Assembly (NCBI RefSeq): GCF_019312585.1
Contig: NZ_JAHWDP010000001.1
Location: forward strand, 372,001-436,000
Reading direction: 5' to 3'
Length of the DNA stretch: 64,000 nt
DNA from: Halomarinibacterium sedimenti
Lineage (GTDB): Bacteria; Bacteroidota; Bacteroidia; Flavobacteriales; Flavobacteriaceae
In this document: positions 1 to 64,000 of the stretch, piece after piece
Layout: each line of letters opens with the position of its first letter
Position numbering within the stretch: the first letter of the stretch is position 1
Position numbers and translations under genes: made by a program
Notes under the pieces: model-generated
The model's input: the letters and a program-made list of their open reading frames with translations, nothing else
Database searches by the model: none
What the model was told of the DNA's origin: nothing

Positions 1-602
1 CCATAGGTATTGGAGTAGATATTATGCAACCAAAAGGAAATATGGTCATAGACATTGGAGGAGGTACTACCGAAATTGCTGTCATTGCTCTGGGTGGAAT
101 TGTTTGTGATAAATCGGTAAAGATTGCTGGAGACGTTTTTACAAATGATATAGTGTATTATATGCGGACACAACATAATTTGTATGTAGGTGAACGCACT
201 GCAGAAAAAATTAAAATACAAATTGGTGCCGCAACTGAAGATTTAGAATTGCCACCAGAGGAAATGGACGTGCAAGGACGTGATTTACTTACAGGAAAGC
301 CAAAACAAGTACAAACTTCCTATCGTGAAATTGCAAAGGCCTTAGACAAATCCATTTTACGAATTGAAGATGCTGTTATGGAGACCTTGTCACAAACCCC
401 ACCAGAATTAGCCGCCGATATCTACAATACAGGAATTTATCTTGCTGGTGGAGGATCGATGCTTCGTGGACTTGATAAGCGACTTTCTCAAAAAACAGAT
501 CTTCCAGTTTATATTGCCGAAGACCCATTACGCGCGGTAGTTCGTGGAACAGGAATTTGTTTAAAAAACCTTTCAAAATACAAGAGTGTATTGATTAAAT
601 AA
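1..602 (+). CDS. mreB: rod shape-determining protein MreB, C-terminal part (5' end cut by window)
   Basis: This is the C-terminal ~199 residues of the bacterial actin homologue MreB, which forms membrane-bound filaments that direct lateral cell-wall synthesis. The frame is open from the first base (codons from position 3), so the start lies outside the window. Visible actin-fold motifs are the phosphate-2 loop (DIGGGTTEIAV, early in the fragment) and the adenosine loop (AGGGSMLRGLDKRL, near the end). The family is about 340 residues, so roughly 140 are missing. It is followed after 13 bp by mreC and heads the mre-pbp2-rodA operon. Identification is secure from both motifs and gene order. Confidence 0.96.
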   Translation, partial: IGIGVDIMQPKGNMVIDIGGGTTEIAVIALGGIVCDKSVKIAGDVFTNDIVYYMRTQHNLYVGERTAEKIKIQIGAATEDLELPPEEMDVQGRDLLTGKPKQVQTSYREIAKALDKSILRIEDAVMETLSQTPPELAADIYNTGIYLAGGGSMLRGLDKRLSQKTDLPVYIAEDPLRAVVRGTGICLKNLSKYKSVLIK

Positions 603-615
603 GAAATAACGTAGA

Positions 616-1446
616 ATGCAACAGATTATCTATTTCTTTATTCGGAATAAAAATTTCCTGTTGTTTTTTGTTCTTTTTTTAATTTCTGTTTTTCTCACTA
701 TCAACTCACATTCGTATCACAAAAACCAATATGTAAATTCTGCCAATTTTATTTCGGGTGGAGTTTTTTCGGTTAAAAGTTCCATTACAGATTATTTCGA
801 TTTAAAAGATCAAAATCAAAAACTCACCGAGGAGAACAGATTACTTCGTTTACATCTTCAAAATATTGAAGAAACAATACCTGCCTTAGATTCCATTCAA
901 CCTGTTAACGATAGTGTTTTTTCAATAGTTGGGGCGAAAGTGATTAATAATAGTTATTCAAAAACTAAAAACCAATTAACCATCAATAAAGGTTCTGCGG
1001 ACGATGTGGTAATTGATATGGGGGTTATTTCTTCGGAAGGTGTCGTGGGAATTGTAAGTCATACGTCTAAGAATTTTGCTTCGGTGCAATCTATTTTAAA
1101 TTCGAATAGTCAAGTTGCTGCCAAGTTTAAAAAATCGAATCATTTTGGTACTATGATATGGGATGGCAAAAACCCTAATGTTGTTCAGTTAAAGGAAATA
1201 CCAAGAGTTGCGAATGTGGCTTTAGGCGACACTATTGTAACCGATGGTAGGTCCACTATTTTCCCTGAAGGTGTCATGATTGGTACGGTTAAAGATTTTG
1301 TCATTGAAGATGTGGGAGATTATTATAATATTAGTATCGATCTATTTACAGACATGACAAGTTTGAAACACGTTTATCTTATCGCTCGAAAGGATGCAAA
1401 AGAAATAAAGGAACTGGAAAAAGAAGCGACCCATGTGGAACAATGA
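616..1446 (+). CDS. mreC: rod shape-determining protein MreC
   Basis: MreC is a periplasmic scaffold of the elongasome that activates PBP2-RodA. The 276-residue protein has one N-terminal membrane helix (about residues 10-28), a coiled-coil stretch (about 60-90, KLTEENRLLRLHLQNIEE) and then the beta-rich MreC domain with the family-typical GVVGIVS segment. This matches the family's length and layout. The start codon is 13 bp after the mreB stop, and the 3' end overlaps mreD by 14 bp, indicating translational coupling. Confidence 0.95.
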   Translation: MQQIIYFFIRNKNFLLFFVLFLISVFLTINSHSYHKNQYVNSANFISGGVFSVKSSITDYFDLKDQNQKLTEENRLLRLHLQNIEETIPALDSIQPVNDSVFSIVGAKVINNSYSKTKNQLTINKGSADDVVIDMGVISSEGVVGIVSHTSKNFASVQSILNSNSQVAAKFKKSNHFGTMIWDGKNPNVVQLKEIPRVANVALGDTIVTDGRSTIFPEGVMIGTVKDFVIEDVGDYYNISIDLFTDMTSLKHVYLIARKDAKEIKELEKEATHVEQ

Positions 1447-1942
1447 AATTTTAATTAATACGGCGCGTTTTCTTGTATTGATTCTACTTCAAGTAGTTCT
1501 TTTGGACCACATAAACTTTTTAGGGTATGTAAATCCGTATTTGTATATCTACTTCATTCTATTGTACCCATTAACAGGAAACAAAAGCTTACTGATTCTT
1601 TTAAGTTTTTTACTGGGTTTAAGTGTAGACATGTTTAATAACTCTGGAGGTATCCATGCGGGAGCCTCTGTTTTTATTGCTTGGATACGTCCTTTGGTTT
1701 TAAAATATTCCTTTGGGGTAAGTTATGAATACAATACAGTAAAGATTAATACGGCAAGTTTTTCTCAACAACTCGTTTTTATAGTGAGTATGGTTTTTAT
1801 ACATCACCTAATACTTTTCTCTCTTGAGATTTTTAACACAAGCCAAATACTTTTCATCTTAAAATCCACGTTATTTTCTGGGATATTCACTACTATTATT
1901 ATTTTTTGTACCCTTTATTTATTTGGTAAGAGAAGTTTATGA
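1433..1942 (+). CDS. mreD: rod shape-determining protein MreD
   Basis: This small, very hydrophobic 169-residue protein has about five predicted membrane helices. MreD is the poorly conserved integral-membrane member of the elongasome. Assignment rests on size, hydrophobicity and its position between mreC and pbp2, with overlapping ends on both sides (14 bp with mreC, 4 bp ATGA with pbp2). The motif LGLSVDMFNNSGGIHAGAS is typical of flavobacterial MreD. Confidence 0.9.
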   Translation: MWNNEILINTARFLVLILLQVVLLDHINFLGYVNPYLYIYFILLYPLTGNKSLLILLSFLLGLSVDMFNNSGGIHAGASVFIAWIRPLVLKYSFGVSYEYNTVKINTASFSQQLVFIVSMVFIHHLILFSLEIFNTSQILFILKSTLFSGIFTTIIIFCTLYLFGKRSL

Positions 1943-3804
1943 GAAAACTATTACTGCTTTCTATAGTTTTAATAACAGGGGTTGTATTTGCAGCACGACT
2001 TTTCTATCTTCAAATTTACGATACCAGCTACCAAAAGCTTTCTGAAAATAACGCTGTAAAAGTAGTTTACAACTATCCTCAGAGAGGGTATATTTTTGAC
2101 AGAAAAGGGAATCTATTGGTGTCTAACCAACCTTCCTACGATGTCATGGTTATTCCCAAAGATGTGAAACCCCTTGACACTCTAGAATTTTGTAAACTTC
2201 TTAAAATTGAGAAAGAAGACTTCAAAAGAATTCTGGAAAAAGCTTGGGTATATTCACCCAGAATAGCTCAGGTATTTATTCCGCAACTTACCAAAAGCGA
2301 ATATGCTGCCTTGTCGGAAAAAATGTATAAATATCGGGGGTTTTATATTCAAAAACGATCGTTGCGTAATTATCACGTGAGACATTCTTCCAATGTGTTG
2401 GGATACATTTCTGAAGTTAATGAACGTATTATTAAGCAAAATCCTTATTACCAAATGGGAGAACTCATTGGGATGGGTGGTGTTGAAAAACAATATGAAG
2501 AAGTATTACGAGGTACAAAAGGGGTAAAATATATTCAAAAAGATCGATTTAATAGGGATATTGGCCCCTATAAAGAAGGAATTTTTGATACCCTACCTAC
2601 ACGTGGTAACGACATTATGCTTACGATTGATGCAGATCTCCAGCAGTATGGAGAAGAATTAATGATAAACAAAAGAGGAGGTATTGTAGCTTTAGAGCCA
2701 AAAACTGGTGAAATTTTGGCCTTGGTGGCAGCACCCAATTACGACCCTGCGCTTTTGGTAGGAAGAGATCGTTCAAAAAACTTCACCAAGTTATACTATG
2801 ACACTATCGCCAAACCCCTTTTTGATAGGGTATTACAGGGCGAATACCCACCAGGATCCCCTTTTAAAACTCTTACTGCCTTAATAGGTCTACAAGAGGG
2901 TGTAATTGATTTGGATGAACGCGTCTACTGTCATGGTGGTTATCGCTATGGAAATAGAACCCTAGGGTGTCACCATCACAGTACACCACTAAGTTTAATT
3001 CCTGGAATAGCCAATTCTTGCAATGCCTATTTTGCTACGGTTTATAGAAGAACCATAGATAAATATCCCACACCTCAAGAAGGAATTGACCATTGGAGAG
3101 AGCATTTGGTAAGTTTTGGACTCGGGAATTATTTAGGGTATGATCTCCCCGCTGGAAATAAAGGTCTAATTCCAGATAGTGATTATTATAATAGAGCATA
3201 TCAATATCCAAAATACAAATGGTATACTCCTGCCACCATTTCAAATTCCATAGGGCAAGGAGAGGTTTCATTAACCCCAATGCAAATGGTCAACTTTACG
3301 GCTGCCATTGCCAATAGAGGGTATTATTACAAACCTCACATTATTAAAAACATCGTTGGAGCCGATAGTATTCCTGAAAAATACACTGTTAAAAATTACA
3401 CCACTATTGACCCAGAATACTTTGAACCAGTAATTCAAGGAATGTTTGATGTATATAATTATGGAACAGCCTCCCATCTTAAAATTCCAGGTATCGAAAT
3501 TTGCGGAAAAACAGGAACAGCAGAAAATTATATTCGGGTAAACGGAAAACGAATGCAATTAACAGACCATTCGGTATTTGTGGCTTTTGCCCCCAAAGAT
3601 GATCCAAAAATAGCAATTGCTGTGTTTGTTGAAAATGGTTATTGGGGCTCGCGCTGGGCGGGTAAAATTGCAAGTTTACTAATTGAAAAATACCTTAAGG
3701 GAGAAATTACCAGGAAGGACCTTGAAAACTTTGTTCTTAGTGGCAGTTTAATGGATGAATATAGTAAACCCTATAGTGGTGAACCTTTTAAAATCAATCA
3801 GTGA
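1939..3804 (+). CDS. mrdA: penicillin-binding protein 2 (elongasome transpeptidase)
   Basis: This class B PBP cross-links peptidoglycan during cell elongation, in complex with RodA. The 621-residue protein has an N-terminal signal anchor (about 4-24), a pedestal/dimerisation region and a C-terminal transpeptidase domain. Active-site motifs are visible: SxxK at S307-K310 (in PPGSPFK, where many homologues have PPGSTFK), SxN at S360-N362 and KTG at K524-G526 (GKTGTAEN). The length is normal for PBP2. The gene overlaps mreD (ATGA) and rodA (TGATG), so it is co-translated with both. Confidence 0.95.
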   Translation: MRKLLLLSIVLITGVVFAARLFYLQIYDTSYQKLSENNAVKVVYNYPQRGYIFDRKGNLLVSNQPSYDVMVIPKDVKPLDTLEFCKLLKIEKEDFKRILEKAWVYSPRIAQVFIPQLTKSEYAALSEKMYKYRGFYIQKRSLRNYHVRHSSNVLGYISEVNERIIKQNPYYQMGELIGMGGVEKQYEEVLRGTKGVKYIQKDRFNRDIGPYKEGIFDTLPTRGNDIMLTIDADLQQYGEELMINKRGGIVALEPKTGEILALVAAPNYDPALLVGRDRSKNFTKLYYDTIAKPLFDRVLQGEYPPGSPFKTLTALIGLQEGVIDLDERVYCHGGYRYGNRTLGCHHHSTPLSLIPGIANSCNAYFATVYRRTIDKYPTPQEGIDHWREHLVSFGLGNYLGYDLPAGNKGLIPDSDYYNRAYQYPKYKWYTPATISNSIGQGEVSLTPMQMVNFTAAIANRGYYYKPHIIKNIVGADSIPEKYTVKNYTTIDPEYFEPVIQGMFDVYNYGTASHLKIPGIEICGKTGTAENYIRVNGKRMQLTDHSVFVAFAPKDDPKIAIAVFVENGYWGSRWAGKIASLLIEKYLKGEITRKDLENFVLSGSLMDEYSKPYSGEPFKINQ

Positions 3805-5063
3805 TGGGAGATTATAAAAGAAATGTGCAGTTAGATTGGTTAACGATTTTTTCATACTTAGCGTTAGTTTTTATAGGTTGGATTAATATTTATTCTGCTT
3901 CCCTTAGTGAATCATCTCAAGGGTTTTTTGATTTTAATCAGATATATTTTAAACAGCTAGTATTTATAGTAACAAGTTTAGGGCTTATCATTTTTATTTT
4001 GGCATTAGATTCAAAGTTTTATGAACGCTTTTCTAGTATTATATACTTAGTGTCATTAGCTTCGTTGTTAGGGCTATTTATTTTCGGAAAAAATGTAAAT
4101 GGCGCTACATCTTGGTATTCATTTGGCTCCATTGGGCTTCAACCAAGTGAGTTTGCTAAAGCCGCCACGGCTTTGGCATTAGGAAAATATGTGAGTGATA
4201 TTCAAACTAATATGAAGGAATTGAAACATCAGCTTCGCACCTTTCTTATTATAGCATTACCTGCATTATTTATTATTCCGCAACCTGATCCCGGAAGCGC
4301 TTTGGTATATGCTGCTTTTGTTTTTCCATTATACCGTGAAGGGCTTAACTACATTTTTGTGCTTATTGGTTTTATTGCCGCGTTATTATTTGTAGGAACC
4401 TTACTCATTGGCATTCAATGGATGATATTAATAATCTTCATCGTTTTAACCATAATTCTTTTAAAGAAGAAAAAAAGAAATCGAATTAAGTGGTCTCAAT
4501 ATGCCATTATTGCTGCAGCCTGTATAGGATTTACATTTTCGGTGAGTTATGTTTTCAACACCGTTTTTGAACAACGCCATAGAGATCGTTTTAATATTGT
4601 TTTAGGAAAGGAAGTTGACGAAAAGGGCATTGGATACAATACCAACCAGAGTGAAATTGCGATTGGCAGTGGTAGTTGGACAGGAAAGGGATGGCTTCAA
4701 GGAACGCAAACAAAAGGAAACTTTGTACCAGAACAACACACCGATTATATTTTTAGTACCATTGGTGAAGAATGGGGCTTTCTTGGTTCCATTACGGTAG
4801 TAGGTCTATTTGTATTTTTAATTATTCGTCTTTTAATTTTGGCTGAAAGACAAAAAAGCACCTTCGGAAGAGTTTACGGATATGGCGTCGCTTCCATCCT
4901 ATTTTTTCACTTTTTTGTGAATGTGGGAATGGTAACTGGATTGTTTCCAACTATCGGAATTCCATTGCCTTTTATTAGCTATGGAGGTTCCAGCCTTTGG
5001 GGGTTTACTATTTTACTGTTTATTTTTGTGAAGTTAGATGCGTCTAATTACATCAACCGATAA
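3804..5063 (+). CDS. rodA: rod shape-determining protein RodA (SEDS peptidoglycan glycosyltransferase)
   Basis: RodA polymerises lipid II into glycan strands and is the partner of PBP2. The 419-residue protein is polytopic (about ten membrane helices) with the SEDS signature (GSGSWTGKGWLQGTQTKGN followed by EQHTDYIFS; D314 corresponds to the essential SEDS aspartate). I place the start at the ATG at 3804, overlapping the pbp2 stop as TGATG; a GTG three bases upstream would add one residue. The last 13 codons, including the stop, are echoed about 150 bp downstream by a second, synonymously diverged copy (see 5175-5216). Confidence 0.95.
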   Translation: MGDYKRNVQLDWLTIFSYLALVFIGWINIYSASLSESSQGFFDFNQIYFKQLVFIVTSLGLIIFILALDSKFYERFSSIIYLVSLASLLGLFIFGKNVNGATSWYSFGSIGLQPSEFAKAATALALGKYVSDIQTNMKELKHQLRTFLIIALPALFIIPQPDPGSALVYAAFVFPLYREGLNYIFVLIGFIAALLFVGTLLIGIQWMILIIFIVLTIILLKKKKRNRIKWSQYAIIAAACIGFTFSVSYVFNTVFEQRHRDRFNIVLGKEVDEKGIGYNTNQSEIAIGSGSWTGKGWLQGTQTKGNFVPEQHTDYIFSTIGEEWGFLGSITVVGLFVFLIIRLLILAERQKSTFGRVYGYGVASILFFHFFVNVGMVTGLFPTIGIPLPFISYGGSSLWGFTILLFIFVKLDASNYINR

Positions 5064-5111
5064 AGGGAGGAAAATCGAAAATTGTTAATCACTCCTGGGG
5101 TGGCGAACAAC

Positions 5112-5146
5112 TTATTTTTTGTAGTTTCTTTGAATACAAAAAATAA
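5112..5146. repeat. 12-bp perfect inverted repeat between rodA and the rodA remnant
   Basis: TTATTTTTTGTA (5112-5123) and its exact reverse complement TACAAAAAATAA (5135-5146) flank an 11-base loop. The arms continue as caa/ttg with one bulged base. The stem is pure A/T apart from one G-C pair. It could act as a weak bidirectional terminator for the convergent rodA and nuclease genes. Confidence 0.6.
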
Positions 5147-5174
5147 TTGTGAAGGCGTAATTAAACTGCGTTGT

Positions 5175-5216
5175 TTTTTTGTGAAGCTCGACGCATCCAA
5201 TTATATCAATCGCTAG
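5175..5216 (+). pseudogene. 3'-terminal remnant of a second rodA allele
   Basis: Read in frame, these bases encode FFVKLDASNYINR and a stop, the same C-terminus as the intact rodA (IFVKLDASNYINR, 5022-5063). The DNA differs at many third positions (tta/ctc, gat/gac, gcg/gca, tct/tcc, tac/tat, aac/aat, cga/cgc, taa/tag), yet from the second residue on every change is synonymous. Upstream of 5175 the similarity stops. The remnant's stop codon overlaps the nuclease stop on the other strand (ctag at 5213-5216). The pattern looks like the stump of a former resident rodA left behind when a related allele replaced the rest. Confidence 0.75.
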
Positions 5217-6028
5217 CGTTTTCCCCAGCCTTTTAAGTCTGTACTTGCTTCCAATTTCTCCTCAATTGAATCTGGTAAAGAAGAGAAGAAATCGATACCC
5301 GTTTTTGCTTCAATGTCATCAACGGGAACAACAAATTCATAAAATGATTCATTTGTAGCTTTATTCGGAATTAAGAAAGCCAACACTTTGAAGTTTCCAT
5401 CTGAGGCATCTAAGATAATTTTATAAAATTCTTCTGGAACTGAAACATTCTCATCCCCAATGGTTGGTAAAGCCTCTTTTAAAACACCGCCCGTTACTAC
5501 ATAAACTCCATCATACTTTTTTGCCCAATAGCGCACCTTTTGTTCTAAAAAGTTCCAAACTCCAGAATTAAATTCTCTATCCTGCGGACTTATATTACTT
5601 GTTAAAAAGGTTTCGTGATAGGCTTCGTAAGAGAATCGTCTATCTCCTGCTGGACAAAGGTGTCCCCTATCAAATCCGGAATTCTTATAATTTCGATAAT
5701 CAGCGGAACCCGTTTTCACTTCTCTATCTTCCACAAAATATGGCCTTTCAAATTCATTATTTGAAAGATGAGATTGTGAAAGCTCGTAGGCTACCCATTC
5801 TGCCTGTTCGTGAACTTCGGAATAAGACAACGTAAAAAAACCATGAGTGACAATAGCACCCGTGGTAGAAGTAGGCAAAAGGTTTTCAGAAAATTCTTGA
5901 GAAGATTCAACCAAAACTTTTGACGTATCTGGGTACGCTTCTGTTTGCTTGTTTACATATTTTTCAGCAAAATAAAGAATAGCAACTACTAGAATGGTTA
6001 AAATTGGATATAGGTATCTTCTATTCAT
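5213..6028 (-). CDS. DNA/RNA non-specific endonuclease (NUC1 family), membrane-anchored or secreted
   Basis: The 271-residue protein belongs to the beta-beta-alpha-metal nuclease family of Serratia nuclease. It carries the DRGH motif at 120-123 (catalytic H123) and the downstream SNISPQ...FNSGVW segment, where N154 matches the Mg2+-ligand asparagine. An N-terminal hydrophobic helix (about 5-21) points to export or membrane anchoring. It probably degrades extracellular or periplasmic nucleic acid. It converges on rodA, and its stop overlaps the rodA remnant. The start is 3 bp after the stop of the upstream permease gene on the same strand. Confidence 0.9.
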   Translation of the reverse strand: MNRRYLYPILTILVVAILYFAEKYVNKQTEAYPDTSKVLVESSQEFSENLLPTSTTGAIVTHGFFTLSYSEVHEQAEWVAYELSQSHLSNNEFERPYFVEDREVKTGSADYRNYKNSGFDRGHLCPAGDRRFSYEAYHETFLTSNISPQDREFNSGVWNFLEQKVRYWAKKYDGVYVVTGGVLKEALPTIGDENVSVPEEFYKIILDASDGNFKVLAFLIPNKATNESFYEFVVPVDDIEAKTGIDFFSSLPDSIEEKLEASTDLKGWGKR

Positions 6029-6031
6029 AGA

Positions 6032-7135
6032 TTAATTCTTCACATCTAGCACATCTCGTAAGGCATTTCCCATGAGCATAAAGGCTGTAACTAAACTCAT
6101 TATGGCAATCCCAGGAATAATGGCTAAATAAGGCTTCCCTAAAATAATATAGGAGTAGTGATCTTTAATAATTCCACCCCAACTTGGCATTGGAGGTTGT
6201 GCACCGATACCTAAGAAACTCAATCCGCTTTCAATTAAAATAGCACCAGCAAAATTGGCTGCTGAAATGATAATTACAGGAGCTAAACTGTTTGGTAAAA
6301 TATGGTTTGTAATAATACGCCAATGACTAAATCCTAAGGACTTGGCAGCCGTTACATATTGCATTTGTTTCACACCCATTACCTGCCCCCTAACGACACG
6401 AGCCACCTCAACCCACATGGTAAGTCCAACGGCTATGAATACTTGCCAAAATCCTTTCCCCAACGCTAGCGTAATGGCAATAACCAATAGTAAGGTTGGA
6501 ATAGACCATGTAACATTAATGAGCCACATGATGGCCGCATCTACTCTTCCTCCAAAATAACCCGCTGTGGCTCCTAAAGTTATCCCTATAATTAGAGAAA
6601 TAAACACCGCCACAAAACCAATAGCTAGCGATATTCTTATTCCAATAAGCATTCTACTTAACAAATCACGGCCATATTTATCGGTGCCTAAAATGAATTT
6701 TTTTTCTGAAATATATTTTGAAGGAATTTCTTCAGCTTTAGTTACATTATTGAATGATGATAAGGGATATGCCTTATTTAAACCCGCTGTTCCATCTGAA
6801 GTATATTCGGTGATTTCTATACCATTTTCCAGTATTTTATAATCTGAAATTGGAATTTCGGTATCTGTCGTCTTTTTTCCGAAGAAAAAAATGGATAACC
6901 CACTTTGACTGACTTCATTGGAAGGCAATGTTAGCATCTTCACTTTAAAACCCGGTGGTTTTGAATGAATGGAAAGGTGCATTTGATTTGCATTTTGAGA
7001 ATTGTCTGGAGCTAAAGCATATGCAAAAATGGCAATCAAAACACAAATCATTAAAAATGAAAAACTAAAAACGCCCCAAAAGTTTTTCTTAAACTTTTGG
7101 AGCGCTATATTTCCCAATGATTTGGAAGGGACCAT
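6032..7135 (-). CDS. ABC transporter permease, OppC/DppC type
   Basis: The 367-residue inner-membrane permease has an N-terminal OppC-like helix (about 20-40), a long periplasmic insert and a C-terminal BPD_transp_1 domain with about five helices. The EAA loop that contacts the ATPase is visible (AAKSLGFSHWRIITNHILPN). Relatives import oligopeptides. No partner permease, binding protein or ATPase is nearby, so these must be encoded elsewhere. The start codon lies 4 bp after the stop of the upstream protease gene on the same strand, so the two may be co-transcribed. The substrate cannot be told from sequence. Confidence 0.85.
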   Translation of the reverse strand: MVPSKSLGNIALQKFKKNFWGVFSFSFLMICVLIAIFAYALAPDNSQNANQMHLSIHSKPPGFKVKMLTLPSNEVSQSGLSIFFFGKKTTDTEIPISDYKILENGIEITEYTSDGTAGLNKAYPLSSFNNVTKAEEIPSKYISEKKFILGTDKYGRDLLSRMLIGIRISLAIGFVAVFISLIIGITLGATAGYFGGRVDAAIMWLINVTWSIPTLLLVIAITLALGKGFWQVFIAVGLTMWVEVARVVRGQVMGVKQMQYVTAAKSLGFSHWRIITNHILPNSLAPVIIISAANFAGAILIESGLSFLGIGAQPPMPSWGGIIKDHYSYIILGKPYLAIIPGIAIMSLVTAFMLMGNALRDVLDVKN

Positions 7136-7139
7136 AGGT

Positions 7140-9317
7140 TTAGTTTTTAATCTTGGCCACTTTTCCGTTTCTAATGTTATTAAGTTTTAAATCTTCAAGA
7201 ACATTTACGGCTTCTTCAACATAAATATCTTTTGCTAAGCTTTTATGCCATCTTTTTCTTTTTTCCTGAAGTGTAGTATCTTGTTTCATCAAGGCTATTT
7301 CACCTGGAAGTGAACGATAATTTAATTTATTATCATATTCCCCAATGGCATCAAACCTCTTGGTTTCCTCTTTACGTTTTTCAATATCCGCGGCATATTT
7401 TTCAAAATTAAGTGTCACGAAATTTTCATCTCTAGATCTCTTAATATACTTCGCATTTTCGTCGATTAACCGAAGCTGCTCACTTTTTGCCATGCGTTCT
7501 TTACTTCTATTAATAGTTCCTTCATAATCGATGTAGCCATCCCAAACTTTATAGTTAGCGGGGCTTATTTTGTCGTAAGGCAGCGGATTGTCATAATCTC
7601 TTTCTCCTATTTCAATATAGCTATACCGGTCTGGCATCACCACATCACTTTTTACACCTTCAAGTTGTGTAGAACCTCCATTCACTCGATAAAACTTTTG
7701 AGTGGTCAATTTTAATGCACCCATATCTCCCATATCATTCTGGCGCAACCATTGGTTAAGATCAATCATATTTTGCACCGTACCCTTTCCATAGGATTGT
7801 ACACTCCCAATAATAATCCCCCTTTTATAATCTTGCATTGCTGCAGCTAGGATTTCAGAAGCTGACGCAGATAATTCATTCACTAATATTACTAATGGGC
7901 CGTCCCAAACTATTTCTTCATTTTCATCTTCCAGCACTTCCTTCTTTTTTCCACCAGAAGCTACTTGCACCACAGGACCATCCTTTATAAACAATCCCGC
8001 AATATCTACAGCTGTACGTAAAGATCCTCCTCCATTATCGCGAAGATCCAAAACCAAACCTTCCATGCCTTCGGCTTTTAGGTTTTCAATTTCCTTTTTT
8101 ACATCAGTAGCAGAATTACGTTCGCCATAATCTTTCATATCGAAATAAAATGCTGGAAGATTTATAAGTCCAAACTTTTTATCTTCCTTTTCAATTAGCG
8201 TAGATTTTGCATAGGTTTCTTCAAGTTCTACCACATCTCTAGTAATGGTTTCCTCTTCTATGGTTCCATCTACTCGTTTTACAGTTAAGGTCACCTTAGT
8301 TCCTTTGGGACCTTTAATGAGTTTTACCGCATCATCCACTCGCATTCCCACAATACTTACGGGTTCCTTTTCATCTTCTTGCTTCACTTTTAAAATAGCA
8401 TCTCCTACCTCCATATGCTCACCCCGCCAAACAGGACCTCCACTGATTACCTCAACAATTGTGATATAATCATTTTTCTTCTGAAGTCTCGCGCCAATAC
8501 CTTCTAACTTACCACTCATTCGCAAATCGAAACGATCACGATCTGGGGGTGCAAAATAATTGGTATGAGGGTCGAATTCTTCAACTACAGTGTTTAAGAA
8601 TACTGCAAAATAATCTTTGCGCTCAAGGTCATTTGTGAAATCATAATAATCATCTAAAGCAGTCATAGAGGTTTGACGCGCTTTAGCTTCCATTTCTTCA
8701 AGAGTTAGTTTTGCGTTATCACTTTCTATGTAGGCTTCACCTTTTTCTTCAGCTTCCTTTTTCTTTTTAGGAGCGTTATTTTTCTCCTCAACTAAGTCAT
8801 AATAATTAGAAATCGTTGAAAATTTAAGTTGTTGTCTCCAACGCTCTTTTAATTCTTCTTTTGAAGTGGCATAAGGAAGCTTATCGTAATCCACATTAAT
8901 TCTTTCATCAACGGTGTAATCGAAAGGCTCGCTTAAAATCTCCTTGTAATACCCTTTAGATTCTTCAGCACGCTGCATATATCTATCATATACCACACTA
9001 AAAAAAGTGAGTTCTTTACTTCGAATTTGATCATCAATTTCAGTTTCGTAAACGCTAAATTCTTCCAAGTCTGAAGCTAAAAAATAGCGCTTTAATGGGT
9101 CCATAGCCTCGATAAAGTCTTTGTAGACTCCAGCAGAAAAGACATTGTCCATTTCTTTTGGATCATAATGCCCTTTTTCTAGCACATAAGTAATTAAATC
9201 TACTAGTAATTTGTCCTTCTCAGGATCGTTAAATTCTTTTGAAGTAAAACTGCATGAGGCCACAGCCACAAATACAGCAAGTAATAAAATTTTGAAATTC
9301 TTTTGCATAAAACTCAT
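7140..9317 (-). CDS. prc: carboxy-terminal (tail-specific) protease Prc, S41 family, lipoprotein
   Basis: This 725-residue periplasmic serine protease cleaves proteins from exposed C-termini. It has an N-terminal lipobox (VASCSF, Cys22), an N-terminal Tsp domain, a PDZ domain (about 262-350), the S41 core and a C-terminal Tsp-type domain. The catalytic triad can be placed by alignment to E. coli Tsp: S485 in SASASE, D496 in MQDY and K511 in YGKGTVQ. Length and layout match long Prc/Tsp proteins rather than short CtpA types. It is divergent from surE. Confidence 0.93.
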   Translation of the reverse strand: MSFMQKNFKILLLAVFVAVASCSFTSKEFNDPEKDKLLVDLITYVLEKGHYDPKEMDNVFSAGVYKDFIEAMDPLKRYFLASDLEEFSVYETEIDDQIRSKELTFFSVVYDRYMQRAEESKGYYKEILSEPFDYTVDERINVDYDKLPYATSKEELKERWRQQLKFSTISNYYDLVEEKNNAPKKKKEAEEKGEAYIESDNAKLTLEEMEAKARQTSMTALDDYYDFTNDLERKDYFAVFLNTVVEEFDPHTNYFAPPDRDRFDLRMSGKLEGIGARLQKKNDYITIVEVISGGPVWRGEHMEVGDAILKVKQEDEKEPVSIVGMRVDDAVKLIKGPKGTKVTLTVKRVDGTIEEETITRDVVELEETYAKSTLIEKEDKKFGLINLPAFYFDMKDYGERNSATDVKKEIENLKAEGMEGLVLDLRDNGGGSLRTAVDIAGLFIKDGPVVQVASGGKKKEVLEDENEEIVWDGPLVILVNELSASASEILAAAMQDYKRGIIIGSVQSYGKGTVQNMIDLNQWLRQNDMGDMGALKLTTQKFYRVNGGSTQLEGVKSDVVMPDRYSYIEIGERDYDNPLPYDKISPANYKVWDGYIDYEGTINRSKERMAKSEQLRLIDENAKYIKRSRDENFVTLNFEKYAADIEKRKEETKRFDAIGEYDNKLNYRSLPGEIALMKQDTTLQEKRKRWHKSLAKDIYVEEAVNVLEDLKLNNIRNGKVAKIKN

Positions 9318-9472
9318 AGCATCCTTTTTAAGACTTCTAAATTAGATAAAAAACCGTGCCAAGAAAGCATAATGATACTAATTTTTTGTTAAACCATTCT
9401 TCTAAAAAATTTAAAAATCAAAATTTAGAATTCAGGATTAATAACTGTATTTTTATGTCTTCAATAAATGCT

Positions 9473-10249
9473 ATGGAAAAAGACAAACCCCTTATCCTTG
9501 TTACCAACGATGATGGCATCACAGCTCCAGGTATTCGTACCCTTATTGAGGTAATGAACGAAATAGGCACTGTTTGTGTTGTTGCCCCAGATTCTCCACA
9601 AAGCGGTATGGGTCATGCCATTACGGTAAACGACACCTTATATTGTGATAAAGTAATTATTGATAAAAACGCTCCACAGACCGAATATAGTTGTAGCGGG
9701 ACACCCGCAGATTGTGTAAAACTTGCCACTAATGAGATTTTAAAACGCAAGCCTGATTTATGTGTTAGTGGGATTAATCACGGGAGTAATTCTTCCATTA
9801 ATGTGATTTATAGCGGAACAATGAGCGCGGCTGTGGAAGCAGGAACTTCGGGCATACCAGCGATAGGTTTTTCATTATTAGATTACTCTTTGAATGCGAA
9901 TTTTGAACCTATTAAAGCGTTTGTAAAAAAGATTACCTTAGAATGTTTACAAAACGGATTACCCAAAGGGGTGGTGCTTAATGTAAATTTCCCAAAGCTT
10001 TCAGAAAAGGAAATTAAAGGCATAAAAGTTTGTAGACAGGCAAACGCACATTGGATTGAAAATTTCGACAAACGCAAAAGCCCCCTTGGAAGAGAATACT
10101 ACTGGCTCACCGGCGAGTTTGTAAATGAAGACAAAGGAGAAGACACTGATGAATGGGCACTAAAAAATGGCTATGTTTCAGTAGTGCCTGTCCAATTCGA
10201 CTTAACGGCACATCACGTGATAAAAGATATTAACTCTTGGGATATTTAA
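9473..10249 (+). CDS. surE: 5'-nucleotidase SurE
   Basis: SurE is a divalent-metal-dependent nucleoside 5'-monophosphate phosphatase linked to stationary-phase survival. The N-terminal ILVTNDDGI motif supplies the metal-binding DD pair; SGINHGSNSS and YSGTMSAAVEA are further family motifs. I choose the ATG at 9473 (258 residues, start MEKDKP), the normal family length. An ATG at 9455 adds 6 residues and one at 9356 adds 39 with no resemblance to the family. The next gene starts 1 bp after the stop. Confidence 0.93.
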   Translation: MEKDKPLILVTNDDGITAPGIRTLIEVMNEIGTVCVVAPDSPQSGMGHAITVNDTLYCDKVIIDKNAPQTEYSCSGTPADCVKLATNEILKRKPDLCVSGINHGSNSSINVIYSGTMSAAVEAGTSGIPAIGFSLLDYSLNANFEPIKAFVKKITLECLQNGLPKGVVLNVNFPKLSEKEIKGIKVCRQANAHWIENFDKRKSPLGREYYWLTGEFVNEDKGEDTDEWALKNGYVSVVPVQFDLTAHHVIKDINSWDI

Positions 10250-10250
10250 T

Positions 10251-10538
10251 ATGAAGAAAGAAATATTTATTGGGTTTTTAGTTGGGATTATTAGCAATAC
10301 TTTGGGAGTTATTGTATGTACTTTTATTGTTGCACAACTTAAAAACCAGGAGTTTGTTCACACATTTAATCTATATCTAAATTCTCAAAATCTGTGGATG
10401 CTTCTTACCCTTGGTGCATTACCCAATTTGGCCGCATTTTTTGGATTTTTGAAAATTAATAGAGAATATCGAGCTCGTGGTGTTTTATTAGCAACGTTTG
10501 TCACGGCTATAACTGCTTATTTAATTTATTTTCTTTAA
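10251..10538 (+). CDS. small membrane protein of unknown function between surE and lpxB
   Basis: This 95-residue protein has three hydrophobic helices (about 5-27, 47-65 and 75-95) and no recognisable catalytic motif. It is packed between surE (1 bp gap) and lpxB (no gap), so it is surely translated with them. I do not recognise a named family. Its place next to a lipid A gene hints at an envelope role, but that is inference only. Confidence 0.75.
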   Translation: MKKEIFIGFLVGIISNTLGVIVCTFIVAQLKNQEFVHTFNLYLNSQNLWMLLTLGALPNLAAFFGFLKINREYRARGVLLATFVTAITAYLIYFL

Positions 10539-11651
10539 ATGAAATATTACCTTCTTGCTGGCGAGGCATCTGGGGACTTACATGGTTCCCATCTTATAAA
10601 AGCGATTAAAAAAGAAGACCCTAAGGCGGAATTTCGATTCTGGGGGGGTGACCTTATGTCCGCCGAAGGAGGAGATTTAGTAGTTCATTATAAAGATAGG
10701 GCGATTATGGGCTTTGCCGAAGTGATTAAAAATCTTCCTAAAATCAAAAAGCTTTTTACCCTTTGCAAAAAAGATATTTCAGATTATAAACCCGATGCTC
10801 TTATATTTATTGATAATTCTGGCTTTAACCTTCGCATCGCAAAATGGGCAAAACCGAAAGGTTTTAACACACATTACTATATAAGTCCACAAGTTTGGGC
10901 ATCTCGTGCCGGTCGGGTAAAAACTATAAAAAAGACCATCGACCATATGTATGTGGTGTTGCCGTTTGTAAAGGATTTTTATAAAAAATACGATTATCCT
11001 GTTCATTTTGTAGGGCACCCATTACTCGATGCTTTTTCTGATAGAAAACAAGCTCTTCCAAAAGTTTTTAGAGAGGAAAATAATCTTGATGAAAGACCCA
11101 TTATAGCTTTGCTTCCTGGGAGTAGAAAGCAAGAAATTTCTAAAATGTTGAAAGTGATGCTTTCTGTAGTGGATGAGTTTCAAGAATATCAATTTGTAAT
11201 TGCAGGAGCGCCTAGTCAGGAAAAAGAATTTTACCTTCAGTTTATTGAAAAGGACAATGTGCATTTATTACTTAATAAAACTTACGATTTATTGAGTTTG
11301 TCTCATGCCGCATTGGTTACGTCGGGGACGGCTACTTTGGAAACAGCCTTGTATAAAGTTCCGCAAGTGGTATGCTATAAAGGAGGCCGAATATCGTATG
11401 AAATTGCGAAACGTATTATCAAGTTAAAATACATTTCGCTAGTAAATCTTATACTCGATAAACCTGCTGTTACAGAGCTTATTCAAAATGATTTTACTTC
11501 AAAAAATTTAAAAAAAGAACTTACCAAAATTCTAGATGAATATTATCGTGCCGTGTTATTTTTGGATTATTACATCTTGGAAGTTGCTCTTGGAGGGAAA
11601 GGAGCGAGTGAAAAAACGGCAAAATTGATAGTTTCTACACTCACTAAATAA
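10539..11651 (+). CDS. lpxB: lipid-A-disaccharide synthase
   Basis: LpxB (GT19) joins UDP-2,3-diacylglucosamine and lipid X to make the lipid A disaccharide. The 370-residue protein has the expected motifs: the N-terminal GEASGDLHGS, the YYISPQVWASR segment, LPGSRKQEI and the C-terminal TSGTATLETAL, all in the usual order. It starts directly after the stop of the small membrane protein. Length is normal for the family. Confidence 0.96.
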   Translation: MKYYLLAGEASGDLHGSHLIKAIKKEDPKAEFRFWGGDLMSAEGGDLVVHYKDRAIMGFAEVIKNLPKIKKLFTLCKKDISDYKPDALIFIDNSGFNLRIAKWAKPKGFNTHYYISPQVWASRAGRVKTIKKTIDHMYVVLPFVKDFYKKYDYPVHFVGHPLLDAFSDRKQALPKVFREENNLDERPIIALLPGSRKQEISKMLKVMLSVVDEFQEYQFVIAGAPSQEKEFYLQFIEKDNVHLLLNKTYDLLSLSHAALVTSGTATLETALYKVPQVVCYKGGRISYEIAKRIIKLKYISLVNLILDKPAVTELIQNDFTSKNLKKELTKILDEYYRAVLFLDYYILEVALGGKGASEKTAKLIVSTLTK

Positions 11652-11692
11652 TTTTTTTTCATAATTTTAGCCATACCAAATCTATTGAAATT

Positions 11693-12190
11693 ATGAAAAA
11701 CCTCACCCTACTCGTTTTCATAGCTATTCTAGTATCCTCGTGTGGCTCTTCACGAAAACCAACAAACACTACTATTATTGGTGATACTTCAGTTTCTGTT
11801 ACTGCAAAAAAAGCAACTAAAATTGTAGATTTTGCAAAAAAGTTTGAAGGCACCCGATACAAATTTGGTGGTACCGATAAAAGAGGTATGGATTGCTCTG
11901 GCCTAGTGTATATTTCATTTAAAGAAGAAAATATTGCCCTTCCTAGAGTTTCAAGGGATATGGCAACAAAAGGTATCCCTATTGATTTAAATGAAACTTC
12001 AGAAGGCGACCTCCTTTTTTTTCAAACAAATAAAAACAGACGCGTCATTAATCACGTAGGATTGGTAATAGAGTCTAAAAAAGGAGAAATTTTATTTATT
12101 CATTCTACCTCTTCTAGAGGGGTCATTGTATCTTCTTTAGAGGAGGACTATTGGAAAGATGCTTTTGTTGAAGTTAGACGAATTATTTAA
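11693..12190 (+). CDS. NlpC/P60 (C40) endopeptidase lipoprotein
   Basis: This is a secreted cell-wall peptidase that likely cleaves peptidoglycan stem peptides. The 165-residue protein has a lipoprotein signal (VSSCGS, Cys17) and a single NlpC/P60 domain with catalytic Cys68 (MDCSG), His121 (INHVG) and a third polar residue at His137. A TAATTTTA element about 25 bp upstream resembles a Bacteroidota -7 box. Substrate specificity is unknown. Confidence 0.92.
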   Translation: MKNLTLLVFIAILVSSCGSSRKPTNTTIIGDTSVSVTAKKATKIVDFAKKFEGTRYKFGGTDKRGMDCSGLVYISFKEENIALPRVSRDMATKGIPIDLNETSEGDLLFFQTNKNRRVINHVGLVIESKKGEILFIHSTSSRGVIVSSLEEDYWKDAFVEVRRII

Positions 12191-12250
12191 TTTTTTTTAT
12201 CTTTAGGTTACTTCCCAGCTACTCATTTAGGCGAATAAGTTTCGCTAAAA

Positions 12251-14266
12251 GTGAAGTTCATCCATTTTACGATGATACAATTAGCCTTTGCCTTAACTAC
12301 AGGTATTGTGCTTGCCTACCTATTCCCAATTTCCTTTTCAATAGTTCCTTTTTTGGGGTTAGGCTTAGGATTGCTATTGGGTATTTGGTGGTTTCTCCGA
12401 AATAAATTAAGGCCATTTCCTTTTTTCGAAATTTTTAGCTTCATACTTTTTATGACAATTGGTTACGCCAATTATCAACTACGGCATCCTCAATTTGAAA
12501 AGAATCATTATTCAAAATTTTATTCTGAAAAACAGTTTAAAACTGTACAGATTAAAATTAAAGAAGTTTTAAAACCTTCTGCTTTTCAGGATAAGTATAT
12601 TGCTGAAGTATTTCAGTTAAATGCTCAAAAAACAAAAGGGAAAATTCTTGTGAATTTTCAAAAGGACAGTCTCCTAAGTCCTTTTAAAGTAGATGAACAA
12701 TTGGTGCTTTATTCAGAAATAAAAACAATTCGAAAGGCAGTAAACCCACATCAGTTCGACTACAAAAATTATATGCAAAGTTTGGGCGTATATTACCAAA
12801 TTGAAGGATCAAAAAATCAAATTCTTAATATTGATAAAGGTTCGCCAACCTTCAAAGGAGTTGCAGAAGAATATAGGAGTTATCTCATTTCAAAACTTAA
12901 AGAAACTCCTATAGAATCCAATGAAAGAAGCATTATTGAAGCGCTCATTTTAGGGCAACGTAGAAATATTGACCCTGAAACTTACAAAGAGTATGCTGCC
13001 GCAGGGGCTATCCATATTTTAGCAGTCTCAGGACTTCATGTGGGTATCATTTTTGTTATTCTATCATGGGTTTTGAAGCCCATTAGTTTCTTGAAATATG
13101 GGAGCATCATTAAATCCGCATTAATTGTTTTACTACTTTGGGGATTTGCTTTTCTTGCAGGGCTCTCGCCATCGGTAATAAGGGCCGTGACTATGTTCTC
13201 CTTTTTTGCATTAGCGTCAATGTCGAACAGGCCAAGCAATTCATTTAATATTCTATTTCTGTCTTTTTTGTCACTTTTATTATTCAATCCCAATTGGTTG
13301 TTTCACGTTGGATTTCAATTAAGTTATTTGGCAGTATTCTTTATAATTTGGGTTCAACCAACATTGAACAAACTATATCGCCCCAGATTTAAATTCGACA
13401 AATTATTCTGGGATATAATTACGGTGACTCTTGCCGCTCAATTAGGAATTGCACCTTTAAGCATTTATTATTTTCATCAATTTCCTGGGTTATTTTTTAT
13501 TAGCAATCTGGTTATTTTACCTTTTTTAACCTTACTTCTTGGCTACGGAATTATGGTGGTTTTATTGGCTGGAATAAATCTTCTTCCAGATTTTGTTGCT
13601 TTAGGGTATAATTACCTTATAAAATTCTTAAATACGTTTATACACTGGGTAGCTAAAAAAGAAATGTTTCTATTTCAAGATATTTCTATGTCATTTCTCA
13701 AGATGATAGGTTTCTACATTTTAATTATCAGCCTTATTATTTGGTGGAGGCAAAATCAAAGAAAGTTAGTATTCTTAGTATTAGGAAGTCTTATTTTGAT
13801 ATTAGGAGTTACTTTTTATGAAAAAAGCAGATCAAAAGAAGAACTAGTAATTTTTCATAAATCTAGAAAAACTTGGATGGCCATAACTACCAAAGACTCA
13901 CTAAAATTATTTCAGAAAGATACTTTTTCTATTGAGGATGAATATCCCATTAAAGCTTTTCGGGTTGCCAAAAATAAGGAAGTGGTATTTGCACAAAGAA
14001 TTCCATCTGTATTTAGTTTTAAAGAAAAGATTTTTATTATCACAGATAGTTTAGGGGTTTACCCTTCAGTAAAGGGTGGTATTATCCTACTCTCTGAAAG
14101 TCCAAAAGTAAATTTAGAACGGTTAATTGATAGTCTCCAGCCCGAGCTGATTATTGCAGATGGCAATAACTACACATCATATGTTAATCGGTGGAAAAAA
14201 ACGTGTGAGATAAAAAACACTCCCTTTCATTCAACACGTGAAAAAGGAGCATTTATATTTAATTAA
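12251..14266 (+). CDS. comEC: ComEC/Rec2 family DNA-uptake channel protein
   Basis: ComEC transports single-stranded DNA across the inner membrane during natural transformation. The 671-residue protein has N-terminal helices, an OB-like soluble domain, the multi-helix Competence domain with the hallmark HILAVSGLHVGII, and a soluble C-terminal domain (about 530-671). No HxHxDH zinc motif is visible in that domain, so unlike longer ComEC proteins it appears to lack an active metallo-beta-lactamase nuclease. The start is GTG at 12251 (MKFIHF); an in-frame ATG lies 21 bp downstream. The 3' end overlaps the convergent thioredoxin gene by 8 bp. Confidence 0.9.
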   Translation: MKFIHFTMIQLAFALTTGIVLAYLFPISFSIVPFLGLGLGLLLGIWWFLRNKLRPFPFFEIFSFILFMTIGYANYQLRHPQFEKNHYSKFYSEKQFKTVQIKIKEVLKPSAFQDKYIAEVFQLNAQKTKGKILVNFQKDSLLSPFKVDEQLVLYSEIKTIRKAVNPHQFDYKNYMQSLGVYYQIEGSKNQILNIDKGSPTFKGVAEEYRSYLISKLKETPIESNERSIIEALILGQRRNIDPETYKEYAAAGAIHILAVSGLHVGIIFVILSWVLKPISFLKYGSIIKSALIVLLLWGFAFLAGLSPSVIRAVTMFSFFALASMSNRPSNSFNILFLSFLSLLLFNPNWLFHVGFQLSYLAVFFIIWVQPTLNKLYRPRFKFDKLFWDIITVTLAAQLGIAPLSIYYFHQFPGLFFISNLVILPFLTLLLGYGIMVVLLAGINLLPDFVALGYNYLIKFLNTFIHWVAKKEMFLFQDISMSFLKMIGFYILIISLIIWWRQNQRKLVFLVLGSLILILGVTFYEKSRSKEELVIFHKSRKTWMAITTKDSLKLFQKDTFSIEDEYPIKAFRVAKNKEVVFAQRIPSVFSFKEKIFIITDSLGVYPSVKGGIILLSESPKVNLERLIDSLQPELIIADGNNYTSYVNRWKKTCEIKNTPFHSTREKGAFIFN

Positions 14267-14798
14267 ACGTTCCTTTAAATTTCTTTTGATAGGCTTCCCA
14301 AGCTGCTGCCGTAGTGAGTGTTTTATAGTCGTCGTTGGCAATCATCTTTAAATAAATCTCAAGTTCCTTAGGAGTTTTATATCCAGGTACTGCTTGGATG
14401 AGTTTTCCGTTTTCTTCGAAAAAGACCAAGCTTGGGTAGCCCGGAATTCGGAGTGCATCTGCAAAAAAGTGAGTGGCATTTCTCCCTTTTCGTTCTGGCT
14501 GATAATTAGGATTGGTATAAGTAAAGTCTTCAAAAGTAATTTCCTCATTACCTTCGGCATTAAACTTTACCGCATAGTAATTTTTATTAATGAAAGCAAT
14601 TACATCTTTATGACTCAAAGTGTTTTTGTCCAAAAGTTTACAGGGGCCACACCAAGTGGTATAAACATCCATAAATATTTTTTTAGGGGTTTCTTTTTGA
14701 GCTTCGAGTGCTTCATTCATAGTCAACCACTTAATTTTATCCTGAGAATAACCTAGAGTTGAAGACAGGATTAACACTAGTAAAAGTAGATTTTTCAT
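14259..14798 (-). CDS. secreted thioredoxin-fold protein (paralog A)
   Basis: The 179-residue protein has a signal peptide (about 1-18) and a thioredoxin-fold domain with the redox motif WCGPCK (Cys50 and Cys53). It is probably a periplasmic disulfide reductase or isomerase of the thioredoxin_7/DsbD-gamma-like kind. It shares WLTMNEALEAQ, AVKFNAEGNE and the C-terminal LEIYLK block with its neighbour at 14813, so the two arose by tandem duplication. The gap between them is 14 bp. The partner protein is unknown. Confidence 0.85.
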   Translation of the reverse strand: MKNLLLLVLILSSTLGYSQDKIKWLTMNEALEAQKETPKKIFMDVYTTWCGPCKLLDKNTLSHKDVIAFINKNYYAVKFNAEGNEEITFEDFTYTNPNYQPERKGRNATHFFADALRIPGYPSLVFFEENGKLIQAVPGYKTPKELEIYLKMIANDDYKTLTTAAAWEAYQKKFKGTFN

Positions 14799-14812
14799 GA
14801 TTTGGGTTGTTA

Positions 14813-15355
14813 TTACCCTTTAAATTGAGGAGTAAAATTATCTAAGTATTCTTGATATGCTTCTTGCGTAGTAATACTTTTCCAAAGATCTGTTCCAAAA
14901 AGCTTTAAATAAATTTCTAATTGAGGTGGGGTACGGTATCCTTTTACCCTATTAATCAAATTTCCACTCTCGTCAATAAATAAAACCGTTGGATAGGCAT
15001 TAACACCCATAAATCTAGAAAATTGGTGTGCACTATTTCGCTTTTTTGCTTTCGCTGGATCGTATGTTGGGTTTTGATACACTTTGCCTTTATAGTTGAC
15101 TACTTCGTTCCCTTCTGCATTAAACTTTACTGCGTAAAAGTTTTTATTAATAAACGCTATAACATCTGAATTACTAAAGGTGTTTCGGTCTAGTAACTTA
15201 CAAGGTCCACACCATACAGTATACATATCAATGAATATTTTCTTTGGATTCTTTGCTTGAGCTTCTAGTGCTTCATTCATTGTCATCCACTTTATTTCTT
15301 GAGCTGAAACAACACTTATCGATAGTAATATAAAAAGAATTGTAATTTTTTTCAT
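14813..15355 (-). CDS. secreted thioredoxin-fold protein (paralog B)
   Basis: This 180-residue protein is the tandem paralog of the gene at 14259. It has a signal peptide (about 1-18) and the motif WCGPCK (Cys49 and Cys52). Residues around the cis-proline differ between the copies (AYPT here, GYPS in paralog A), which may give different partners. It is the first gene of a two-gene unit and lies beyond the terminator that ends the POT gene. Confidence 0.85.
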   Translation of the reverse strand: MKKITILFILLSISVVSAQEIKWMTMNEALEAQAKNPKKIFIDMYTVWCGPCKLLDRNTFSNSDVIAFINKNFYAVKFNAEGNEVVNYKGKVYQNPTYDPAKAKKRNSAHQFSRFMGVNAYPTVLFIDESGNLINRVKGYRTPPQLEIYLKLFGTDLWKSITTQEAYQEYLDNFTPQFKG

Positions 15356-15388
15356 TTATAAATATTTGAAACAGGATTTCAATATAAC

Positions 15389-15420
15389 AAAAAACGTTCC
15401 ACAATGGGAACGTTTTTTTG
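15389..15420. terminator. bidirectional intrinsic terminator
   Basis: CGTTCC and GGAACG pair around a short loop and are flanked by an A-run on the left and a T-run on the right, so the hairpin can work on either strand. By position it ends transcription of the minus-strand POT gene (stop at 15437) before the thioredoxin genes. Confidence 0.85.
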
Positions 15421-15436
15421 TTAATTCTATTGTAAA

Positions 15437-17188
15437 CTAGCGCACTCCGTGCATTAGTTTCTTGATTATAGGATATAATAAAGCCGATAAAATTCCTAAA
15501 ATAACAGCAATAGCGGTGAGCAACCAGAAAAAGTAGCTAAGCCCTTGTTCTCGTGCAATACCCTCTGAAGCTTCTCCAAAAACACCAGCTAATTTCATAC
15601 CTATTGCAACGGCCAAATACCAAATACCGAACATCATAGCTATCATTCTTCCAGGTACTAATTTACTTACATAGGAAAGTGCCACAGGAGATACACAAAG
15701 TTCCCCCATGGTATGAAAGAAATAAACCAAAATTAGCCAAATCATACTAACAGAGGCTGTTTTAGCTCCTACAGGAATATCCGAGGCTCCAATGGCTACA
15801 CAGGCCATTCCCACGCCAAGCAATATCATTCCTATTGCATATTTCATATTTGCATTTGGGTTGTACTTGCTTTCCCACCATTTTGAAAATAATGGAGCAA
15901 AAGTGATAATGAAAAGAGAGTTTAATACTCCAAACCAAGATGCTGGAACCTCTGCAATATCTTTCATATATTCTGTATAAAGCATCCAAAGAGCAATTCC
16001 CCAAATAATCACAAAACTGGTTCCTAGAATTACATTAGAGAGAGCATATTTTGCAAAAGTTTTCTTGAATAACAACCAAAGCACCCAAGTAATAATTCCA
16101 AGGGGGATTAATGTCATTAAAGAATTGACAATTTTAAAAATTAAGGCAGAGTCACCTTCCAAAACTCTTTGGGTATAATCACGTGCAAAAATTGTTAAAG
16201 ATCCTGGAGCTTGTTCAAAAATTGCCCAAAAGAAAATTGTTACAAACGCAAAGAAAATAACAGCTAACATTCGATCTCTGGTGATCTTGGCATACTTAGG
16301 AATTCTAATAATGAGTAATAGAATAAACAATGCTAAAGCCAATAAAATTGCGAAGTTACTCCCAGTGAGAGGTCCTATATTAAAGTTAAATAGATTATAT
16401 GTTCCTTCAGAAATTTTTGAAACAGGATCATTTAAAATCCAAGCTAAACCCAGCACGGCAGCTATGATTATTATAAACACCTGGATTTTGGTAAATGGGT
16501 TTAATTTGCCTCCTGAAGCTTCAGAAATTTCGCTTAAATCCTCTATCTTCTTTTCGGGCTTTAATCCAATCTTTCCAAAAATATTTTGAGCTAACCAAAA
16601 TTGAAGTAACCCAAATAACATAAAAATTCCCGCAACACCAAAGCCCCAACTCCAACCTACTTTTTCTCCTAAATAGCCACAGAGTAAAATACCAAGAAAG
16701 GCTCCAGCATTTACTCCCATATAGAAAATGGTATACGCCCCATCTTTCTTCTCTTCTTTGCCTTCATACATTTCAGAAATAATAGATGTCATGTTAGGCT
16801 TAAAGAAACCGCTTCCAAAAACAAGAAGTGTTAAACCAGTATATATAAAAAATTGTGTCTCTAATGCCATACAAGCATGACCCATGGTCATTAACAAAGC
16901 CCCAATGACCACAGCCCATCGATACCCAATTTTTTTATCGGCCATATACCCACCTAATAAGGTAGACAAGTAGACAAGTGACGTATAGGTCCCAAAAATT
17001 GCAAAAGCATGTTCTCTTGGCCAACCCCATCCTCCATCGAGTAAAGATGCCGTAAAAAACATAACCAGTAACGCGCGCATCCCGTAGTAGGAAAAACGTT
17101 CCCACATTTCCGTAAAGAATAACACAAATAGTCCTGCTGGATGTCCTAAAACTTTGTCTTTAAATAGATTTTCGATATCCGTATTCAT
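15437..17188 (-). CDS. POT/PTR family proton:oligopeptide symporter (long form)
   Basis: This inner-membrane transporter takes up di- and tripeptides with protons. The 583-residue protein has the POT signature near the N-terminus (ExWERFSYYGMRALLVMFF, with the ExxER motif), a second signature in GAYTIFYMGVNAGAF and about 14 helices. It is longer than its neighbour because of extra helices in the central loop (about 235-330). The upstream paralog starts a 25-bp gap away on the same strand. With the DPP IV gene it forms a peptide scavenging set. Confidence 0.92.
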   Translation of the reverse strand: MNTDIENLFKDKVLGHPAGLFVLFFTEMWERFSYYGMRALLVMFFTASLLDGGWGWPREHAFAIFGTYTSLVYLSTLLGGYMADKKIGYRWAVVIGALLMTMGHACMALETQFFIYTGLTLLVFGSGFFKPNMTSIISEMYEGKEEKKDGAYTIFYMGVNAGAFLGILLCGYLGEKVGWSWGFGVAGIFMLFGLLQFWLAQNIFGKIGLKPEKKIEDLSEISEASGGKLNPFTKIQVFIIIIAAVLGLAWILNDPVSKISEGTYNLFNFNIGPLTGSNFAILLALALFILLLIIRIPKYAKITRDRMLAVIFFAFVTIFFWAIFEQAPGSLTIFARDYTQRVLEGDSALIFKIVNSLMTLIPLGIITWVLWLLFKKTFAKYALSNVILGTSFVIIWGIALWMLYTEYMKDIAEVPASWFGVLNSLFIITFAPLFSKWWESKYNPNANMKYAIGMILLGVGMACVAIGASDIPVGAKTASVSMIWLILVYFFHTMGELCVSPVALSYVSKLVPGRMIAMMFGIWYLAVAIGMKLAGVFGEASEGIAREQGLSYFFWLLTAIAVILGILSALLYPIIKKLMHGVR

Positions 17189-17213
17189 ACTTTTAAAATT
17201 TTAGAATCTTTTT

Positions 17214-18602
17214 TTAGTTTATGTCCTTATCTGCAACTTCGTACCCTTCTGTCTCCAACATTTCTCGTTCGTTATCCTCGGCACCATGCGTTAAATGCTC
17301 TAATTTCTTTCGGAACACCATCACTAACAATCCAAAGGCAACACAAAACACTGCTATCCCAGTAAAGATGGTATATTCTCCCAAACTTTCAGAAGCTTCT
17401 CCTAACAATCCAGCCAGTTTGTTTCCAAATCCAGTCATTGCAAAATATACACCCATCATTAATGAAGCGTATTTAAGCGGTGCTAATTTTGTAATATAAG
17501 ATAGTGCTACCGGAGAAATACAAAGTTCTCCTACTGTGTGGAATAAATAAGCTAATACTAACCAATACATCGCAGAAGCACCATTAGTTTCATATTGTCC
17601 TGCTGCTGCCGTCATAAAGAAAAATCCTGTTCCCATTATAATGAGTCCTACAATCATTTTGAATAGGGATGTAGATACTTTTCCTTTCAGTTTTCTATGT
17701 GCCCAATACGCAGCAACGGTAGTCCCTAAGAATATAATAAACATCGCATTAAGAGACTGGAACCAAGAAGCAGGAACCTCCCAACCCATAAGCATTCTAT
17801 CTGTTTTTTCGGAAGCATAAATATTCATTAATCCACCTGCTTGTTCAAAAGCTCCCCAAAATACAATCACCAATAAGAATGAAATAAATAATACAATGAC
17901 TCTATCTTTCTCAATCTTAGTAAGTGGCCGTTTCATAGCAGCTTTTTCTTCTTCATTTTCAGAATTTCCAGAATAGTTTCCCACATGCTTTAAGTGCTTT
18001 TGTCCTGCTAAATACTGAATTAAACCTAAGGCCATCCCAATACCGGCTAATCCAAAACCATAATGCCACCCATGTACTTCTCCTACATATCCTACGATTA
18101 AACTAGATAAAAAGGCACCTAGGTTAATTCCTATATAGAAAATTGTAAATCCTTTATCCCTTCTAATATCTCCTTGCTTATATAGACCTCCAACCATAGT
18201 TGAGATATTGGGTTTTAGCATTCCTACACCAGCGATAATTAATCCAAGACCGGTGTAAAAGGCCCACATTTGCTCAACAGCCAAAATACTATGCCCTGCA
18301 ACCAGCAAAATCCCACCATACAACACAGATTTTTTCTGCCCTAGAAACTTATCGGCAATCCAACCCCCAGGTATCGAAGCTACATAGACTAACATAGTGT
18401 ACCAGCCATACAAGGCTAAAGCCTCTCCGTTGGTCCAGCCTAAGCCGCCATTTTCATCAGTGGTTTGTGCTACTAAGTAAAGTACCAAAATGGCTCGCAT
18501 TCCATAATAGGAAAAACGTTCCCACATTTCTGTGAAAAATAAAACATAGAGCCCCACTGGGTGCCCAAATAACTCCTTTTGTTTTTGAATTGTCGCTGAC
18601 AT
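17214..18602 (-). CDS. POT/PTR family proton:oligopeptide symporter (short form)
   Basis: This 462-residue paralog of the neighbouring POT gene has the same ExxERFSYYGMRAI signature and FTIFYIGINLGAF motif, but lacks the extra central helices (about 12 helices in total). A charged cytoplasmic loop sits about residues 210-225. It lies between DPP IV upstream (23-bp gap) and the long POT gene downstream, so all three probably share a transcript. The pair may differ in peptide preference. Confidence 0.92.
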   Translation of the reverse strand: MSATIQKQKELFGHPVGLYVLFFTEMWERFSYYGMRAILVLYLVAQTTDENGGLGWTNGEALALYGWYTMLVYVASIPGGWIADKFLGQKKSVLYGGILLVAGHSILAVEQMWAFYTGLGLIIAGVGMLKPNISTMVGGLYKQGDIRRDKGFTIFYIGINLGAFLSSLIVGYVGEVHGWHYGFGLAGIGMALGLIQYLAGQKHLKHVGNYSGNSENEEEKAAMKRPLTKIEKDRVIVLFISFLLVIVFWGAFEQAGGLMNIYASEKTDRMLMGWEVPASWFQSLNAMFIIFLGTTVAAYWAHRKLKGKVSTSLFKMIVGLIIMGTGFFFMTAAAGQYETNGASAMYWLVLAYLFHTVGELCISPVALSYITKLAPLKYASLMMGVYFAMTGFGNKLAGLLGEASESLGEYTIFTGIAVFCVAFGLLVMVFRKKLEHLTHGAEDNEREMLETEGYEVADKDIN

Positions 18603-18625
18603 ATGAATTGGTTATTAGTTGTTTA

Positions 18626-20836
18626 TTAATTTTTAATCTCCATAAGCTGTTCTTCGGGAGACCCCAAAGACTCTTTTACGAAGTTGGTCATTTTTTTATA
18701 TAAATGTAATCTTGTGTTACCGCCATAAATCCCGTGATTATCATCTGGATATACCAACCAATCAAAATCTTTATTGGCCTGAATTAAAGCTTCCGTAAGT
18801 CGCATGGTATTCTGAAAATGAACATTATCATCGGCACTACCGTGTACCAATAAAAAATCCCCTTTTAAATTTTCTACATAGGTAATTGGGGAATTGGTAT
18901 CGTACCCAGAAGGGTTTTCTTGTGGTGTCGTCATATACCTTTCGGTATAAATAGTGTCATAAAAGCGCCAGCTGGTCACAGGTGCTACTGCAATGGCCAT
19001 GGAAAAGGTATCGGGTGCTTGAAACAGACAGTTGGAAGACATAAATCCTCCATAACTCCAACCCCAAATTCCAATTCTGTCTTCATCTATATACGGTAAC
19101 TCCCCAAGTTTTTTTGCAGCAGCCACTTGATCTTCCACTTCGTATTTTCCTAATTCCTTTTGAGTCATTTTTTTGAAATCGCGCCCCTTGAAGCCTGTTC
19201 CTCGTCCGTCGATACATACTATAATGATATCATCCTGCGCTAGCATTTGGTGCCAATAGTCATTAGCTCCATTCCATCGGTTTGCCACTTGCTGTGAACC
19301 TGGCCCAGAATATTGATACATAAACAAAGGGTACTCTTTGTTAGGGTCAAAATTCTTTGGTTTAATGGTGTACATATTTAAATCTTCTCCATTAATATGG
19401 ATAGTAGAAAACTCTTTTTTAGACATTTTATAGTCCTTCAGAGATTCTTTTAGCTCATTATTATTTTTTATCTCACGAAGTGGTTTTCCGGTTAAACCAT
19501 CATGCAACGTAAAGGTATGCGGTGTTTCGGTATTGGAAAACGTATTTATAAAATACGTAAAGTCTGTACTAAAAGAAGCACTATTACTTCCTGTATTTTG
19601 GGTTAACCGAACTTTGTTTTTTCCTGTTTTGGTAATGGAATACACATCTCTGTTAATATTTCCGTTTTCGGTACTTTGATAAAATATTCTCCCTGTTTTA
19701 GAATCGAATCCATAATAACTTGTAACATCCCAATCACCGTCAGTTACTTGTTTGAGTAATTTTCCAGTTCTATCATAATGGTAAATATGATTCCAACCAC
19801 TTTTTTCACTGGTCCAAATAAAACTGTTATCATTTAAAAACGTTAGGTCATCGGTTACATCCACATAGGCGGCATCTTTTTCCTGATGGATTAATTGAGT
19901 GGAATTATCTGTAGCGTTTACAAAAACTAAATCCAACACATTTTGATGGCGATTGGTTAATTGCACACTTAAAAAATTTGCATCCTCTGTCCACTTAATC
20001 CGTGGAATATAATAACTATTGTATTTTGAAACGTCCACTTTGAAAGTTTTTCCAGTGGCTACATCGTACATATGAAGCGATACTTCTGCATTTTTCTCTC
20101 CTGCTTTTGGATATTTAAAAGTGTTTTCGGTTGGATATAATTCTTCCCCATAGATATCCATTGAAAATTCTGGAACGTCGGTTTCATCGAAACGGATAAA
20201 TGCAATTTTATCACTGTTTTTGTTCCAATCAAAGGCTCTTACAAAAGCAAATTCTTCCTCGTACACCCAATCGGTTATCCCATTAATAATTTCGTTCTTT
20301 TTTCCGTCACTGGTAATTTGAATCGTGATTCCTGAAGCCAAATCCTTTACATACAAATTGTTATTGTATCCATAGGCAATTTTGGAACCATCGGGACTAA
20401 AAGTAGGTTCCTGCACTTGGTTTTCAGAAAGTAACGTGGCTTTTTTTGTTTTTGAGTCATAGACGTAATAGGTTCCTAAAGAGGAATGACGATATACTTG
20501 CTTTAAATTGGTTGCCAATAGTACTTTAGATTCATCCTCGCTAAATTCATACGAAATAAAGTAATCTACCTCAGGTAGATTTGTGCTAGTCACTATGGTT
20601 TTTACTTTTTCACCCGTTTTATAATCGTACACATCTATAGAAGAAGCATTGGTAGTACGATTGTAATCTAAAACTGAATATTGCTTTCCGTTATTCATAG
20701 AATGCAACACATCCATAAATTGGGTTCTAAATGCACCTCCCCAAATATCTTCTAAGGTTATCTCTTTTTGTTGTGCTTTTGAAGAAGTAAGTGTTAACAG
20801 AAACGTAAGCACGGAGATAGAAAGAATTTTTTTCAA
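18626..20836 (-). CDS. dipeptidyl peptidase IV (S9 family), exported
   Basis: DPP IV removes X-Pro or X-Ala dipeptides from peptide N-termini. The 736-residue protein has a signal peptide (about 1-21), an N-terminal beta-propeller domain and a C-terminal alpha/beta-hydrolase domain. Catalytic residues are placed by motif: S594 (GWSYGG), D669 (GSADDNVH) and H701 (DDNHGIYGG). It is the first gene of a unit with two POT symporters, which fits release of dipeptides in the periplasm followed by their import. Confidence 0.94.
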   Translation of the reverse strand: MKKILSISVLTFLLTLTSSKAQQKEITLEDIWGGAFRTQFMDVLHSMNNGKQYSVLDYNRTTNASSIDVYDYKTGEKVKTIVTSTNLPEVDYFISYEFSEDESKVLLATNLKQVYRHSSLGTYYVYDSKTKKATLLSENQVQEPTFSPDGSKIAYGYNNNLYVKDLASGITIQITSDGKKNEIINGITDWVYEEEFAFVRAFDWNKNSDKIAFIRFDETDVPEFSMDIYGEELYPTENTFKYPKAGEKNAEVSLHMYDVATGKTFKVDVSKYNSYYIPRIKWTEDANFLSVQLTNRHQNVLDLVFVNATDNSTQLIHQEKDAAYVDVTDDLTFLNDNSFIWTSEKSGWNHIYHYDRTGKLLKQVTDGDWDVTSYYGFDSKTGRIFYQSTENGNINRDVYSITKTGKNKVRLTQNTGSNSASFSTDFTYFINTFSNTETPHTFTLHDGLTGKPLREIKNNNELKESLKDYKMSKKEFSTIHINGEDLNMYTIKPKNFDPNKEYPLFMYQYSGPGSQQVANRWNGANDYWHQMLAQDDIIIVCIDGRGTGFKGRDFKKMTQKELGKYEVEDQVAAAKKLGELPYIDEDRIGIWGWSYGGFMSSNCLFQAPDTFSMAIAVAPVTSWRFYDTIYTERYMTTPQENPSGYDTNSPITYVENLKGDFLLVHGSADDNVHFQNTMRLTEALIQANKDFDWLVYPDDNHGIYGGNTRLHLYKKMTNFVKESLGSPEEQLMEIKN

Positions 20837-20952
20837 AATAGTATGTTTTGTAATGTCAAGTTTACTAAAAATAAAGCGAAATATAAGAGTTTTTATCCTA
20901 ATTACGGCAATATTGAAAGTTCAATTACTAACACCAAAATGGTTTAATGCCT

Positions 20953-20960
20953 TATATTTG
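20953..20960 (+). promoter_or_regulatory. Bacteroidota -7 box (TATATTTG)
   Basis: A perfect TAnnTTTG element lies 22 bp upstream of the HMG-CoA reductase ATG. No clear -33 TTTG is seen at the usual distance, so the promoter is only half supported. Confidence 0.5.
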
Positions 20961-20981
20961 TCTTAGTTTATAAAAAATCTC

Positions 20982-22295
20982 ATGTCCAAAACGGTATCTG
21001 GCTTTTCCAAAAAAACAAAAGAAGAAAAAATAGATTGGCTTGTCGCCCAATATTTAGATGGAAATTCAACATTAAAAAACACCTTAAAAAAGTACTGGAA
21101 TGTAGATGCCTCGTTGCAAAACCTACACGATGATTTTATAGAAAACACACTTACCAATTATTATTTACCCTTTGGTATTGCTCCTAATTTTAAAATTAAT
21201 GGAAGCATTTATGCCATCCCCATGGTCATAGAAGAAAGCTCTGTAGTAGCGGCAGCTAGTAACGCCGCCAAGTTTTGGAAAGATCGTGGCGGATTTAAAG
21301 CTGAAGTACTTTCCACACAAAAAAACGGACAGGTCCATTTTAATTTCTACGGAAAGGAAGAAGCTATCCAATCGTATTTTAAATTTATTAAACCTACTCT
21401 TATTGAAGACATTGCTACGCTTCAGAAAAATATGCAGAAACGAGGCGGAGGTCTTGTGGACATTAAACTTAAAGATAGCACTCAAAAACTGAAAGGCTAC
21501 TATCAAATCCATTGCACTTTTGAAACGTTGGATGCCATGGGCGCCAATTTCATTAATAGTTGTTTAGAGCAATTTGCTAAAACCTTTGAAGCCCAAGCAC
21601 AGCACTTTGAAGCTTTTAAGAAAAGTAACGAATTTCCCGAAGTAGTGATGAGCATTCTCTCAAACTATGTTCCTGATTGTTTGGTAAAAGCCGAAGTAAG
21701 TTGTAAAGTAAATGAATTAGCAAACAACGGGATGGATGGAACAACCTTCGCCGAAAATTTTGTGCGTTCCATCGAGATTGCTAAGGTAGAACCGCATAGA
21801 GCGGTAACTCACAACAAAGGTATTATGAACGGTATTGACGCCGTAATTTTGGCTACTGGGAATGATTTTAGAGCTGTGGAAGCCGGTGTACACGCCTATG
21901 CATCACGAGATGGCCATTACACAAGCTTAACCCACGCCAAAGTAGAAAGTGACACGTTTACATTTTGGATAGAGATTCCACTGGCATTGGGAACTGTGGG
22001 TGGACTTACAACCCTACACCCACTGGTAAAGGTTGCTTTAGAGATATTACAAAAGCCATCGGCAAAAGAATTGATGCAACTAGTGGCGGTAGCAGGATTG
22101 GCTCAAAACTTTGCAGCGGTGCGTTCGCTAGTGACTACGGGAATCCAAAAAGGGCACATGAAAATGCACTTAATGAATATCCTTAACCAATTGGAAGCGA
22201 CAGAAACCGAAAAAAAACAAGCAGTTACCCATTTTAAAAAGCACACAATTTCACACAGCGATGTAGTGAATTATATTTCAACCCTTAGAAATTAA
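20982..22295 (+). CDS. mvaA: hydroxymethylglutaryl-CoA reductase, class II
   Basis: HMG-CoA reductase converts HMG-CoA to mevalonate, the committed step of the mevalonate route to isoprenoids. The 437-residue soluble protein shows class II features: EESSVVAAAS (catalytic Glu at 84 or 85), DAMGANFIN, GNDFRAVEAG (catalytic Asp) and a C-terminal GHMKMH histidine. There is no membrane domain, as expected for the bacterial class. The gene is directly followed (1 bp) by a GHMP kinase, suggesting a pathway operon. Other mevalonate genes are outside the window. Confidence 0.93.
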   Translation: MSKTVSGFSKKTKEEKIDWLVAQYLDGNSTLKNTLKKYWNVDASLQNLHDDFIENTLTNYYLPFGIAPNFKINGSIYAIPMVIEESSVVAAASNAAKFWKDRGGFKAEVLSTQKNGQVHFNFYGKEEAIQSYFKFIKPTLIEDIATLQKNMQKRGGGLVDIKLKDSTQKLKGYYQIHCTFETLDAMGANFINSCLEQFAKTFEAQAQHFEAFKKSNEFPEVVMSILSNYVPDCLVKAEVSCKVNELANNGMDGTTFAENFVRSIEIAKVEPHRAVTHNKGIMNGIDAVILATGNDFRAVEAGVHAYASRDGHYTSLTHAKVESDTFTFWIEIPLALGTVGGLTTLHPLVKVALEILQKPSAKELMQLVAVAGLAQNFAAVRSLVTTGIQKGHMKMHLMNILNQLEATETEKKQAVTHFKKHTISHSDVVNYISTLRN

Positions 22296-22296
22296 T

Positions 22297-23190
22297 TTGA
22301 AAACCTTTTACAGCAACGGAAAATTATTGCTCACAGGAGAATATGTGGTTTTGGACGGCGCCAAAGCACTTGCTATTCCTACAAAGAAAGGGCAATCCTT
22401 AAAGGTTGATACGTCAGAAAAAAATGGAATTCACTGGAAAAGTCTAGATGAAAAGGGAACTGTTTGGTTTGAAGCCACTTTTAGTTTAGATACATCCATT
22501 TCTGAAAAAGAAGACAAGGTGTTGTTTCAGCTAATTCAAATTTTAAAAGAAGCACAGAAACTAAATCCTTCTTTTTTAGCTGAAGAAAATTACAAGGTTA
22601 CTACAATACTAGATTTTCCTAGAAATTGGGGTTTGGGCACCTCATCGACACTGATCAATAATATTGCGCAATGGGCAGAAGTGGACGCTTTTAAACTACT
22701 TCAAAATAGTTTTGGAGGCAGTGGTTACGATATTGCAGCCGCACAAAATAGCATACCCATTATATATCAGTTGAAAAATGGCAACCCCAAAGTTGAACCA
22801 GTTAAATTGAATTGGGACTTTACCGAAAGTCTATTCTTTGTACATCTCAACCAAAAACAAGATAGTAAAGAGGGTATTGCGCACTACAAAAAAGAAAAGG
22901 TGTCTGCTACTGTCATTTCTGAAATAAGTTTTATTACAGAAAAATTAATTTCCTGTAAGACCTTAAAAGAGTTTGAAGCCTTACTAAACCAACATGAAGA
23001 ATTAATTTCTCTATCTATTGGGCTACCTACTGTAAAAGAACAACTATTCTCAGATTATCCAAAAGCCATCAAAAGCCTAGGCGCTTGGGGGGGTGATTTT
23101 GTATTGGCTGCAGGAAATCAAAGGGACCGAAGCTATTTTAGAAAAAAAGGATTTACTACTATTGTATTATACCGAGATATGATACAATAA
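22297..23190 (+). CDS. GHMP-family kinase (mevalonate-pathway kinase candidate)
   Basis: This 297-residue protein has the GHMP N-terminus (GKLLLTGEYVVLDGA) and the glycine-rich ATP loop in the form GLGTSST. Later motifs include GGSGYDIAAAQ and LGAWGGDFVLAAG. Such kinases phosphorylate mevalonate or phosphomevalonate; the adjacent HMG-CoA reductase favours one of these, but which step is not clear. The start is TTG at 22297, 1 bp after the upstream stop; no ATG fits the conserved N-terminus. A strong terminator follows at once. Confidence 0.85.
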   Translation: MKTFYSNGKLLLTGEYVVLDGAKALAIPTKKGQSLKVDTSEKNGIHWKSLDEKGTVWFEATFSLDTSISEKEDKVLFQLIQILKEAQKLNPSFLAEENYKVTTILDFPRNWGLGTSSTLINNIAQWAEVDAFKLLQNSFGGSGYDIAAAQNSIPIIYQLKNGNPKVEPVKLNWDFTESLFFVHLNQKQDSKEGIAHYKKEKVSATVISEISFITEKLISCKTLKEFEALLNQHEELISLSIGLPTVKEQLFSDYPKAIKSLGAWGGDFVLAAGNQRDRSYFRKKGFTTIVLYRDMIQ

Positions 23191-23219
23191 AAAACCCGCT
23201 CATTAAGCGGGTTTTTTTA
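23191..23219. terminator. intrinsic terminator (bidirectional)
   Basis: The stem ACCCGCT/AGCGGGT with a short loop is flanked by A-run and T-run. It starts right after the GHMP kinase stop and also lies just beyond the convergent ppiD stop (23237), so it can serve both. Confidence 0.9.
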
Positions 23220-23236
23220 TTCTTTTAAAATATCAT

Positions 23237-25306
23237 TTAGTAAAAATCGGCGCGTTTATCTTCGATTTCCGCTGCTTTTCTAAGTGCACTAAATACTTTA
23301 GTGTTTACTGTTGAAGCATTTATAGAAGCCTTTAATTGGTTTACATAAGAGGCATAGTTATCTAGAGCGGGTGCCTCACTTTTAGAAAGGACACGTACTA
23401 CAAAAACTCCTGTTTCACCATCAATAATTGGAGTGGTTTCTCCAGCTGCTTTTCCAAAAGCCATTCCAACCACGTAAGGTTCTGTTCCTGCGTCTGCAAT
23501 GGTTGGTGTTGAACGTGTTAATGCACTTGCGGTTTTAACAGCCACGTTTTGGCTTGTAGCCATTTCTTGAAGCGTACTACCTGTAATACTTTCACGAATT
23601 TTTTGTGCTTTTTTCTGCTTTCTTAAAATAGGAGTCACGGTAACAGAAGCTTCGGCAACACTCATTAAGGCTTTTTTGTCGCTTTTACGGGTTAATTGCA
23701 CTACTACATAAGCATCATTAATGTTAAAACGCTTCACGTCTCCAACGCTACTTCCTTCTTCAAAGGCCCAATTAACGATAGTACGGTTATTACCAATTCC
23801 AGGAATGTTAGAATCTAACTTCCCTATTTTATTTACTGGTTTTGGAGTTAATCCTTTTTCCTCGGCAGTTTTGGTAAAATCTGCATTACGAACCGCTTCT
23901 TCAAATTTAGCCGATTCACTAAATACTTGTGTTAAGGTAGCTTCAGAAGGTTCAATCTCTTTAACCACAGTGGCTACCTTATAAGCATCTTTTTTGTTTT
24001 TTTGACCCTCAACTTCAATTAAGTGATATCCAAACTGTGTTTCAACAACGCCCATATCCCCTACATTCTTTTCAAAACAGAAATCACGGAACGGCCCCAC
24101 CATAGTATTGTAAGCAAACCAATCGTAATGTCCTCCTTTTTCAATACTTCCTTGGTCTGAAGAATATTTCTTTACAAAATCTCCAAATTTAGACTTGTTC
24201 TTTTTTAGCTCCACTAAAAGGCTATCGGCAAGTGCCTTTGCTTGTTCTGGTGTACGTGTAATACTATCGGTTCTACTTAAGCCTACAGGAATTAAAATAT
24301 GTCTTGCCTCAACTGAATCTGGTAATTGAATGGTTTTAATTACTTTAGATAAGTTGAGTGTTTTATCTACACTAAAAGGACCATATACGGTTCCTATAGG
24401 AATATTTAACAGGGTGTCTTTTAAAGAAGGAGGTAAATCCTTTTTGAAGAACCATCTATCTACAAAAGCACTTTCAGATTCATTGTTAACAAATTGAATG
24501 GGGTCTTCTGCAGCTGCAAAATCTTCTTTTAATTTAGCCATTTCTCCTTTAGCAGCTTCGATATCTTCCATAGAAGGTTCTTCGCTAAAAGAAATGTACT
24601 GAATGTCCACCATAGGCTCAACTTCATATTTCGATGGATTCTTACGCACATAAGCTTCAATTTCGGCATCGGTTACAGGAACATCCTCGTCGGCAATTTT
24701 AGTATAGGGTACTTGAACATATTCGATATTGATTTTATCATTTTCGAAATGATATTGTTGCTCCCCTTCAGCAATGGTAACCGCAAGTCCGCTGGTCACT
24801 AAATTAGCATAATTAGATTGCAAAATGTTTTCTCGTACTCCAATGATGTAGGCATCCCACTGGCCTCTTGCCGTGGCATCATTTTGAATACTAGCTACGT
24901 ACTCTATAACTCTTGCCTCGCTATAAATTCCATTTTCATCTTGAAAAGTAGGATTACCAGATAAACTTAATGCAAGGGTCTCGTTTAATTGCTCTTCACT
25001 TACACCCAAACCTAATTCTTCGGCTTGTTGATTGTATAAAATTCTTCTTAGCTCGGTTTCCCAAACAGTATTCATTGCCTGATATGGATTTGCATTTGGA
25101 CCCAAGGATCTCTGGCGCTCCTCTACTTTCCCCATAAAGTCTTCTCTGGAGATTTCGGTTCCATTTACAGAAGCTACCACATTTTGAGTAGAAGCACTGC
25201 TTCCCCCCTTGTTTATGATATCACTTAAAATGAATGCAAATAATGCTAATGCTATAATAAGAATAAGGAAAAATCCTCTTTTTCGAATACTATTTAATAT
25301 TGCCAT
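23237..25306 (-). CDS. ppiD: PpiD/SurA-type periplasmic peptidyl-prolyl isomerase
   Basis: This is a membrane-anchored chaperone and prolyl isomerase for exported proteins. The 689-residue protein has one N-terminal helix (about 10-30), a SurA_N-like region, a parvulin domain (about 335-450, starting VEARHILIPVGL and ending FGYHLIEVEG) and a further C-terminal domain, as in PpiD. It is downstream of the CNNM/CBS gene on the same strand with an 89-bp gap. Flavobacteria often keep this gene next to lptC and the CNNM protein. Confidence 0.9.
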   Translation of the reverse strand: MAILNSIRKRGFFLILIIALALFAFILSDIINKGGSSASTQNVVASVNGTEISREDFMGKVEERQRSLGPNANPYQAMNTVWETELRRILYNQQAEELGLGVSEEQLNETLALSLSGNPTFQDENGIYSEARVIEYVASIQNDATARGQWDAYIIGVRENILQSNYANLVTSGLAVTIAEGEQQYHFENDKINIEYVQVPYTKIADEDVPVTDAEIEAYVRKNPSKYEVEPMVDIQYISFSEEPSMEDIEAAKGEMAKLKEDFAAAEDPIQFVNNESESAFVDRWFFKKDLPPSLKDTLLNIPIGTVYGPFSVDKTLNLSKVIKTIQLPDSVEARHILIPVGLSRTDSITRTPEQAKALADSLLVELKKNKSKFGDFVKKYSSDQGSIEKGGHYDWFAYNTMVGPFRDFCFEKNVGDMGVVETQFGYHLIEVEGQKNKKDAYKVATVVKEIEPSEATLTQVFSESAKFEEAVRNADFTKTAEEKGLTPKPVNKIGKLDSNIPGIGNNRTIVNWAFEEGSSVGDVKRFNINDAYVVVQLTRKSDKKALMSVAEASVTVTPILRKQKKAQKIRESITGSTLQEMATSQNVAVKTASALTRSTPTIADAGTEPYVVGMAFGKAAGETTPIIDGETGVFVVRVLSKSEAPALDNYASYVNQLKASINASTVNTKVFSALRKAAEIEDKRADFY

Positions 25307-25395
25307 TTTTCTTGAAAATTAATAGGGGGCGAAAATACCATTTTCAAACGATTTATAAAAAATCTAGGGTAAAAAAAATAGGGATTTTTTTAAAA

Positions 25396-26649
25396 TCAGT
25401 TTTGCGATAGCTTTTTTAACTCAACTAGCTCAATCTTAGTGCTTGATACTTCTAAAATTTTAAAAGAATATCCATCAATATCTACCGTTTCATTCTGTTC
25501 TGGAATTTCTTCGGTAAAGTTAACGATAAGCCCTCCTAAAGTTTCATAATTTTCGCCTTCGGGAAGATCAAATTTATATTCTTCATTTAGATAATCTACT
25601 TCTAGGCGTGCAGAAAATTTATAATGGTCTGGTCCTAGTTCTTCCTCCATTAATTCTACAGAGTCGTGTTCGTCTTCAATCTCCCCAAAGAGTTCTTCAA
25701 TAATATCTTCGACGGTTATTAAACCTGCCGTCCCACCATACTCATCTATAACTACAGCAATACTTTTTCGCTTTCTAGTTAAGATATTAAGTACATCTTT
25801 TGCCCAAATAGTTTCAGGAACAAAAACCACAGGCATCAATACTTTTTTTATGGTTGAAGGGTTTTTAAACAGTTCAAAACTATGGACATACCCCATAATA
25901 TCATCGATATTATCTTTATACACCAAGATTTTTGAAAGCCCCGTTTCTGTAAATATTTTACCCAATTCTTTGGGTGTTGTTTCGACGTCCACCGCAATAA
26001 TTTCGGTACGTGGAATCATCACCTCTCTTGCTTTTACTTCGGAAAACTCTAAAGCATTCTGAAAGATTTGAATTTCGGTATCCAATTCATCTCGCTGTTC
26101 AAAACTTTCCATTTGTTCAGTAATATAATTACCCAATTCTACTTTACTGAAACTTAATTGTACAGCATCGCCTTCGGTTTTAAAAAACACTTTTAAGACC
26201 AAATCTGATATCCAAATAATGAATTCGGAAATTACCGAAAATAATACATAAAACAGATAGCCAGGAAGTGCAAATATTTTTACCAATTGGTTAGCATATA
26301 TCTGAAAAAATACCTTTGGAAGAAACTCTGCTGTTAGTAAAATAATAATTGTAGAGATTACTGTTTGCAACAACAAACCAGCAATACCATCTATGGGAAT
26401 GGCACGCATTAAAACATCTCCCATAAAAAAACCATACACTACCAAAGCAATATTATTCCCCACCAGCATGGTGGCAATAAATTTTGAAGGGCGTTTCGTA
26501 ATCTTTTTTAAGATCGTAGCAAGAAAGTTGTTTTGCTTTTTTTCAATTTCAATATGGATTTTATTGGCCGAAACATAGGCAATTTCCATTCCTGAAAAGA
26601 AAGCCGAAAAGAGTAAAGAAAGTACAATAATAAGTATGGAATAGTCCAT
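25396..26649 (-). CDS. CNNM/CBS/CorC-domain membrane protein (hemolysin-related, GldE-like)
   Basis: The 417-residue protein has an N-terminal CNNM (DUF21) membrane domain (about 1-170), a paired CBS domain (about 195-320, including VMIPRTEIIAVDVE and SIAVVIDEYGGTAGLITVEDIIEELFGEIEDE in separate blocks) and a C-terminal CorC_HlyC domain. Relatives are linked to Mg2+ or Co2+ efflux, and in gliding flavobacteria to GldE. The hemolysin label is historical. It sits directly after the small membrane protein gene with no gap. Confidence 0.85.
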   Translation of the reverse strand: MDYSILIIVLSLLFSAFFSGMEIAYVSANKIHIEIEKKQNNFLATILKKITKRPSKFIATMLVGNNIALVVYGFFMGDVLMRAIPIDGIAGLLLQTVISTIIILLTAEFLPKVFFQIYANQLVKIFALPGYLFYVLFSVISEFIIWISDLVLKVFFKTEGDAVQLSFSKVELGNYITEQMESFEQRDELDTEIQIFQNALEFSEVKAREVMIPRTEIIAVDVETTPKELGKIFTETGLSKILVYKDNIDDIMGYVHSFELFKNPSTIKKVLMPVVFVPETIWAKDVLNILTRKRKSIAVVIDEYGGTAGLITVEDIIEELFGEIEDEHDSVELMEEELGPDHYKFSARLEVDYLNEEYKFDLPEGENYETLGGLIVNFTEEIPEQNETVDIDGYSFKILEVSSTKIELVELKKLSQN

Positions 26650-26850
26650 TTATTGGTCTTGATTTCGTTTTTCTATGTTTTTTCTAAACTTACGTTTAAA
26701 GAAAAACATAAAAATAGCAACTACGCCAAAGAAAACAAAGATATAAGCACGTTCTCTATTTGTATCCCAATTGGTAATAACCAAATAGGCAGAAAATAAT
26801 GCCATGGCAATGTATGCAAATTCGAAAAAGCGGTAAATTTTATTGCCCAT
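26650..26850 (-). CDS. small two-helix membrane protein
   Basis: This 66-residue protein has two hydrophobic helices (about 8-23 and 34-51) and a basic C-terminus (FKRKFRKNIEKRNQ). It overlaps the 3' end of lptC by 11 bp and abuts the CNNM gene, so it is part of this operon. I recognise no named family; a link to the LPS or envelope functions of its neighbours is guesswork. Confidence 0.75.
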   Translation of the reverse strand: MGNKIYRFFEFAYIAMALFSAYLVITNWDTNRERAYIFVFFGVVAIFMFFFKRKFRKNIEKRNQDQ

Positions 26851-27418
26851 TAGGAGTGTCGTTTTGTTTTTGATCTATTAGTTGAACACCATCGTTCTTT
26901 CGTGACAAAAATACGGTAAAATCTTCATTTGCATCAAATCGAGCTCCATCATTAAATGAACCATCGCTAAAAGTGATTCTATAGGGCTGGTCTGTAAATA
27001 CCCATTTGTTGTTTTGATCCCAGTACAATTGTTGTGCATTCAATACATTACCATCGGCCGTGGTTAACACCACATTTTCTCTAAGGTCTACAATTCCTGT
27101 TTCATTAAAGCGTATGGCATAATCTGAAATAACAGTACTTTTTTTGTCTTCATCAAAAAAATGAACTTCAATGCCCTCAGGAAACTCTTGGTATGAAAAT
27201 TCCAAATTTGAATAATCTAGAAGTTTCGGCGCCATCAAATTGGTTACAACCTTACCAGAGTCTGTGTAAAAAAGATTTACATCTACTCCTTCTGATGAAG
27301 GCATACCATCCTTTAAATTTAGCTTTTGAACATTTTGATAATTTCCTTCACATGCAAAAAGCGTGATCGTTATAAAAATAACTACCACGCTTTTAAAACT
27401 ATAAAGGCTTTTATTCAT
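26840..27418 (-). CDS. lptC: LPS export protein LptC
   Basis: LptC carries lipopolysaccharide from the LptBFG inner-membrane complex to LptA. The 192-residue protein is a predicted lipoprotein (LFACEG) followed by a beta-jellyroll region that resembles LptC/OstA (YQEFPEGIEVHFFDEDKKS; LTTADGNVLNAQQLYWD). E. coli LptC has a membrane anchor; a lipoprotein form is common in Bacteroidota. The stop of the upstream TPR gene is 1 bp before the start. Confidence 0.85.
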   Translation of the reverse strand: MNKSLYSFKSVVVIFITITLFACEGNYQNVQKLNLKDGMPSSEGVDVNLFYTDSGKVVTNLMAPKLLDYSNLEFSYQEFPEGIEVHFFDEDKKSTVISDYAIRFNETGIVDLRENVVLTTADGNVLNAQQLYWDQNNKWVFTDQPYRITFSDGSFNDGARFDANEDFTVFLSRKNDGVQLIDQKQNDTPNGQ

Positions 27419-27419
27419 G

Positions 27420-28775
27420 TTATAGATTAGGAACTCTCACGCTTCCACCAACCCAACAACTAAATGAAATTGTTTGTCCTGCTTTACCAGCGCTGAAAAT
27501 ATCACTTTTACTAGGTGCTCTTTGCATATAACTGCTGGCTGCATCTCTAGCAGTAGAAGCAATAGAACCGTCTACTCTAGCTGCTTTATTTGCCATTTCT
27601 GCAGCTTTCCAATTGATTGCTCTTTTTTCGAAGGGTGTATTTCCACAATCATTAGAACTTTGAGCATACATTTGAGCTATTTTTAAATAACATACTCCAA
27701 AAGATGGTTTTTGCTCAACAGCCTTTAAATAATAGCTTCTTGCACTACTAAAGCTTCCTTTTTTACGATAATCTTCAGCTATAGTGTAAAGGTATTTTGC
27801 TTTATCATTAGGATTCGTTTCCAACTGAACTGCTTGATCGTAGTATTTTCTTGCTTCGCTTCCTTTTCCATCCTTTTCTGCGAGTCTCCCTAAATAGAAA
27901 GCAGATTTCGCTGAAGGATCTAATCTGTGTAACTGTTGAACCATTTGAAAGAACAATGAAGTTTCACAATCTTTTGCATTTAGCTTTCCAGCGGCACTTC
28001 GTAACCAAGCTACATCATTTTTGCGAGCTTCAAAATTTCTCTCATATAAAGGAATAAGATTATCACAATCCGCAATAGAACCTAATTTAGCATCCACACT
28101 TCCTTTAATTTGACCGTAGTAGCCTACATTTTTTTCGTAAGCTTCAAGCTTATCCTGTTCTTTTTTAGTAAGTGTTGCTCCATTTTCTTGCTTATCTAAT
28201 AATTGAGTAAGCTTTTCTGCATAATTTCCTTCTTCTTTTTCAATCTTTCCTTGGATAATATCATAAAGATCAAAAACCTCCTGAATATCTTTTTGTCCCT
28301 CATCAAATAAATCTTTTGCTAAAGAAAAATAAGTATAAATTCTTTTTGGACTTGTAAAGTTTTCTTCATCTCTCTTAAAAGCCTTGTCAAAAGCCTTAAA
28401 TTGCTCCATCTTTGTACCAATACCATTATCATAGCGTATTTGTGCAATATCGGACAAGATATCTCCTTCTTTACTTTTACTAGCATAATACTTTAAACGT
28501 AAATCGTATGCTTTTTCAAGATCGGTAATTTTACTCTTATCTCCTTTCTCGATAAAATATTCGAACATCTTTACAGCATATTGATAGGTAGCCAAGCTGT
28601 ATTGAGGACAATCATTGATTACTTTTTCATAATGTGGTAGAGCCGCTTCATAATTTTTTGCTTTCGCAGGCTCAATAAATAATGAGGCAGTAGTTACACA
28701 AGGATCCTGTGCTTGTACTTTTCCAAAAAAGGAGAAAGCTATTACTGCAAAAATTAAAGTAACTTTCGTTTTCAT
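27420..28775 (-). CDS. exported TPR-repeat protein
   Basis: The 451-residue protein has a signal peptide (about 1-22) and several TPR-like helical repeats, clearest at about residues 300-400 (SAKSAFYLGRLAEKDGKGSE; KAKYLYTIAEDYRKKGSFSS). It probably acts as a periplasmic scaffold; no partner is known. I start it at the ATG at 28775 (MKTKVTLIFA), which gives a proper signal peptide. A longer reading to 28829 would overlap the upstream gene and hide that signal. Confidence 0.8.
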   Translation of the reverse strand: MKTKVTLIFAVIAFSFFGKVQAQDPCVTTASLFIEPAKAKNYEAALPHYEKVINDCPQYSLATYQYAVKMFEYFIEKGDKSKITDLEKAYDLRLKYYASKSKEGDILSDIAQIRYDNGIGTKMEQFKAFDKAFKRDEENFTSPKRIYTYFSLAKDLFDEGQKDIQEVFDLYDIIQGKIEKEEGNYAEKLTQLLDKQENGATLTKKEQDKLEAYEKNVGYYGQIKGSVDAKLGSIADCDNLIPLYERNFEARKNDVAWLRSAAGKLNAKDCETSLFFQMVQQLHRLDPSAKSAFYLGRLAEKDGKGSEARKYYDQAVQLETNPNDKAKYLYTIAEDYRKKGSFSSARSYYLKAVEQKPSFGVCYLKIAQMYAQSSNDCGNTPFEKRAINWKAAEMANKAARVDGSIASTARDAASSYMQRAPSKSDIFSAGKAGQTISFSCWVGGSVRVPNL

Positions 28776-28794
28776 CTTGTTAGTGTTTATCGTA

Positions 28795-30033
28795 TTAATC
28801 ATAAAGTCTTTTTTCAAACCATTTATCATTTAAGGAAAGGCTAATAAAGATATTAAAAAAAGATTCTTCAACCAGCCCATTGTTCTTTGTTCCTCTTTTC
28901 CCTAGTTCTAATCCAAGGTTAATATTGGAGAACGTTCTTCCCATTGGTAATCCCAATCCAAAAGATATGCCAAACTCATTAATAGACTCACTATTAATAT
29001 TAAGCCCAGTTTGCTCAAAACGGAATCCACCTCTATAAACAACTCTTTTCCAATAACTTGAAAAAGAATTGTATTCTGGAATATAAAAACCTCCTATTCT
29101 AAATTTAGAGGCATCTTCAAATATAACGTTTTCCAATTCAAAAGTCCTATTGGTAAGGTTACTAGTTTTTTGAGTTGAAAACTCTCCTCCTATAAACCAG
29201 TTTTTAGGCGCTCCAATTCCAGCACCCAACGTAATTTGGGATGGAAAGGTAAAATCTGTATCCTCAACTGTAATTTCCCGTAAATCAATATCTGCCGTAT
29301 TACCATTCCCCAGGACTAAAAAGGTAGAAAGGGTTCTTCCATTTTCCGATTTAAAATCTGTTTCGGGAGTATAGGTAAGGGAAGACATAAATTCTAGTTT
29401 CTCAGAAACCTTCTTCTTATAAAGGGCACCAAGATTAAAGCTAAATCCTTTTAAATCTGATCGGTTTATTTCTTTGGTCCCTAATTGTATATCTTCTTGT
29501 GTAGAAAGTGTAGTGTTTTCAATGTTTCCAAAGTCATAGTTTGCTTCTAGTCCAATACTTAATTCTGGTGTTATTTCATATCCTAAAGCGAAAAATGCTT
29601 TATTAAGCCCTCCCTCTCCAGAATATTGGGTTGTGGTAGGACCATTTGTGTTTTCCAATTTATATCCTGTAGAAGTATAGGGTATTAATCCAAAGCTTGC
29701 TCCAAATTTTCCCATGGGGATACCAATGGCGAGATAATCTAAAGTAGTTGTGGTTGCTTTTTGGCTTTCTTCTGAAGTAGCTATCGTATTCACTCGGTGG
29801 CTTCCTGAAATAGAATAATTTACCAAACGTAGTCCCGCAATCCCAGCTGGATTTTGAATATTAATGTGGATACTATCTGAGTAAACCCCTATGCCACCCA
29901 TACTCCTATTTTCTACTGTCCCCTTAAATTTTAGGTTTCCTATTCCAAAAAAAGAATATGGAGACGTGGTACCTTGCTGTGCTACAGAAAGGGTGGTAAT
30001 TAAAAGAGCAATACCTATTAAAAAGTGCTTCAA
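28795..30033 (-). CDS. outer-membrane beta-barrel protein
   Basis: The 412-residue protein has a signal peptide (about 1-18) and alternating amphipathic strands typical of an outer-membrane barrel, with an N-terminal SPYSFFGIGNL motif seen in flavobacterial barrels of this locus. The start codon is TTG at 30033, overlapping the coaX stop as TTGA read on the minus strand, so it is translationally coupled. Any transport role is unproven. Confidence 0.8.
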   Translation of the reverse strand: MKHFLIGIALLITTLSVAQQGTTSPYSFFGIGNLKFKGTVENRSMGGIGVYSDSIHINIQNPAGIAGLRLVNYSISGSHRVNTIATSEESQKATTTTLDYLAIGIPMGKFGASFGLIPYTSTGYKLENTNGPTTTQYSGEGGLNKAFFALGYEITPELSIGLEANYDFGNIENTTLSTQEDIQLGTKEINRSDLKGFSFNLGALYKKKVSEKLEFMSSLTYTPETDFKSENGRTLSTFLVLGNGNTADIDLREITVEDTDFTFPSQITLGAGIGAPKNWFIGGEFSTQKTSNLTNRTFELENVIFEDASKFRIGGFYIPEYNSFSSYWKRVVYRGGFRFEQTGLNINSESINEFGISFGLGLPMGRTFSNINLGLELGKRGTKNNGLVEESFFNIFISLSLNDKWFEKRLYD

Positions 30034-30764
30034 AATGAGTCTTTGTTAATTTCTAAAATGTGATTTAATCCTTCTAATAGAAAATTTGAGTTGGCAAAGA
30101 TGTCATTTTTTATGCTATCTAGCAAAAAATGAGTGTCACCTCCTGTTAAAATTGTTGTTAAATCTGAAAATTCTGTCTTATATGCCGAAATAAATCCCTC
30201 TATTTCATTCACAACGCCAATTACAACGCCCACATTCATAGAAGATTGCGTTGAGTTTCCAATTAATTTTTCAGGGTTCTTTTTCTCTATTAAAGGTAGA
30301 TTGGCTGTAAAGGTATTCATAGCCTTATATCTCATGGATATCCCAGGAGAAATGGCACCGCCTAGATATTCATTCTTAGCGTTTAAAAAATCATAGGTAA
30401 TACAACTACCTGCGTCAATTATTAATACATTTTTTTTTGGAAATTGAAACGCCGCCGCACTTACCAAAGCAATTCTATCTACCCCCAACGTTGTAGGAGT
30501 TTCATATTTATTGATAAAGGGAAGTTTTGAAGCATGAGAAAGTGTATGCACTTCCATCTGATTTTTTAATAATGAAAGATGTTCTTCTGCAAAATTTCCA
30601 ACGGAAGAAACTATTGCATGGTTCAAATTTGGAAATGCTTTTTGCAGCGATTTTAATTGCGACGGAAAATCCTCCACAGATACTGCTTTTTTTTCAACTA
30701 GCTTTTCTTTATCAAAAACAGCTAGTTTTAAAAAACTATTCCCAACATCTACTATTACATTCAT
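30030..30764 (-). CDS. coaX: type III pantothenate kinase
   Basis: CoaX phosphorylates pantothenate, the first step of coenzyme A synthesis. The 244-residue protein has the ASKHA motifs of the type III family: the N-terminal phosphate loop DVGNSFLKLAVF, the central DAGSCITYDF and GGAISPGISMRYKA. Length is normal. It is the first gene of the envelope operon running to ppiD, and overlaps the outer-membrane protein gene by 4 bp. Confidence 0.94.
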   Translation of the reverse strand: MNVIVDVGNSFLKLAVFDKEKLVEKKAVSVEDFPSQLKSLQKAFPNLNHAIVSSVGNFAEEHLSLLKNQMEVHTLSHASKLPFINKYETPTTLGVDRIALVSAAAFQFPKKNVLIIDAGSCITYDFLNAKNEYLGGAISPGISMRYKAMNTFTANLPLIEKKNPEKLIGNSTQSSMNVGVVIGVVNEIEGFISAYKTEFSDLTTILTGGDTHFLLDSIKNDIFANSNFLLEGLNHILEINKDSF

Positions 30765-30842
30765 GTATTGGCTTTGTTGTTGCTAAAAATACAATTTGTT
30801 CCCACGATACTTTGTTAAGAGGGTATTAAATTGCTAAAAAGC

Positions 30843-30872
30843 AAAAACCCAAGCAAAATTGCTTGGGTTTTT
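30843..30872 (-). terminator. intrinsic terminator after tRNA-Phe
   Basis: A perfect 12-bp stem, AAAAACCCAAGC and GCTTGGGTTTTT with a 6-base loop, ends in a T-run on the minus strand. It lies one base beyond the tRNA 3' end. Confidence 0.92.
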
Positions 30873-30873
30873 G

Positions 30874-30946
<73 letters not shown>

Positions 30947-30961
30947 TGCTTAAAGCGGGTG

Positions 30962-30992
30962 CAAATATAAATTTATTTTAGCTTTCCCAAAA
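30962..30992 (-). promoter_or_regulatory. promoter of tRNA-Phe (TTTTG, 18 bp, TATATTTG)
   Basis: On the minus strand TTTTG (30992-30988) is followed after 18 bp by a perfect TATATTTG (30969-30962). The tRNA begins 15 bp further on. This matches the Bacteroidota -33/-7 consensus in sequence and spacing. Confidence 0.8.
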
Positions 30993-31017
30993 CAAAAATA
31001 TAAAATTATCCAACTTT

Positions 31018-31920
31018 TTAGCTTTTCGATGTTCTTATTAAATTTTGCACCTCAGTTTCAGAGAGTTTACAATTGGCTCCAGCCTTTGAAGCCACTAGTG
31101 CACCAACAGCACAAGCCCTTTCTAATGCCACTGAAGGATGGGTTTTATTTATAAAAATTTCGCCAACTAAAGTTGCCAAAAAAGAATCGCCGGCCCCTAC
31201 TGTGTCTTCAACATTTACTTTTACACCTTTGTGTTCGCAAAATTCATTCTCCAAAAATAGAAAAGCACCCTTTTCTCCTTTGGTGACACAAATTCCCTTT
31301 AAATTCATTTTACGTATCAACCAAAAAGCCTTTTCTTCAAGACCAACCAATGGGCATTGAAGCATGTTAGCTATTTCTTCTAGTTCTTCATCATTCACCT
31401 TTACAAAATTCGATTTTTCTAAGAGATAAATTAGTAGTTCTTTAGAATAAAAAGGAGGTCTCAAATTAACATCAAAGACCGAAAAATTGGAAGTATCTAT
31501 CAACTTATAAAGCGAATCTCTACTCACTTTATTTCTACAAGCCAAGCTTCCAAATAAAAAAACTTTAGCATTTTTTACTAGCTCCTCTGTCACACTGTTA
31601 TATTCAATGGCATCCCAAGCGACAGGCTGGGTAATAGAATAAGTTGCAGAGCCTTGATCGTTTAACGAAACTAAAACTTCTCCAGTTTGTAAGCTATCAT
31701 CTATCTGAATTCCTTCGATAGGGAAACTTTCCCTTTTAAGATATTCTAAAGCGTTTTTACCATTGTCATCATCACCTAATCTACTTATTATACCTACTGA
31801 ATGTCCTTGACTATGTAATCGTAAAGCTACATTTAGAGGAGCGCCTCCAATCACTTTTTTTGTTGGAAAAACATCCCAAAGTATTTCTCCAAAGCATACG
31901 ATGTCTTGATTACTCTTCAT
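31018..31920 (-). CDS. PfkB-family sugar kinase, probable fructokinase
   Basis: The 300-residue protein is a ribokinase-fold kinase. It has the N-terminal substrate-lid region with GGAPLNVALRL and the C-terminal anion-hole motif DTVGAGDSF, whose Asp is the catalytic base. By context (GH32 and sugar porter upstream, with an 11-bp overlap) it likely phosphorylates fructose released from fructans or sucrose. A second PfkB kinase is at 59277. Confidence 0.85.
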   Translation of the reverse strand: MKSNQDIVCFGEILWDVFPTKKVIGGAPLNVALRLHSQGHSVGIISRLGDDDNGKNALEYLKRESFPIEGIQIDDSLQTGEVLVSLNDQGSATYSITQPVAWDAIEYNSVTEELVKNAKVFLFGSLACRNKVSRDSLYKLIDTSNFSVFDVNLRPPFYSKELLIYLLEKSNFVKVNDEELEEIANMLQCPLVGLEEKAFWLIRKMNLKGICVTKGEKGAFLFLENEFCEHKGVKVNVEDTVGAGDSFLATLVGEIFINKTHPSVALERACAVGALVASKAGANCKLSETEVQNLIRTSKS

Positions 31921-33256
31921 TAGGCACCAATTGTTTTTCTAAATCTTCTAAGGAGACTCCTTTGGTTTCTGGCATGACAAATAATACCCATATAAATTGA
32001 AAAACCATCATGATAGCAAAGAAAAGGAACATACTTCCAGCTCCAATTTTTGCAATTAAAAGTGGCACTGAAGAAGGAATTATAAAAGCCAATATCCAGT
32101 GTGTCGATGTGCCTATAGATTGTCCATAAGAACGCACGTGGTTTGGAAAAATTTCAGAAATATATACCCAAATTACTGCTCCTTGTCCTATGGCATGGGC
32201 TCCTATAAATACAAATAAGGAAATGGGAACAATCATTCCTGTCCATCCGTTAAAAAATGCCAAGGCCACAAAAGTTAAGGAAGCAATGTAACCAATGGAG
32301 CCAATGATCATAAGTTTTCTTCGTCCAAGTCTATCTATTAAATACATCCCTAATAGGGTAAAGATTAAATTGGCAACTCCTATACCAATGCTACCAAGCA
32401 ATGCCGCTTGGTTGGCTAGACCCGCCTCTTCAAAAATTCGCTTGGAATAGTATAAAAAAGCATTTATTCCCGAAAATTGATTAAAAAAAGCAATGGCAAA
32501 AGCCAATAAAATGATGCGTTTGTATTTTTTTTGAAAAACCGTCTCTTTACTATGACCGCTTTCTGCTTCCATGATTTTTGCAATGGCCACATCTGGGTCA
32601 ATATCTGGGTTAATTAAAGCAATCACTTTTAATGCCTCCTCCTTCCTATCCTTTATAAGTAACCAGCGAGGACTTTTGGGGACTCCCATTACCATGAGTG
32701 TATAGATAATGGCAGGGACAGCTTCTATGCCTATCATCCATCGCCAAGCATTTTCAGAAACTACATAGGTACTAATTAAGTAATTGGAAACGAAGGCGAC
32801 TAGGATACCAAATACAATATTAAATTGATAGGAAGCTACCAGTTTGCCACGGTTTTTAGGCGAAGCAATTTCTGCAATATAGGCAGGTGCGGCTATAGTT
32901 GATGCCCCCACTCCTAATCCTCCTAAAAAACGGAAGAACGCAAACAGCCAAGGATCATTGGAAAGTCCCGAACCTAATGCAGAAACTGTGTAAAAAATAC
33001 CAATCCAAATTAAGGTGTTTTTACGACCCAATTTATTGGTTGGGAACCCTCCAAAGAGTGCCCCAAAAATGGTTCCGAATAAGGCAGAGCCCACTACTAT
33101 ATATCCGTGAAAATTGTCGTTGCTTCCAAATAGCGTATAATCTTTCCAAAGTTCCTGAAGCGTTTGTTCAGCTCCGCTTATCACAATAGTGTCAAACCCA
33201 AAAAGGAATCCTGCCAAGGCCACTGTAATGGACCAAAAAAATATTTTAATTTTCAT
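31910..33256 (-). CDS. MFS sugar porter (SP family), probable fructose or sucrose importer
   Basis: The 448-residue protein has 12 helices and the sugar-porter motifs: RxGRR-like loops (NKLGRKN; DRLGRRKL), the PKSPRWLL motif before the central loop and a C-terminal PETKGVSLEDLE. It is an inner-membrane importer. It overlaps GH32 upstream and the kinase downstream by 11 bp each, so the three are translated as a unit. The exact sugar cannot be told from sequence. Confidence 0.88.
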   Translation of the reverse strand: MKIKIFFWSITVALAGFLFGFDTIVISGAEQTLQELWKDYTLFGSNDNFHGYIVVGSALFGTIFGALFGGFPTNKLGRKNTLIWIGIFYTVSALGSGLSNDPWLFAFFRFLGGLGVGASTIAAPAYIAEIASPKNRGKLVASYQFNIVFGILVAFVSNYLISTYVVSENAWRWMIGIEAVPAIIYTLMVMGVPKSPRWLLIKDRKEEALKVIALINPDIDPDVAIAKIMEAESGHSKETVFQKKYKRIILLAFAIAFFNQFSGINAFLYYSKRIFEEAGLANQAALLGSIGIGVANLIFTLLGMYLIDRLGRRKLMIIGSIGYIASLTFVALAFFNGWTGMIVPISLFVFIGAHAIGQGAVIWVYISEIFPNHVRSYGQSIGTSTHWILAFIIPSSVPLLIAKIGAGSMFLFFAIMMVFQFIWVLFVMPETKGVSLEDLEKQLVPNEE

Positions 33257-34802
33257 TCCAAATGGATTTTATATTGTTGATTACTAAATTCGAAATAACA
33301 GCGCCTTCTGCACCAGAAATGTCTAGCTTAGTATAGACTTTCTTTGGAAAAATTTGATTGGTAAAAACATATTTCCCTTTATCGATGAATACTTCCACCG
33401 AAGATTGATCGATTATAATTTTTACCTCAACTCCTTTATCGATTGGCATATAGGGTTGTGACTGAATTTCTTTTCCGAAGGAGTCTTCAAAATCAACTAT
33501 ACCAGAACCGGTCCTGTCGAATAAAATTTTATTTTCTTTTGGATTAAAGGCTAAGGAAACTTTTTCAGAAAGACTGTTCCTCACTGAAACTGTAATTTCA
33601 TCTTTAAAATTCATGGTGAAGGAAATTTCTTTATGATTTAAATTTTCAGCCTCCCATTCAAATGGCGCATCCAAAGTAATTGCATTAATTTCCTTCTCAA
33701 GTTTTTTGAGTTTATTGAAGTTAGCAATGGGATAGTTTTTTAAAAAGTATCCAGATTCATCCTTATCCAAAGTCAACTTTCTCGGAAGGGTCATAGCACT
33801 TCGCCAAACCTCAGTAGGTGTATCGCGTGCATAATTCCAGTTACTCATCCATCCAATAAAAAGGCGATCCTTGTTGGGAACATTATTATAGGTAACCCCT
33901 GCATAGTTATCCATGCCGTAATCAAGCCATTTTATATCTTCATGATTTGTAGTAAAGTTGGTGCCATCAAACTCCCCCACAAAATATTGGGTGCCAGAGC
34001 CACCGTTAGGAGCACCAGGGTTAATACTAATAAGCAAGACCCATTTTTCTTCCTCCGTTTCACCCACTTTTAGTTTAAATAAGTCTGGGCATTCCCAAAC
34101 GCCTCCATGTGCTCCCTTGTCTTTTCCAAATTCACTCATCAATTCCCAATCTTTTAGATTTGGAGATTTGTAAAATTTTGCATGGTCTCCTGCTACTAAA
34201 ATCATCACCCATTGAGAAGTGCTTTCATCCCAAAACACTTTAGGGTCTCTAAAATCTTTAATCCCGTCATTAACAATAACAGGGTTTCCTTCATATTTTG
34301 TCCAAGTATCCCCGTTATCAAGGCTATAAGCGATTCCCTGCGTTTGAAAATCTTTACGCCCTGCCTTTTCCCCTTCCATTAAATGGTATGTAAAAATGGC
34401 CACTAAAGGAGGGTTTTCTTTGGTTCCAAAACCTGAAGAATTATTTGAATCCACAACGGCACTTCCCGAGAATATGAGTCCCAATTCGTCCGGATATAAA
34501 GCAATAGGTTTATGGTCCCAATGAATCATGTCTTTACTAGTTGCATGTCCCCAATGCATAGGACCCCATACGATATCCTCTGGATAATATTGGTAAAAAA
34601 GATGATACACTCCGTCGTTATAAACCAAGCCATTAGGATCGTTCATCCATTTTTCTTGAGGCGTAAAATGAAATTGAGGTCTAAAGGGTTCTGAATAGCT
34701 ATTTTCTGAAATTGTTTCAACAGGAATAGCTTCGTTTGCTTTGTTTGCATCTTTACAAGAAAAGAGAATTACCGAAAAAATGATGAGGAAGTATTTAGTC
34801 AT
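33246..34802 (-). CDS. GH32 glycoside hydrolase lipoprotein (levanase, inulinase or invertase type)
   Basis: GH32 enzymes release fructose from fructans or sucrose. The 518-residue protein has a lipoprotein signal (FSCKD, Cys16), a five-bladed propeller with the catalytic residues D55 (WMNDPNG, nucleophile), D186 (FRDPKVF, stabiliser) and E237 (WECPDLF, acid/base), and a C-terminal beta-sandwich. The lipid anchor suggests a place on the outer membrane or its outer face. A TATATTTA box 20 bp upstream of the start gives it a possible own promoter besides read-through from lacI. Confidence 0.94.
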   Translation of the reverse strand: MTKYFLIIFSVILFSCKDANKANEAIPVETISENSYSEPFRPQFHFTPQEKWMNDPNGLVYNDGVYHLFYQYYPEDIVWGPMHWGHATSKDMIHWDHKPIALYPDELGLIFSGSAVVDSNNSSGFGTKENPPLVAIFTYHLMEGEKAGRKDFQTQGIAYSLDNGDTWTKYEGNPVIVNDGIKDFRDPKVFWDESTSQWVMILVAGDHAKFYKSPNLKDWELMSEFGKDKGAHGGVWECPDLFKLKVGETEEEKWVLLISINPGAPNGGSGTQYFVGEFDGTNFTTNHEDIKWLDYGMDNYAGVTYNNVPNKDRLFIGWMSNWNYARDTPTEVWRSAMTLPRKLTLDKDESGYFLKNYPIANFNKLKKLEKEINAITLDAPFEWEAENLNHKEISFTMNFKDEITVSVRNSLSEKVSLAFNPKENKILFDRTGSGIVDFEDSFGKEIQSQPYMPIDKGVEVKIIIDQSSVEVFIDKGKYVFTNQIFPKKVYTKLDISGAEGAVISNLVINNIKSIWNEN

Positions 34803-34807
34803 CTTGA

Positions 34808-34838
34808 GAAATAAATTTTGTTAAATATAATTTATTTC
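34808..34838. repeat. 10-bp perfect inverted repeat in the GH32 leader
   Basis: GAAATAAATT (34808-34817) and AATTTATTTC (34829-34838) are exact reverse complements 11 bp apart. They bracket the putative -7 box (34822-34829) and end 6 bp from the GH32 start codon, so they could be an operator or an mRNA hairpin at the start. Confidence 0.5.
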
Positions 34839-34874
34839 AGCAACTAATTTAGATGAACTTATGGAAGTGTTGAT

Positions 34875-35894
34875 TTACTTTGTGGAATTTCTCTTAATAA
34901 CGTAAGTATCCAAAACCACCGTTTTAGGCTCGAATGGAACACCTTTCTTTTTGGCTTTCATTTCTTTGTAGAGAAGTTTAAAACTTTTTTTACCCATTTC
35001 AAAACCAGGTTGGTCCACTGTGCTTAAAGAAGGGGTAATCGCTTGGGATAAAAACCAATTGCTAAAGCCCATAATTGAAATATCGTCTGGAACTTTAATT
35101 CCTTTTTCATTAAATACGGCTATAGCACCTGTAGCGGCCATATCTGTGATGGCAAAAATTCCATCCACATCTTTTTTATCTTTTAATAATTGAAGTGCGG
35201 CTCTTCTTCCATCTTCATAATCCACATTCTCACAAAGATATACCAATGACGAATCGTATGGAAGCCCATGGTCTTCTAGTGCTTTTTTGTATCCTAAAAA
35301 TCGGTCAATTGAATTTTGAGGCTGTAGGGCGCCTCTAAAATGAGCTATCTTTTTACAACCAGAATCGATTAAATGTTTTGTGGCCTCATACGCAGCCTTG
35401 CGATCATTAATAATAATTTTCGAGCAATTAACCATTTTTGAAATCTTATCGAACATAACCAAAGGAATATCATGACTCTGTAGTTCTTTTAAGTGAGCAA
35501 TGTCAATACTCTTATTTGCTAATGACATCATGACGCCATCTACCCTTTTACGGATTAAAAGATCTATTTGTTTTTTTTCAAGCTTGTAAGATTCGTTGGA
35601 TTGAAGAATTATAACAAGATATCCTTTTTTTTCTGCTTGCTCGATGATGCCGTTTACAACGCTAGAAAAAAAGTGATGGACCACTTCAGGAATAATAAGC
35701 CCTACCGTTTTAGATTCCTTAGTCCTCAAATTAACAGCAAAAACATTGGGCTTGTAATTTAGCCTTTTGGCTTCTTCCTTTACGCGCTCCTTTGTGCTTT
35801 TACTGACGTCTGAATAGTTTTTTAAAGCTTTTGAAACCGTGGTTATAGAAATACCCAGATTCTCGGCAATTTGTTTTAAGGTTACTTCTCTCAT
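34875..35894 (-). CDS. LacI-family transcriptional regulator
   Basis: The 339-residue protein has an N-terminal LacI helix-turn-helix and hinge (VTLKQIAENLGISITTVSKAL, in two blocks, residues 4-24, then about 45-60) and a periplasmic-binding-protein-like sugar-sensing domain. It likely represses or activates the surrounding sugar genes depending on a sugar ligand. It heads the lacI-GH32-MFS-kinase strand and is divergent from susC. The palindrome at 35989-36002, 95 bp upstream of its start, is a plausible binding site. Confidence 0.93.
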   Translation of the reverse strand: MREVTLKQIAENLGISITTVSKALKNYSDVSKSTKERVKEEAKRLNYKPNVFAVNLRTKESKTVGLIIPEVVHHFFSSVVNGIIEQAEKKGYLVIILQSNESYKLEKKQIDLLIRKRVDGVMMSLANKSIDIAHLKELQSHDIPLVMFDKISKMVNCSKIIINDRKAAYEATKHLIDSGCKKIAHFRGALQPQNSIDRFLGYKKALEDHGLPYDSSLVYLCENVDYEDGRRAALQLLKDKKDVDGIFAITDMAATGAIAVFNEKGIKVPDDISIMGFSNWFLSQAITPSLSTVDQPGFEMGKKSFKLLYKEMKAKKKGVPFEPKTVVLDTYVIKRNSTK

Positions 35895-35988
35895 TAAGAA
35901 ATTATTGTGTTGTTAGCAGACGCTGAAATATCAAAAGTATCCAAAAATAATCTTTTATTGACAATAAAACTTTTACGAAATAAAAAAT

Positions 35989-36002
35989 CGAAAACGTTTT
36001 CG
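35989..36002. promoter_or_regulatory. LacI-type operator CGAAAACGTTTTCG
   Basis: This is a perfect 14-bp palindrome with the central CG step typical of LacI-family operators. It lies next to a lacI gene. A 13/14 match (CGATAACGTTTTCG) occurs at 54712-54725 upstream of the SLC45 gene. Confidence 0.75.
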
Positions 36003-36173
36003 CCTGTTAAAATGGTGATTTTGTTGTGAATTTTTTAACAAATCAAAAAAAATAAATGAAATTAGCCCAACGAAAATTTTACAATTTAATAAGGTTTTCA
36101 TAATTAAAGTCAAGTATTTGTTTGTTAAACCAGCTTGCCTTTTCAGCAAAATAGATTGACATTTTGTAAGAGC

Positions 36174-36211
36174 CAATTGGGTTAAAATAAGCGAAATATT
36201 TTACTCAATTG
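36174..36211. repeat. imperfect inverted repeat in the susC upstream region
   Basis: CAATTG (36174-36179) and CAATTG (36206-36211) bound a segment whose inner arms also pair apart from a mismatch and a bulge (GGTTAAAATA against TATTTTACT). It may be a hairpin or binding site. Confidence 0.4.
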
Positions 36212-36235
36212 TATCAAAGGTAAGTAGGATTATTT

Positions 36236-36332
36236 TAAATCAATCCCCTTTATAACAACAAAGCTTAAAAAAGACATTAAGTTTTGAAGGGTGCGAAATT
36301 GGAATTAGCTATTTTTAAAGGGGATTGATTTA
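36236..36332. repeat. 17-bp perfect inverted repeat with 63-bp spacer, upstream of susC
   Basis: TAAATCAATCCCCTTTA (36236-36252) and its exact reverse complement (36316-36332) are separated by 63 bp. The right arm ends 136 bp before the susC start. Such length is not expected by chance in this short region. Confidence 0.75.
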
Positions 36333-36468
36333 TTTTTTGAAGATGTATAAAAAACAATAAAAATTTAGTTTTCTATGATGCAGGATAACTCCTGAAATCT
36401 TGGAAAATTATTGTATATTTCATAATTATTTATTAACATTAAAAATTAACTTTTAAACCTAAAATTAT

Positions 36469-39400
36469 ATGAAAAACAAACTACTAACTAAACTTTTGTT
36501 GCTCCCATTATTTATACTAATGGGTAGTTCCGCATTAGCGCAAATTACTGTTGGTGGAAATGTATCTGATGCTAACGGGCCTGTTCCTGGAGTAAACGTT
36601 ATTGTTAAAGGGACGTCAAACGGAGCACAATCAGACTTTGATGGTAACTATTCTCTTGATAATGTTGCCACTGATGCTGTGCTAGTTTTTAGCTATATTG
36701 GATACACCACTCAAGAGGTTTCAGTTAACGGAAAATCAACTGTTAATGTATTTTTACAGGAAGATGTTGAGTCACTTGCCGAAGTTGTAGTAATTGGTTA
36801 CGGTACAACTACTGTAAGAGATGCTACTGGTTCTGTTACGGCTGTAACCTCTGAGGATTTTAACCAAGGGGTAATTACATCGCCAGAACAATTAATACAA
36901 GGTAAGACCGCAGGGGTACAAATTTCACAAAGCAGTGGTGAGCCTGGAGCGGGTATTGACATCCGTATTCGAGGTGCTAACTCAGTTAGATCTAACAACA
37001 ATCCATTGTTTGTAGTAGATGGTATTCCACTATCTGGTGGAAACACATCTGCAGAAGGAGCAAATATTGGGGTTGGTACTACAGCCTCTAAAAACCCTTT
37101 AAGTTTCCTTAACCCTAATGACATTGAAAGCATAAGTATCCTAAAAGATGCTTCTGCAACTGCTATTTACGGTTCTAGAGGTGCAAATGGGGTTGTGTTT
37201 ATTACCACAAAATCTGGTAAAGGTGCACGTGGTAGTTCATGGGACTTTTCTTCAAATTTGAGTATTGCATCTGTTCCAAAAAAGTATGACTTACTTTCTG
37301 GAGATGAATTTCTAGAACAAACCGAGCTTGCTGGATTTAATGTTTCAGAAAAAGATTTTGGTTCAAATACAGATTGGCAAGATTATATTTTCAGAACTTC
37401 AGCTTCAACTAACAATGACTTATCGTATTCGAACAACTATGGTAGTGGTAACTTAAGAGCTACCTTTGGATATGGTAAAACTTTTGGAGTTGTTGAGAAT
37501 AGTGATTTAGAAAGAATCACGGGTCGTTTAAATATGAATCACAGATTATTGAACAATAAACTTAAATTAGGTTTACAATCTTCAATTTCTCGTGTTAATG
37601 ACGAAACTGCTCCACTTGGTGGAAGTGCAGGATTTAGAGGAGATTTAATCGGTGCTGCTTATTCAGCCAACCCAACTTGGCCAACAAATCCTGATTTTGA
37701 TGGTACTGGAGGTCTTTTAAGTCCAGCAACGGCTTTAGCTTATACTCAGAATATTTCTAACACGAACCGTGCTTTAGTAAATTTCTCTGCAGAATATGCT
37801 ATTATCCCAGAACTTTCGGCTAAAATTAACTTAGGTTATGATACTTCTGAATCAACAAGAACAGCTGTTGCCTCTGGAAGAGCAAGAAATTTTGACCAAG
37901 GAGCTTTTGGTAATGGTATTGGTGCTATTAATGACCTTAATACCGAAAGTAAACTTCTTGAAGCTACACTTAACTACAAAAAAGATTTCTCAAACTCATC
38001 TTTAGATGTTCTTGTAGGGTATTCATTCCAAGATTTCCAAAGAGATGGAAGAAATATAAGTGGATGGGGATTCTTTACAGAGGATATGAATGAAATGGGT
38101 GAAGACCTTGAAAACACAGCAAATAGAATTGAAGATAATATCACTGGAGATTATCAACAATACGGATATGCAGGAAATATTTCTGATGGTATTTTTGTAA
38201 ACAGATTATTCCCAGAGCCATCTACAGATTTTATCGTAGGTCTTGGTAATCTAGGGGTTAAATCTTTATTTGTTGACACTTTTGATAATACCGATGAAAT
38301 TCAATCGTATTTTGGTAGAATTAACTACTCAATCGCAGACAAGTATTTATTTACAGGAACAGTTAGAGCAGATGGTTCATCAAGATTTGGAGAGGATAAC
38401 CAATATGGTATCTTCCCTTCTGGAGCGTTTGCTTGGAAAATCAATAATGAAGATTTTGTAGGAGATTCAGTTTCAACTTTAAAACTTCGTTTAGGTTATG
38501 GTATTACTGGTAACCAAGAAGGTCTAGGATACGGAAACTTTACCCAAAGACAACGTTACGCTGGAGGAGATGTAATTAGTGATGGTGGTGAAATCAACAT
38601 TCCTGGTATTGTGGATGTATCATTCCCTAATCCTGAATTAAAATGGGAAGAAACAACTCAATACGGAGTAGGTCTAGACTTTGGATTTAACGATGACAGA
38701 TTTACTGGAACAGTTGATGTATACAGAAAAGAAACAACAGACTTGTTATTTAATGTATTAGCAGCTCAGCCTTCTGTACAACCATTCTTATTCTTAAACT
38801 TACCTGATTCAAAAGTTGTAAACGAAGGAATTGAATTCTCTCTTGCTTATGATATTATTGACGGGGAGGATATTTCCTGGAATGCTGGATTTAATGTGGC
38901 TTACAACAAGAACATGGTTGAAGAATTACAAGGAGAATTTAACGCAGGTACTATCCGTGGACAAGGATTGTCTTTAGCATTTGCTCAAAAGCTTCAAGCT
39001 GGACAACCTTTATTCTCTTATTTTTTAAGAGAGTTTGAAGGATTTGATCCTGCAACTGGACAACCAATCCAAACAGACGTTCAAGAGTTTGTGGATAAAA
39101 GTGCTTTACCAGATTTAACTGGAGGATTTTCTACATCTTTCTCTTATAAAAACTGGACCGCTTCTACTTACTTTGCTGGACAATTTGGACACTACATCTA
39201 CAATAACACAGCTAATGCATTCTTTACGGCTGGTGCTTTTAGAGGAGGTAGAAATGTACCTTTAGATGTATTAACGACTGGAGAATCTTTTGATGCAGCA
39301 GCAGATGTTTCTACAAGATTCTTAGAGAGCGGAGACTTTATACGTATGCAAAATGCTACTGTTAGCTATGCTTGGCCTTTAAAAGAAGATGCTTTCTTCT

Positions 39401-39588
39401 CAAACTTAGTTTTATCAGTAACAGGTCAAAACCTATTTGTAATTACAGATTACACAGGTCTTGATCCAGAAGTAAGCTCTTCACCTGCAGGTGCAGACTT
39501 ACTTAATGGTTTACCTGTTTTTGGTATTGACTATGCATCTTTCCCAAGACCAAGAACTTTCACATTAGGATTTAATGCTAAATTTTAA
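36469..39588 (+). CDS. SusC-like TonB-dependent outer-membrane receptor
   Basis: This 1,039-residue protein imports oligosaccharides through the outer membrane together with the SusD-like lid. It has a signal peptide (about 1-24), a carboxypeptidase-regulatory-like domain (about 28-105), a TonB-box region with VVVIGYGT, a plug domain (about 120-240; NNNPLFVVDGIPL, SILKDASATAIYGSRGANGV in the usual order) and a 22-strand barrel ending in an aromatic-rich strand with terminal Phe. The SusD partner follows after 5 bp. The LacI operator and adjacent GH32 suggest a fructan or sucrose-type ligand, though this is inference. Confidence 0.95.
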   Translation: MKNKLLTKLLLLPLFILMGSSALAQITVGGNVSDANGPVPGVNVIVKGTSNGAQSDFDGNYSLDNVATDAVLVFSYIGYTTQEVSVNGKSTVNVFLQEDVESLAEVVVIGYGTTTVRDATGSVTAVTSEDFNQGVITSPEQLIQGKTAGVQISQSSGEPGAGIDIRIRGANSVRSNNNPLFVVDGIPLSGGNTSAEGANIGVGTTASKNPLSFLNPNDIESISILKDASATAIYGSRGANGVVFITTKSGKGARGSSWDFSSNLSIASVPKKYDLLSGDEFLEQTELAGFNVSEKDFGSNTDWQDYIFRTSASTNNDLSYSNNYGSGNLRATFGYGKTFGVVENSDLERITGRLNMNHRLLNNKLKLGLQSSISRVNDETAPLGGSAGFRGDLIGAAYSANPTWPTNPDFDGTGGLLSPATALAYTQNISNTNRALVNFSAEYAIIPELSAKINLGYDTSESTRTAVASGRARNFDQGAFGNGIGAINDLNTESKLLEATLNYKKDFSNSSLDVLVGYSFQDFQRDGRNISGWGFFTEDMNEMGEDLENTANRIEDNITGDYQQYGYAGNISDGIFVNRLFPEPSTDFIVGLGNLGVKSLFVDTFDNTDEIQSYFGRINYSIADKYLFTGTVRADGSSRFGEDNQYGIFPSGAFAWKINNEDFVGDSVSTLKLRLGYGITGNQEGLGYGNFTQRQRYAGGDVISDGGEINIPGIVDVSFPNPELKWEETTQYGVGLDFGFNDDRFTGTVDVYRKETTDLLFNVLAAQPSVQPFLFLNLPDSKVVNEGIEFSLAYDIIDGEDISWNAGFNVAYNKNMVEELQGEFNAGTIRGQGLSLAFAQKLQAGQPLFSYFLREFEGFDPATGQPIQTDVQEFVDKSALPDLTGGFSTSFSYKNWTASTYFAGQFGHYIYNNTANAFFTAGAFRGGRNVPLDVLTTGESFDAAADVSTRFLESGDFIRMQNATVSYAWPLKEDAFFSNLVLSVTGQNLFVITDYTGLDPEVSSSPAGADLLNGLPVFGIDYASFPRPRTFTLGFNAKF

Positions 39589-39593
39589 AAAAA

Positions 39594-41150
39594 ATGAATA
39601 TGAAAAAAAGATTTTATAACTACTTAAAACCAATTTTTACAATTGCGTTTTTATCTATAATTACTGTATCATGTACAGACCTAGCAATTGAAGAAACTGA
39701 TTCAATTATTGCTGAAGGATCTGTAGTATTTGAAGGAGTAGCAGATGTAGATGCTTCTATTACAAACCTTTATAATGATACTTATGGACAACTAGGAGAT
39801 CAAGCAAATTTCTTTGCTTTGAACGAAGTTTCTACAGATGAAACTCTAGTACCAACAAGAGGAACCGACTGGGGTGATAATGGAATTTGGAGAACACTTC
39901 ACTCTCATACTTGGAGTGCTACTCACCAATATATCCTTTCCACTTGGAATAACTTAAACCAAAATGTTTTGAGAGCATCTCAAATCATTGACCCTTTAAG
40001 TGGTCCAACTGCAGCCCAAGAAGCTGATGCTCGTTTCTTAAGAGCATTTAGTATGTACTTTGTATTGGATATGTGGGGTGTTGCTCCATATAGAAACCCA
40101 ACAGATGGAGCCGATGTGAATCCTTCTGTTCTTTCTGCCCAAGAAGCCTATGATTTTGTTGTTAATGACCTAGAAACTGCTATTCCTAATTTACCCGCGA
40201 ATGGCCCAAGTGAGAGTAACAATAGAGCTACAAAAGCAGCTGCTAATTTTCTTTTAGCAAAAGTTATTTTGAATTCTGAAAGATATACTGGCAGCGCGCC
40301 TAACTATCAAAGAGTAGTGGATCTTGTTGACGCAATCGCTGCAGATGGTTATGCATTACAAGCAGGTTATTTTGATTTATTCGAGCAAACTCTGGATAAC
40401 GAAACTATTTGGTTCGCAAATACAGGTGTTGGAAATAGAATATGGAATGGATTACACTATAACCAAAACTCTCCAGATAACACTGGGGGTGGATGGAATG
40501 GTTTCTCAACCTTAGCTGAATTTTACGATAGTTTTGAAGGTGATCCAAATAGCAACTACGTTGGAGATAATCAAGAAGAAAGAAGAGGATGGGTGCCAGA
40601 TGCATCTAATGCCAATTCAGATAACTTAGGTATTGGCTACGGATTCCTAATTGGACAACAATACAATGAGGATGGTTCAATATTAAATGATAGAACAGGT
40701 GAGCCACTTGTTTTCACTAAAGAAATGCCAGGACTTTCTGGAAATGGTGAAAACACTGGTGTTCGTATTATAAAATATCACCCAGGTGGAGAAGGTGGTT
40801 CATTTAGAGGACACGAAATCGTATTCCGTTATGCAGATGCTCATTTAATGAAAGCAGAAGCTATGATGAGAATGGGAGGAAGCGCAACAACTTTAGTTAA
40901 CGAACTAAGAACTCTTAGAGGAGCAACTCCACTAGGAAGTGTATCTGAAGCAGATATGCTTGCTGAAAGAGGGCGTGAACTTTATGTAGAATTCTGGAGA
41001 AGAAACGATATGTTACGTTTTGGACAGTTTACTAGAAACTGGGAATTTAAGAATGAGGCTTCTGTTGGAGATCCAACTTGGAACCTTTATCCTATTCCAG
41101 TTAACGCATTACTTTCTAACCCTAACTTGGTTCAGAATCCTGGTTACTAA
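39594..41150 (+). CDS. SusD/RagB-like surface glycan-binding lipoprotein
   Basis: This 518-residue outer-membrane lipoprotein (lipobox VSCTD) is the substrate-binding lid of the SusC channel. It shows the SusD/RagB pattern: an N-terminal helical TPR-like scaffold, an ARFLRAF motif (about 140-150), and the C-terminal RYADAHLMKAEAMMR and GRELYVEFWRRNDMLRFGQF blocks. It may start at 39594 or at the ATG two codons on. A terminator follows about 20 bp after the stop and separates it from the FG-GAP operon. Confidence 0.95.
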   Translation: MNMKKRFYNYLKPIFTIAFLSIITVSCTDLAIEETDSIIAEGSVVFEGVADVDASITNLYNDTYGQLGDQANFFALNEVSTDETLVPTRGTDWGDNGIWRTLHSHTWSATHQYILSTWNNLNQNVLRASQIIDPLSGPTAAQEADARFLRAFSMYFVLDMWGVAPYRNPTDGADVNPSVLSAQEAYDFVVNDLETAIPNLPANGPSESNNRATKAAANFLLAKVILNSERYTGSAPNYQRVVDLVDAIAADGYALQAGYFDLFEQTLDNETIWFANTGVGNRIWNGLHYNQNSPDNTGGGWNGFSTLAEFYDSFEGDPNSNYVGDNQEERRGWVPDASNANSDNLGIGYGFLIGQQYNEDGSILNDRTGEPLVFTKEMPGLSGNGENTGVRIIKYHPGGEGGSFRGHEIVFRYADAHLMKAEAMMRMGGSATTLVNELRTLRGATPLGSVSEADMLAERGRELYVEFWRRNDMLRFGQFTRNWEFKNEASVGDPTWNLYPIPVNALLSNPNLVQNPGY

Positions 41151-41170
41151 TTTTAACCAGAAGCAAACTA

Positions 41171-41197
41171 TAAAAGGTCGCCTAAATGGCGACCTTT
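41171..41197 (+). terminator. intrinsic terminator after susD
   Basis: AAAAGGTCGCC and GGCGACCTTTT form a perfect 11-bp stem with a 5-base loop, followed by further T residues. It ends the susCD transcript. Confidence 0.92.
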
Positions 41198-41272
41198 TTG
41201 TTTAAAGTACTTCCTTAATTTTTCATTAATCTTTTTAATGTTCAATTAATTCAATGATGTTATTCTAAACCA

Positions 41273-41292
41273 TAAATTAGCTTGCTAATTTA
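41273..41292. promoter_or_regulatory. palindrome over the putative promoter of the FG-GAP/haloperoxidase operon
   Basis: TAAATTAGCTTGCTAATTTA is a perfect 9-bp inverted repeat with a 2-bp centre. It ends 30 bp before the first start codon and covers TAATTTAA (41286-41293), which resembles a -7 box. It differs from the LacI-type sites in this window, so another regulator may bind here. Confidence 0.55.
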
Positions 41293-41322
41293 ACTGCGCA
41301 AAATACCTCTCAAAATTTAGGC

Positions 41323-44300
41323 ATGACCACTCAAAAAATTCTGCTTTTTATTTTACTATTTGTCATATTTGGGTGTTCAAAAAAAGAAAACACACTTTTT
41401 GTATCACTATCACCAAGTAAAACAGGTATTAATTTTGAGAACAAGATTGAATCTTCAGTAAATCTCAATATTCTCAATTATATCTATTATTATAATGGTG
41501 CTGGTGTTGCTTCGGCAGATTTTAATAATGATGGTCTTATAGACCTTTATTTTACCGCAAATCAATCGGATGATAAATTATTTCTTAACAAAGGTGATTT
41601 TCAGTTTGAAGATATTTCAAAAGAAGCAGGTATCAATAACGAAAAAGGATGGACCAACGGTGTCTCTATCGTAGATATTAACCAAGATGGATGGATGGAC
41701 ATCTATATTTGCAAAACCGGAAATTATCTCAATGTAAAAGGTCATAATCTATTATTTATTAACCAAGGAATCTCTAATAATGGGCATCCTACTTTTAAAG
41801 AAGAAGCAAGTCAATACGGATTAGATTTTATTAGGTTTTCTACCCAAGCTAGTTTTTTTGATTACGATCTGGACGGAGATTTAGATATGTATCTCTTAAA
41901 CCATAGCACTAACCCTAATCAAAACTATGGAAAAGGCAGTATGCGAAATATCCCCAACAAAGAATCGGGTGATAAACTTTTTGAAAACAAAGACGGTTTA
42001 TTTGAAGATGTTTCGGAAGTCTCAGGAATATTTCAAAGCAAATTTAGCTATGGACTTGGTGTTTCAGTAAGTGATGTCAATAATGATGGGTTTCCTGATA
42101 TTTACATTAGCAACGATTTTTTTGAGAATGATTATCTCTACATCAATCAAGGTGATAAAACTTTTAAGGAGGTCATTCATTCAGAAAATTCTCCCATAGG
42201 GCACACCACGCATTATTCTATGGGGAATGATATAGCCGATATTAATAATGACGGTTTTACCGATATTATTTCGGTAGATATGCTTCCCGAAGAATTAAAA
42301 ACCTATAAAACTTCGGGTACCGAATTTAATTACCAAAATTACTCCAACTATGTTAAAAATGGTTATGCCTATCAATTTATGCAGAATACACTGCAACTTA
42401 ATAATGGTAATGGCAGTTTTAGTGAAACAGGATATCTAAGTGGTATTGCTGCCACCGAATGGTCTTGGAGCCCTTTAATAGCAGATTTTGACAACGACGG
42501 ACTTCATGATATATACATTACCAACGGAATATTGGGAGCTACAAATGATATGGATTTTATCAACTTTATTGCCAATGATAATATTCAAAAGTCTTTAGGA
42601 AAAAATATGTCTGAAAAGGAAATGGAATTCATTAAAAAAATTCCTGAAAAGAAGACGGCCAATTATTTTTTCAGAAATACAAAAAACAATCAATTTGAAG
42701 ATGTCTCTGAAGCTTGGTCTATAGAAACACCCTCTTTTAGCAATGGAGCTTGTTATGCAGACCTAGACAACGACGGTGATCTGGACCTCATTGTAAATAA
42801 TGTAAATGAACCTGCTTTCGTTCTAGAAAACAAACAAAACGAATCCCCACAAAAAAGAAATTATCTTAAGGTTACATTTGAAGGAAGCCAAACAAACCGA
42901 TATGGAATTGGAGCAAAGGTGATTGTCTACAGTGGAAATCAAAAAGTACTAAAAGAGAACTATACCACAAGAGGCTATCTTTCGGCAGTAGCTCCCCAGT
43001 TACATTTTGGGATGGACACGATAAAAAAAATAGATTCCATTCATGTTGTTTGGACAAATAAGTCATTTGAAAGTATTAAAAATGTTGAAGCCAATCAAAC
43101 CCTACAATTTGTTCAGAAAAATGCAAATGGAGATTACTACAGAATTTTCAAATCTCAATCAAACGTTCTGTTAACTCAAGTTGATACCCCCCTGCCCTAT
43201 TCGCATAAAGAAAACACCAATATTGAATTTAACCGTAATCCACTCATTCCTTTTTCAACTGCTAATGAAGGTCCTGGGGTTTCTGTTGCAGATATTAATA
43301 ATGATGGTTTGGAGGATATCTTTTTAAGTGGTGCCAAAGGACAGGAATCTCACCTATATCTACAGAATAAGGAAGGAAAATTTGAAATGCAACAAAAGGA
43401 ATTATTTCAAGAGGATATATTAAACGAAGATGTTTCACATGTTTTCTTTGACGCCAATAATGATGGCTTTAAAGATTTACTAGTGGTTAGTGGAGGTAAT
43501 GAATTTAGAGAAGGGAAAGCACTTTCGCCAAGATTTTATAGAAATGAAAAAGGCGTTTTTAGAAAGGACTCAACTCAATTTAAAAATGTATTTGTCAATG
43601 CTTCTAAGGTCACTACTATCGATTTTGACAATGACTCCTTTTTAGATGTATGCATTACTTCTAATGTGGTTCCACAAAAGTTTGGATACACCCCTAAGCA
43701 ATATGTATTCAAAAATGATGGAAAGGGTAATTTCGTGGATGTCACCGAACTTTATGGAAACGAATTCATGAACATTGGAAATTGCAACGATATTATTTGG
43801 GTAGATCTTAACAACGATACTTTTAAAGATGCCATTGTGGTGGGTGATTGGATGCCTATTTCCGTTTTTATAAATGACGGAAAGAAATTAACCTTGCAAA
43901 AAGGTAATGTATTAGACGCCACTAACGGATTTTGGAACACGATCAAAGCTGCCGATTTTGACAATGACGGTGATATTGACTTGGTTGCTGGAAATTGGGG
44001 ACTTAATTCCCGTTTAAAGGCTTCCCATAAAGAACCAATTACCCTTTATAAAACAGATTTTGACAACAATGGTTTTGAAGAAACAGTGGTCACCTATTTT
44101 TATAAAGGAACTGAAACCACAGTAGCCTCAAAGGAGGAATTGTCCAAACAAATGCCTTTTCTGAACAAACAATACTTATCGTTTAATGACTTTGCGAATG
44201 CGACTGTGAAAGAAGTTTTTTTAGAAGAAAAACTCAATAATTCGCTTCAAAAAAAGGTGTACGAATTGGCATCTTGTTATTTTGAAAATACTGGGAATAA

Positions 44301-44625
44301 TACCTTCAAAAAACATACTCTTCCTTTTGGTGCGCAAGTCTCATCGGTGAATGATATTTGGGTAGAAGATGTTAATAATGACGGAAATTTAGACCTCCTA
44401 TTAGTAGGCAATAATTTTGAAATTAGCACACAATTAAGCAGATTAGATGCTTCTAGAGGTGTCTTATTAATTAATGACGGAAAAGCTAATTTTACCGAAA
44501 AGAAAGACGAAAAGTTTATGTTGTCAGGTGCATGCCGTAGCATCGAGAAACTAACAATTAAAAGCGAGACGTATTTAATTATCACTCGTAATAATAACAC
44601 ACCATTATTTTTAAAGAAAAATTAA
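41323..44625 (+). CDS. FG-GAP/VCBS-repeat and ASPIC/UnbV lipoprotein 1
   Basis: The 1,100-residue protein has a lipobox (FGCSKK) and tandem FG-GAP/VCBS repeats with Ca2+-type DxDxDG loops (DFNNDGLIDLYF; DYDLDGDLDMY), forming beta-propellers before and after a central ASPIC/UnbV domain (about 513-596). It is probably surface- or periplasm-facing and may bind a ligand; no catalytic site is visible. Two paralogs follow directly. Such proteins are often found near SusC/D pairs in Bacteroidota, but their role is not established. Confidence 0.88.
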   Translation: MTTQKILLFILLFVIFGCSKKENTLFVSLSPSKTGINFENKIESSVNLNILNYIYYYNGAGVASADFNNDGLIDLYFTANQSDDKLFLNKGDFQFEDISKEAGINNEKGWTNGVSIVDINQDGWMDIYICKTGNYLNVKGHNLLFINQGISNNGHPTFKEEASQYGLDFIRFSTQASFFDYDLDGDLDMYLLNHSTNPNQNYGKGSMRNIPNKESGDKLFENKDGLFEDVSEVSGIFQSKFSYGLGVSVSDVNNDGFPDIYISNDFFENDYLYINQGDKTFKEVIHSENSPIGHTTHYSMGNDIADINNDGFTDIISVDMLPEELKTYKTSGTEFNYQNYSNYVKNGYAYQFMQNTLQLNNGNGSFSETGYLSGIAATEWSWSPLIADFDNDGLHDIYITNGILGATNDMDFINFIANDNIQKSLGKNMSEKEMEFIKKIPEKKTANYFFRNTKNNQFEDVSEAWSIETPSFSNGACYADLDNDGDLDLIVNNVNEPAFVLENKQNESPQKRNYLKVTFEGSQTNRYGIGAKVIVYSGNQKVLKENYTTRGYLSAVAPQLHFGMDTIKKIDSIHVVWTNKSFESIKNVEANQTLQFVQKNANGDYYRIFKSQSNVLLTQVDTPLPYSHKENTNIEFNRNPLIPFSTANEGPGVSVADINNDGLEDIFLSGAKGQESHLYLQNKEGKFEMQQKELFQEDILNEDVSHVFFDANNDGFKDLLVVSGGNEFREGKALSPRFYRNEKGVFRKDSTQFKNVFVNASKVTTIDFDNDSFLDVCITSNVVPQKFGYTPKQYVFKNDGKGNFVDVTELYGNEFMNIGNCNDIIWVDLNNDTFKDAIVVGDWMPISVFINDGKKLTLQKGNVLDATNGFWNTIKAADFDNDGDIDLVAGNWGLNSRLKASHKEPITLYKTDFDNNGFEETVVTYFYKGTETTVASKEELSKQMPFLNKQYLSFNDFANATVKEVFLEEKLNNSLQKKVYELASCYFENTGNNTFKKHTLPFGAQVSSVNDIWVEDVNNDGNLDLLLVGNNFEISTQLSRLDASRGVLLINDGKANFTEKKDEKFMLSGACRSIEKLTIKSETYLIITRNNNTPLFLKKN

Positions 44626-44637
44626 TTGAATATCCAT

Positions 44638-47600
44638 ATGCAATTTTCAAAAACAATCATAATTGTCTTAGCTCTCATAGTTATAAGTTGTACTACCAAC
44701 AATGACGAAAAGACTAGTAAAGAAGAGACCACGCCACTTTTTTCATTAGTAGCTTCATCACAATCTAATATTACGTTTACCAACAAGGTTGTAAACCAAA
44801 AGGACTTCAATATTTTTAAATATAGAAATTTCTACAACGGTGGTGGTGTTGCTATTGGAGATATCAATAACGATGGTCTGTCTGATATTTTCCTTACCGC
44901 CAATATGGAAGAAAATAAATTATACCTCAACAAAGGCAATATGGTTTTTGAGGATATTACTGAAAAAGCTGGAGTAGCTGGAAACAAGCCTTGGTCAACA
45001 GGGGTGGTTATGGTAGACATTAATGCCGATGGCCTATTGGATATTTATGTGAGCAATGCTGGAAATATGGAAGGGGAAAATCATAATAACGATTTGTACA
45101 TCAACAATGGAGACCTCACTTTTACTGAAATGGCCAAGGAATACAATCTTGCCGAAACCGGTTTTACCACTCATGCTTCTTTCTTTGACTATGACCTTGA
45201 TGGTGACCTAGATGCCTATATTTTGAATAACAGTAATATTCCTGTCAGCAGTTTAGGTTTTGCGCATCAGCGAGATGTAAGAGCTCAAGATTGGAATGTT
45301 CCAAAAATGTTTCGAGGTGTGGGAGACATGCTTCTTAGAAATGATAATGGAAAATTTGTAGAGGTGAGTGAAGAAGCTGGTATCTACGGTAGTTTAATTG
45401 GGTTTGGACTAGGTGTTATGGTGAGTGATGTAAATAATGACTTATACCCAGATATTTATGTGTCCAACGATTTTTACGAGCGAGATTATTTATACATCAA
45501 TAATCAAGATGGAACCTTTACAGAAGATATCGAAAATTGGATGTCGCACCTTTGTTTATCAGCTATGGGTGTTGATATGGCAGATATAAACAATGACGGA
45601 AATGCCGATATATTTATCACGGATATGCTTCCCGAAGGTGACGAACGGGTAAAATCTGTGATGGAATTTGAAGGCTATAATGTATTTAAACTGAAGCAAG
45701 GCAAAGATTTTTATCAGCAGTACATTCAAAACACACTGCAATTGAATAATGGAAACGGTAGCTATTCTGAAATTGCCTATTTCAGTGGAGTTTCGGCCAC
45801 CGACTGGAGTTGGTCTGGATTGTTATTTGATATGGACAATGACGGATTTCGAGATATTTTTGTGACAAACGGAATCAATCACGACCTCACCGATCTCGAT
45901 TTTGTCGACTTTTTTGCTAATGAAATTATTCAGGATATGGCGCTCACAGGAAGAAAAGAAGCCATTGACTCCATCATTAATAAAATGCCCGTAGTCCCTA
46001 TTCCAAATTATGCTTTTAAAAACAATAGGGATTTAACGTTTAGCAATGAAGCAGAGGCTTGGGGACTAGGTGTGCCAAGCATGTCTAATGGTGCAGCCTA
46101 TGGCGATTTGGATAATGACGGAGATTTAGACTTAGTCGTGAATAATGTAAATATGCAAACGTTTTTATATGAAAACAATTCAGAAAAGGTTTCCAATTAC
46201 AATCACATCACCTTAAAATTTGAAGGTTCACAAAAAAACCCGTTTGCCGTGGGTACTACTGTTAAAATGTACTACGAAGGAAACGTTGTCCTGCAAGAAC
46301 TAATCCCTTCGCGAGGGTTTCAGTCTTCAATGGACTACCCAATGACTATTGGCTTAGGAAATACCAAAAAAATTGATTCCATTCGTGTGATTTGGCCAGA
46401 CCACACCACCTCAAAAATGGAGCAAATTAATGCTAATCAAGTTATTACTTTTAAACATAAAGAGAATATTGGAGTGTTTAAAATTCCGAAAAAAGAAACT
46501 CAAAAAACACTTCTAAAAGAAATTCCAAATACGCTATTGACAAAACACAATGAAAACGAATACAACGATTTTGACTATGAAGGGCTTATCTACAAAAAAA
46601 TATCCCAAGAAGGACCTTGCCTAGCAACTGGGGACATTAATGGAGATGGAAATGAAGATGTGTTTATTGGAGGAGCAAAAGATCAAGCGGGTACCATTTT
46701 TATACACAATGGAAATGGAGATTTAAAACCGAAAAAAAGTACTGCCCTTGAAATAGATCGTGCTTTTGAAGATACTGCAGCCTCATTTTTTGATGCCGAT
46801 GGGGATGGCGATTTGGACTTAATGGTAGGCTCCGGTGGGAATCAAGTTAATGAATCGGCTCGAGAGAGTATTCGGTTGTATTTAAATGATGGCAAAGGCA
46901 ACTTCACCAAAGGAAGCCTTCCTCAAGTATCCAATATCAATAACATTTCTACAATTGCGGCAAACGATTTTGATAATGACGGCGATATCGATGTATTTGT
47001 GGGTTCACGAAGTATTGTTGGGGTGTATGGAATGGATCCTAGTCATATTTTATTACGTAATGAAGGAAATGGCGTCTTTATAAATACTGCGCCAGATATA
47101 ACGAAAGAGCTAAAACTAAGTGGAATGATTACCGATGCCAAATGGGTGGATATTGACGGCGATTCTCAAAAGGAATTAGTTACCGTTTCAGATTGGGGTG
47201 CCCCTTTGGTATATAGAAATATAAATGGGGTTTTAAAGAAACAATCTTCCACACTGGACAATCTTCAAGGATGGTGGAATATTATTCAGCCTGTAGATAT
47301 TGACGGCGATGGGGACGAAGATTTTATTTTAGGGAACCAAGGGAAAAATCTTCATTACACTCCTTCTTCAGAAAACGTGATGAAACTCTGGGTGAACGAC
47401 TTTGATAATAACGGAACTTTTGAACAAATTGTTACCCAAACTATTAATGGAAAAGATATGCCTGTGCATCAAAAAAGAGAATTAACCACGCAAATGGTGG
47501 CGCTTAAAAAGCAAAATTTAAAAGCTTCAGAATATGCAAAAAAATCCATTCAAGAATTATTTCCGGAAGCCGTATTAAAGAAAACCACCGTAAAACAAGT

Positions 47601-47976
47601 AACTACTTCCGAAACAATGATAGTCATAAATAATGGTGATGGAACGTTTGCTACCAAACCGCTCCCTGCACGATCACAACTATCTTGCGTATGCGGAATT
47701 GCCTGTGCCGATGTCAACAAAGATGGAAAAACGGATATCATTATGGGTGGAAATAATTTTGAATTTAAACCACAATTTTCTCGTCTTGATGCAGATTATG
47801 GTAATGTGCTTTTAAATCAAGGCAACTTAGATTTCGAATGGCAAAATTATAATGAAAGCGGATTCTTTATAAAGGAAGAAGTGAAACATATTCAGCCCAT
47901 AAAAGATAAAAATGGTAATGTGTTTTTTGTAGTCGCTATTAATAATGAAAAACCTCGAGTATTTGCAATTAATTAA
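44638..47976 (+). CDS. FG-GAP/VCBS-repeat and ASPIC/UnbV lipoprotein 2
   Basis: This 1,112-residue paralog has the same layout: lipobox (VISCTT), a first FG-GAP propeller (about 60-500), ASPIC/UnbV domain (about 521-605) and second propeller with GDINGDGNEDVFIGGAK. Near the C-terminus the GGNNFEFKPQFSRLDADYG block matches the GNNFEISTQLSRLDASRG block of paralog 1. I start it at the ATG at 44638, which puts the lipobox signal first; a TTG directly after the upstream stop would add four residues. It overlaps the next gene by 32 bp. Confidence 0.88.
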   Translation: MQFSKTIIIVLALIVISCTTNNDEKTSKEETTPLFSLVASSQSNITFTNKVVNQKDFNIFKYRNFYNGGGVAIGDINNDGLSDIFLTANMEENKLYLNKGNMVFEDITEKAGVAGNKPWSTGVVMVDINADGLLDIYVSNAGNMEGENHNNDLYINNGDLTFTEMAKEYNLAETGFTTHASFFDYDLDGDLDAYILNNSNIPVSSLGFAHQRDVRAQDWNVPKMFRGVGDMLLRNDNGKFVEVSEEAGIYGSLIGFGLGVMVSDVNNDLYPDIYVSNDFYERDYLYINNQDGTFTEDIENWMSHLCLSAMGVDMADINNDGNADIFITDMLPEGDERVKSVMEFEGYNVFKLKQGKDFYQQYIQNTLQLNNGNGSYSEIAYFSGVSATDWSWSGLLFDMDNDGFRDIFVTNGINHDLTDLDFVDFFANEIIQDMALTGRKEAIDSIINKMPVVPIPNYAFKNNRDLTFSNEAEAWGLGVPSMSNGAAYGDLDNDGDLDLVVNNVNMQTFLYENNSEKVSNYNHITLKFEGSQKNPFAVGTTVKMYYEGNVVLQELIPSRGFQSSMDYPMTIGLGNTKKIDSIRVIWPDHTTSKMEQINANQVITFKHKENIGVFKIPKKETQKTLLKEIPNTLLTKHNENEYNDFDYEGLIYKKISQEGPCLATGDINGDGNEDVFIGGAKDQAGTIFIHNGNGDLKPKKSTALEIDRAFEDTAASFFDADGDGDLDLMVGSGGNQVNESARESIRLYLNDGKGNFTKGSLPQVSNINNISTIAANDFDNDGDIDVFVGSRSIVGVYGMDPSHILLRNEGNGVFINTAPDITKELKLSGMITDAKWVDIDGDSQKELVTVSDWGAPLVYRNINGVLKKQSSTLDNLQGWWNIIQPVDIDGDGDEDFILGNQGKNLHYTPSSENVMKLWVNDFDNNGTFEQIVTQTINGKDMPVHQKRELTTQMVALKKQNLKASEYAKKSIQELFPEAVLKKTTVKQVTTSETMIVINNGDGTFATKPLPARSQLSCVCGIACADVNKDGKTDIIMGGNNFEFKPQFSRLDADYGNVLLNQGNLDFEWQNYNESGFFIKEEVKHIQPIKDKNGNVFFVVAINNEKPRVFAIN

Positions 47977-50900
47977 AACATACTGGATCCTTACTATTTT
48001 TCTACTCTTATTGGCGAGTTGTCAAAAAGAGGAGCAAACGCTATTTTCGTTATTATCTCCCTCAAAATCGGGGGTGACTTTTCAGAATACCATTACTGAA
48101 ACCGACTCTCTCAACATCCTCGATTACCTCTATTTCTATAATGGAGGCGGAGTTGCTATGGGTGACATTAATAATGATGGTTTACCCGATTTATATTTCT
48201 CGTCCAATCAGGAAAAAAATAAACTTTACCTCAACAAAGGGAACTTAACGTTTGAAGATATTACATTAGAAGCAGGCGTTCAAGGAAATAGCACTTGGAA
48301 TACAGGAACCATCATGGTTGATGTAAATGGTGATGGATGGCTCGATATTTATGTGTTAGCCGTGGTGGGCATTAATGGTTTTGAAGGCCATAATGAATTG
48401 TTTATCAATAATAAAGACAATACTTTTTCTGAAGAATCGAAGGCATACGGGCTCGATTTCCAATGCTACGGAACTTCCGCTGCCTTTTTAGATTATGATT
48501 TGGATGGCGATATGGACCTCTATATTTTGAACCACGCTGTACATACCGAAGAGTCCTTTGGAAGAGCTCAAATCCGAAACATCCGAAACGAAAAAACAGG
48601 TGACAAACTCCTTCGAAATGATGGCGACACTTTTACCGATGTAAGCGAAGAAGCAGGAATTTTTGGGGGCATAAATGGTTACGGTTTAGGAATTTCTGTA
48701 GCCGATTTTAACCAAGACGGGTATCCCGATATTTATGTGGGAAATGATTTTCACGAGGACGATTATTTCTATTTAAATAATGGGGATGGCACCTTTACTG
48801 AAAGCCTTCGGAAATATTTTGGACATACCAGCCGCTTCTCTATGGGGAATGACGTGGCAGACATCAATAATGACGGTTGGCCAGATTTATTAACGCTGGA
48901 TATGTTACCAGAAGAGGATAGTGTTATTAAATCCTCTGAGGGAGATGATATGTACCAAACCCTTAAAATGCGTACTCAGCAATACGGATATCATTATCAA
49001 TATACCCGAAATATGCTTTTTGTAAGTCAGCCAGATGCTCCATATTTAGAAACTGCCTTGTTAAGCAATGTGGCCGCCAGCGATTGGAGTTGGAGTGCAC
49101 TATTTGGCGATTATGACCAAGACGGGAAACAGGATTTGTTTATCTCCAATGGTATTCCAAAACGACCTAATAACTTAGATTTTATACGCTATATCTCTAA
49201 TGAAGAGATACATAATAAACTAAATAATTCCCGCCTAGTCGATCAAAAAGCTTTAGAATTAATGCCTTCTGGAAAAGTAGCTAATTACTTTTTCAAAGGA
49301 GAAAATGCCTTACAATTTAAAGATGTATCCAAAGATTGGGGAGCTGGACTTCCTTCCATTTCTGGTGCAAGCGCTGTGGGCGATTTGGATAATGATGGCG
49401 ATTTAGATATCGTTTCGAACAATAGTAATGAACCCGCAAGCATTTATATTAACAACACCAATGGAAATAACTCCTATTTGAAACTTCAATTTCAATATCA
49501 AGATAAAAACCCACAAGGCTTCGGAACTAAGGCAATATCATACAAGAATGGTATATTGCAATATAAAGAATTAAATACCGCACGCGGATTTCAAGCCTCG
49601 TCGCAACCCATTATTCATTTTGGATTTGGAACTGAAAAGACCATTGATTCGTTAAAGATAATTTGGCCTAATAAAACTCAACAAGTGCTTAAAAATGTTG
49701 CCGTTAATCAATTGTTGACCATCAAGCCAGAAAATACAGTTTCGTATTCTTACCAACAAAAAGAAAGGAAGAAACTCTTTACAAAAGTAGAAGGAAATTT
49801 AGGGATTCATTACACTCACAAAGAGGACAATCACACCGATTTCAACTACCAGAAACTTATTCCTTATGAAGTGTCGGATAGAGGGCCCGCTGTGGCGATT
49901 GGTGATATGAACCGTGACGGGAAAGAAGATATTTTTTTGGGGGGAGCTAGAAATCAGATGTCTGTTATTTATTCCCAATTAGAAGAAAAATTTCAATTAA
50001 GAGATGCGCCAAATTTGGCAATGGATAGTATTAGTGAAGCCGTCACTTCCTGTTACCTTAGCCTTGATGGAAATTCACAATTCATAAATTTAGTAGGTAA
50101 GGGAGGAAACTTAATATCACCAAGTTTAAAAGTGTTTCAGAATTCCTTACTAACAGAAACCAATGACACACTTTTTATGGAGCGTTCATTCGATAGTACA
50201 TACTTCAATACTTCAGTCATAAAGGCGATGTATCAAGAACTGGACAAAACAAATGAGATGACACCCATTTTTATTGGAAATCATTCTGCACCCATGGATT
50301 TCGGAAAAACCGTTCCGTCTTATATTGTTGGAACTACCCCAAACATGATAGAACTAAAGGATCTTGGCATGGTCACCGATGCACTGTGGGACGACTTTAA
50401 TGGCGATGGACAAATAGATTTAATTGTCGTTGGCGAATGGATGCCCCCTCGTTTCTATGAATTTAAAAATAACTCTTGGGAAGAAAGCTTTCCCATGCGT
50501 GAAAAACTGAACGGTCTTTGGCAAACGATAATTCCATTTGATATGGATGATGATGGAGACCAAGATTATCTTTTAGGAAATTGGGGATTGAACAGCAAGT
50601 TTAAAGCCTCCTCAACATTTCCGATGAAAATGTACTACGCCGATTTTGATGAAAATGGAAGTACCGAAACGGTGGTGGCTATTGAAAAGAATGGAAAATA
50701 CTATCCGCTTTTAGGATTAGATGATCTCGCAGGGCAAATGGTATTCCTTCGTAAGAAATTCAATACCTATAAAGACTTTGCAGGTAAAACCATGGAAGAA
50801 GTTTTTGGGGACAAATTGAATAAAGCTACTATTTTTGAAGTTCACACTTTGGCTTCAGGATTTTTGAGAAACAACAAAGGCAGCTTTACTTTTGTATCGT

Positions 50901-51205
50901 TTGCCAATGAACTTCAAATTTCACCTATAAAAGCCTTTGTGGATTTCGATTTTAATGGAGACGGAAAAACGGAAGTCCTGGCCGGAGGGAATTATTTTGG
51001 CGTCATTCCTTTCCATGGAAGGTATGATAGCTTTCCAGGTGCTTTAATTTCTTCAGAAAGTGAAATCACTTTAGGAAGTAGTTTAGGACTCAATTTTACC
51101 CAAAAATCTGTTCGACATCTAAAAATAATTTCAATTAAAAATAAACCCTATTTATTAGTCGTAAATAATAATGATAAAGCCGAAGTATATGAAATCAATG
51201 AGTAA
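47945..51205 (+). CDS. FG-GAP/VCBS-repeat and ASPIC/UnbV lipoprotein 3
   Basis: This 1,086-residue third paralog has lipobox LASCQK, a first propeller with motifs such as GDINNDGLPDLYFSS, an ASPIC/UnbV domain (about 511-594) and a second propeller. Its C-terminal half has fewer clean DxDxDG loops than the other two, and the C-terminal RLDA block is changed (GNYFGVIPFHGRYDSFPG), so it has diverged in function or ligand. It overlaps its neighbours on both sides (32 bp upstream, 17 bp downstream). Confidence 0.88.
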   Translation: MKNLEYLQLIKTYWILTIFLLLLASCQKEEQTLFSLLSPSKSGVTFQNTITETDSLNILDYLYFYNGGGVAMGDINNDGLPDLYFSSNQEKNKLYLNKGNLTFEDITLEAGVQGNSTWNTGTIMVDVNGDGWLDIYVLAVVGINGFEGHNELFINNKDNTFSEESKAYGLDFQCYGTSAAFLDYDLDGDMDLYILNHAVHTEESFGRAQIRNIRNEKTGDKLLRNDGDTFTDVSEEAGIFGGINGYGLGISVADFNQDGYPDIYVGNDFHEDDYFYLNNGDGTFTESLRKYFGHTSRFSMGNDVADINNDGWPDLLTLDMLPEEDSVIKSSEGDDMYQTLKMRTQQYGYHYQYTRNMLFVSQPDAPYLETALLSNVAASDWSWSALFGDYDQDGKQDLFISNGIPKRPNNLDFIRYISNEEIHNKLNNSRLVDQKALELMPSGKVANYFFKGENALQFKDVSKDWGAGLPSISGASAVGDLDNDGDLDIVSNNSNEPASIYINNTNGNNSYLKLQFQYQDKNPQGFGTKAISYKNGILQYKELNTARGFQASSQPIIHFGFGTEKTIDSLKIIWPNKTQQVLKNVAVNQLLTIKPENTVSYSYQQKERKKLFTKVEGNLGIHYTHKEDNHTDFNYQKLIPYEVSDRGPAVAIGDMNRDGKEDIFLGGARNQMSVIYSQLEEKFQLRDAPNLAMDSISEAVTSCYLSLDGNSQFINLVGKGGNLISPSLKVFQNSLLTETNDTLFMERSFDSTYFNTSVIKAMYQELDKTNEMTPIFIGNHSAPMDFGKTVPSYIVGTTPNMIELKDLGMVTDALWDDFNGDGQIDLIVVGEWMPPRFYEFKNNSWEESFPMREKLNGLWQTIIPFDMDDDGDQDYLLGNWGLNSKFKASSTFPMKMYYADFDENGSTETVVAIEKNGKYYPLLGLDDLAGQMVFLRKKFNTYKDFAGKTMEEVFGDKLNKATIFEVHTLASGFLRNNKGSFTFVSFANELQISPIKAFVDFDFNGDGKTEVLAGGNYFGVIPFHGRYDSFPGALISSESEITLGSSLGLNFTQKSVRHLKIISIKNKPYLLVVNNNDKAEVYEINE

Positions 51206-52520
51206 AATAGTTGCCATTTTGATGGTCCCACTGGTATTATTAGGTTGTAAAAAAGAAGAACCCATTGTAATTACCAGCACCGATTATCAAAATGCCGTTG
51301 ACAAGGTTACCGAAATCATGGTACACGATATTTTTTCGCCACCTGTAGCTAGTAGAATTTACGCCTATCCCAATATTGCCGCCTATGAGATTATTGCACA
51401 GAATAATCCTTCGTATCAATCATTGGCTGGCCAAATAAAGCACCTCTCGCCTATTCCAACAACCGATAATAAAAATGTAAACTATCCCTTGGCAGCATTA
51501 ATTGCACATATGGATGTAAGCAAAACCGTCATTTTTTCGGAAGAAATGATGGAGCGTTACAGCGATAGTCTTTACAACACATGGAAAGGTCAAAATGAAG
51601 CTGTATTTAATGCCTCTAAAGAATATGGTTTACAAGTGGCAGATCACATTAAATCATGGATGGATGGTGATAATTACAAGCAAACACGTACCATGCCTAA
51701 GTTTACCATTATCACCGAAGAGCCCTCACGGTGGCAACCCACACCTCCTTCATATATGGATGGTATTGAGCCGCATTGGAATAAAATACGTCCTTTTGTT
51801 TTGGATTCGGCTTCTCAATTTAAACCTGTTCCTCCGCCAGCATTTTCCTTAGAAAAAGAAAGTGATTTCTATAAAGAGCTGGAAGAAGTGTATACCATTT
51901 CAGAAGAAATTACAAAAGAAGGGGAAGAATCTGAAGGGCTTAAAATTGCACAATTTTGGGATTGCAATCCTTATGTTTCGGTGACACGAGGACACTTAAT
52001 GTTTGCCACCAAAAAAATTACTCCAGGTGCCCATTGGATGGGGATTGCCGAAATAGCATGTAAAAATACCGAGTCCAGTTTTGAGGATACGGTCTATGCC
52101 TATACAAAAACGTCCATAGCCTTATTTGATGGGTTTATTAGCTGCTGGGACGAAAAATATCGAAGCAACCTCATTCGCCCAGAAACATTAATCAATCAGC
52201 ATATTGATGAAAACTGGAAGCCCATTTTACAAACCCCACCCTTCCCAGAGTATAGTAGTGGACACTCGGTAGTTTCTGGAGCTTCGGCTACGGTATTAAC
52301 CGATATCTTTGGTGACAATTTTAAGTTTTTAGACGATACCGAACTTCCCTACGGACTTCCAGTGCGTTCGTTTTCTTCATTTAAGGCGGCAGCGCAAGAG
52401 GCAGCGATTAGCCGTATGTATGGAGGAATTCATTATCGTGCTGCCGTTGAAAATGGCATCAATCAAGGAGTGCAAGTAGGAAATCTTGTAAATGAAAAAC
52501 TTAAAATGAAGGTAGAGTAA
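51189..52520 (+). CDS. vanadium-haloperoxidase-like PAP2 superfamily lipoprotein
   Basis: The 443-residue protein has a lipobox (LLGCKK) and a C-terminal PAP2/vanadium-haloperoxidase domain. The vanadate or phosphate pocket can be read off: K323 and R330 (KYRSNLIRP, KX6RP), S357-G358-H359 (YSSGHS; the usual first Pro of PSGH is Ser) and R409/H415 (SRMYGGIH). The spacing equals that of vanadium chloroperoxidase. The Asp that pairs with the last His in many phosphatases is absent (HYRAA). It may oxidise halides or act as a phosphatase. It overlaps FG-GAP gene 3 by 17 bp and ends the operon. I start at the ATG at 51189; ATGs at 51171 and 51198 are alternatives. Confidence 0.82.
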   Translation: MKSMSKIVAILMVPLVLLGCKKEEPIVITSTDYQNAVDKVTEIMVHDIFSPPVASRIYAYPNIAAYEIIAQNNPSYQSLAGQIKHLSPIPTTDNKNVNYPLAALIAHMDVSKTVIFSEEMMERYSDSLYNTWKGQNEAVFNASKEYGLQVADHIKSWMDGDNYKQTRTMPKFTIITEEPSRWQPTPPSYMDGIEPHWNKIRPFVLDSASQFKPVPPPAFSLEKESDFYKELEEVYTISEEITKEGEESEGLKIAQFWDCNPYVSVTRGHLMFATKKITPGAHWMGIAEIACKNTESSFEDTVYAYTKTSIALFDGFISCWDEKYRSNLIRPETLINQHIDENWKPILQTPPFPEYSSGHSVVSGASATVLTDIFGDNFKFLDDTELPYGLPVRSFSSFKAAAQEAAISRMYGGIHYRAAVENGINQGVQVGNLVNEKLKMKVE

Positions 52521-52611
52521 TTATGAAATGCCCTTCAACAAAATTTTCAAACCCTCCGAAGATGAATAAATAGGGCATTCCATCTTCTGAATCGTCAAAT
52601 ATCTAATACAG

Positions 52612-53505
52612 ATGAAAATAATTAAAGGAGTTTTTATTTTTGGAATTCTTGGCTTTCTAATTTGGTACTTCTTTATCAAAGAATATGATTACCAGATAAA
52701 TTTTGAAACTAAAACCACTATCGGTACAGTAAATCAATCCATTAAATCTTGGAATTCGTCTTTGGAAAACCCCCAGCCTATTCAACAAATTAACGAAGCG
52801 GAACTTCTTCAAACTATAAGGCGAAACGATTCCACCTATACGTATTTATGGAAACTGAAAAACGTAAACGATAGTACCGTTAAGGTTTCAGCATTTGTAA
52901 AAAACGAAGCGCATACCTTTAAAAACAGAGTCCTTATCCCCTTTTCGGAACCTATTCTCGAAAAAACAGCGAAACAAACTGCGAAAGCATTTTTGGAATC
53001 GCTTCAAAATCATTTAAAAGAAATAAGAATAAAGATTGAAGGAATAGAAGATTCCCCCAGTAGTTATGCTGCTTATGTTTCGGTCGATTGTCTTCAAATT
53101 GAAAAAGCCAGGGGTATGATGGCGAATTTCAGTCTGCTTTCTTCTTTTATTGATGAAAATAATCTCGAAGCCAATGGGCGTCCTTTTCTTGAAATCACCT
53201 CTTGGAATAGAGAGAAAGATAGTATTTCCTATCATTTTTGCTTTCCGTTTAAAAAAACCGATTCTGTAAGAGGGAATGCATTTATTTCCATTAAAGAGTT
53301 TCCTTCAAAAAAGAGTATGAAGGCGGTTTATAATGGAAATTATATTACTTCCGATAGAGCATGGTATGCTTTAGAAAAATATGCCAAAAACAAGAATCTC
53401 GAAGTAAGTATGCTTCCGATAGAAGTATTCCACAACAATCCCAATATGGGAGGGGACGAATTGCAATGGAAAACCGATGTTTACCTTCCCATAAAAGAAG
53501 ATTAA
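52612..53505 (+). CDS. membrane-anchored protein with GyrI-like (AraC effector-binding) domain
   Basis: This 297-residue protein has one N-terminal membrane helix (about 4-23), a middle START/polyketide-cyclase-like stretch (about 30-135) and a C-terminal GyrI-like small-molecule binding domain ending in the typical VFHNNPNMGGDELQWKTDVY segment. There is no DNA-binding part. It could sense or carry a hydrophobic ligand, but no role is established. It is 91 bp from the haloperoxidase gene and 28 bp from the glycosidase gene. Confidence 0.65.
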   Translation: MKIIKGVFIFGILGFLIWYFFIKEYDYQINFETKTTIGTVNQSIKSWNSSLENPQPIQQINEAELLQTIRRNDSTYTYLWKLKNVNDSTVKVSAFVKNEAHTFKNRVLIPFSEPILEKTAKQTAKAFLESLQNHLKEIRIKIEGIEDSPSSYAAYVSVDCLQIEKARGMMANFSLLSSFIDENNLEANGRPFLEITSWNREKDSISYHFCFPFKKTDSVRGNAFISIKEFPSKKSMKAVYNGNYITSDRAWYALEKYAKNKNLEVSMLPIEVFHNNPNMGGDELQWKTDVYLPIKED

Positions 53506-53533
53506 TTGTAACTTCGTATACTAATTTCAATCC

Positions 53534-54691
53534 ATGCAATTTTCCGATCTCTATACACAAGCGGTATCGTTATTACATAACCTAACCACCCCTAATGGAA
53601 TTTTGGCTAGCACTATTGAAGCCGATAATTACAAGCGCATTTGGGCACGAGACAGTATGGTTTGTGGTATTGCTGGACTATGGATTAAGGATGAAATAGT
53701 TATTGAAGGATTAAAAAATTCATTACTTATTTTGGCTAAAAGTCAGAATGAACTAGGAATGATTCCTTCCAATGTGTTGCCCAACGGAACGGATGCCTCC
53801 TTTGGAAGCTTAGTGGGGCGAATAGATGCTAATACCTGGTTTATGGTAGGGGCTTGTTTATATTTTAAAGAAACCAAAGATGAAGCAGCTTGGCAACTTT
53901 TAAAACCTGCCATTGAAAAATGTCGCATTTTCTTAAAAGCTTCCGAATTCAATACTAAAGGGTGGATTTACACACCTCTAAGTGGGAATTGGGCCGACGA
54001 ATATCCCATACACGGATATACCCTGTATGATAATATGCTGAGGCTTTGGAGCGAAAAACTATTCTTGGAGATTGAAGGAAAAAGTACCACAGAATGTGAG
54101 GCTATTTTAAAAAAAACAGAAGCCAATTTTTGGCCTTCTGAAACTATTGAAGACAAGCTCATCTATCAAAAGCCTGCTCTTCAAAAAGCGCAACAGAAAA
54201 AGCAAAACCACTTTGGCGCTTTTATTTTGCCAGGAAAATACGACTTGCGATTTGATGCCGCTGCCAATGCTTTAGCGCTGCTTCAGTTTCAATTGAATAA
54301 TACTCAAAAAGATGCTCTTTCAACTTTCATAGAAACACTTCCCAATAATTTAATTCCTGCTTTTTGGCCTGTCGTTACAAAAGAAAATGACGATTGGAAT
54401 TTACTAGAAGGAAATTATTCTTTCAGTTTTAAAAATCATCCTGGCGATTTTCATAATGGTGGCATTTGGCCTGTATGGATGGGACTATTTTGTTTAGGAC
54501 TTTCAAAAAATGGAATGAAAAAAGAAGCTCAAAAGATTGTTTCTGCATTTACCGAAACAGTTTTAGAAAATAAAGCTTGGGATTTTCAAGAATATTTCAA
54601 CTCCAAAACTTTAAAAGTTGGAGGGAAAACGCAAATGGGTTATACGGCATCAGGCATTGTCTTTATGAATTTGGCAATAAACAACGAATAA
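53534..54691 (+). CDS. (alpha/alpha)6-barrel glycosidase, GH100 invertase-like
   Basis: The 385-residue cytoplasmic protein (no signal peptide) has an (alpha/alpha)6 glycosidase pattern with the acidic RIWARDSMVCG motif near residue 37, a NWADEYP segment and HNGGIWPVWMGL near the C-terminus, the last resembling the HNGGSWPVL motif of GH100 alkaline invertases. Together with the SLC45 sucrose-type transporter and PfkB kinases this suggests intracellular sucrose cleavage. Other (alpha/alpha)6 families such as COG3408 debranching enzymes are an alternative. Confidence 0.6.
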   Translation: MQFSDLYTQAVSLLHNLTTPNGILASTIEADNYKRIWARDSMVCGIAGLWIKDEIVIEGLKNSLLILAKSQNELGMIPSNVLPNGTDASFGSLVGRIDANTWFMVGACLYFKETKDEAAWQLLKPAIEKCRIFLKASEFNTKGWIYTPLSGNWADEYPIHGYTLYDNMLRLWSEKLFLEIEGKSTTECEAILKKTEANFWPSETIEDKLIYQKPALQKAQQKKQNHFGAFILPGKYDLRFDAAANALALLQFQLNNTQKDALSTFIETLPNNLIPAFWPVVTKENDDWNLLEGNYSFSFKNHPGDFHNGGIWPVWMGLFCLGLSKNGMKKEAQKIVSAFTETVLENKAWDFQEYFNSKTLKVGGKTQMGYTASGIVFMNLAINNE

Positions 54692-54711
54692 TAATCACAC
54701 TTTGTCTATTT

Positions 54712-54725
54712 CGATAACGTTTTCG
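54712..54725. promoter_or_regulatory. second LacI-type operator CGATAACGTTTTCG
   Basis: This site matches the palindrome at 35989-36002 at 13 of 14 positions. It lies 20 bp after the glycosidase stop and 122 bp before the SLC45 start, where a promoter for the downstream transport and trehalase genes is expected. Confidence 0.65.
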
Positions 54726-54847
54726 TTGCCATATTCCTAATTTACCCTTTTAAAAAATCTTTTTTTCTTAAAAATTGTAGATATTACAGTGTTATTTGCT
54801 AAGGTTTGGCAGTAACATAAAACTAACGACTCATAAATTCTTCCTTT

Positions 54848-56164
54848 ATGTCTAAAAAACCAAGTTTATCCTTTTGGCAAATTCTAAATATGAATGTTGG
54901 ATTTTTAGGAATCCAATATAGTTTTGGGCTTCAGCAAACTGCCATAAACCCTATATTTTTATACCTAGGAGCACCAGAAGAAATGCTTCCTATTTTAAAT
55001 ATTGCGGGGCCTGTTACAGGTTTAATAGTGCAACCAATCATTGGAGCCATGTCTGATAAAACTTGGTCCTCTCGTTGGGGAAGACGCAAGCCTTATTTTT
55101 TAATAGGCGCGCTCATGGGAAGTATATGTTTGTTCGCATTCCCGCATAGTCCATTGTTATGGTTTGCTGTTGGATTATTATGGATTTTGGATGTGGGTAA
55201 TAATATGGCAATGGAGCCGTATCGCGCTTTTGTAGGAGATAAACTACCTGAAAAGCAATTGAGCTTAGGATACCAAATGCAAAGTTTATTTGTAGGTGCT
55301 GGAATTCTTTTGGCTAATGGATCTATCGTCCTGTTTCAATATTTGTTTGGCGATGAAACAGTAGAGGTTGCGGGAACCATTCCGCAATGGATTTATTATT
55401 CCTTTTATATTGGTGCATTTCTTTCGTTAACCACCATTTTATGGTCTGTGATCAAAACACCGGAGATTCCTCCAACTGATGATGAAATGGATGAAATCAA
55501 CAAAATTAAAGCACTACCCTTTCTTCAAAAAGCGGGGAAACCCTTTGTGGAAATTTGGGATGCCATTAAAGAAATGCCCAAATTTATGTGGAAAATTGGT
55601 GCCGTATACCTATTTCAATGGTATGCGCTTTTTATTTATTGGCAGTTTACGACACCCCTTTTCATGAAAACATTTAATTATTCTACTTCTGAAGCAGCTT
55701 CCCAAGCCGCCAAAATGAGTCTCACCTATAACACGGTGACGATGATAGTGGCGCTTATGTTGGTACCGTTAACTCTCAAGTTTGGAGGTAAAAAGATATA
55801 TGCTTTAAGTTTATTGGGTACCGCCGCGGCATTGTTTTCGATTCCATATATCGCAGACCCTAATTTGGTCTTAATCCCAATGGTGTTATTTGGTATAGGC
55901 TGGGCTGCTATGATGGGAATTCCCTATACCATGGTTTCCAAAGTTGTGCCGCAAGAAAGAAGAGGGGTCTATATGGGAATTTTAAACATGATGATTGTCA
56001 TTCCCATGTTTATACAAACTCTAAGTTTCGGTCCTATTTATAAATATTTATTAGGTAACAATGCCATCAACGCCATACTCTTTGCAGGAGTCTTTTTTGC
56101 CATCGCAGCCTTTTTAGCCATGCGACTTAACATTACCAAATCGGTTTACGAAGAGGAATCTTAA
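54848..56164 (+). CDS. SLC45/GPH-type MFS sugar transporter (sucrose- or disaccharide-type)
   Basis: The 438-residue protein has 12 helices and the SLC45/GPH hallmark loop SSRWGRRKPYF after helix 2-3, with QPIIGAMSDKTW just before it. Relatives import sucrose, maltose or trehalose with protons or sodium. The neighbours (invertase-like enzyme upstream, trehalase downstream) fit either sucrose or trehalose. It starts a run of five genes on the plus strand, preceded by the LacI-type operator. Confidence 0.87.
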   Translation: MSKKPSLSFWQILNMNVGFLGIQYSFGLQQTAINPIFLYLGAPEEMLPILNIAGPVTGLIVQPIIGAMSDKTWSSRWGRRKPYFLIGALMGSICLFAFPHSPLLWFAVGLLWILDVGNNMAMEPYRAFVGDKLPEKQLSLGYQMQSLFVGAGILLANGSIVLFQYLFGDETVEVAGTIPQWIYYSFYIGAFLSLTTILWSVIKTPEIPPTDDEMDEINKIKALPFLQKAGKPFVEIWDAIKEMPKFMWKIGAVYLFQWYALFIYWQFTTPLFMKTFNYSTSEAASQAAKMSLTYNTVTMIVALMLVPLTLKFGGKKIYALSLLGTAAALFSIPYIADPNLVLIPMVLFGIGWAAMMGIPYTMVSKVVPQERRGVYMGILNMMIVIPMFIQTLSFGPIYKYLLGNNAINAILFAGVFFAIAAFLAMRLNITKSVYEEES

Positions 56165-56176
56165 TACTAACTTAAT

Positions 56177-57403
56177 ATGAAAAATGCAGGTATTAAAATA
56201 TCACTATTCCTAATTTATTTTGTTTTTGCCGCACTATTGAATAGTGTGGGAATATTAGTGGAACGATCACAAACCATTTATGAAATCGCAAAGCCCGATG
56301 CCGCATTTTTAGAATTATTTAAAGACCTCTCCATTGCCATTATGGCCTTTGCAGTGGGCTCTTTCTTGCCTCGACTTGGATTTAAACGCGCTATGCTTAT
56401 TAGTTTAGCGGTGGTATTTTTTGCTTGCTTGGGCATGTATTTTGGCAATTCATTCTGGTCTGTTAAGCTCTTATTTTTAACCACAGGATTAAGTTTTGCC
56501 GTTGTAAAAGTGGCCGTCTTTGCTTTAATTGGCTATATAACCGATTCCAAAAAAAGTCACAGTTCATTGATGAATCTAATTGAAACTGTATTTATGCTGG
56601 GGATTATTTTCATGTATGTTATTTTTCCGCTGTTCTTCAACGATGAGGTGGATAAAAATGCATGGCTTCGGGGATATTTATTAATGGCAGCCTTAATAGC
56701 CGTTGCCTTCATAATTATCTTATTTTCAAAATTTGATATTACTTCAAGCCCTTCCGAAGGTTTTTCCAAAGACTTTGCACAAATGCTTAATTTATTTACG
56801 AAACCCCTTATTTGGGTGTTTGTTGCATTTGCATTTTTATATGTGATGACCGAGCAAGGTATCATGACCTGGCTTCCCACTTTCAATAAGGACACTTTAA
56901 AATTAGATGCCAAATTGAGCTCTCAAATGGCAGTGTTATTAATGGTTTCTATAGCTTTAGGAAGGTTTTTAACCGGGATAATTGCTAAAAAAGTAAAATG
57001 GTTTTACATCTCAGTTGTATGTGTCATCCTTGCTGTGGTATTGGTTCTTTTAGTGCTCCCACTTGCGAAAAACATCGATGCTATTGAAATTAATTCGTTA
57101 GCAGATTTGCCCGTGGTTTCATATTTATTTCCCTTAATTGGATTGTTTTTAGCACCTCTTTATCCATTGGTTAATTCCACCGTATTAAGTAGTGTTGAAA
57201 AAAGCAAGCACAGTTCACTAGCCGGTATACTAACATTTTTCTCAGCTGTGGGTGGTACTTTAGGATCACTTTTAATAGGAAATTTATTCGATTCCTTTGG
57301 TGGGGATAAGGTGTTTTATCTATCCCTAATCCCTTTTGCCCTAATGTTTTTTATCTTTTTTATTATCAATAGACTTACAACTGAAACTACCTTGGAATCA
57401 TAA
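56177..57403 (+). CDS. MFS transporter (TsgA/FucP-like)
   Basis: The 408-residue protein is a 12-helix MFS protein with the basic loop RLGFKRA after helix 2. It resembles FucP/TsgA-type proteins of Bacteroidota, some of which carry sugars. The gene begins 12 bp after the SLC45 gene and overlaps the trehalase start by 1 bp (TAATG), so it is co-translated with the trehalase. That coupling suggests trehalose or glucose as substrate, but sequence alone does not prove it. Confidence 0.8.
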   Translation: MKNAGIKISLFLIYFVFAALLNSVGILVERSQTIYEIAKPDAAFLELFKDLSIAIMAFAVGSFLPRLGFKRAMLISLAVVFFACLGMYFGNSFWSVKLLFLTTGLSFAVVKVAVFALIGYITDSKKSHSSLMNLIETVFMLGIIFMYVIFPLFFNDEVDKNAWLRGYLLMAALIAVAFIIILFSKFDITSSPSEGFSKDFAQMLNLFTKPLIWVFVAFAFLYVMTEQGIMTWLPTFNKDTLKLDAKLSSQMAVLLMVSIALGRFLTGIIAKKVKWFYISVVCVILAVVLVLLVLPLAKNIDAIEINSLADLPVVSYLFPLIGLFLAPLYPLVNSTVLSSVEKSKHSSLAGILTFFSAVGGTLGSLLIGNLFDSFGGDKVFYLSLIPFALMFFIFFIINRLTTETTLES

Positions 57404-59274
57404 TGATTTTCAACCTTAACATACAAAGTACATTAGAAGCATTATTATCCCAAGAAGATACCGATGGCGATAAAAAAATTACCATCGAAGATCAAGGGCC
57501 TAAATCGTTTATGCTGAACAGTACAAATGGCGAATCCTATGAGGTGAAAGGCACTTATTTTCTTTCGAACCTATTACAAGAATTAGTTTTGGCATTAGAC
57601 ACTAAGGAAGAGATTGCTGAGATTTCCATCCATAATATTGAAGAAGCTCCCACCCAAAGAATTTCTAGAATGATTCGTGAGAATTACTGGAACGGACTTA
57701 CCCGAACGATGGATGAGAAAGGAATTCAGGAATTATTAAGTGACACCAAAAATGAGTCGCTTGAAGCCGAATCTTTATTAAGGGTCTATGTGCCACAAAA
57801 AGATGTTTTAGCATTAGACTATTATATGCGATTAAAGCATTCTATGCCATTGGAAGTTATTCAGTTACCAAAGAAAATTACTCCAGAGTACGTAAAAAAG
57901 CTAAATAACAAACCAGGCATTTTATCCTTAAAACTTTCTGAAAAAGACGATGAAATTAAAGGAGAACCGTTTGTAGTTCCTGGGGGAAGATTTAACGAAA
58001 TGTACGGTTGGGATAGCTATTTTGAAAGTATTGGCCTACTCATAGACGGTCGTGTGGATCTTGCCCTAGGAATGGCAAATAATTTTCAATACGAAATTGA
58101 ATACTACGGAAAAATATTAAATGCCAATAGATCCTATTATTTAACCCGAACGCAACCACCTTTCTACTCTTCTTTAATTGTTGAAATATTTGAGAAAACC
58201 AAAGATAAAAACTGGTTACAAAGTCATTTACAAACAGCGATTAAAGAATACGAAACTGTTTGGATGGTGAAAGGAAAACGGCTCACGGAGAATGGATTAA
58301 ATCGGTACCTCGCCGAAGGTATTGGCAAACCTCCCGAAGCCGAAGAGGGTCATTTTCATCACGAAATAGCCCAATATGCCAAAGAAGCAAATATGTCTGT
58401 TGAGGCTTATGAAAAAGCGTATGCGAAGGGTAAAATTGAAAATCCTGGGTTAGATAACTACTTTGTACACGACCGAAGCGTTCGCGAATCGGGACACGAT
58501 ACCTCCTACCGATTGGAAGGCATTTGTGCCGATTTAAACGTCGTAGAACTCAATGCCTTTTTATACAAATACGAAACCGATTTTGCCGACATCATTCAGA
58601 ATGAATTTGATAACTCTTTTATTGTTGGGGAAAAGGAATACACTTCATCCTATTGGCTTAAAAAAGCTTCCGAAAGAAAAGAAAAAGTAAATTCTCTACT
58701 TTGGAATGAAGCCAAAGGAATGTATTTCGATTATAATTTTAAAACACAAAAGCAAACCAACTTTGTTTCAGCTACTGTTTTTACGCCGCTTTGGGCAAAA
58801 ATGGCTTCAAAAGAGCAAACCAAAAAAGTAATTACCAATGCCCTTCCGTTATTAAAAGAAAAAGGAGGAATTGCATCGTGCACCAAAGAGAGTCGTGGAG
58901 AAATTTCAAAAGAACGTCCGCAAAAACAATGGGATTACCCCAACGGATGGGCACCCCACCAAATGATGATTTGGAGAGGATTACAGCAGTACGGATATGA
59001 AATCGAACTACAGGAATTGGTCTATCGATGGTTGTATATGATTACCAAAAATGCCGTGGACTACAACGGCACTATTCCTGAAAAATATGATGTGGTAAGT
59101 GCTACTCATAAAGTGTTTGCTGAGTACGGAAACGTAGGCACCGAGTTTGAATATATTACCAAAGAAGGATTTGGCTGGATGAATGCATCTTACCAATTAG
59201 GATTGTCCTTATTGGATTCAAAATACATTTCACAATTAAACGAATTAACAACACCCGAAACTATTTTTAAGTAA
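57403..59274 (+). CDS. GH37 trehalase with fungal-type Ca2+-binding segment
   Basis: Trehalase splits trehalose into two glucose units. The 623-residue cytoplasmic protein (no signal peptide) has both GH37 signatures: PGGRFNEMYGWDSYFES (about 189-205) and QWDYPNGWAPHQ (about 507-518). The C-terminal block EYGNVGTEFEYITKEGFGWMN follows in two parts. Its N-terminal 90 residues hold an EF-hand-like loop, DTDGDKKITIED at 19-30, followed by GPKSF and RGTY/GTYFLSNLLQEL-type sequence. This matches the Ca2+-binding domain of fungal neutral trehalases, minus their phosphorylated tail. Expected: a Ca2+-sensitive enzyme. Confidence 0.92.
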   Translation: MIFNLNIQSTLEALLSQEDTDGDKKITIEDQGPKSFMLNSTNGESYEVKGTYFLSNLLQELVLALDTKEEIAEISIHNIEEAPTQRISRMIRENYWNGLTRTMDEKGIQELLSDTKNESLEAESLLRVYVPQKDVLALDYYMRLKHSMPLEVIQLPKKITPEYVKKLNNKPGILSLKLSEKDDEIKGEPFVVPGGRFNEMYGWDSYFESIGLLIDGRVDLALGMANNFQYEIEYYGKILNANRSYYLTRTQPPFYSSLIVEIFEKTKDKNWLQSHLQTAIKEYETVWMVKGKRLTENGLNRYLAEGIGKPPEAEEGHFHHEIAQYAKEANMSVEAYEKAYAKGKIENPGLDNYFVHDRSVRESGHDTSYRLEGICADLNVVELNAFLYKYETDFADIIQNEFDNSFIVGEKEYTSSYWLKKASERKEKVNSLLWNEAKGMYFDYNFKTQKQTNFVSATVFTPLWAKMASKEQTKKVITNALPLLKEKGGIASCTKESRGEISKERPQKQWDYPNGWAPHQMMIWRGLQQYGYEIELQELVYRWLYMITKNAVDYNGTIPEKYDVVSATHKVFAEYGNVGTEFEYITKEGFGWMNASYQLGLSLLDSKYISQLNELTTPETIFK

Positions 59275-59276
59275 GA

Positions 59277-60212
59277 ATGAGTAAAGAAATTGACATTGTT
59301 TGTGTGGGAGAAACACTTATCGATTTTATTGGCGAACAGACCGAAGAACCTATTAACAATACAAAGGATTATCATCGGTATTTGGGAGGAAGTCCTACCA
59401 ATGTAGCGATGAATATGGCTCGCTTAGGAGCGCATGTAGAAATGGTCGCAACGGTTGGCAAGGACGGATTTGGAGATTATATTGTTACTCGTTTAAAAGA
59501 GGCAGCTGTAGGGGTTCATTACTTAGCTGAAACTTCTGAAAAACCGACCACAGTCATCTTCGTAAATAGAACGGTAAGCACCCCAGAGTTTATTGCATTT
59601 AGAGGTGCAGATACATTAATTAATGAAGAGCAATTACCGGATACTTTACTTCAGAATGCGAAGATTTTTCATACAACTTGTTTTGCATTAAGTAAAAAAC
59701 CCGCCAGAAATACTATCTTAGAAAAAGCAAAAAAAGCAAGGGAATTGGGTTGCCAATTAAGTATTGATATCAATTATTCTGAAAAGATTTGGCCCAACAC
59801 AAAAACGGCAAAAAAAACCATTGAAGCGTATTGTAGTCTAGAACCCCTGGTGAAGGTAAGTCAGGATGATGTAGATCGCCTATTTGGCAAAGGGATGTCT
59901 CACCAAGAGGTCTTTAATCACTTACACGCTTTAGGTGCTAAAATGGTGTGTTTCACCCTGGGAAAAGAGGGCGCAAAACTTAGTGAAAAAGGAAAACCTG
60001 TAATATCGCTTTCGGCTTTAAAAGTGGAAAAAATTATGGATGCTACGGGAGCGGGAGATGCTTTTTGGAGTGGGTTCTTATTTGCTTATTTAAAAGAAAA
60101 ATCGAATGAAAAATGCATGGAAGCCGCCTTAAAAATGGCTGCCATAAAATTGCAAAACGTAGGAAGAATACCAGACTATGCTTCAGTAATTTCTGAAGTT
60201 TTAGACATATAA
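59277..60212 (+). CDS. PfkB-family carbohydrate kinase (fructokinase-like)
   Basis: The 311-residue ribokinase-fold kinase has the N-terminal GGSPTNVAMNMARLGA motif and the anion-hole motif DATGAGDAFWSG near the C-terminus with the catalytic Asp. Substrates in this subfamily are fructose or 2-keto-sugar acids; the disaccharidase context favours fructose. It starts 2 bp after the trehalase stop and precedes the sodium symporter by 19 bp. It is distant from the kinase at 31018, so it is not a recent duplicate. Confidence 0.85.
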   Translation: MSKEIDIVCVGETLIDFIGEQTEEPINNTKDYHRYLGGSPTNVAMNMARLGAHVEMVATVGKDGFGDYIVTRLKEAAVGVHYLAETSEKPTTVIFVNRTVSTPEFIAFRGADTLINEEQLPDTLLQNAKIFHTTCFALSKKPARNTILEKAKKARELGCQLSIDINYSEKIWPNTKTAKKTIEAYCSLEPLVKVSQDDVDRLFGKGMSHQEVFNHLHALGAKMVCFTLGKEGAKLSEKGKPVISLSALKVEKIMDATGAGDAFWSGFLFAYLKEKSNEKCMEAALKMAAIKLQNVGRIPDYASVISEVLDI

Positions 60213-60231
60213 CACTTAAACACTAACGACT

Positions 60232-61884
60232 ATGACAGTTTTAACCTTTATCGCATTTACGCTTCTCGTGGCCATCATTTCCTATTACGCTACCCGAAAA
60301 ACAGATGAAAGTAGCGCAGATGGCTACTTTTTGGGAGGAAGAAGTTTAACCGCTGGGGTCATTGCAGGTTCCCTACTGCTCACTAATCTTTCTACAGAAC
60401 AAATTGTAGGATTAAACGGTTCGGCTTATGAAAGTGGATTGTCCGTTATGGCTTGGGAAACCTTGGCGGCTATTGCGATGGTTGTTACTGCCCTATTTTT
60501 ATTGCCACGTTACTTAAAGGGAGGACTTACTACAGTTCCTCAGTTTTTAGCAAAACGGTTCGATGTAACTACCAAAACGATTACTTCAGGATTATTTTTA
60601 ACAGGGTATGCGGTAGTGCTTTTACCCGTTATTTTATATTCAGGTTCGGTAGCGTTAAGTGGCATGTTTAATGTCCCAGATGCACTTGGAATTACAGAAA
60701 CACAATCCATTTGGCTATGTGTTTTTAGCATAGGTATAATAGGTTCTATTTATGCCATTTTTGGAGGATTAAAGGCCGTTGCCGTATCTGACACTATTAA
60801 CGCGATTGGTTTGTTAATTGGTGGGTTATTGATTCCTGTATTTGGACTTTTGGCCATTGGAGATGGAAGTATTACCGAAGGAATCACCACCTTAACCACT
60901 TCACACCCAGAAAAGTTTAAATCGATGGGTGGCCCAACAGATCCTGTTCCTTTTCACACCATTTTTACAGGAATGATGTTGGTACAGTTATTTTATTGGG
61001 GGACCAATCAGCAGATTATTCAAAGAGCATTAGCTGCAAAAAATTTGAAGGAAGGACAAAAAGGATTACTTCTGGCGTCTTTTATAAAAATCCTTGGGCC
61101 TATTATTGTGGTATTACCTGGATTAATTGCATATCATATGTTTAGCGGAAACTTAAGCACGGTAGATCAGGCGTATCCTGCTTTAGTTGCTGAAGTATTG
61201 CCACCCGTACTTCTTGGGTTCTTTGCTGCTGTTATTTTTGGAGCGATTCTAAGTTCCTTTAATAGTGTTTTAAACAGTTCTGTTACCTTATTTGGAATCG
61301 ATATTTACAAACAACATATCAATGCCGAAGCAGACGAAAAATTAGTGGTAAAGAGAGGAAAAACCTTCGGGATTATCCTTGCCATTGCCGCCATGTTTAT
61401 TGCACCTTTAATAGCAAATGCAGGAAGTTTATTCGATTATTTACAAGAAATTAATGGAATTTATAGCATCCCCATTTTAACCATCATTGTAGTAGGATTT
61501 TTAACAAAACGTGTGCCCGCCATCGCTGCAAAAATTGGGTTGCTTTCGGGTTCAATATTGTACATTATAAGTCAGTTTATTTTACAACCTCATTTTGTTT
61601 CAAAAGCAGTGGCTGAAGCCAATGCTAATGGAATTACCGATGCAGCAACCCTTAAAGCGATTGAATCTCAAGCCTATTTTGGGTTGCACTATCTAGATGT
61701 TATGGCCATTTTATTTTTATTGAATGTAGCTATCATGTTGTTGATTGGTAAGTTTATGCCTCGAAAAGAAGCCTATGTTCAAGAATATACAGAACAAGTA
61801 GAAATTACACCATGGAGCAAAGCAAAACCTGTAGGAGCACTTGTGGTCATAATCGTGGTTTCTATTTATATCTATTTTAGATAA
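60232..61884 (+). CDS. sodium:solute symporter (SSS family), probable sugar importer
   Basis: The 550-residue protein is a polytopic SSS/SGLT-type transporter with about 13-14 helices, an N-terminal SSADGYFLGGRSLTAGVIAG motif and the central FGAILSSFNSVLNSSVTLFGIDIY block. It resembles the sodium/glucose branch. As the last gene of the trehalase operon it could take up glucose or another hexose. Confidence 0.87.
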   Translation: MTVLTFIAFTLLVAIISYYATRKTDESSADGYFLGGRSLTAGVIAGSLLLTNLSTEQIVGLNGSAYESGLSVMAWETLAAIAMVVTALFLLPRYLKGGLTTVPQFLAKRFDVTTKTITSGLFLTGYAVVLLPVILYSGSVALSGMFNVPDALGITETQSIWLCVFSIGIIGSIYAIFGGLKAVAVSDTINAIGLLIGGLLIPVFGLLAIGDGSITEGITTLTTSHPEKFKSMGGPTDPVPFHTIFTGMMLVQLFYWGTNQQIIQRALAAKNLKEGQKGLLLASFIKILGPIIVVLPGLIAYHMFSGNLSTVDQAYPALVAEVLPPVLLGFFAAVIFGAILSSFNSVLNSSVTLFGIDIYKQHINAEADEKLVVKRGKTFGIILAIAAMFIAPLIANAGSLFDYLQEINGIYSIPILTIIVVGFLTKRVPAIAAKIGLLSGSILYIISQFILQPHFVSKAVAEANANGITDAATLKAIESQAYFGLHYLDVMAILFLLNVAIMLLIGKFMPRKEAYVQEYTEQVEITPWSKAKPVGALVVIIVVSIYIYFR

Positions 61885-61969
61885 AACTTATTTTAGTTGA
61901 ATGTTGAATTCTGAATTTCATTTTTTGGGATGCTGATTATTTAGTAATTTTCGGGTTGAAATTAAAACC

Positions 61970-62719
61970 ATGAAATATCTAACCATCCTTTTGTTGTTTG
62001 TTTCCCAACTTTCATTTGCCCAAATTTTAAATGTAGAATCCCTTCGAAAAGTTACCGATACTTCAGGGTGGTCTGGGGCGGTGAACCTTCATTTAGAATT
62101 AAAACGAAACACTAACGATTTTATAAACTTAGGAAGTAATATTCACGTTCAATACAAAATGAACAAGCATTTAGTATTGTTTAAAAACGATGTCTCTTTT
62201 GAAAAAATTGAAGGAGAAAGTTTCGATAATAGTCTGGTTTCCCATGTTAGGTACAACTATCGTTTTCATGACAGGATTGCCTGGGAAATCTTTACGCAAG
62301 GGCAATACAACAAAATAAATTTGATAAATTTCAGAGGGTTATTGGGTACAGGCCCTCGTTTTAAAATTTCCAATTCTGAAAATTATAAGTTTTATTTAGG
62401 CACTCTAGCTATGTTTGAATATGAAGAAGTAGATGACGGTGTAACCCCATTGCAACGAGACATTAGAGGAAGTAGTTATTTATCGTTTAGTTTATATCCT
62501 ACTGATAAAATTTCGTTTGTGAGTACTACTTATTATCAACCAAATTTTAGTGCTTTTAGTGATTATAGAATTTCGAGTCAGAGTTCCTTTTTAGTGACCG
62601 TTTTCAAAAATTTTGCGCTTCAAATTAATTATGTCTTCACCTATGATGCTTTTCCTGCGGTGGGCATTCCAAAATCTCAATTTAATTTCAATACAGGCTT
62701 TACGTATAGTTTTGATTAA
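61970..62719 (+). CDS. DUF481-like outer-membrane beta-barrel protein
   Basis: The 249-residue protein has a signal peptide (about 1-18, ending SFAQ) and about 12 amphipathic strands ending in FTYSFD, as in small outer-membrane barrels of the DUF481 (YdiY-like) type. There is no link to its neighbours beyond strand, with 85 bp before and 105 bp after. The function is unknown. Confidence 0.7.
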   Translation: MKYLTILLLFVSQLSFAQILNVESLRKVTDTSGWSGAVNLHLELKRNTNDFINLGSNIHVQYKMNKHLVLFKNDVSFEKIEGESFDNSLVSHVRYNYRFHDRIAWEIFTQGQYNKINLINFRGLLGTGPRFKISNSENYKFYLGTLAMFEYEEVDDGVTPLQRDIRGSSYLSFSLYPTDKISFVSTTYYQPNFSAFSDYRISSQSSFLVTVFKNFALQINYVFTYDAFPAVGIPKSQFNFNTGFTYSFD

Positions 62720-62824
62720 TTTATTAAAACAACGTAAGCTTTTTATGTATTCATAGACTACTTCGTTATATTTACCGTGTAGTGAAACCAACACCGTAAG
62801 TGTTACGTAAATTAGAATAAAACC

Positions 62825-63154
62825 ATGTCTTATTACGATCCAAAAGATTTAAGAAAATTCGGCAATATAACCGACTGGAGTGAGGAATTGGGAACCAAGT
62901 TTTTCGATTACTACGGAAAAGTATTTGAAGAAGGTGCGCTTTCGGCTCGAGAAAAATCACTAATTGCCCTCGCAGTTGCACATACCGAAATGTGCCCCTA
63001 TTGTATTGATGCCTATACAAAAGACGGGTTACAAAGAGGCATTACCAAAGAAGAAATGATGGAGGCCGTTCACGTAGGGGCCGCCATAAAAAGTGGCGCA
63101 AGCCTAGTTCATGGGGTTATGATGATGAATAAAGTGAATAAGCTAGACGGATAA
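62825..63154 (+). CDS. AhpD-like carboxymuconolactone decarboxylase-family protein (arsenosugar-associated)
   Basis: The 109-residue protein is a helical AhpD/CMD domain with the redox motif EMCPYC (about 57-62) and a typical GAAIKSGASLVHG tail. It may act as a peroxidase-like or redox partner. Proteins of this subtype are encoded next to the radical SAM enzyme ArsS, which is the case here with an 9-bp gap. A TATATTTA box lies about 50 bp upstream. Its exact reaction is not known. Confidence 0.85.
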   Translation: MSYYDPKDLRKFGNITDWSEELGTKFFDYYGKVFEEGALSAREKSLIALAVAHTEMCPYCIDAYTKDGLQRGITKEEMMEAVHVGAAIKSGASLVHGVMMMNKVNKLDG

Positions 63155-63163
63155 AAAATATTT

Positions 63164-64000
63164 ATGACGAAATTAAAAACACAATCTCTGCATAAAAGAG
63201 AAAGTGAGCTTGCCAAAGCAAACAAACAAGTTGAATATCTTTCTAACGGCATCTTTGCTGATGGAGAACTTCCCACTTTTGCTAAAAAGATTAAAGAAAC
63301 TAGTCAGTTTCCTTTAAAACCCAAGAAGTTAGAAATTCTACAAATTAATGTAGGGTATATGTGCAATCAAGTGTGTGAGCATTGCCACGTTGATGCCGGT
63401 CCCGATAGAAAGGAAATTATGACGCGTGAAACTATGACGCAATGTCTTGAAGTGATAAAAAATACTGGGGCGCATACTTTAGATTTAACCGGAGGTGCGC
63501 CAGAGATGAATCCCGACTTTAGATGGTTTGTAGAAGAAGCCAGTAAAGCCGGAATTAAGGATTTTATCGTCCGTAGTAATTTAACCATTATTGTCGCTAA
63601 TAAAAAGTATCACGACTTACCAGAATTTTTTAAAAAACATAATGTCCATGTGGTAAGCAGTATGCCACACTGGACCAAAGGAAAAACCGATAAACAAAGA
63701 GGTGATGGTGTTTTTGATGCTTCCATAGAAGCATTAAAAATGTTGAATGATGTAGGCTACGGAAAACCAGGAAGCGATTTAAAACTAGATCTTGTTTATA
63801 ACCCAAGTGGTGCTTTTTTACCCGGCGATCAAGAAGGTCTTGAAAAAGATTTCAAAAAAGTACTTTCTGAAGAATTTGATATTCAGTTTCACAATTTATT
63901 TGCGATAACCAATTTACCTATTTCGCGATTTTTAGATTATTTAATTGCCAGTGACAATTATGAAGATTATATGTATTCTTTGGTGGAAGCATTTAACCCT
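63164..64000 (+). CDS. arsS: radical SAM protein ArsS (arsenosugar biosynthesis), 3' end cut by window
   Basis: The frame is open from the ATG at 63164 to the window end (279 codons). It has a radical SAM cluster motif C67-x3-C71-x2-C74 (MCNQVCEHC), directly followed by HVDAGPDRKEIM, and later DLTGGAPEMNP and SSMPHWTKGKTDKQRG, all hallmarks of ArsS. ArsS is proposed to link an S-adenosylmethionine-derived sugar to dimethylated arsenic made by ArsM. About 60-70 residues with further cysteines are missing. No ArsM is seen in the window. Confidence 0.88.
   Translation, partial: MTKLKTQSLHKRESELAKANKQVEYLSNGIFADGELPTFAKKIKETSQFPLKPKKLEILQINVGYMCNQVCEHCHVDAGPDRKEIMTRETMTQCLEVIKNTGAHTLDLTGGAPEMNPDFRWFVEEASKAGIKDFIVRSNLTIIVANKKYHDLPEFFKKHNVHVVSSMPHWTKGKTDKQRGDGVFDASIEALKMLNDVGYGKPGSDLKLDLVYNPSGAFLPGDQEGLEKDFKKVLSEEFDIQFHNLFAITNLPISRFLDYLIASDNYEDYMYSLVEAFNP

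Follow-up and report, generated by a model that had tools for sequence, protein, structure and literature searches.

The vanadium haloperoxidases bind vanadate through the motifs KX6RP, SGH and SRXXXGXH. Iodoperoxidases from bacteria are known in purified form and, to our knowledge, have no agreed role; nor do we know of an agreed role for the FG-GAP/ASPIC lipoproteins that are common in Bacteroidota. In excerpts of two papers, Zg-VIPO1 of Zobellia galactanivorans is tabulated with iodide only (PMC8407142) and, as ZgvIPO1, serves as a positive control (PMC10427571). A model combining a glucose oxidase with a haloperoxidase has been put forward for the iodine-accumulating flavobacterium Arenibacter C-21 (PMC5064120). 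The locus described here resembles the Sus-like utilisation loci of Bacteroidota in having a SusC-SusD pair, lipoproteins, glycosidases, sugar transporters and a LacI-type regulator; however, its accessory lipoproteins are FG-GAP/ASPIC proteins and a haloperoxidase, not known surface glycan-binding proteins or glycosidases.

The window analysed is a stretch of 64,000 nucleotides from Halomarinibacterium sedimenti. Four lipoprotein genes abut or overlap on its plus strand (41323-52520), downstream of susCD and of a hairpin that resembles a terminator. The FG-GAP/ASPIC genes FG1 (41323-44625, 1100 aa; PF13517 8.8e-73, PF07593 1.2e-18) and FG2 (44626-47976; PF13517 1.6e-77, PF07593 1.6e-19) are followed by their paralogue FG3 (47945-51205), recognised by Pfam, which overlaps FG2 by 32 bp and adjoins the gene of a vanadium iodoperoxidase (VIPO1-type, PAP2 superfamily; 51171-52520). 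The FG2 reading frame begins with TTG at 44626, and an in-frame ATG at 44638 is the likelier start, leaving a 12-bp gap after FG1; the longest start of the PAP2 gene is 51171, and an alternative ATG at 51189 leaves a 17-bp overlap with FG3. With these two ATG codons our coordinates agree with the spacings of 12, -32 and -17 bp given in the original prediction, which had also placed the row directly after a susCD terminator. A stable hairpin with a U-tract, resembling an intrinsic terminator, is indeed found downstream of susD (41174-41200, plus strand; RNA fold -19.4 kcal/mol, z -7.1), with none of 200 shuffles equally stable. A promoter/terminator consensus scan did not report this hairpin among its terminators, and the 54 promoters that it reported were no excess over shuffles (48.3, sd 6.8).

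The fourth protein matches the crystallised iodoperoxidase of Z. galactanivorans (4cit) over residues 9-446 (phmmer 7.5e-213), with 68.1% identity in a 442-position alignment. The vanadate pocket that had been predicted to be intact retains the residues of 4cit (K329, R336-P337, S363-G364-H365, S414-R415, G419 and H421), and within the clade of such enzymes (n = 58) the pocket K, R, H, R and H are present in 58/58 members, Ser in 54/58 and Gly in 53/58. The window enzyme shares with VIPO1 (4cit, 4usz) a lipobox-like N-terminus as well, and differs in having S362 where Thr flanks Ser-Gly-His. Both the pocket motifs and the full-length similarity place it among the VIPO1-type vanadium haloperoxidases, an assignment that is well supported by sequence and from which iodide oxidation is predicted. 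The original prediction had left open whether this protein oxidises or dephosphorylates its substrate; oxidation is favoured because the enzyme is closely related to a characterised iodoperoxidase. A phosphatase acting on phosphorylated sugars or lipids would suit a pocket that is common to PAP2 enzymes and apo-haloperoxidases, but the similarity to 4cit makes this highly improbable. The PAP2 acid phosphatase signature SRX5HX3D ends in Asp, and the corresponding position, four past the last ligand His, is A425 in the window protein and Asp in only one of the 58 clade members, which makes a phosphatase role less likely still.

Each of the three FG proteins carries FG-GAP_3/FG-GAP domains and one UnbV_ASPIC domain (lying between residues 526 and 608) above curated Pfam cut-offs, together with 12 calcium-type motifs (Dx[DN]x[DN]G-type). 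They had been described as paralogues of about 1,100 residues with two Ca2+-type propellers around an ASPIC domain; the domains and motifs hold for all three, and the propellers are seen in the AlphaFold model of FG3, the one FG protein modelled (pLDDT 88.5), where two of them flank the ASPIC domain. Residues 31-597 of this model superpose on CRTAC1, the vertebrate cartilage acidic protein 1 (9etn; Z 37.8, rmsd 2.5 over 458 residues; Foldseek 5.1e-26). In order, the predicted FG3 fold comprises a CRTAC1-like FG-GAP propeller, the ASPIC domain and a second propeller; by domain content all three FG proteins are CRTAC1-like, and by fold the FG3 model is. The second, C-terminal propeller and the lipobox are additions relative to CRTAC1, with which FG3 shares 21% identity. 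The second propeller also matches aldos-2-ulose dehydratase (Z 26, rmsd 3.8, 9% identity), a score little above those of unrelated WD40 proteins (Z 23-24), and we treat an enzymatic role for FG3 as a lead only. Five other sites of the genome also carry FG genes; the surrounding stretches examined contain no PAP2 gene.

All four row proteins had been expected to be lipid-anchored, and a custom pattern predicts a lipobox cysteine in each (Cys18 in FG1); the same pattern detected a lipobox in 176/240 FG and 88/138 PAP2 proteins. A surface export motif of lipoproteins, C-X-K-(D/E)2, is given in an excerpt of PMC5080379. Its strict form is present in the window PAP2 protein (CKKEE) and FG3 (CQKEE), is absent from FG1 and FG2, and among lipobox-bearing proteins occurs in 21/176 FG and 17/88 PAP2 proteins. 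Given this scarcity, and with none of 32 SusD proteins bearing it though SusD should be surface-exposed, the motif says little. A looser K-(D/E)2 at positions +2 to +8 is above shuffles in both the FG and the PAP2 families.

Genes related to sugar use lie on both sides of the row. Upstream on the plus strand lie a SusC/RagA-type TonB-dependent outer-membrane transporter (36469-39588; TIGR04056, 670 bits) and a SusD-type lipoprotein (39594-41150; PF07980), to which SusD 3ck7 is the closest solved structure in sequence (8.4e-33), preceded by divergent minus-strand genes (31018-35894) for a PfkB kinase, an MFS transporter, a GH32 enzyme and a LacI-type regulator. Downstream, again on the plus strand, are a GH100 (alkaline invertase)-like glycosidase (53534-54691; PF12899 5.6e-14, 5z73 1.6e-8), two MFS transporters (54848-57403; PF07690), a trehalase of GH37 (57403-59274; PF01204 1.1e-142), and a PfkB sugar kinase with a Na+/glucose-type SSF symporter (59277-61884). 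With adjacent susC and susD genes (36469-41150) and GH32, GH37, GH100-like and LacI members, the cluster has the composition of a Sus-like locus and points to sucrose/trehalose-type sugars. Fructan, which the original prediction had named, is possible through GH32, but that family is not specific and the neighbouring genes point to sugars of the sucrose/trehalose type.

Our preferred reading, to which we give even odds, is that the four genes encode the outer-membrane module of a Sus-type importer for sugars, with an iodoperoxidase among its components. SusCD would import a small alpha-glucoside or a sucrose-like sugar, and the FG proteins beside it would act as surface binding or docking proteins. 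With H2O2 supplied by oxidative bursts of algae or plants, by light or by oxidases acting on nutrients, the iodoperoxidase could turn iodide into hypoiodous acid, which would remove peroxide and make a local oxidant during feeding. We infer this role of the row, along with surface exposure and any complex among its proteins. Against the module, a hairpin lies between susCD and the row, and no H2O2-making oxidase was found in those genes of the window that were scanned; conserved adjacency can also come from shared regulation instead of a complex. A broader version, in which a surface complex of FG-GAP/ASPIC double propellers and VIPO docks on SusCD throughout Bacteroidota and ties the capture of nutrients to halide oxidation driven by H2O2, seems doubtful to us. 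If true, it would give the FG-GAP/ASPIC lipoproteins a function and would account for the sugar- and calcium-dependent iodine chemistry of marine flavobacteria.

A class-wide search, with matches in 57/295 genomes, was used to survey the adjacency of FG-GAP/ASPIC and PAP2 genes. It covered 80 of the listed matches, from 45 genomes besides the window's own, with weak, partial and some frame-broken matches left out. An FG-GAP/ASPIC gene of the same orientation is found no more than 3.5 kb away at 47/58 loci of the VIPO clade versus 1/23 outside it; stretches ending at contig ends may hide neighbours. SusC or SusD is encoded on the same strand in the upstream stretch covered at 33/48 FG loci versus 4/33 other loci. 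Fisher tests gave 3.5e-7 and 1e-10, a significance that is overstated because related loci were treated as independent. The predicted adjacency and its link to SusCD are both borne out: an FG gene beside VIPO, often with SusCD upstream, is conserved in Bacteroidota within various kinds of nutrient cluster. Varied glycosidases, too, are commoner at FG-linked loci. For this comparison each locus contributed at most four neighbours from the same strand (five of 109 proteins, longer than 1,040 aa, were left out). The neighbours of FG loci (104 proteins, 43 loci) include GH65 (7), GH3 (6) and ROK (5) among the 25 of 137 families listed, and those of loci without FG (104 proteins, 30 loci) include GH65 (2) as the sole GH family in the 25 of 165 families listed. 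Locus L054 counted as FG-free under the 3.5-kb limit, although SusCD and two FG genes stand further upstream there.

A second set of named loci, the best 80 of at least 589 and hence biased to close relatives, was examined with FG genes counted within a 10-kb flank. FG stands directly upstream of VIPO in 69/80 of these best matches, and 34 of the 69 pairs overlap when the longest starts are taken. The remaining 11 of the best 80 have no directly upstream FG; five of them have a same-strand FG 8-10 kb upstream, and six have none in the upstream stretch covered, which in one case ends at 1.2 kb.

Shared regulation without any complex could also produce this arrangement; in that case the FG proteins would be glycan-binding accessories to the importer, and VIPO, serving as an antioxidant or in chemical defence, would be co-induced with feeding. 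FG genes do occur without VIPO and VIPO without an adjacent FG, and companion enzymes differ widely while the FG-VIPO pair stays. The pairing is specific, however. In a family-wide set of 199 genomes that represents each genus once, with three best candidates scored per genome and FG3-type set by our own cut of at least 42% identity, 52/57 FG3-type genes among the matches listed lie 5' of VIPO in the same orientation; the distance is at most 71 bp in 50 cases and about 0.9-1.1 kb in the other two. Among the next 25 paralogues listed (the window's own left out), none lies within 1.5 kb and 15 lie within 8 kb 5' of VIPO. Such specific pairing, together with gene overlap at many loci, suggests a closer tie than loose co-regulation, and we consider shared regulation alone to be on the unlikely side. 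FG3-type genes adjoin VIPO in 52/86 VIPO-bearing genomes of the family (among the matches listed), and in families further removed that place is taken by FG genes of other branches. Distance correlation as a sign of co-evolution was discarded: every gene pair of the row correlates (Spearman 0.53-0.79), so FG3-VIPO is not singled out.

The importer module that we favour has a further competitor in iodine capture, in which iodide is oxidised to HOI at the surface with H2O2 from sugar oxidation, the oxidised iodine is imported and the FG proteins are the calcium-dependent part; this follows the glucose oxidase and haloperoxidase model put forward for Arenibacter C-21. Arenibacter C-21, likewise of the Flavobacteriaceae, has at least five homologues of 4USZ, and its iodine uptake requires glucose, O2 and Ca2+ (PMC5064120). 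The order FG2-FG3-VIPO-GyrI is found in two other Arenibacter species (loci L133 and L166), and the 12 calcium-type motifs of each window FG protein would fit. However, the link between Ca2+ and FG is a guess, the gene rows come from species other than C-21, and the study of C-21 assigns no gene to uptake (PMC5064120). The scan of window genes identified no glucose oxidase, and the SSF gene, considered as an iodide symporter, is nearer to Na+/glucose symporters (1e-63) than to Na+/iodide ones (2.5e-22). The module accompanies sugar genes, with no iodine gene seen beside it among the neighbours examined, and we hold iodine capture to be unlikely.

A literature search covering few subscription journals found, among the titles and abstracts listed, none on FG-GAP/ASPIC genes together with SusD or on a haloperoxidase operon, and no paper naming the FG-VIPO operon. 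The original description of the row as an undescribed system can hold for the operon but goes too far for the type of enzyme. The conserved operon shared with SusCD gives both VIPO and the FG proteins a concrete partner and a nutrient context. Its gene content suggests that these bacteria may tie sugar feeding to halogen or peroxide chemistry, and the row provides candidate genes for the uptake of iodine and the handling of peroxide by algae-associated Flavobacteriaceae.

Downstream of the iodoperoxidase gene, a protein with an N-terminal helix and a GyrI-like small-molecule-binding C-terminal half is encoded (52612-53505, plus strand; PF06445). A relative lies within the next two genes at 61/69 FG-VIPO loci versus 0/11 loci without a directly adjacent FG (best 80 of at least 589), and this gene is a conserved companion of FG-VIPO in Flavobacteriaceae. 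In fold, its model most resembles CtaZ and CTR107, a dye-binding protein. This resemblance and the tie to FG-linked loci would agree with VIPO halogenating or oxidising phenolics that occur along with sugars of plants or algae, and with binding of the aromatic products by the GyrI-like protein with its N-terminal helix. GyrI-like domains have many ligands, however, and no aromatic-degradation family is among the companion families listed, and we think such aromatic handling quite improbable. Flavobacterium species of lakes and cold habitats, where iodide is scarce, carry FG2-FG3-VIPO-GyrI, which counts against the favoured iodide-oxidising module. The complete row FG1-FG2-FG3-VIPO-GyrI is present in three Zobellia species other than Z. 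galactanivorans, and the FG-linked VIPO of Z. uliginosa is 98.4% identical to 4cit, the highest among Zobellia.

The window carries three FG-GAP/ASPIC lipoprotein genes, FG1, FG2 and FG3 (41323-51205, plus strand), followed by a gene for a PAP2 protein that ends at 52520. All four lie where the original prediction had placed them, and the gaps it gave were reproduced with shorter ATG starts. By Pfam, FG1, FG2 and FG3 each carry FG-GAP_3 and FG-GAP matches with a single UnbV_ASPIC domain, while the fourth protein has a PAP2 domain, and a pattern search detected the lipobox cysteine expected of lipoproteins in all four. Upstream there is a SusC-SusD pair and then, where a terminator had been proposed, a terminator-like element: a U-tract hairpin at 41174-41200 (-19.4 kcal/mol, a stability that no sequence among 200 shuffles reached) separates susD from FG1. 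We conclude that this is a real, conserved operon built round a known enzyme type, and a variant of a Sus-type system. We found no earlier description of it in the literature searched.

The closest PDB match of the window PAP2 protein (phmmer) is 4cit, the vanadium haloperoxidase of Zobellia galactanivorans, at 7.5e-213 over nearly the full length and with 68.1% identity. Every residue of the vanadate pocket is present, which bears out the claim that the pocket is intact. Across the 58 members of the VIPO1-type clade delimited below, the pocket residues K, R, H, R and H are invariant, Ser is found in 54 and Gly in 53. The window protein has Ala where the phosphatase signature has Asp. Judged by homology, the enzyme type is known, that of the vanadium iodoperoxidases (VIPO). 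A table in PMC8407142 gives iodide as the halogen of Zg-VIPO1 (4CIT), and a passage of PMC10427571 has ZgvIPO1 as a positive control.

The original prediction called for a survey of Bacteroidota for the adjacency of FG-GAP/ASPIC and PAP2 genes. Relatives of the window PAP2 protein occur in 57 of 295 genomes searched in the class. A same-strand FG gene lies within 3.5 kb in 47 of the 80 neighborhoods fetched (30 of 45 genomes). The PAP2 proteins of these 80 neighborhoods and of the window, 81 in all, were placed in a maximum-likelihood tree, where the VIPO1-type clade comprises 58 rows with support 100/99, of which 47 are FG-linked, against 1 of 23 outside it; the adjacency is therefore conserved. 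The named loci, nearly all from Flavobacteriaceae, are the 80 best of at least 589. FG is immediately upstream of VIPO in 69 of them; 38 of these show three FG genes and 25 show two, and with the longest starts FG overlaps the enzyme gene in 34 of the 69. One of the two genes after VIPO is GyrI-like in 61 of these 69 loci versus none of the other 11. VIPO was detected in 86 of 199 family genomes, one per genus (E <= 1e-90). Among the matches listed, 52 of 57 FG3-type genes (at least 42% identity, three best candidates per genome scored) lie 5' of VIPO, 50 of them at most 71 bp away, so that FG3-type genes adjoin VIPO in 52 of the 86 VIPO-bearing genomes; among the 25 FG paralogue rows that come next, none is within 1.5 kb of VIPO and 15 are within 8 kb. 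A quick tree puts FG1, FG2 and FG3 of the window on different branches, and in more distant families a different FG branch occupies the position beside VIPO.

Zobellia russellii, Z. uliginosa and Z. barbeyronii share the row FG1-FG2-FG3-VIPO-GyrI, with enzymes 86%, 98% and 85% identical to 4cit, and two Arenibacter species have FG2-FG3-VIPO-GyrI. Z. galactanivorans is absent among the loci listed; from the 98.4% enzyme match to 4cit we infer that it probably has the same row. In four loci (L087, L091, L094, L116) FG lies after the enzyme gene instead of before it, so the two stay paired even where their order is reversed. Small genes of about 190-200 codons lie between FG genes in L044, L047, L048, L158 and L184; the proteins of L047 and L184, the two scanned, matched no Pfam family. 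A flavobacterial kind of FG1-FG2-FG3-VIPO-GyrI row, its enzyme 69% identical to the window's, is on a contig labelled Candidatus Rokubacteria (L127), which is likely mis-binned.

The suggested link to SusCD also held: in upstream stretches of 13.5 kb, where the contig allows, same-strand SusC or SusD is encoded at 33 of 48 FG loci versus 4 of 33 others (Fisher 3.5e-7, although loci are not independent). Among the families listed for 104 neighbors of FG loci are GH65 (7), GH3 (6), ROK regulators (5) and GH29, GH35 and GH43 (2 each), and single loci additionally carry GH2, GH5, GH20, GH30, GH13 and GH97; for 104 neighbors of other loci, GH65 (2) is the sole GH among the best 25 of 165 families. 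Since companion genes vary across loci, the FG-VIPO module is reused with different nutrients. In the window, a LacI-type regulator, GH32, an MFS sugar transporter and a PfkB kinase are encoded on the minus strand; on the plus strand, a GyrI-like protein and a GH100-like glycosidase follow the row and, farther downstream, two MFS transporters, a GH37 trehalase, a second PfkB kinase and an SSF symporter whose nearest relatives are Na+/glucose cotransporters. The nearest solved structure to the window SusD by sequence is starch-binding SusD 3ck7, and the starch-binding SusD family is matched below its cut-off. These neighbors and the SusD relative suggest that the imported sugar is sucrose, trehalose or another small alpha-glucoside. 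At 62825-64000 a CMD-family protein precedes a radical SAM protein with DUF3641, a combination known from arsenosugar biosynthesis (ArsS).

Residues 31-597 of the FG3 model (pLDDT 88.5) resemble CRTAC1 in predicted fold (Z 37.8, rmsd 2.5 over 458), but in FG3 a second predicted propeller follows (608-1086). The window FG proteins contain 12 Dx[DN]x[DN]G-type motifs each; no catalytic signature was identified. The GyrI-like model (pLDDT 94.9) has an N-terminal helix, and a part of it is closest to CtaZ and dye-binding CTR107. PMC5080379 gives C-X-K-(D/E)2-X as the best form of the Capnocytophaga lipoprotein export signal. Such a signal is present in the window PAP2 and FG3 proteins. Among proteins with a detected lipobox, 21 of 176 FG proteins (shuffle mean 2.7) and 17 of 88 PAP2 proteins (1.7) have K-(D/E)2 or Q-A-(D/E)2 within +2..+8, versus 2 of 146 other lipobox proteins and 0 of 32 SusD proteins, which weakly suggests surface export.

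The surveys establish the conserved adjacency and nutrient context, to which homology adds the enzyme type and modelling the predicted folds. In the proposed mechanism, FG and VIPO proteins would be exposed at the cell surface, FG proteins may serve as binding or docking partners, VIPO would use iodide in vivo with H2O2 from some source, and the cell would presumably benefit. Against this mechanism, the window genome has FG genes at five further places with no PAP2 gene in the stretches fetched; VIPO lacks a directly adjacent FG in 11 of the 80 named loci (best 80 of at least 589), five with a same-strand FG 8-10 kb upstream and six with none in the stretch examined, one of which ends 1.2 kb upstream; and the terminator-like hairpin stands between susD and FG1. 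In stretches L199 and L200 of the window genome, long FG-GAP/ASPIC genes have no PAP2 gene nearby; at one place they form a pair of the FG1 and FG2 types near the end of a contig.

A gene directly 5' of VIPO in L191 (6814-9981) encodes an FGGY glycerol kinase fused to an FAD glycerol-3-phosphate oxidase/dehydrogenase-type protein; L198 has a like gene there, assigned by size, order and sequence start (the domain scan was in L191), and both loci have FG1 and an SSF gene farther upstream. In L157 a fused glycerol kinase/glycerol-3-phosphate oxidase-type gene follows the row. This family includes dehydrogenases too; if an oxidase, the protein is a possible intracellular H2O2 source. VIPO without directly adjacent FG in L119, L126, L135, L138 and L146 is preceded by an SSF gene and an FGGY kinase/xylose-isomerase-like pair (scanned in L119, by size and order in the others), with FG farther upstream in L135, L138 and L146. 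Between SusD and FG-VIPO, L049 (8155-10054) and L051 (8007-9922) carry an extra redox pair: a redoxin (AhpC/TSA) gene and a second gene with below-cut-off similarity to copper type II monooxygenase.
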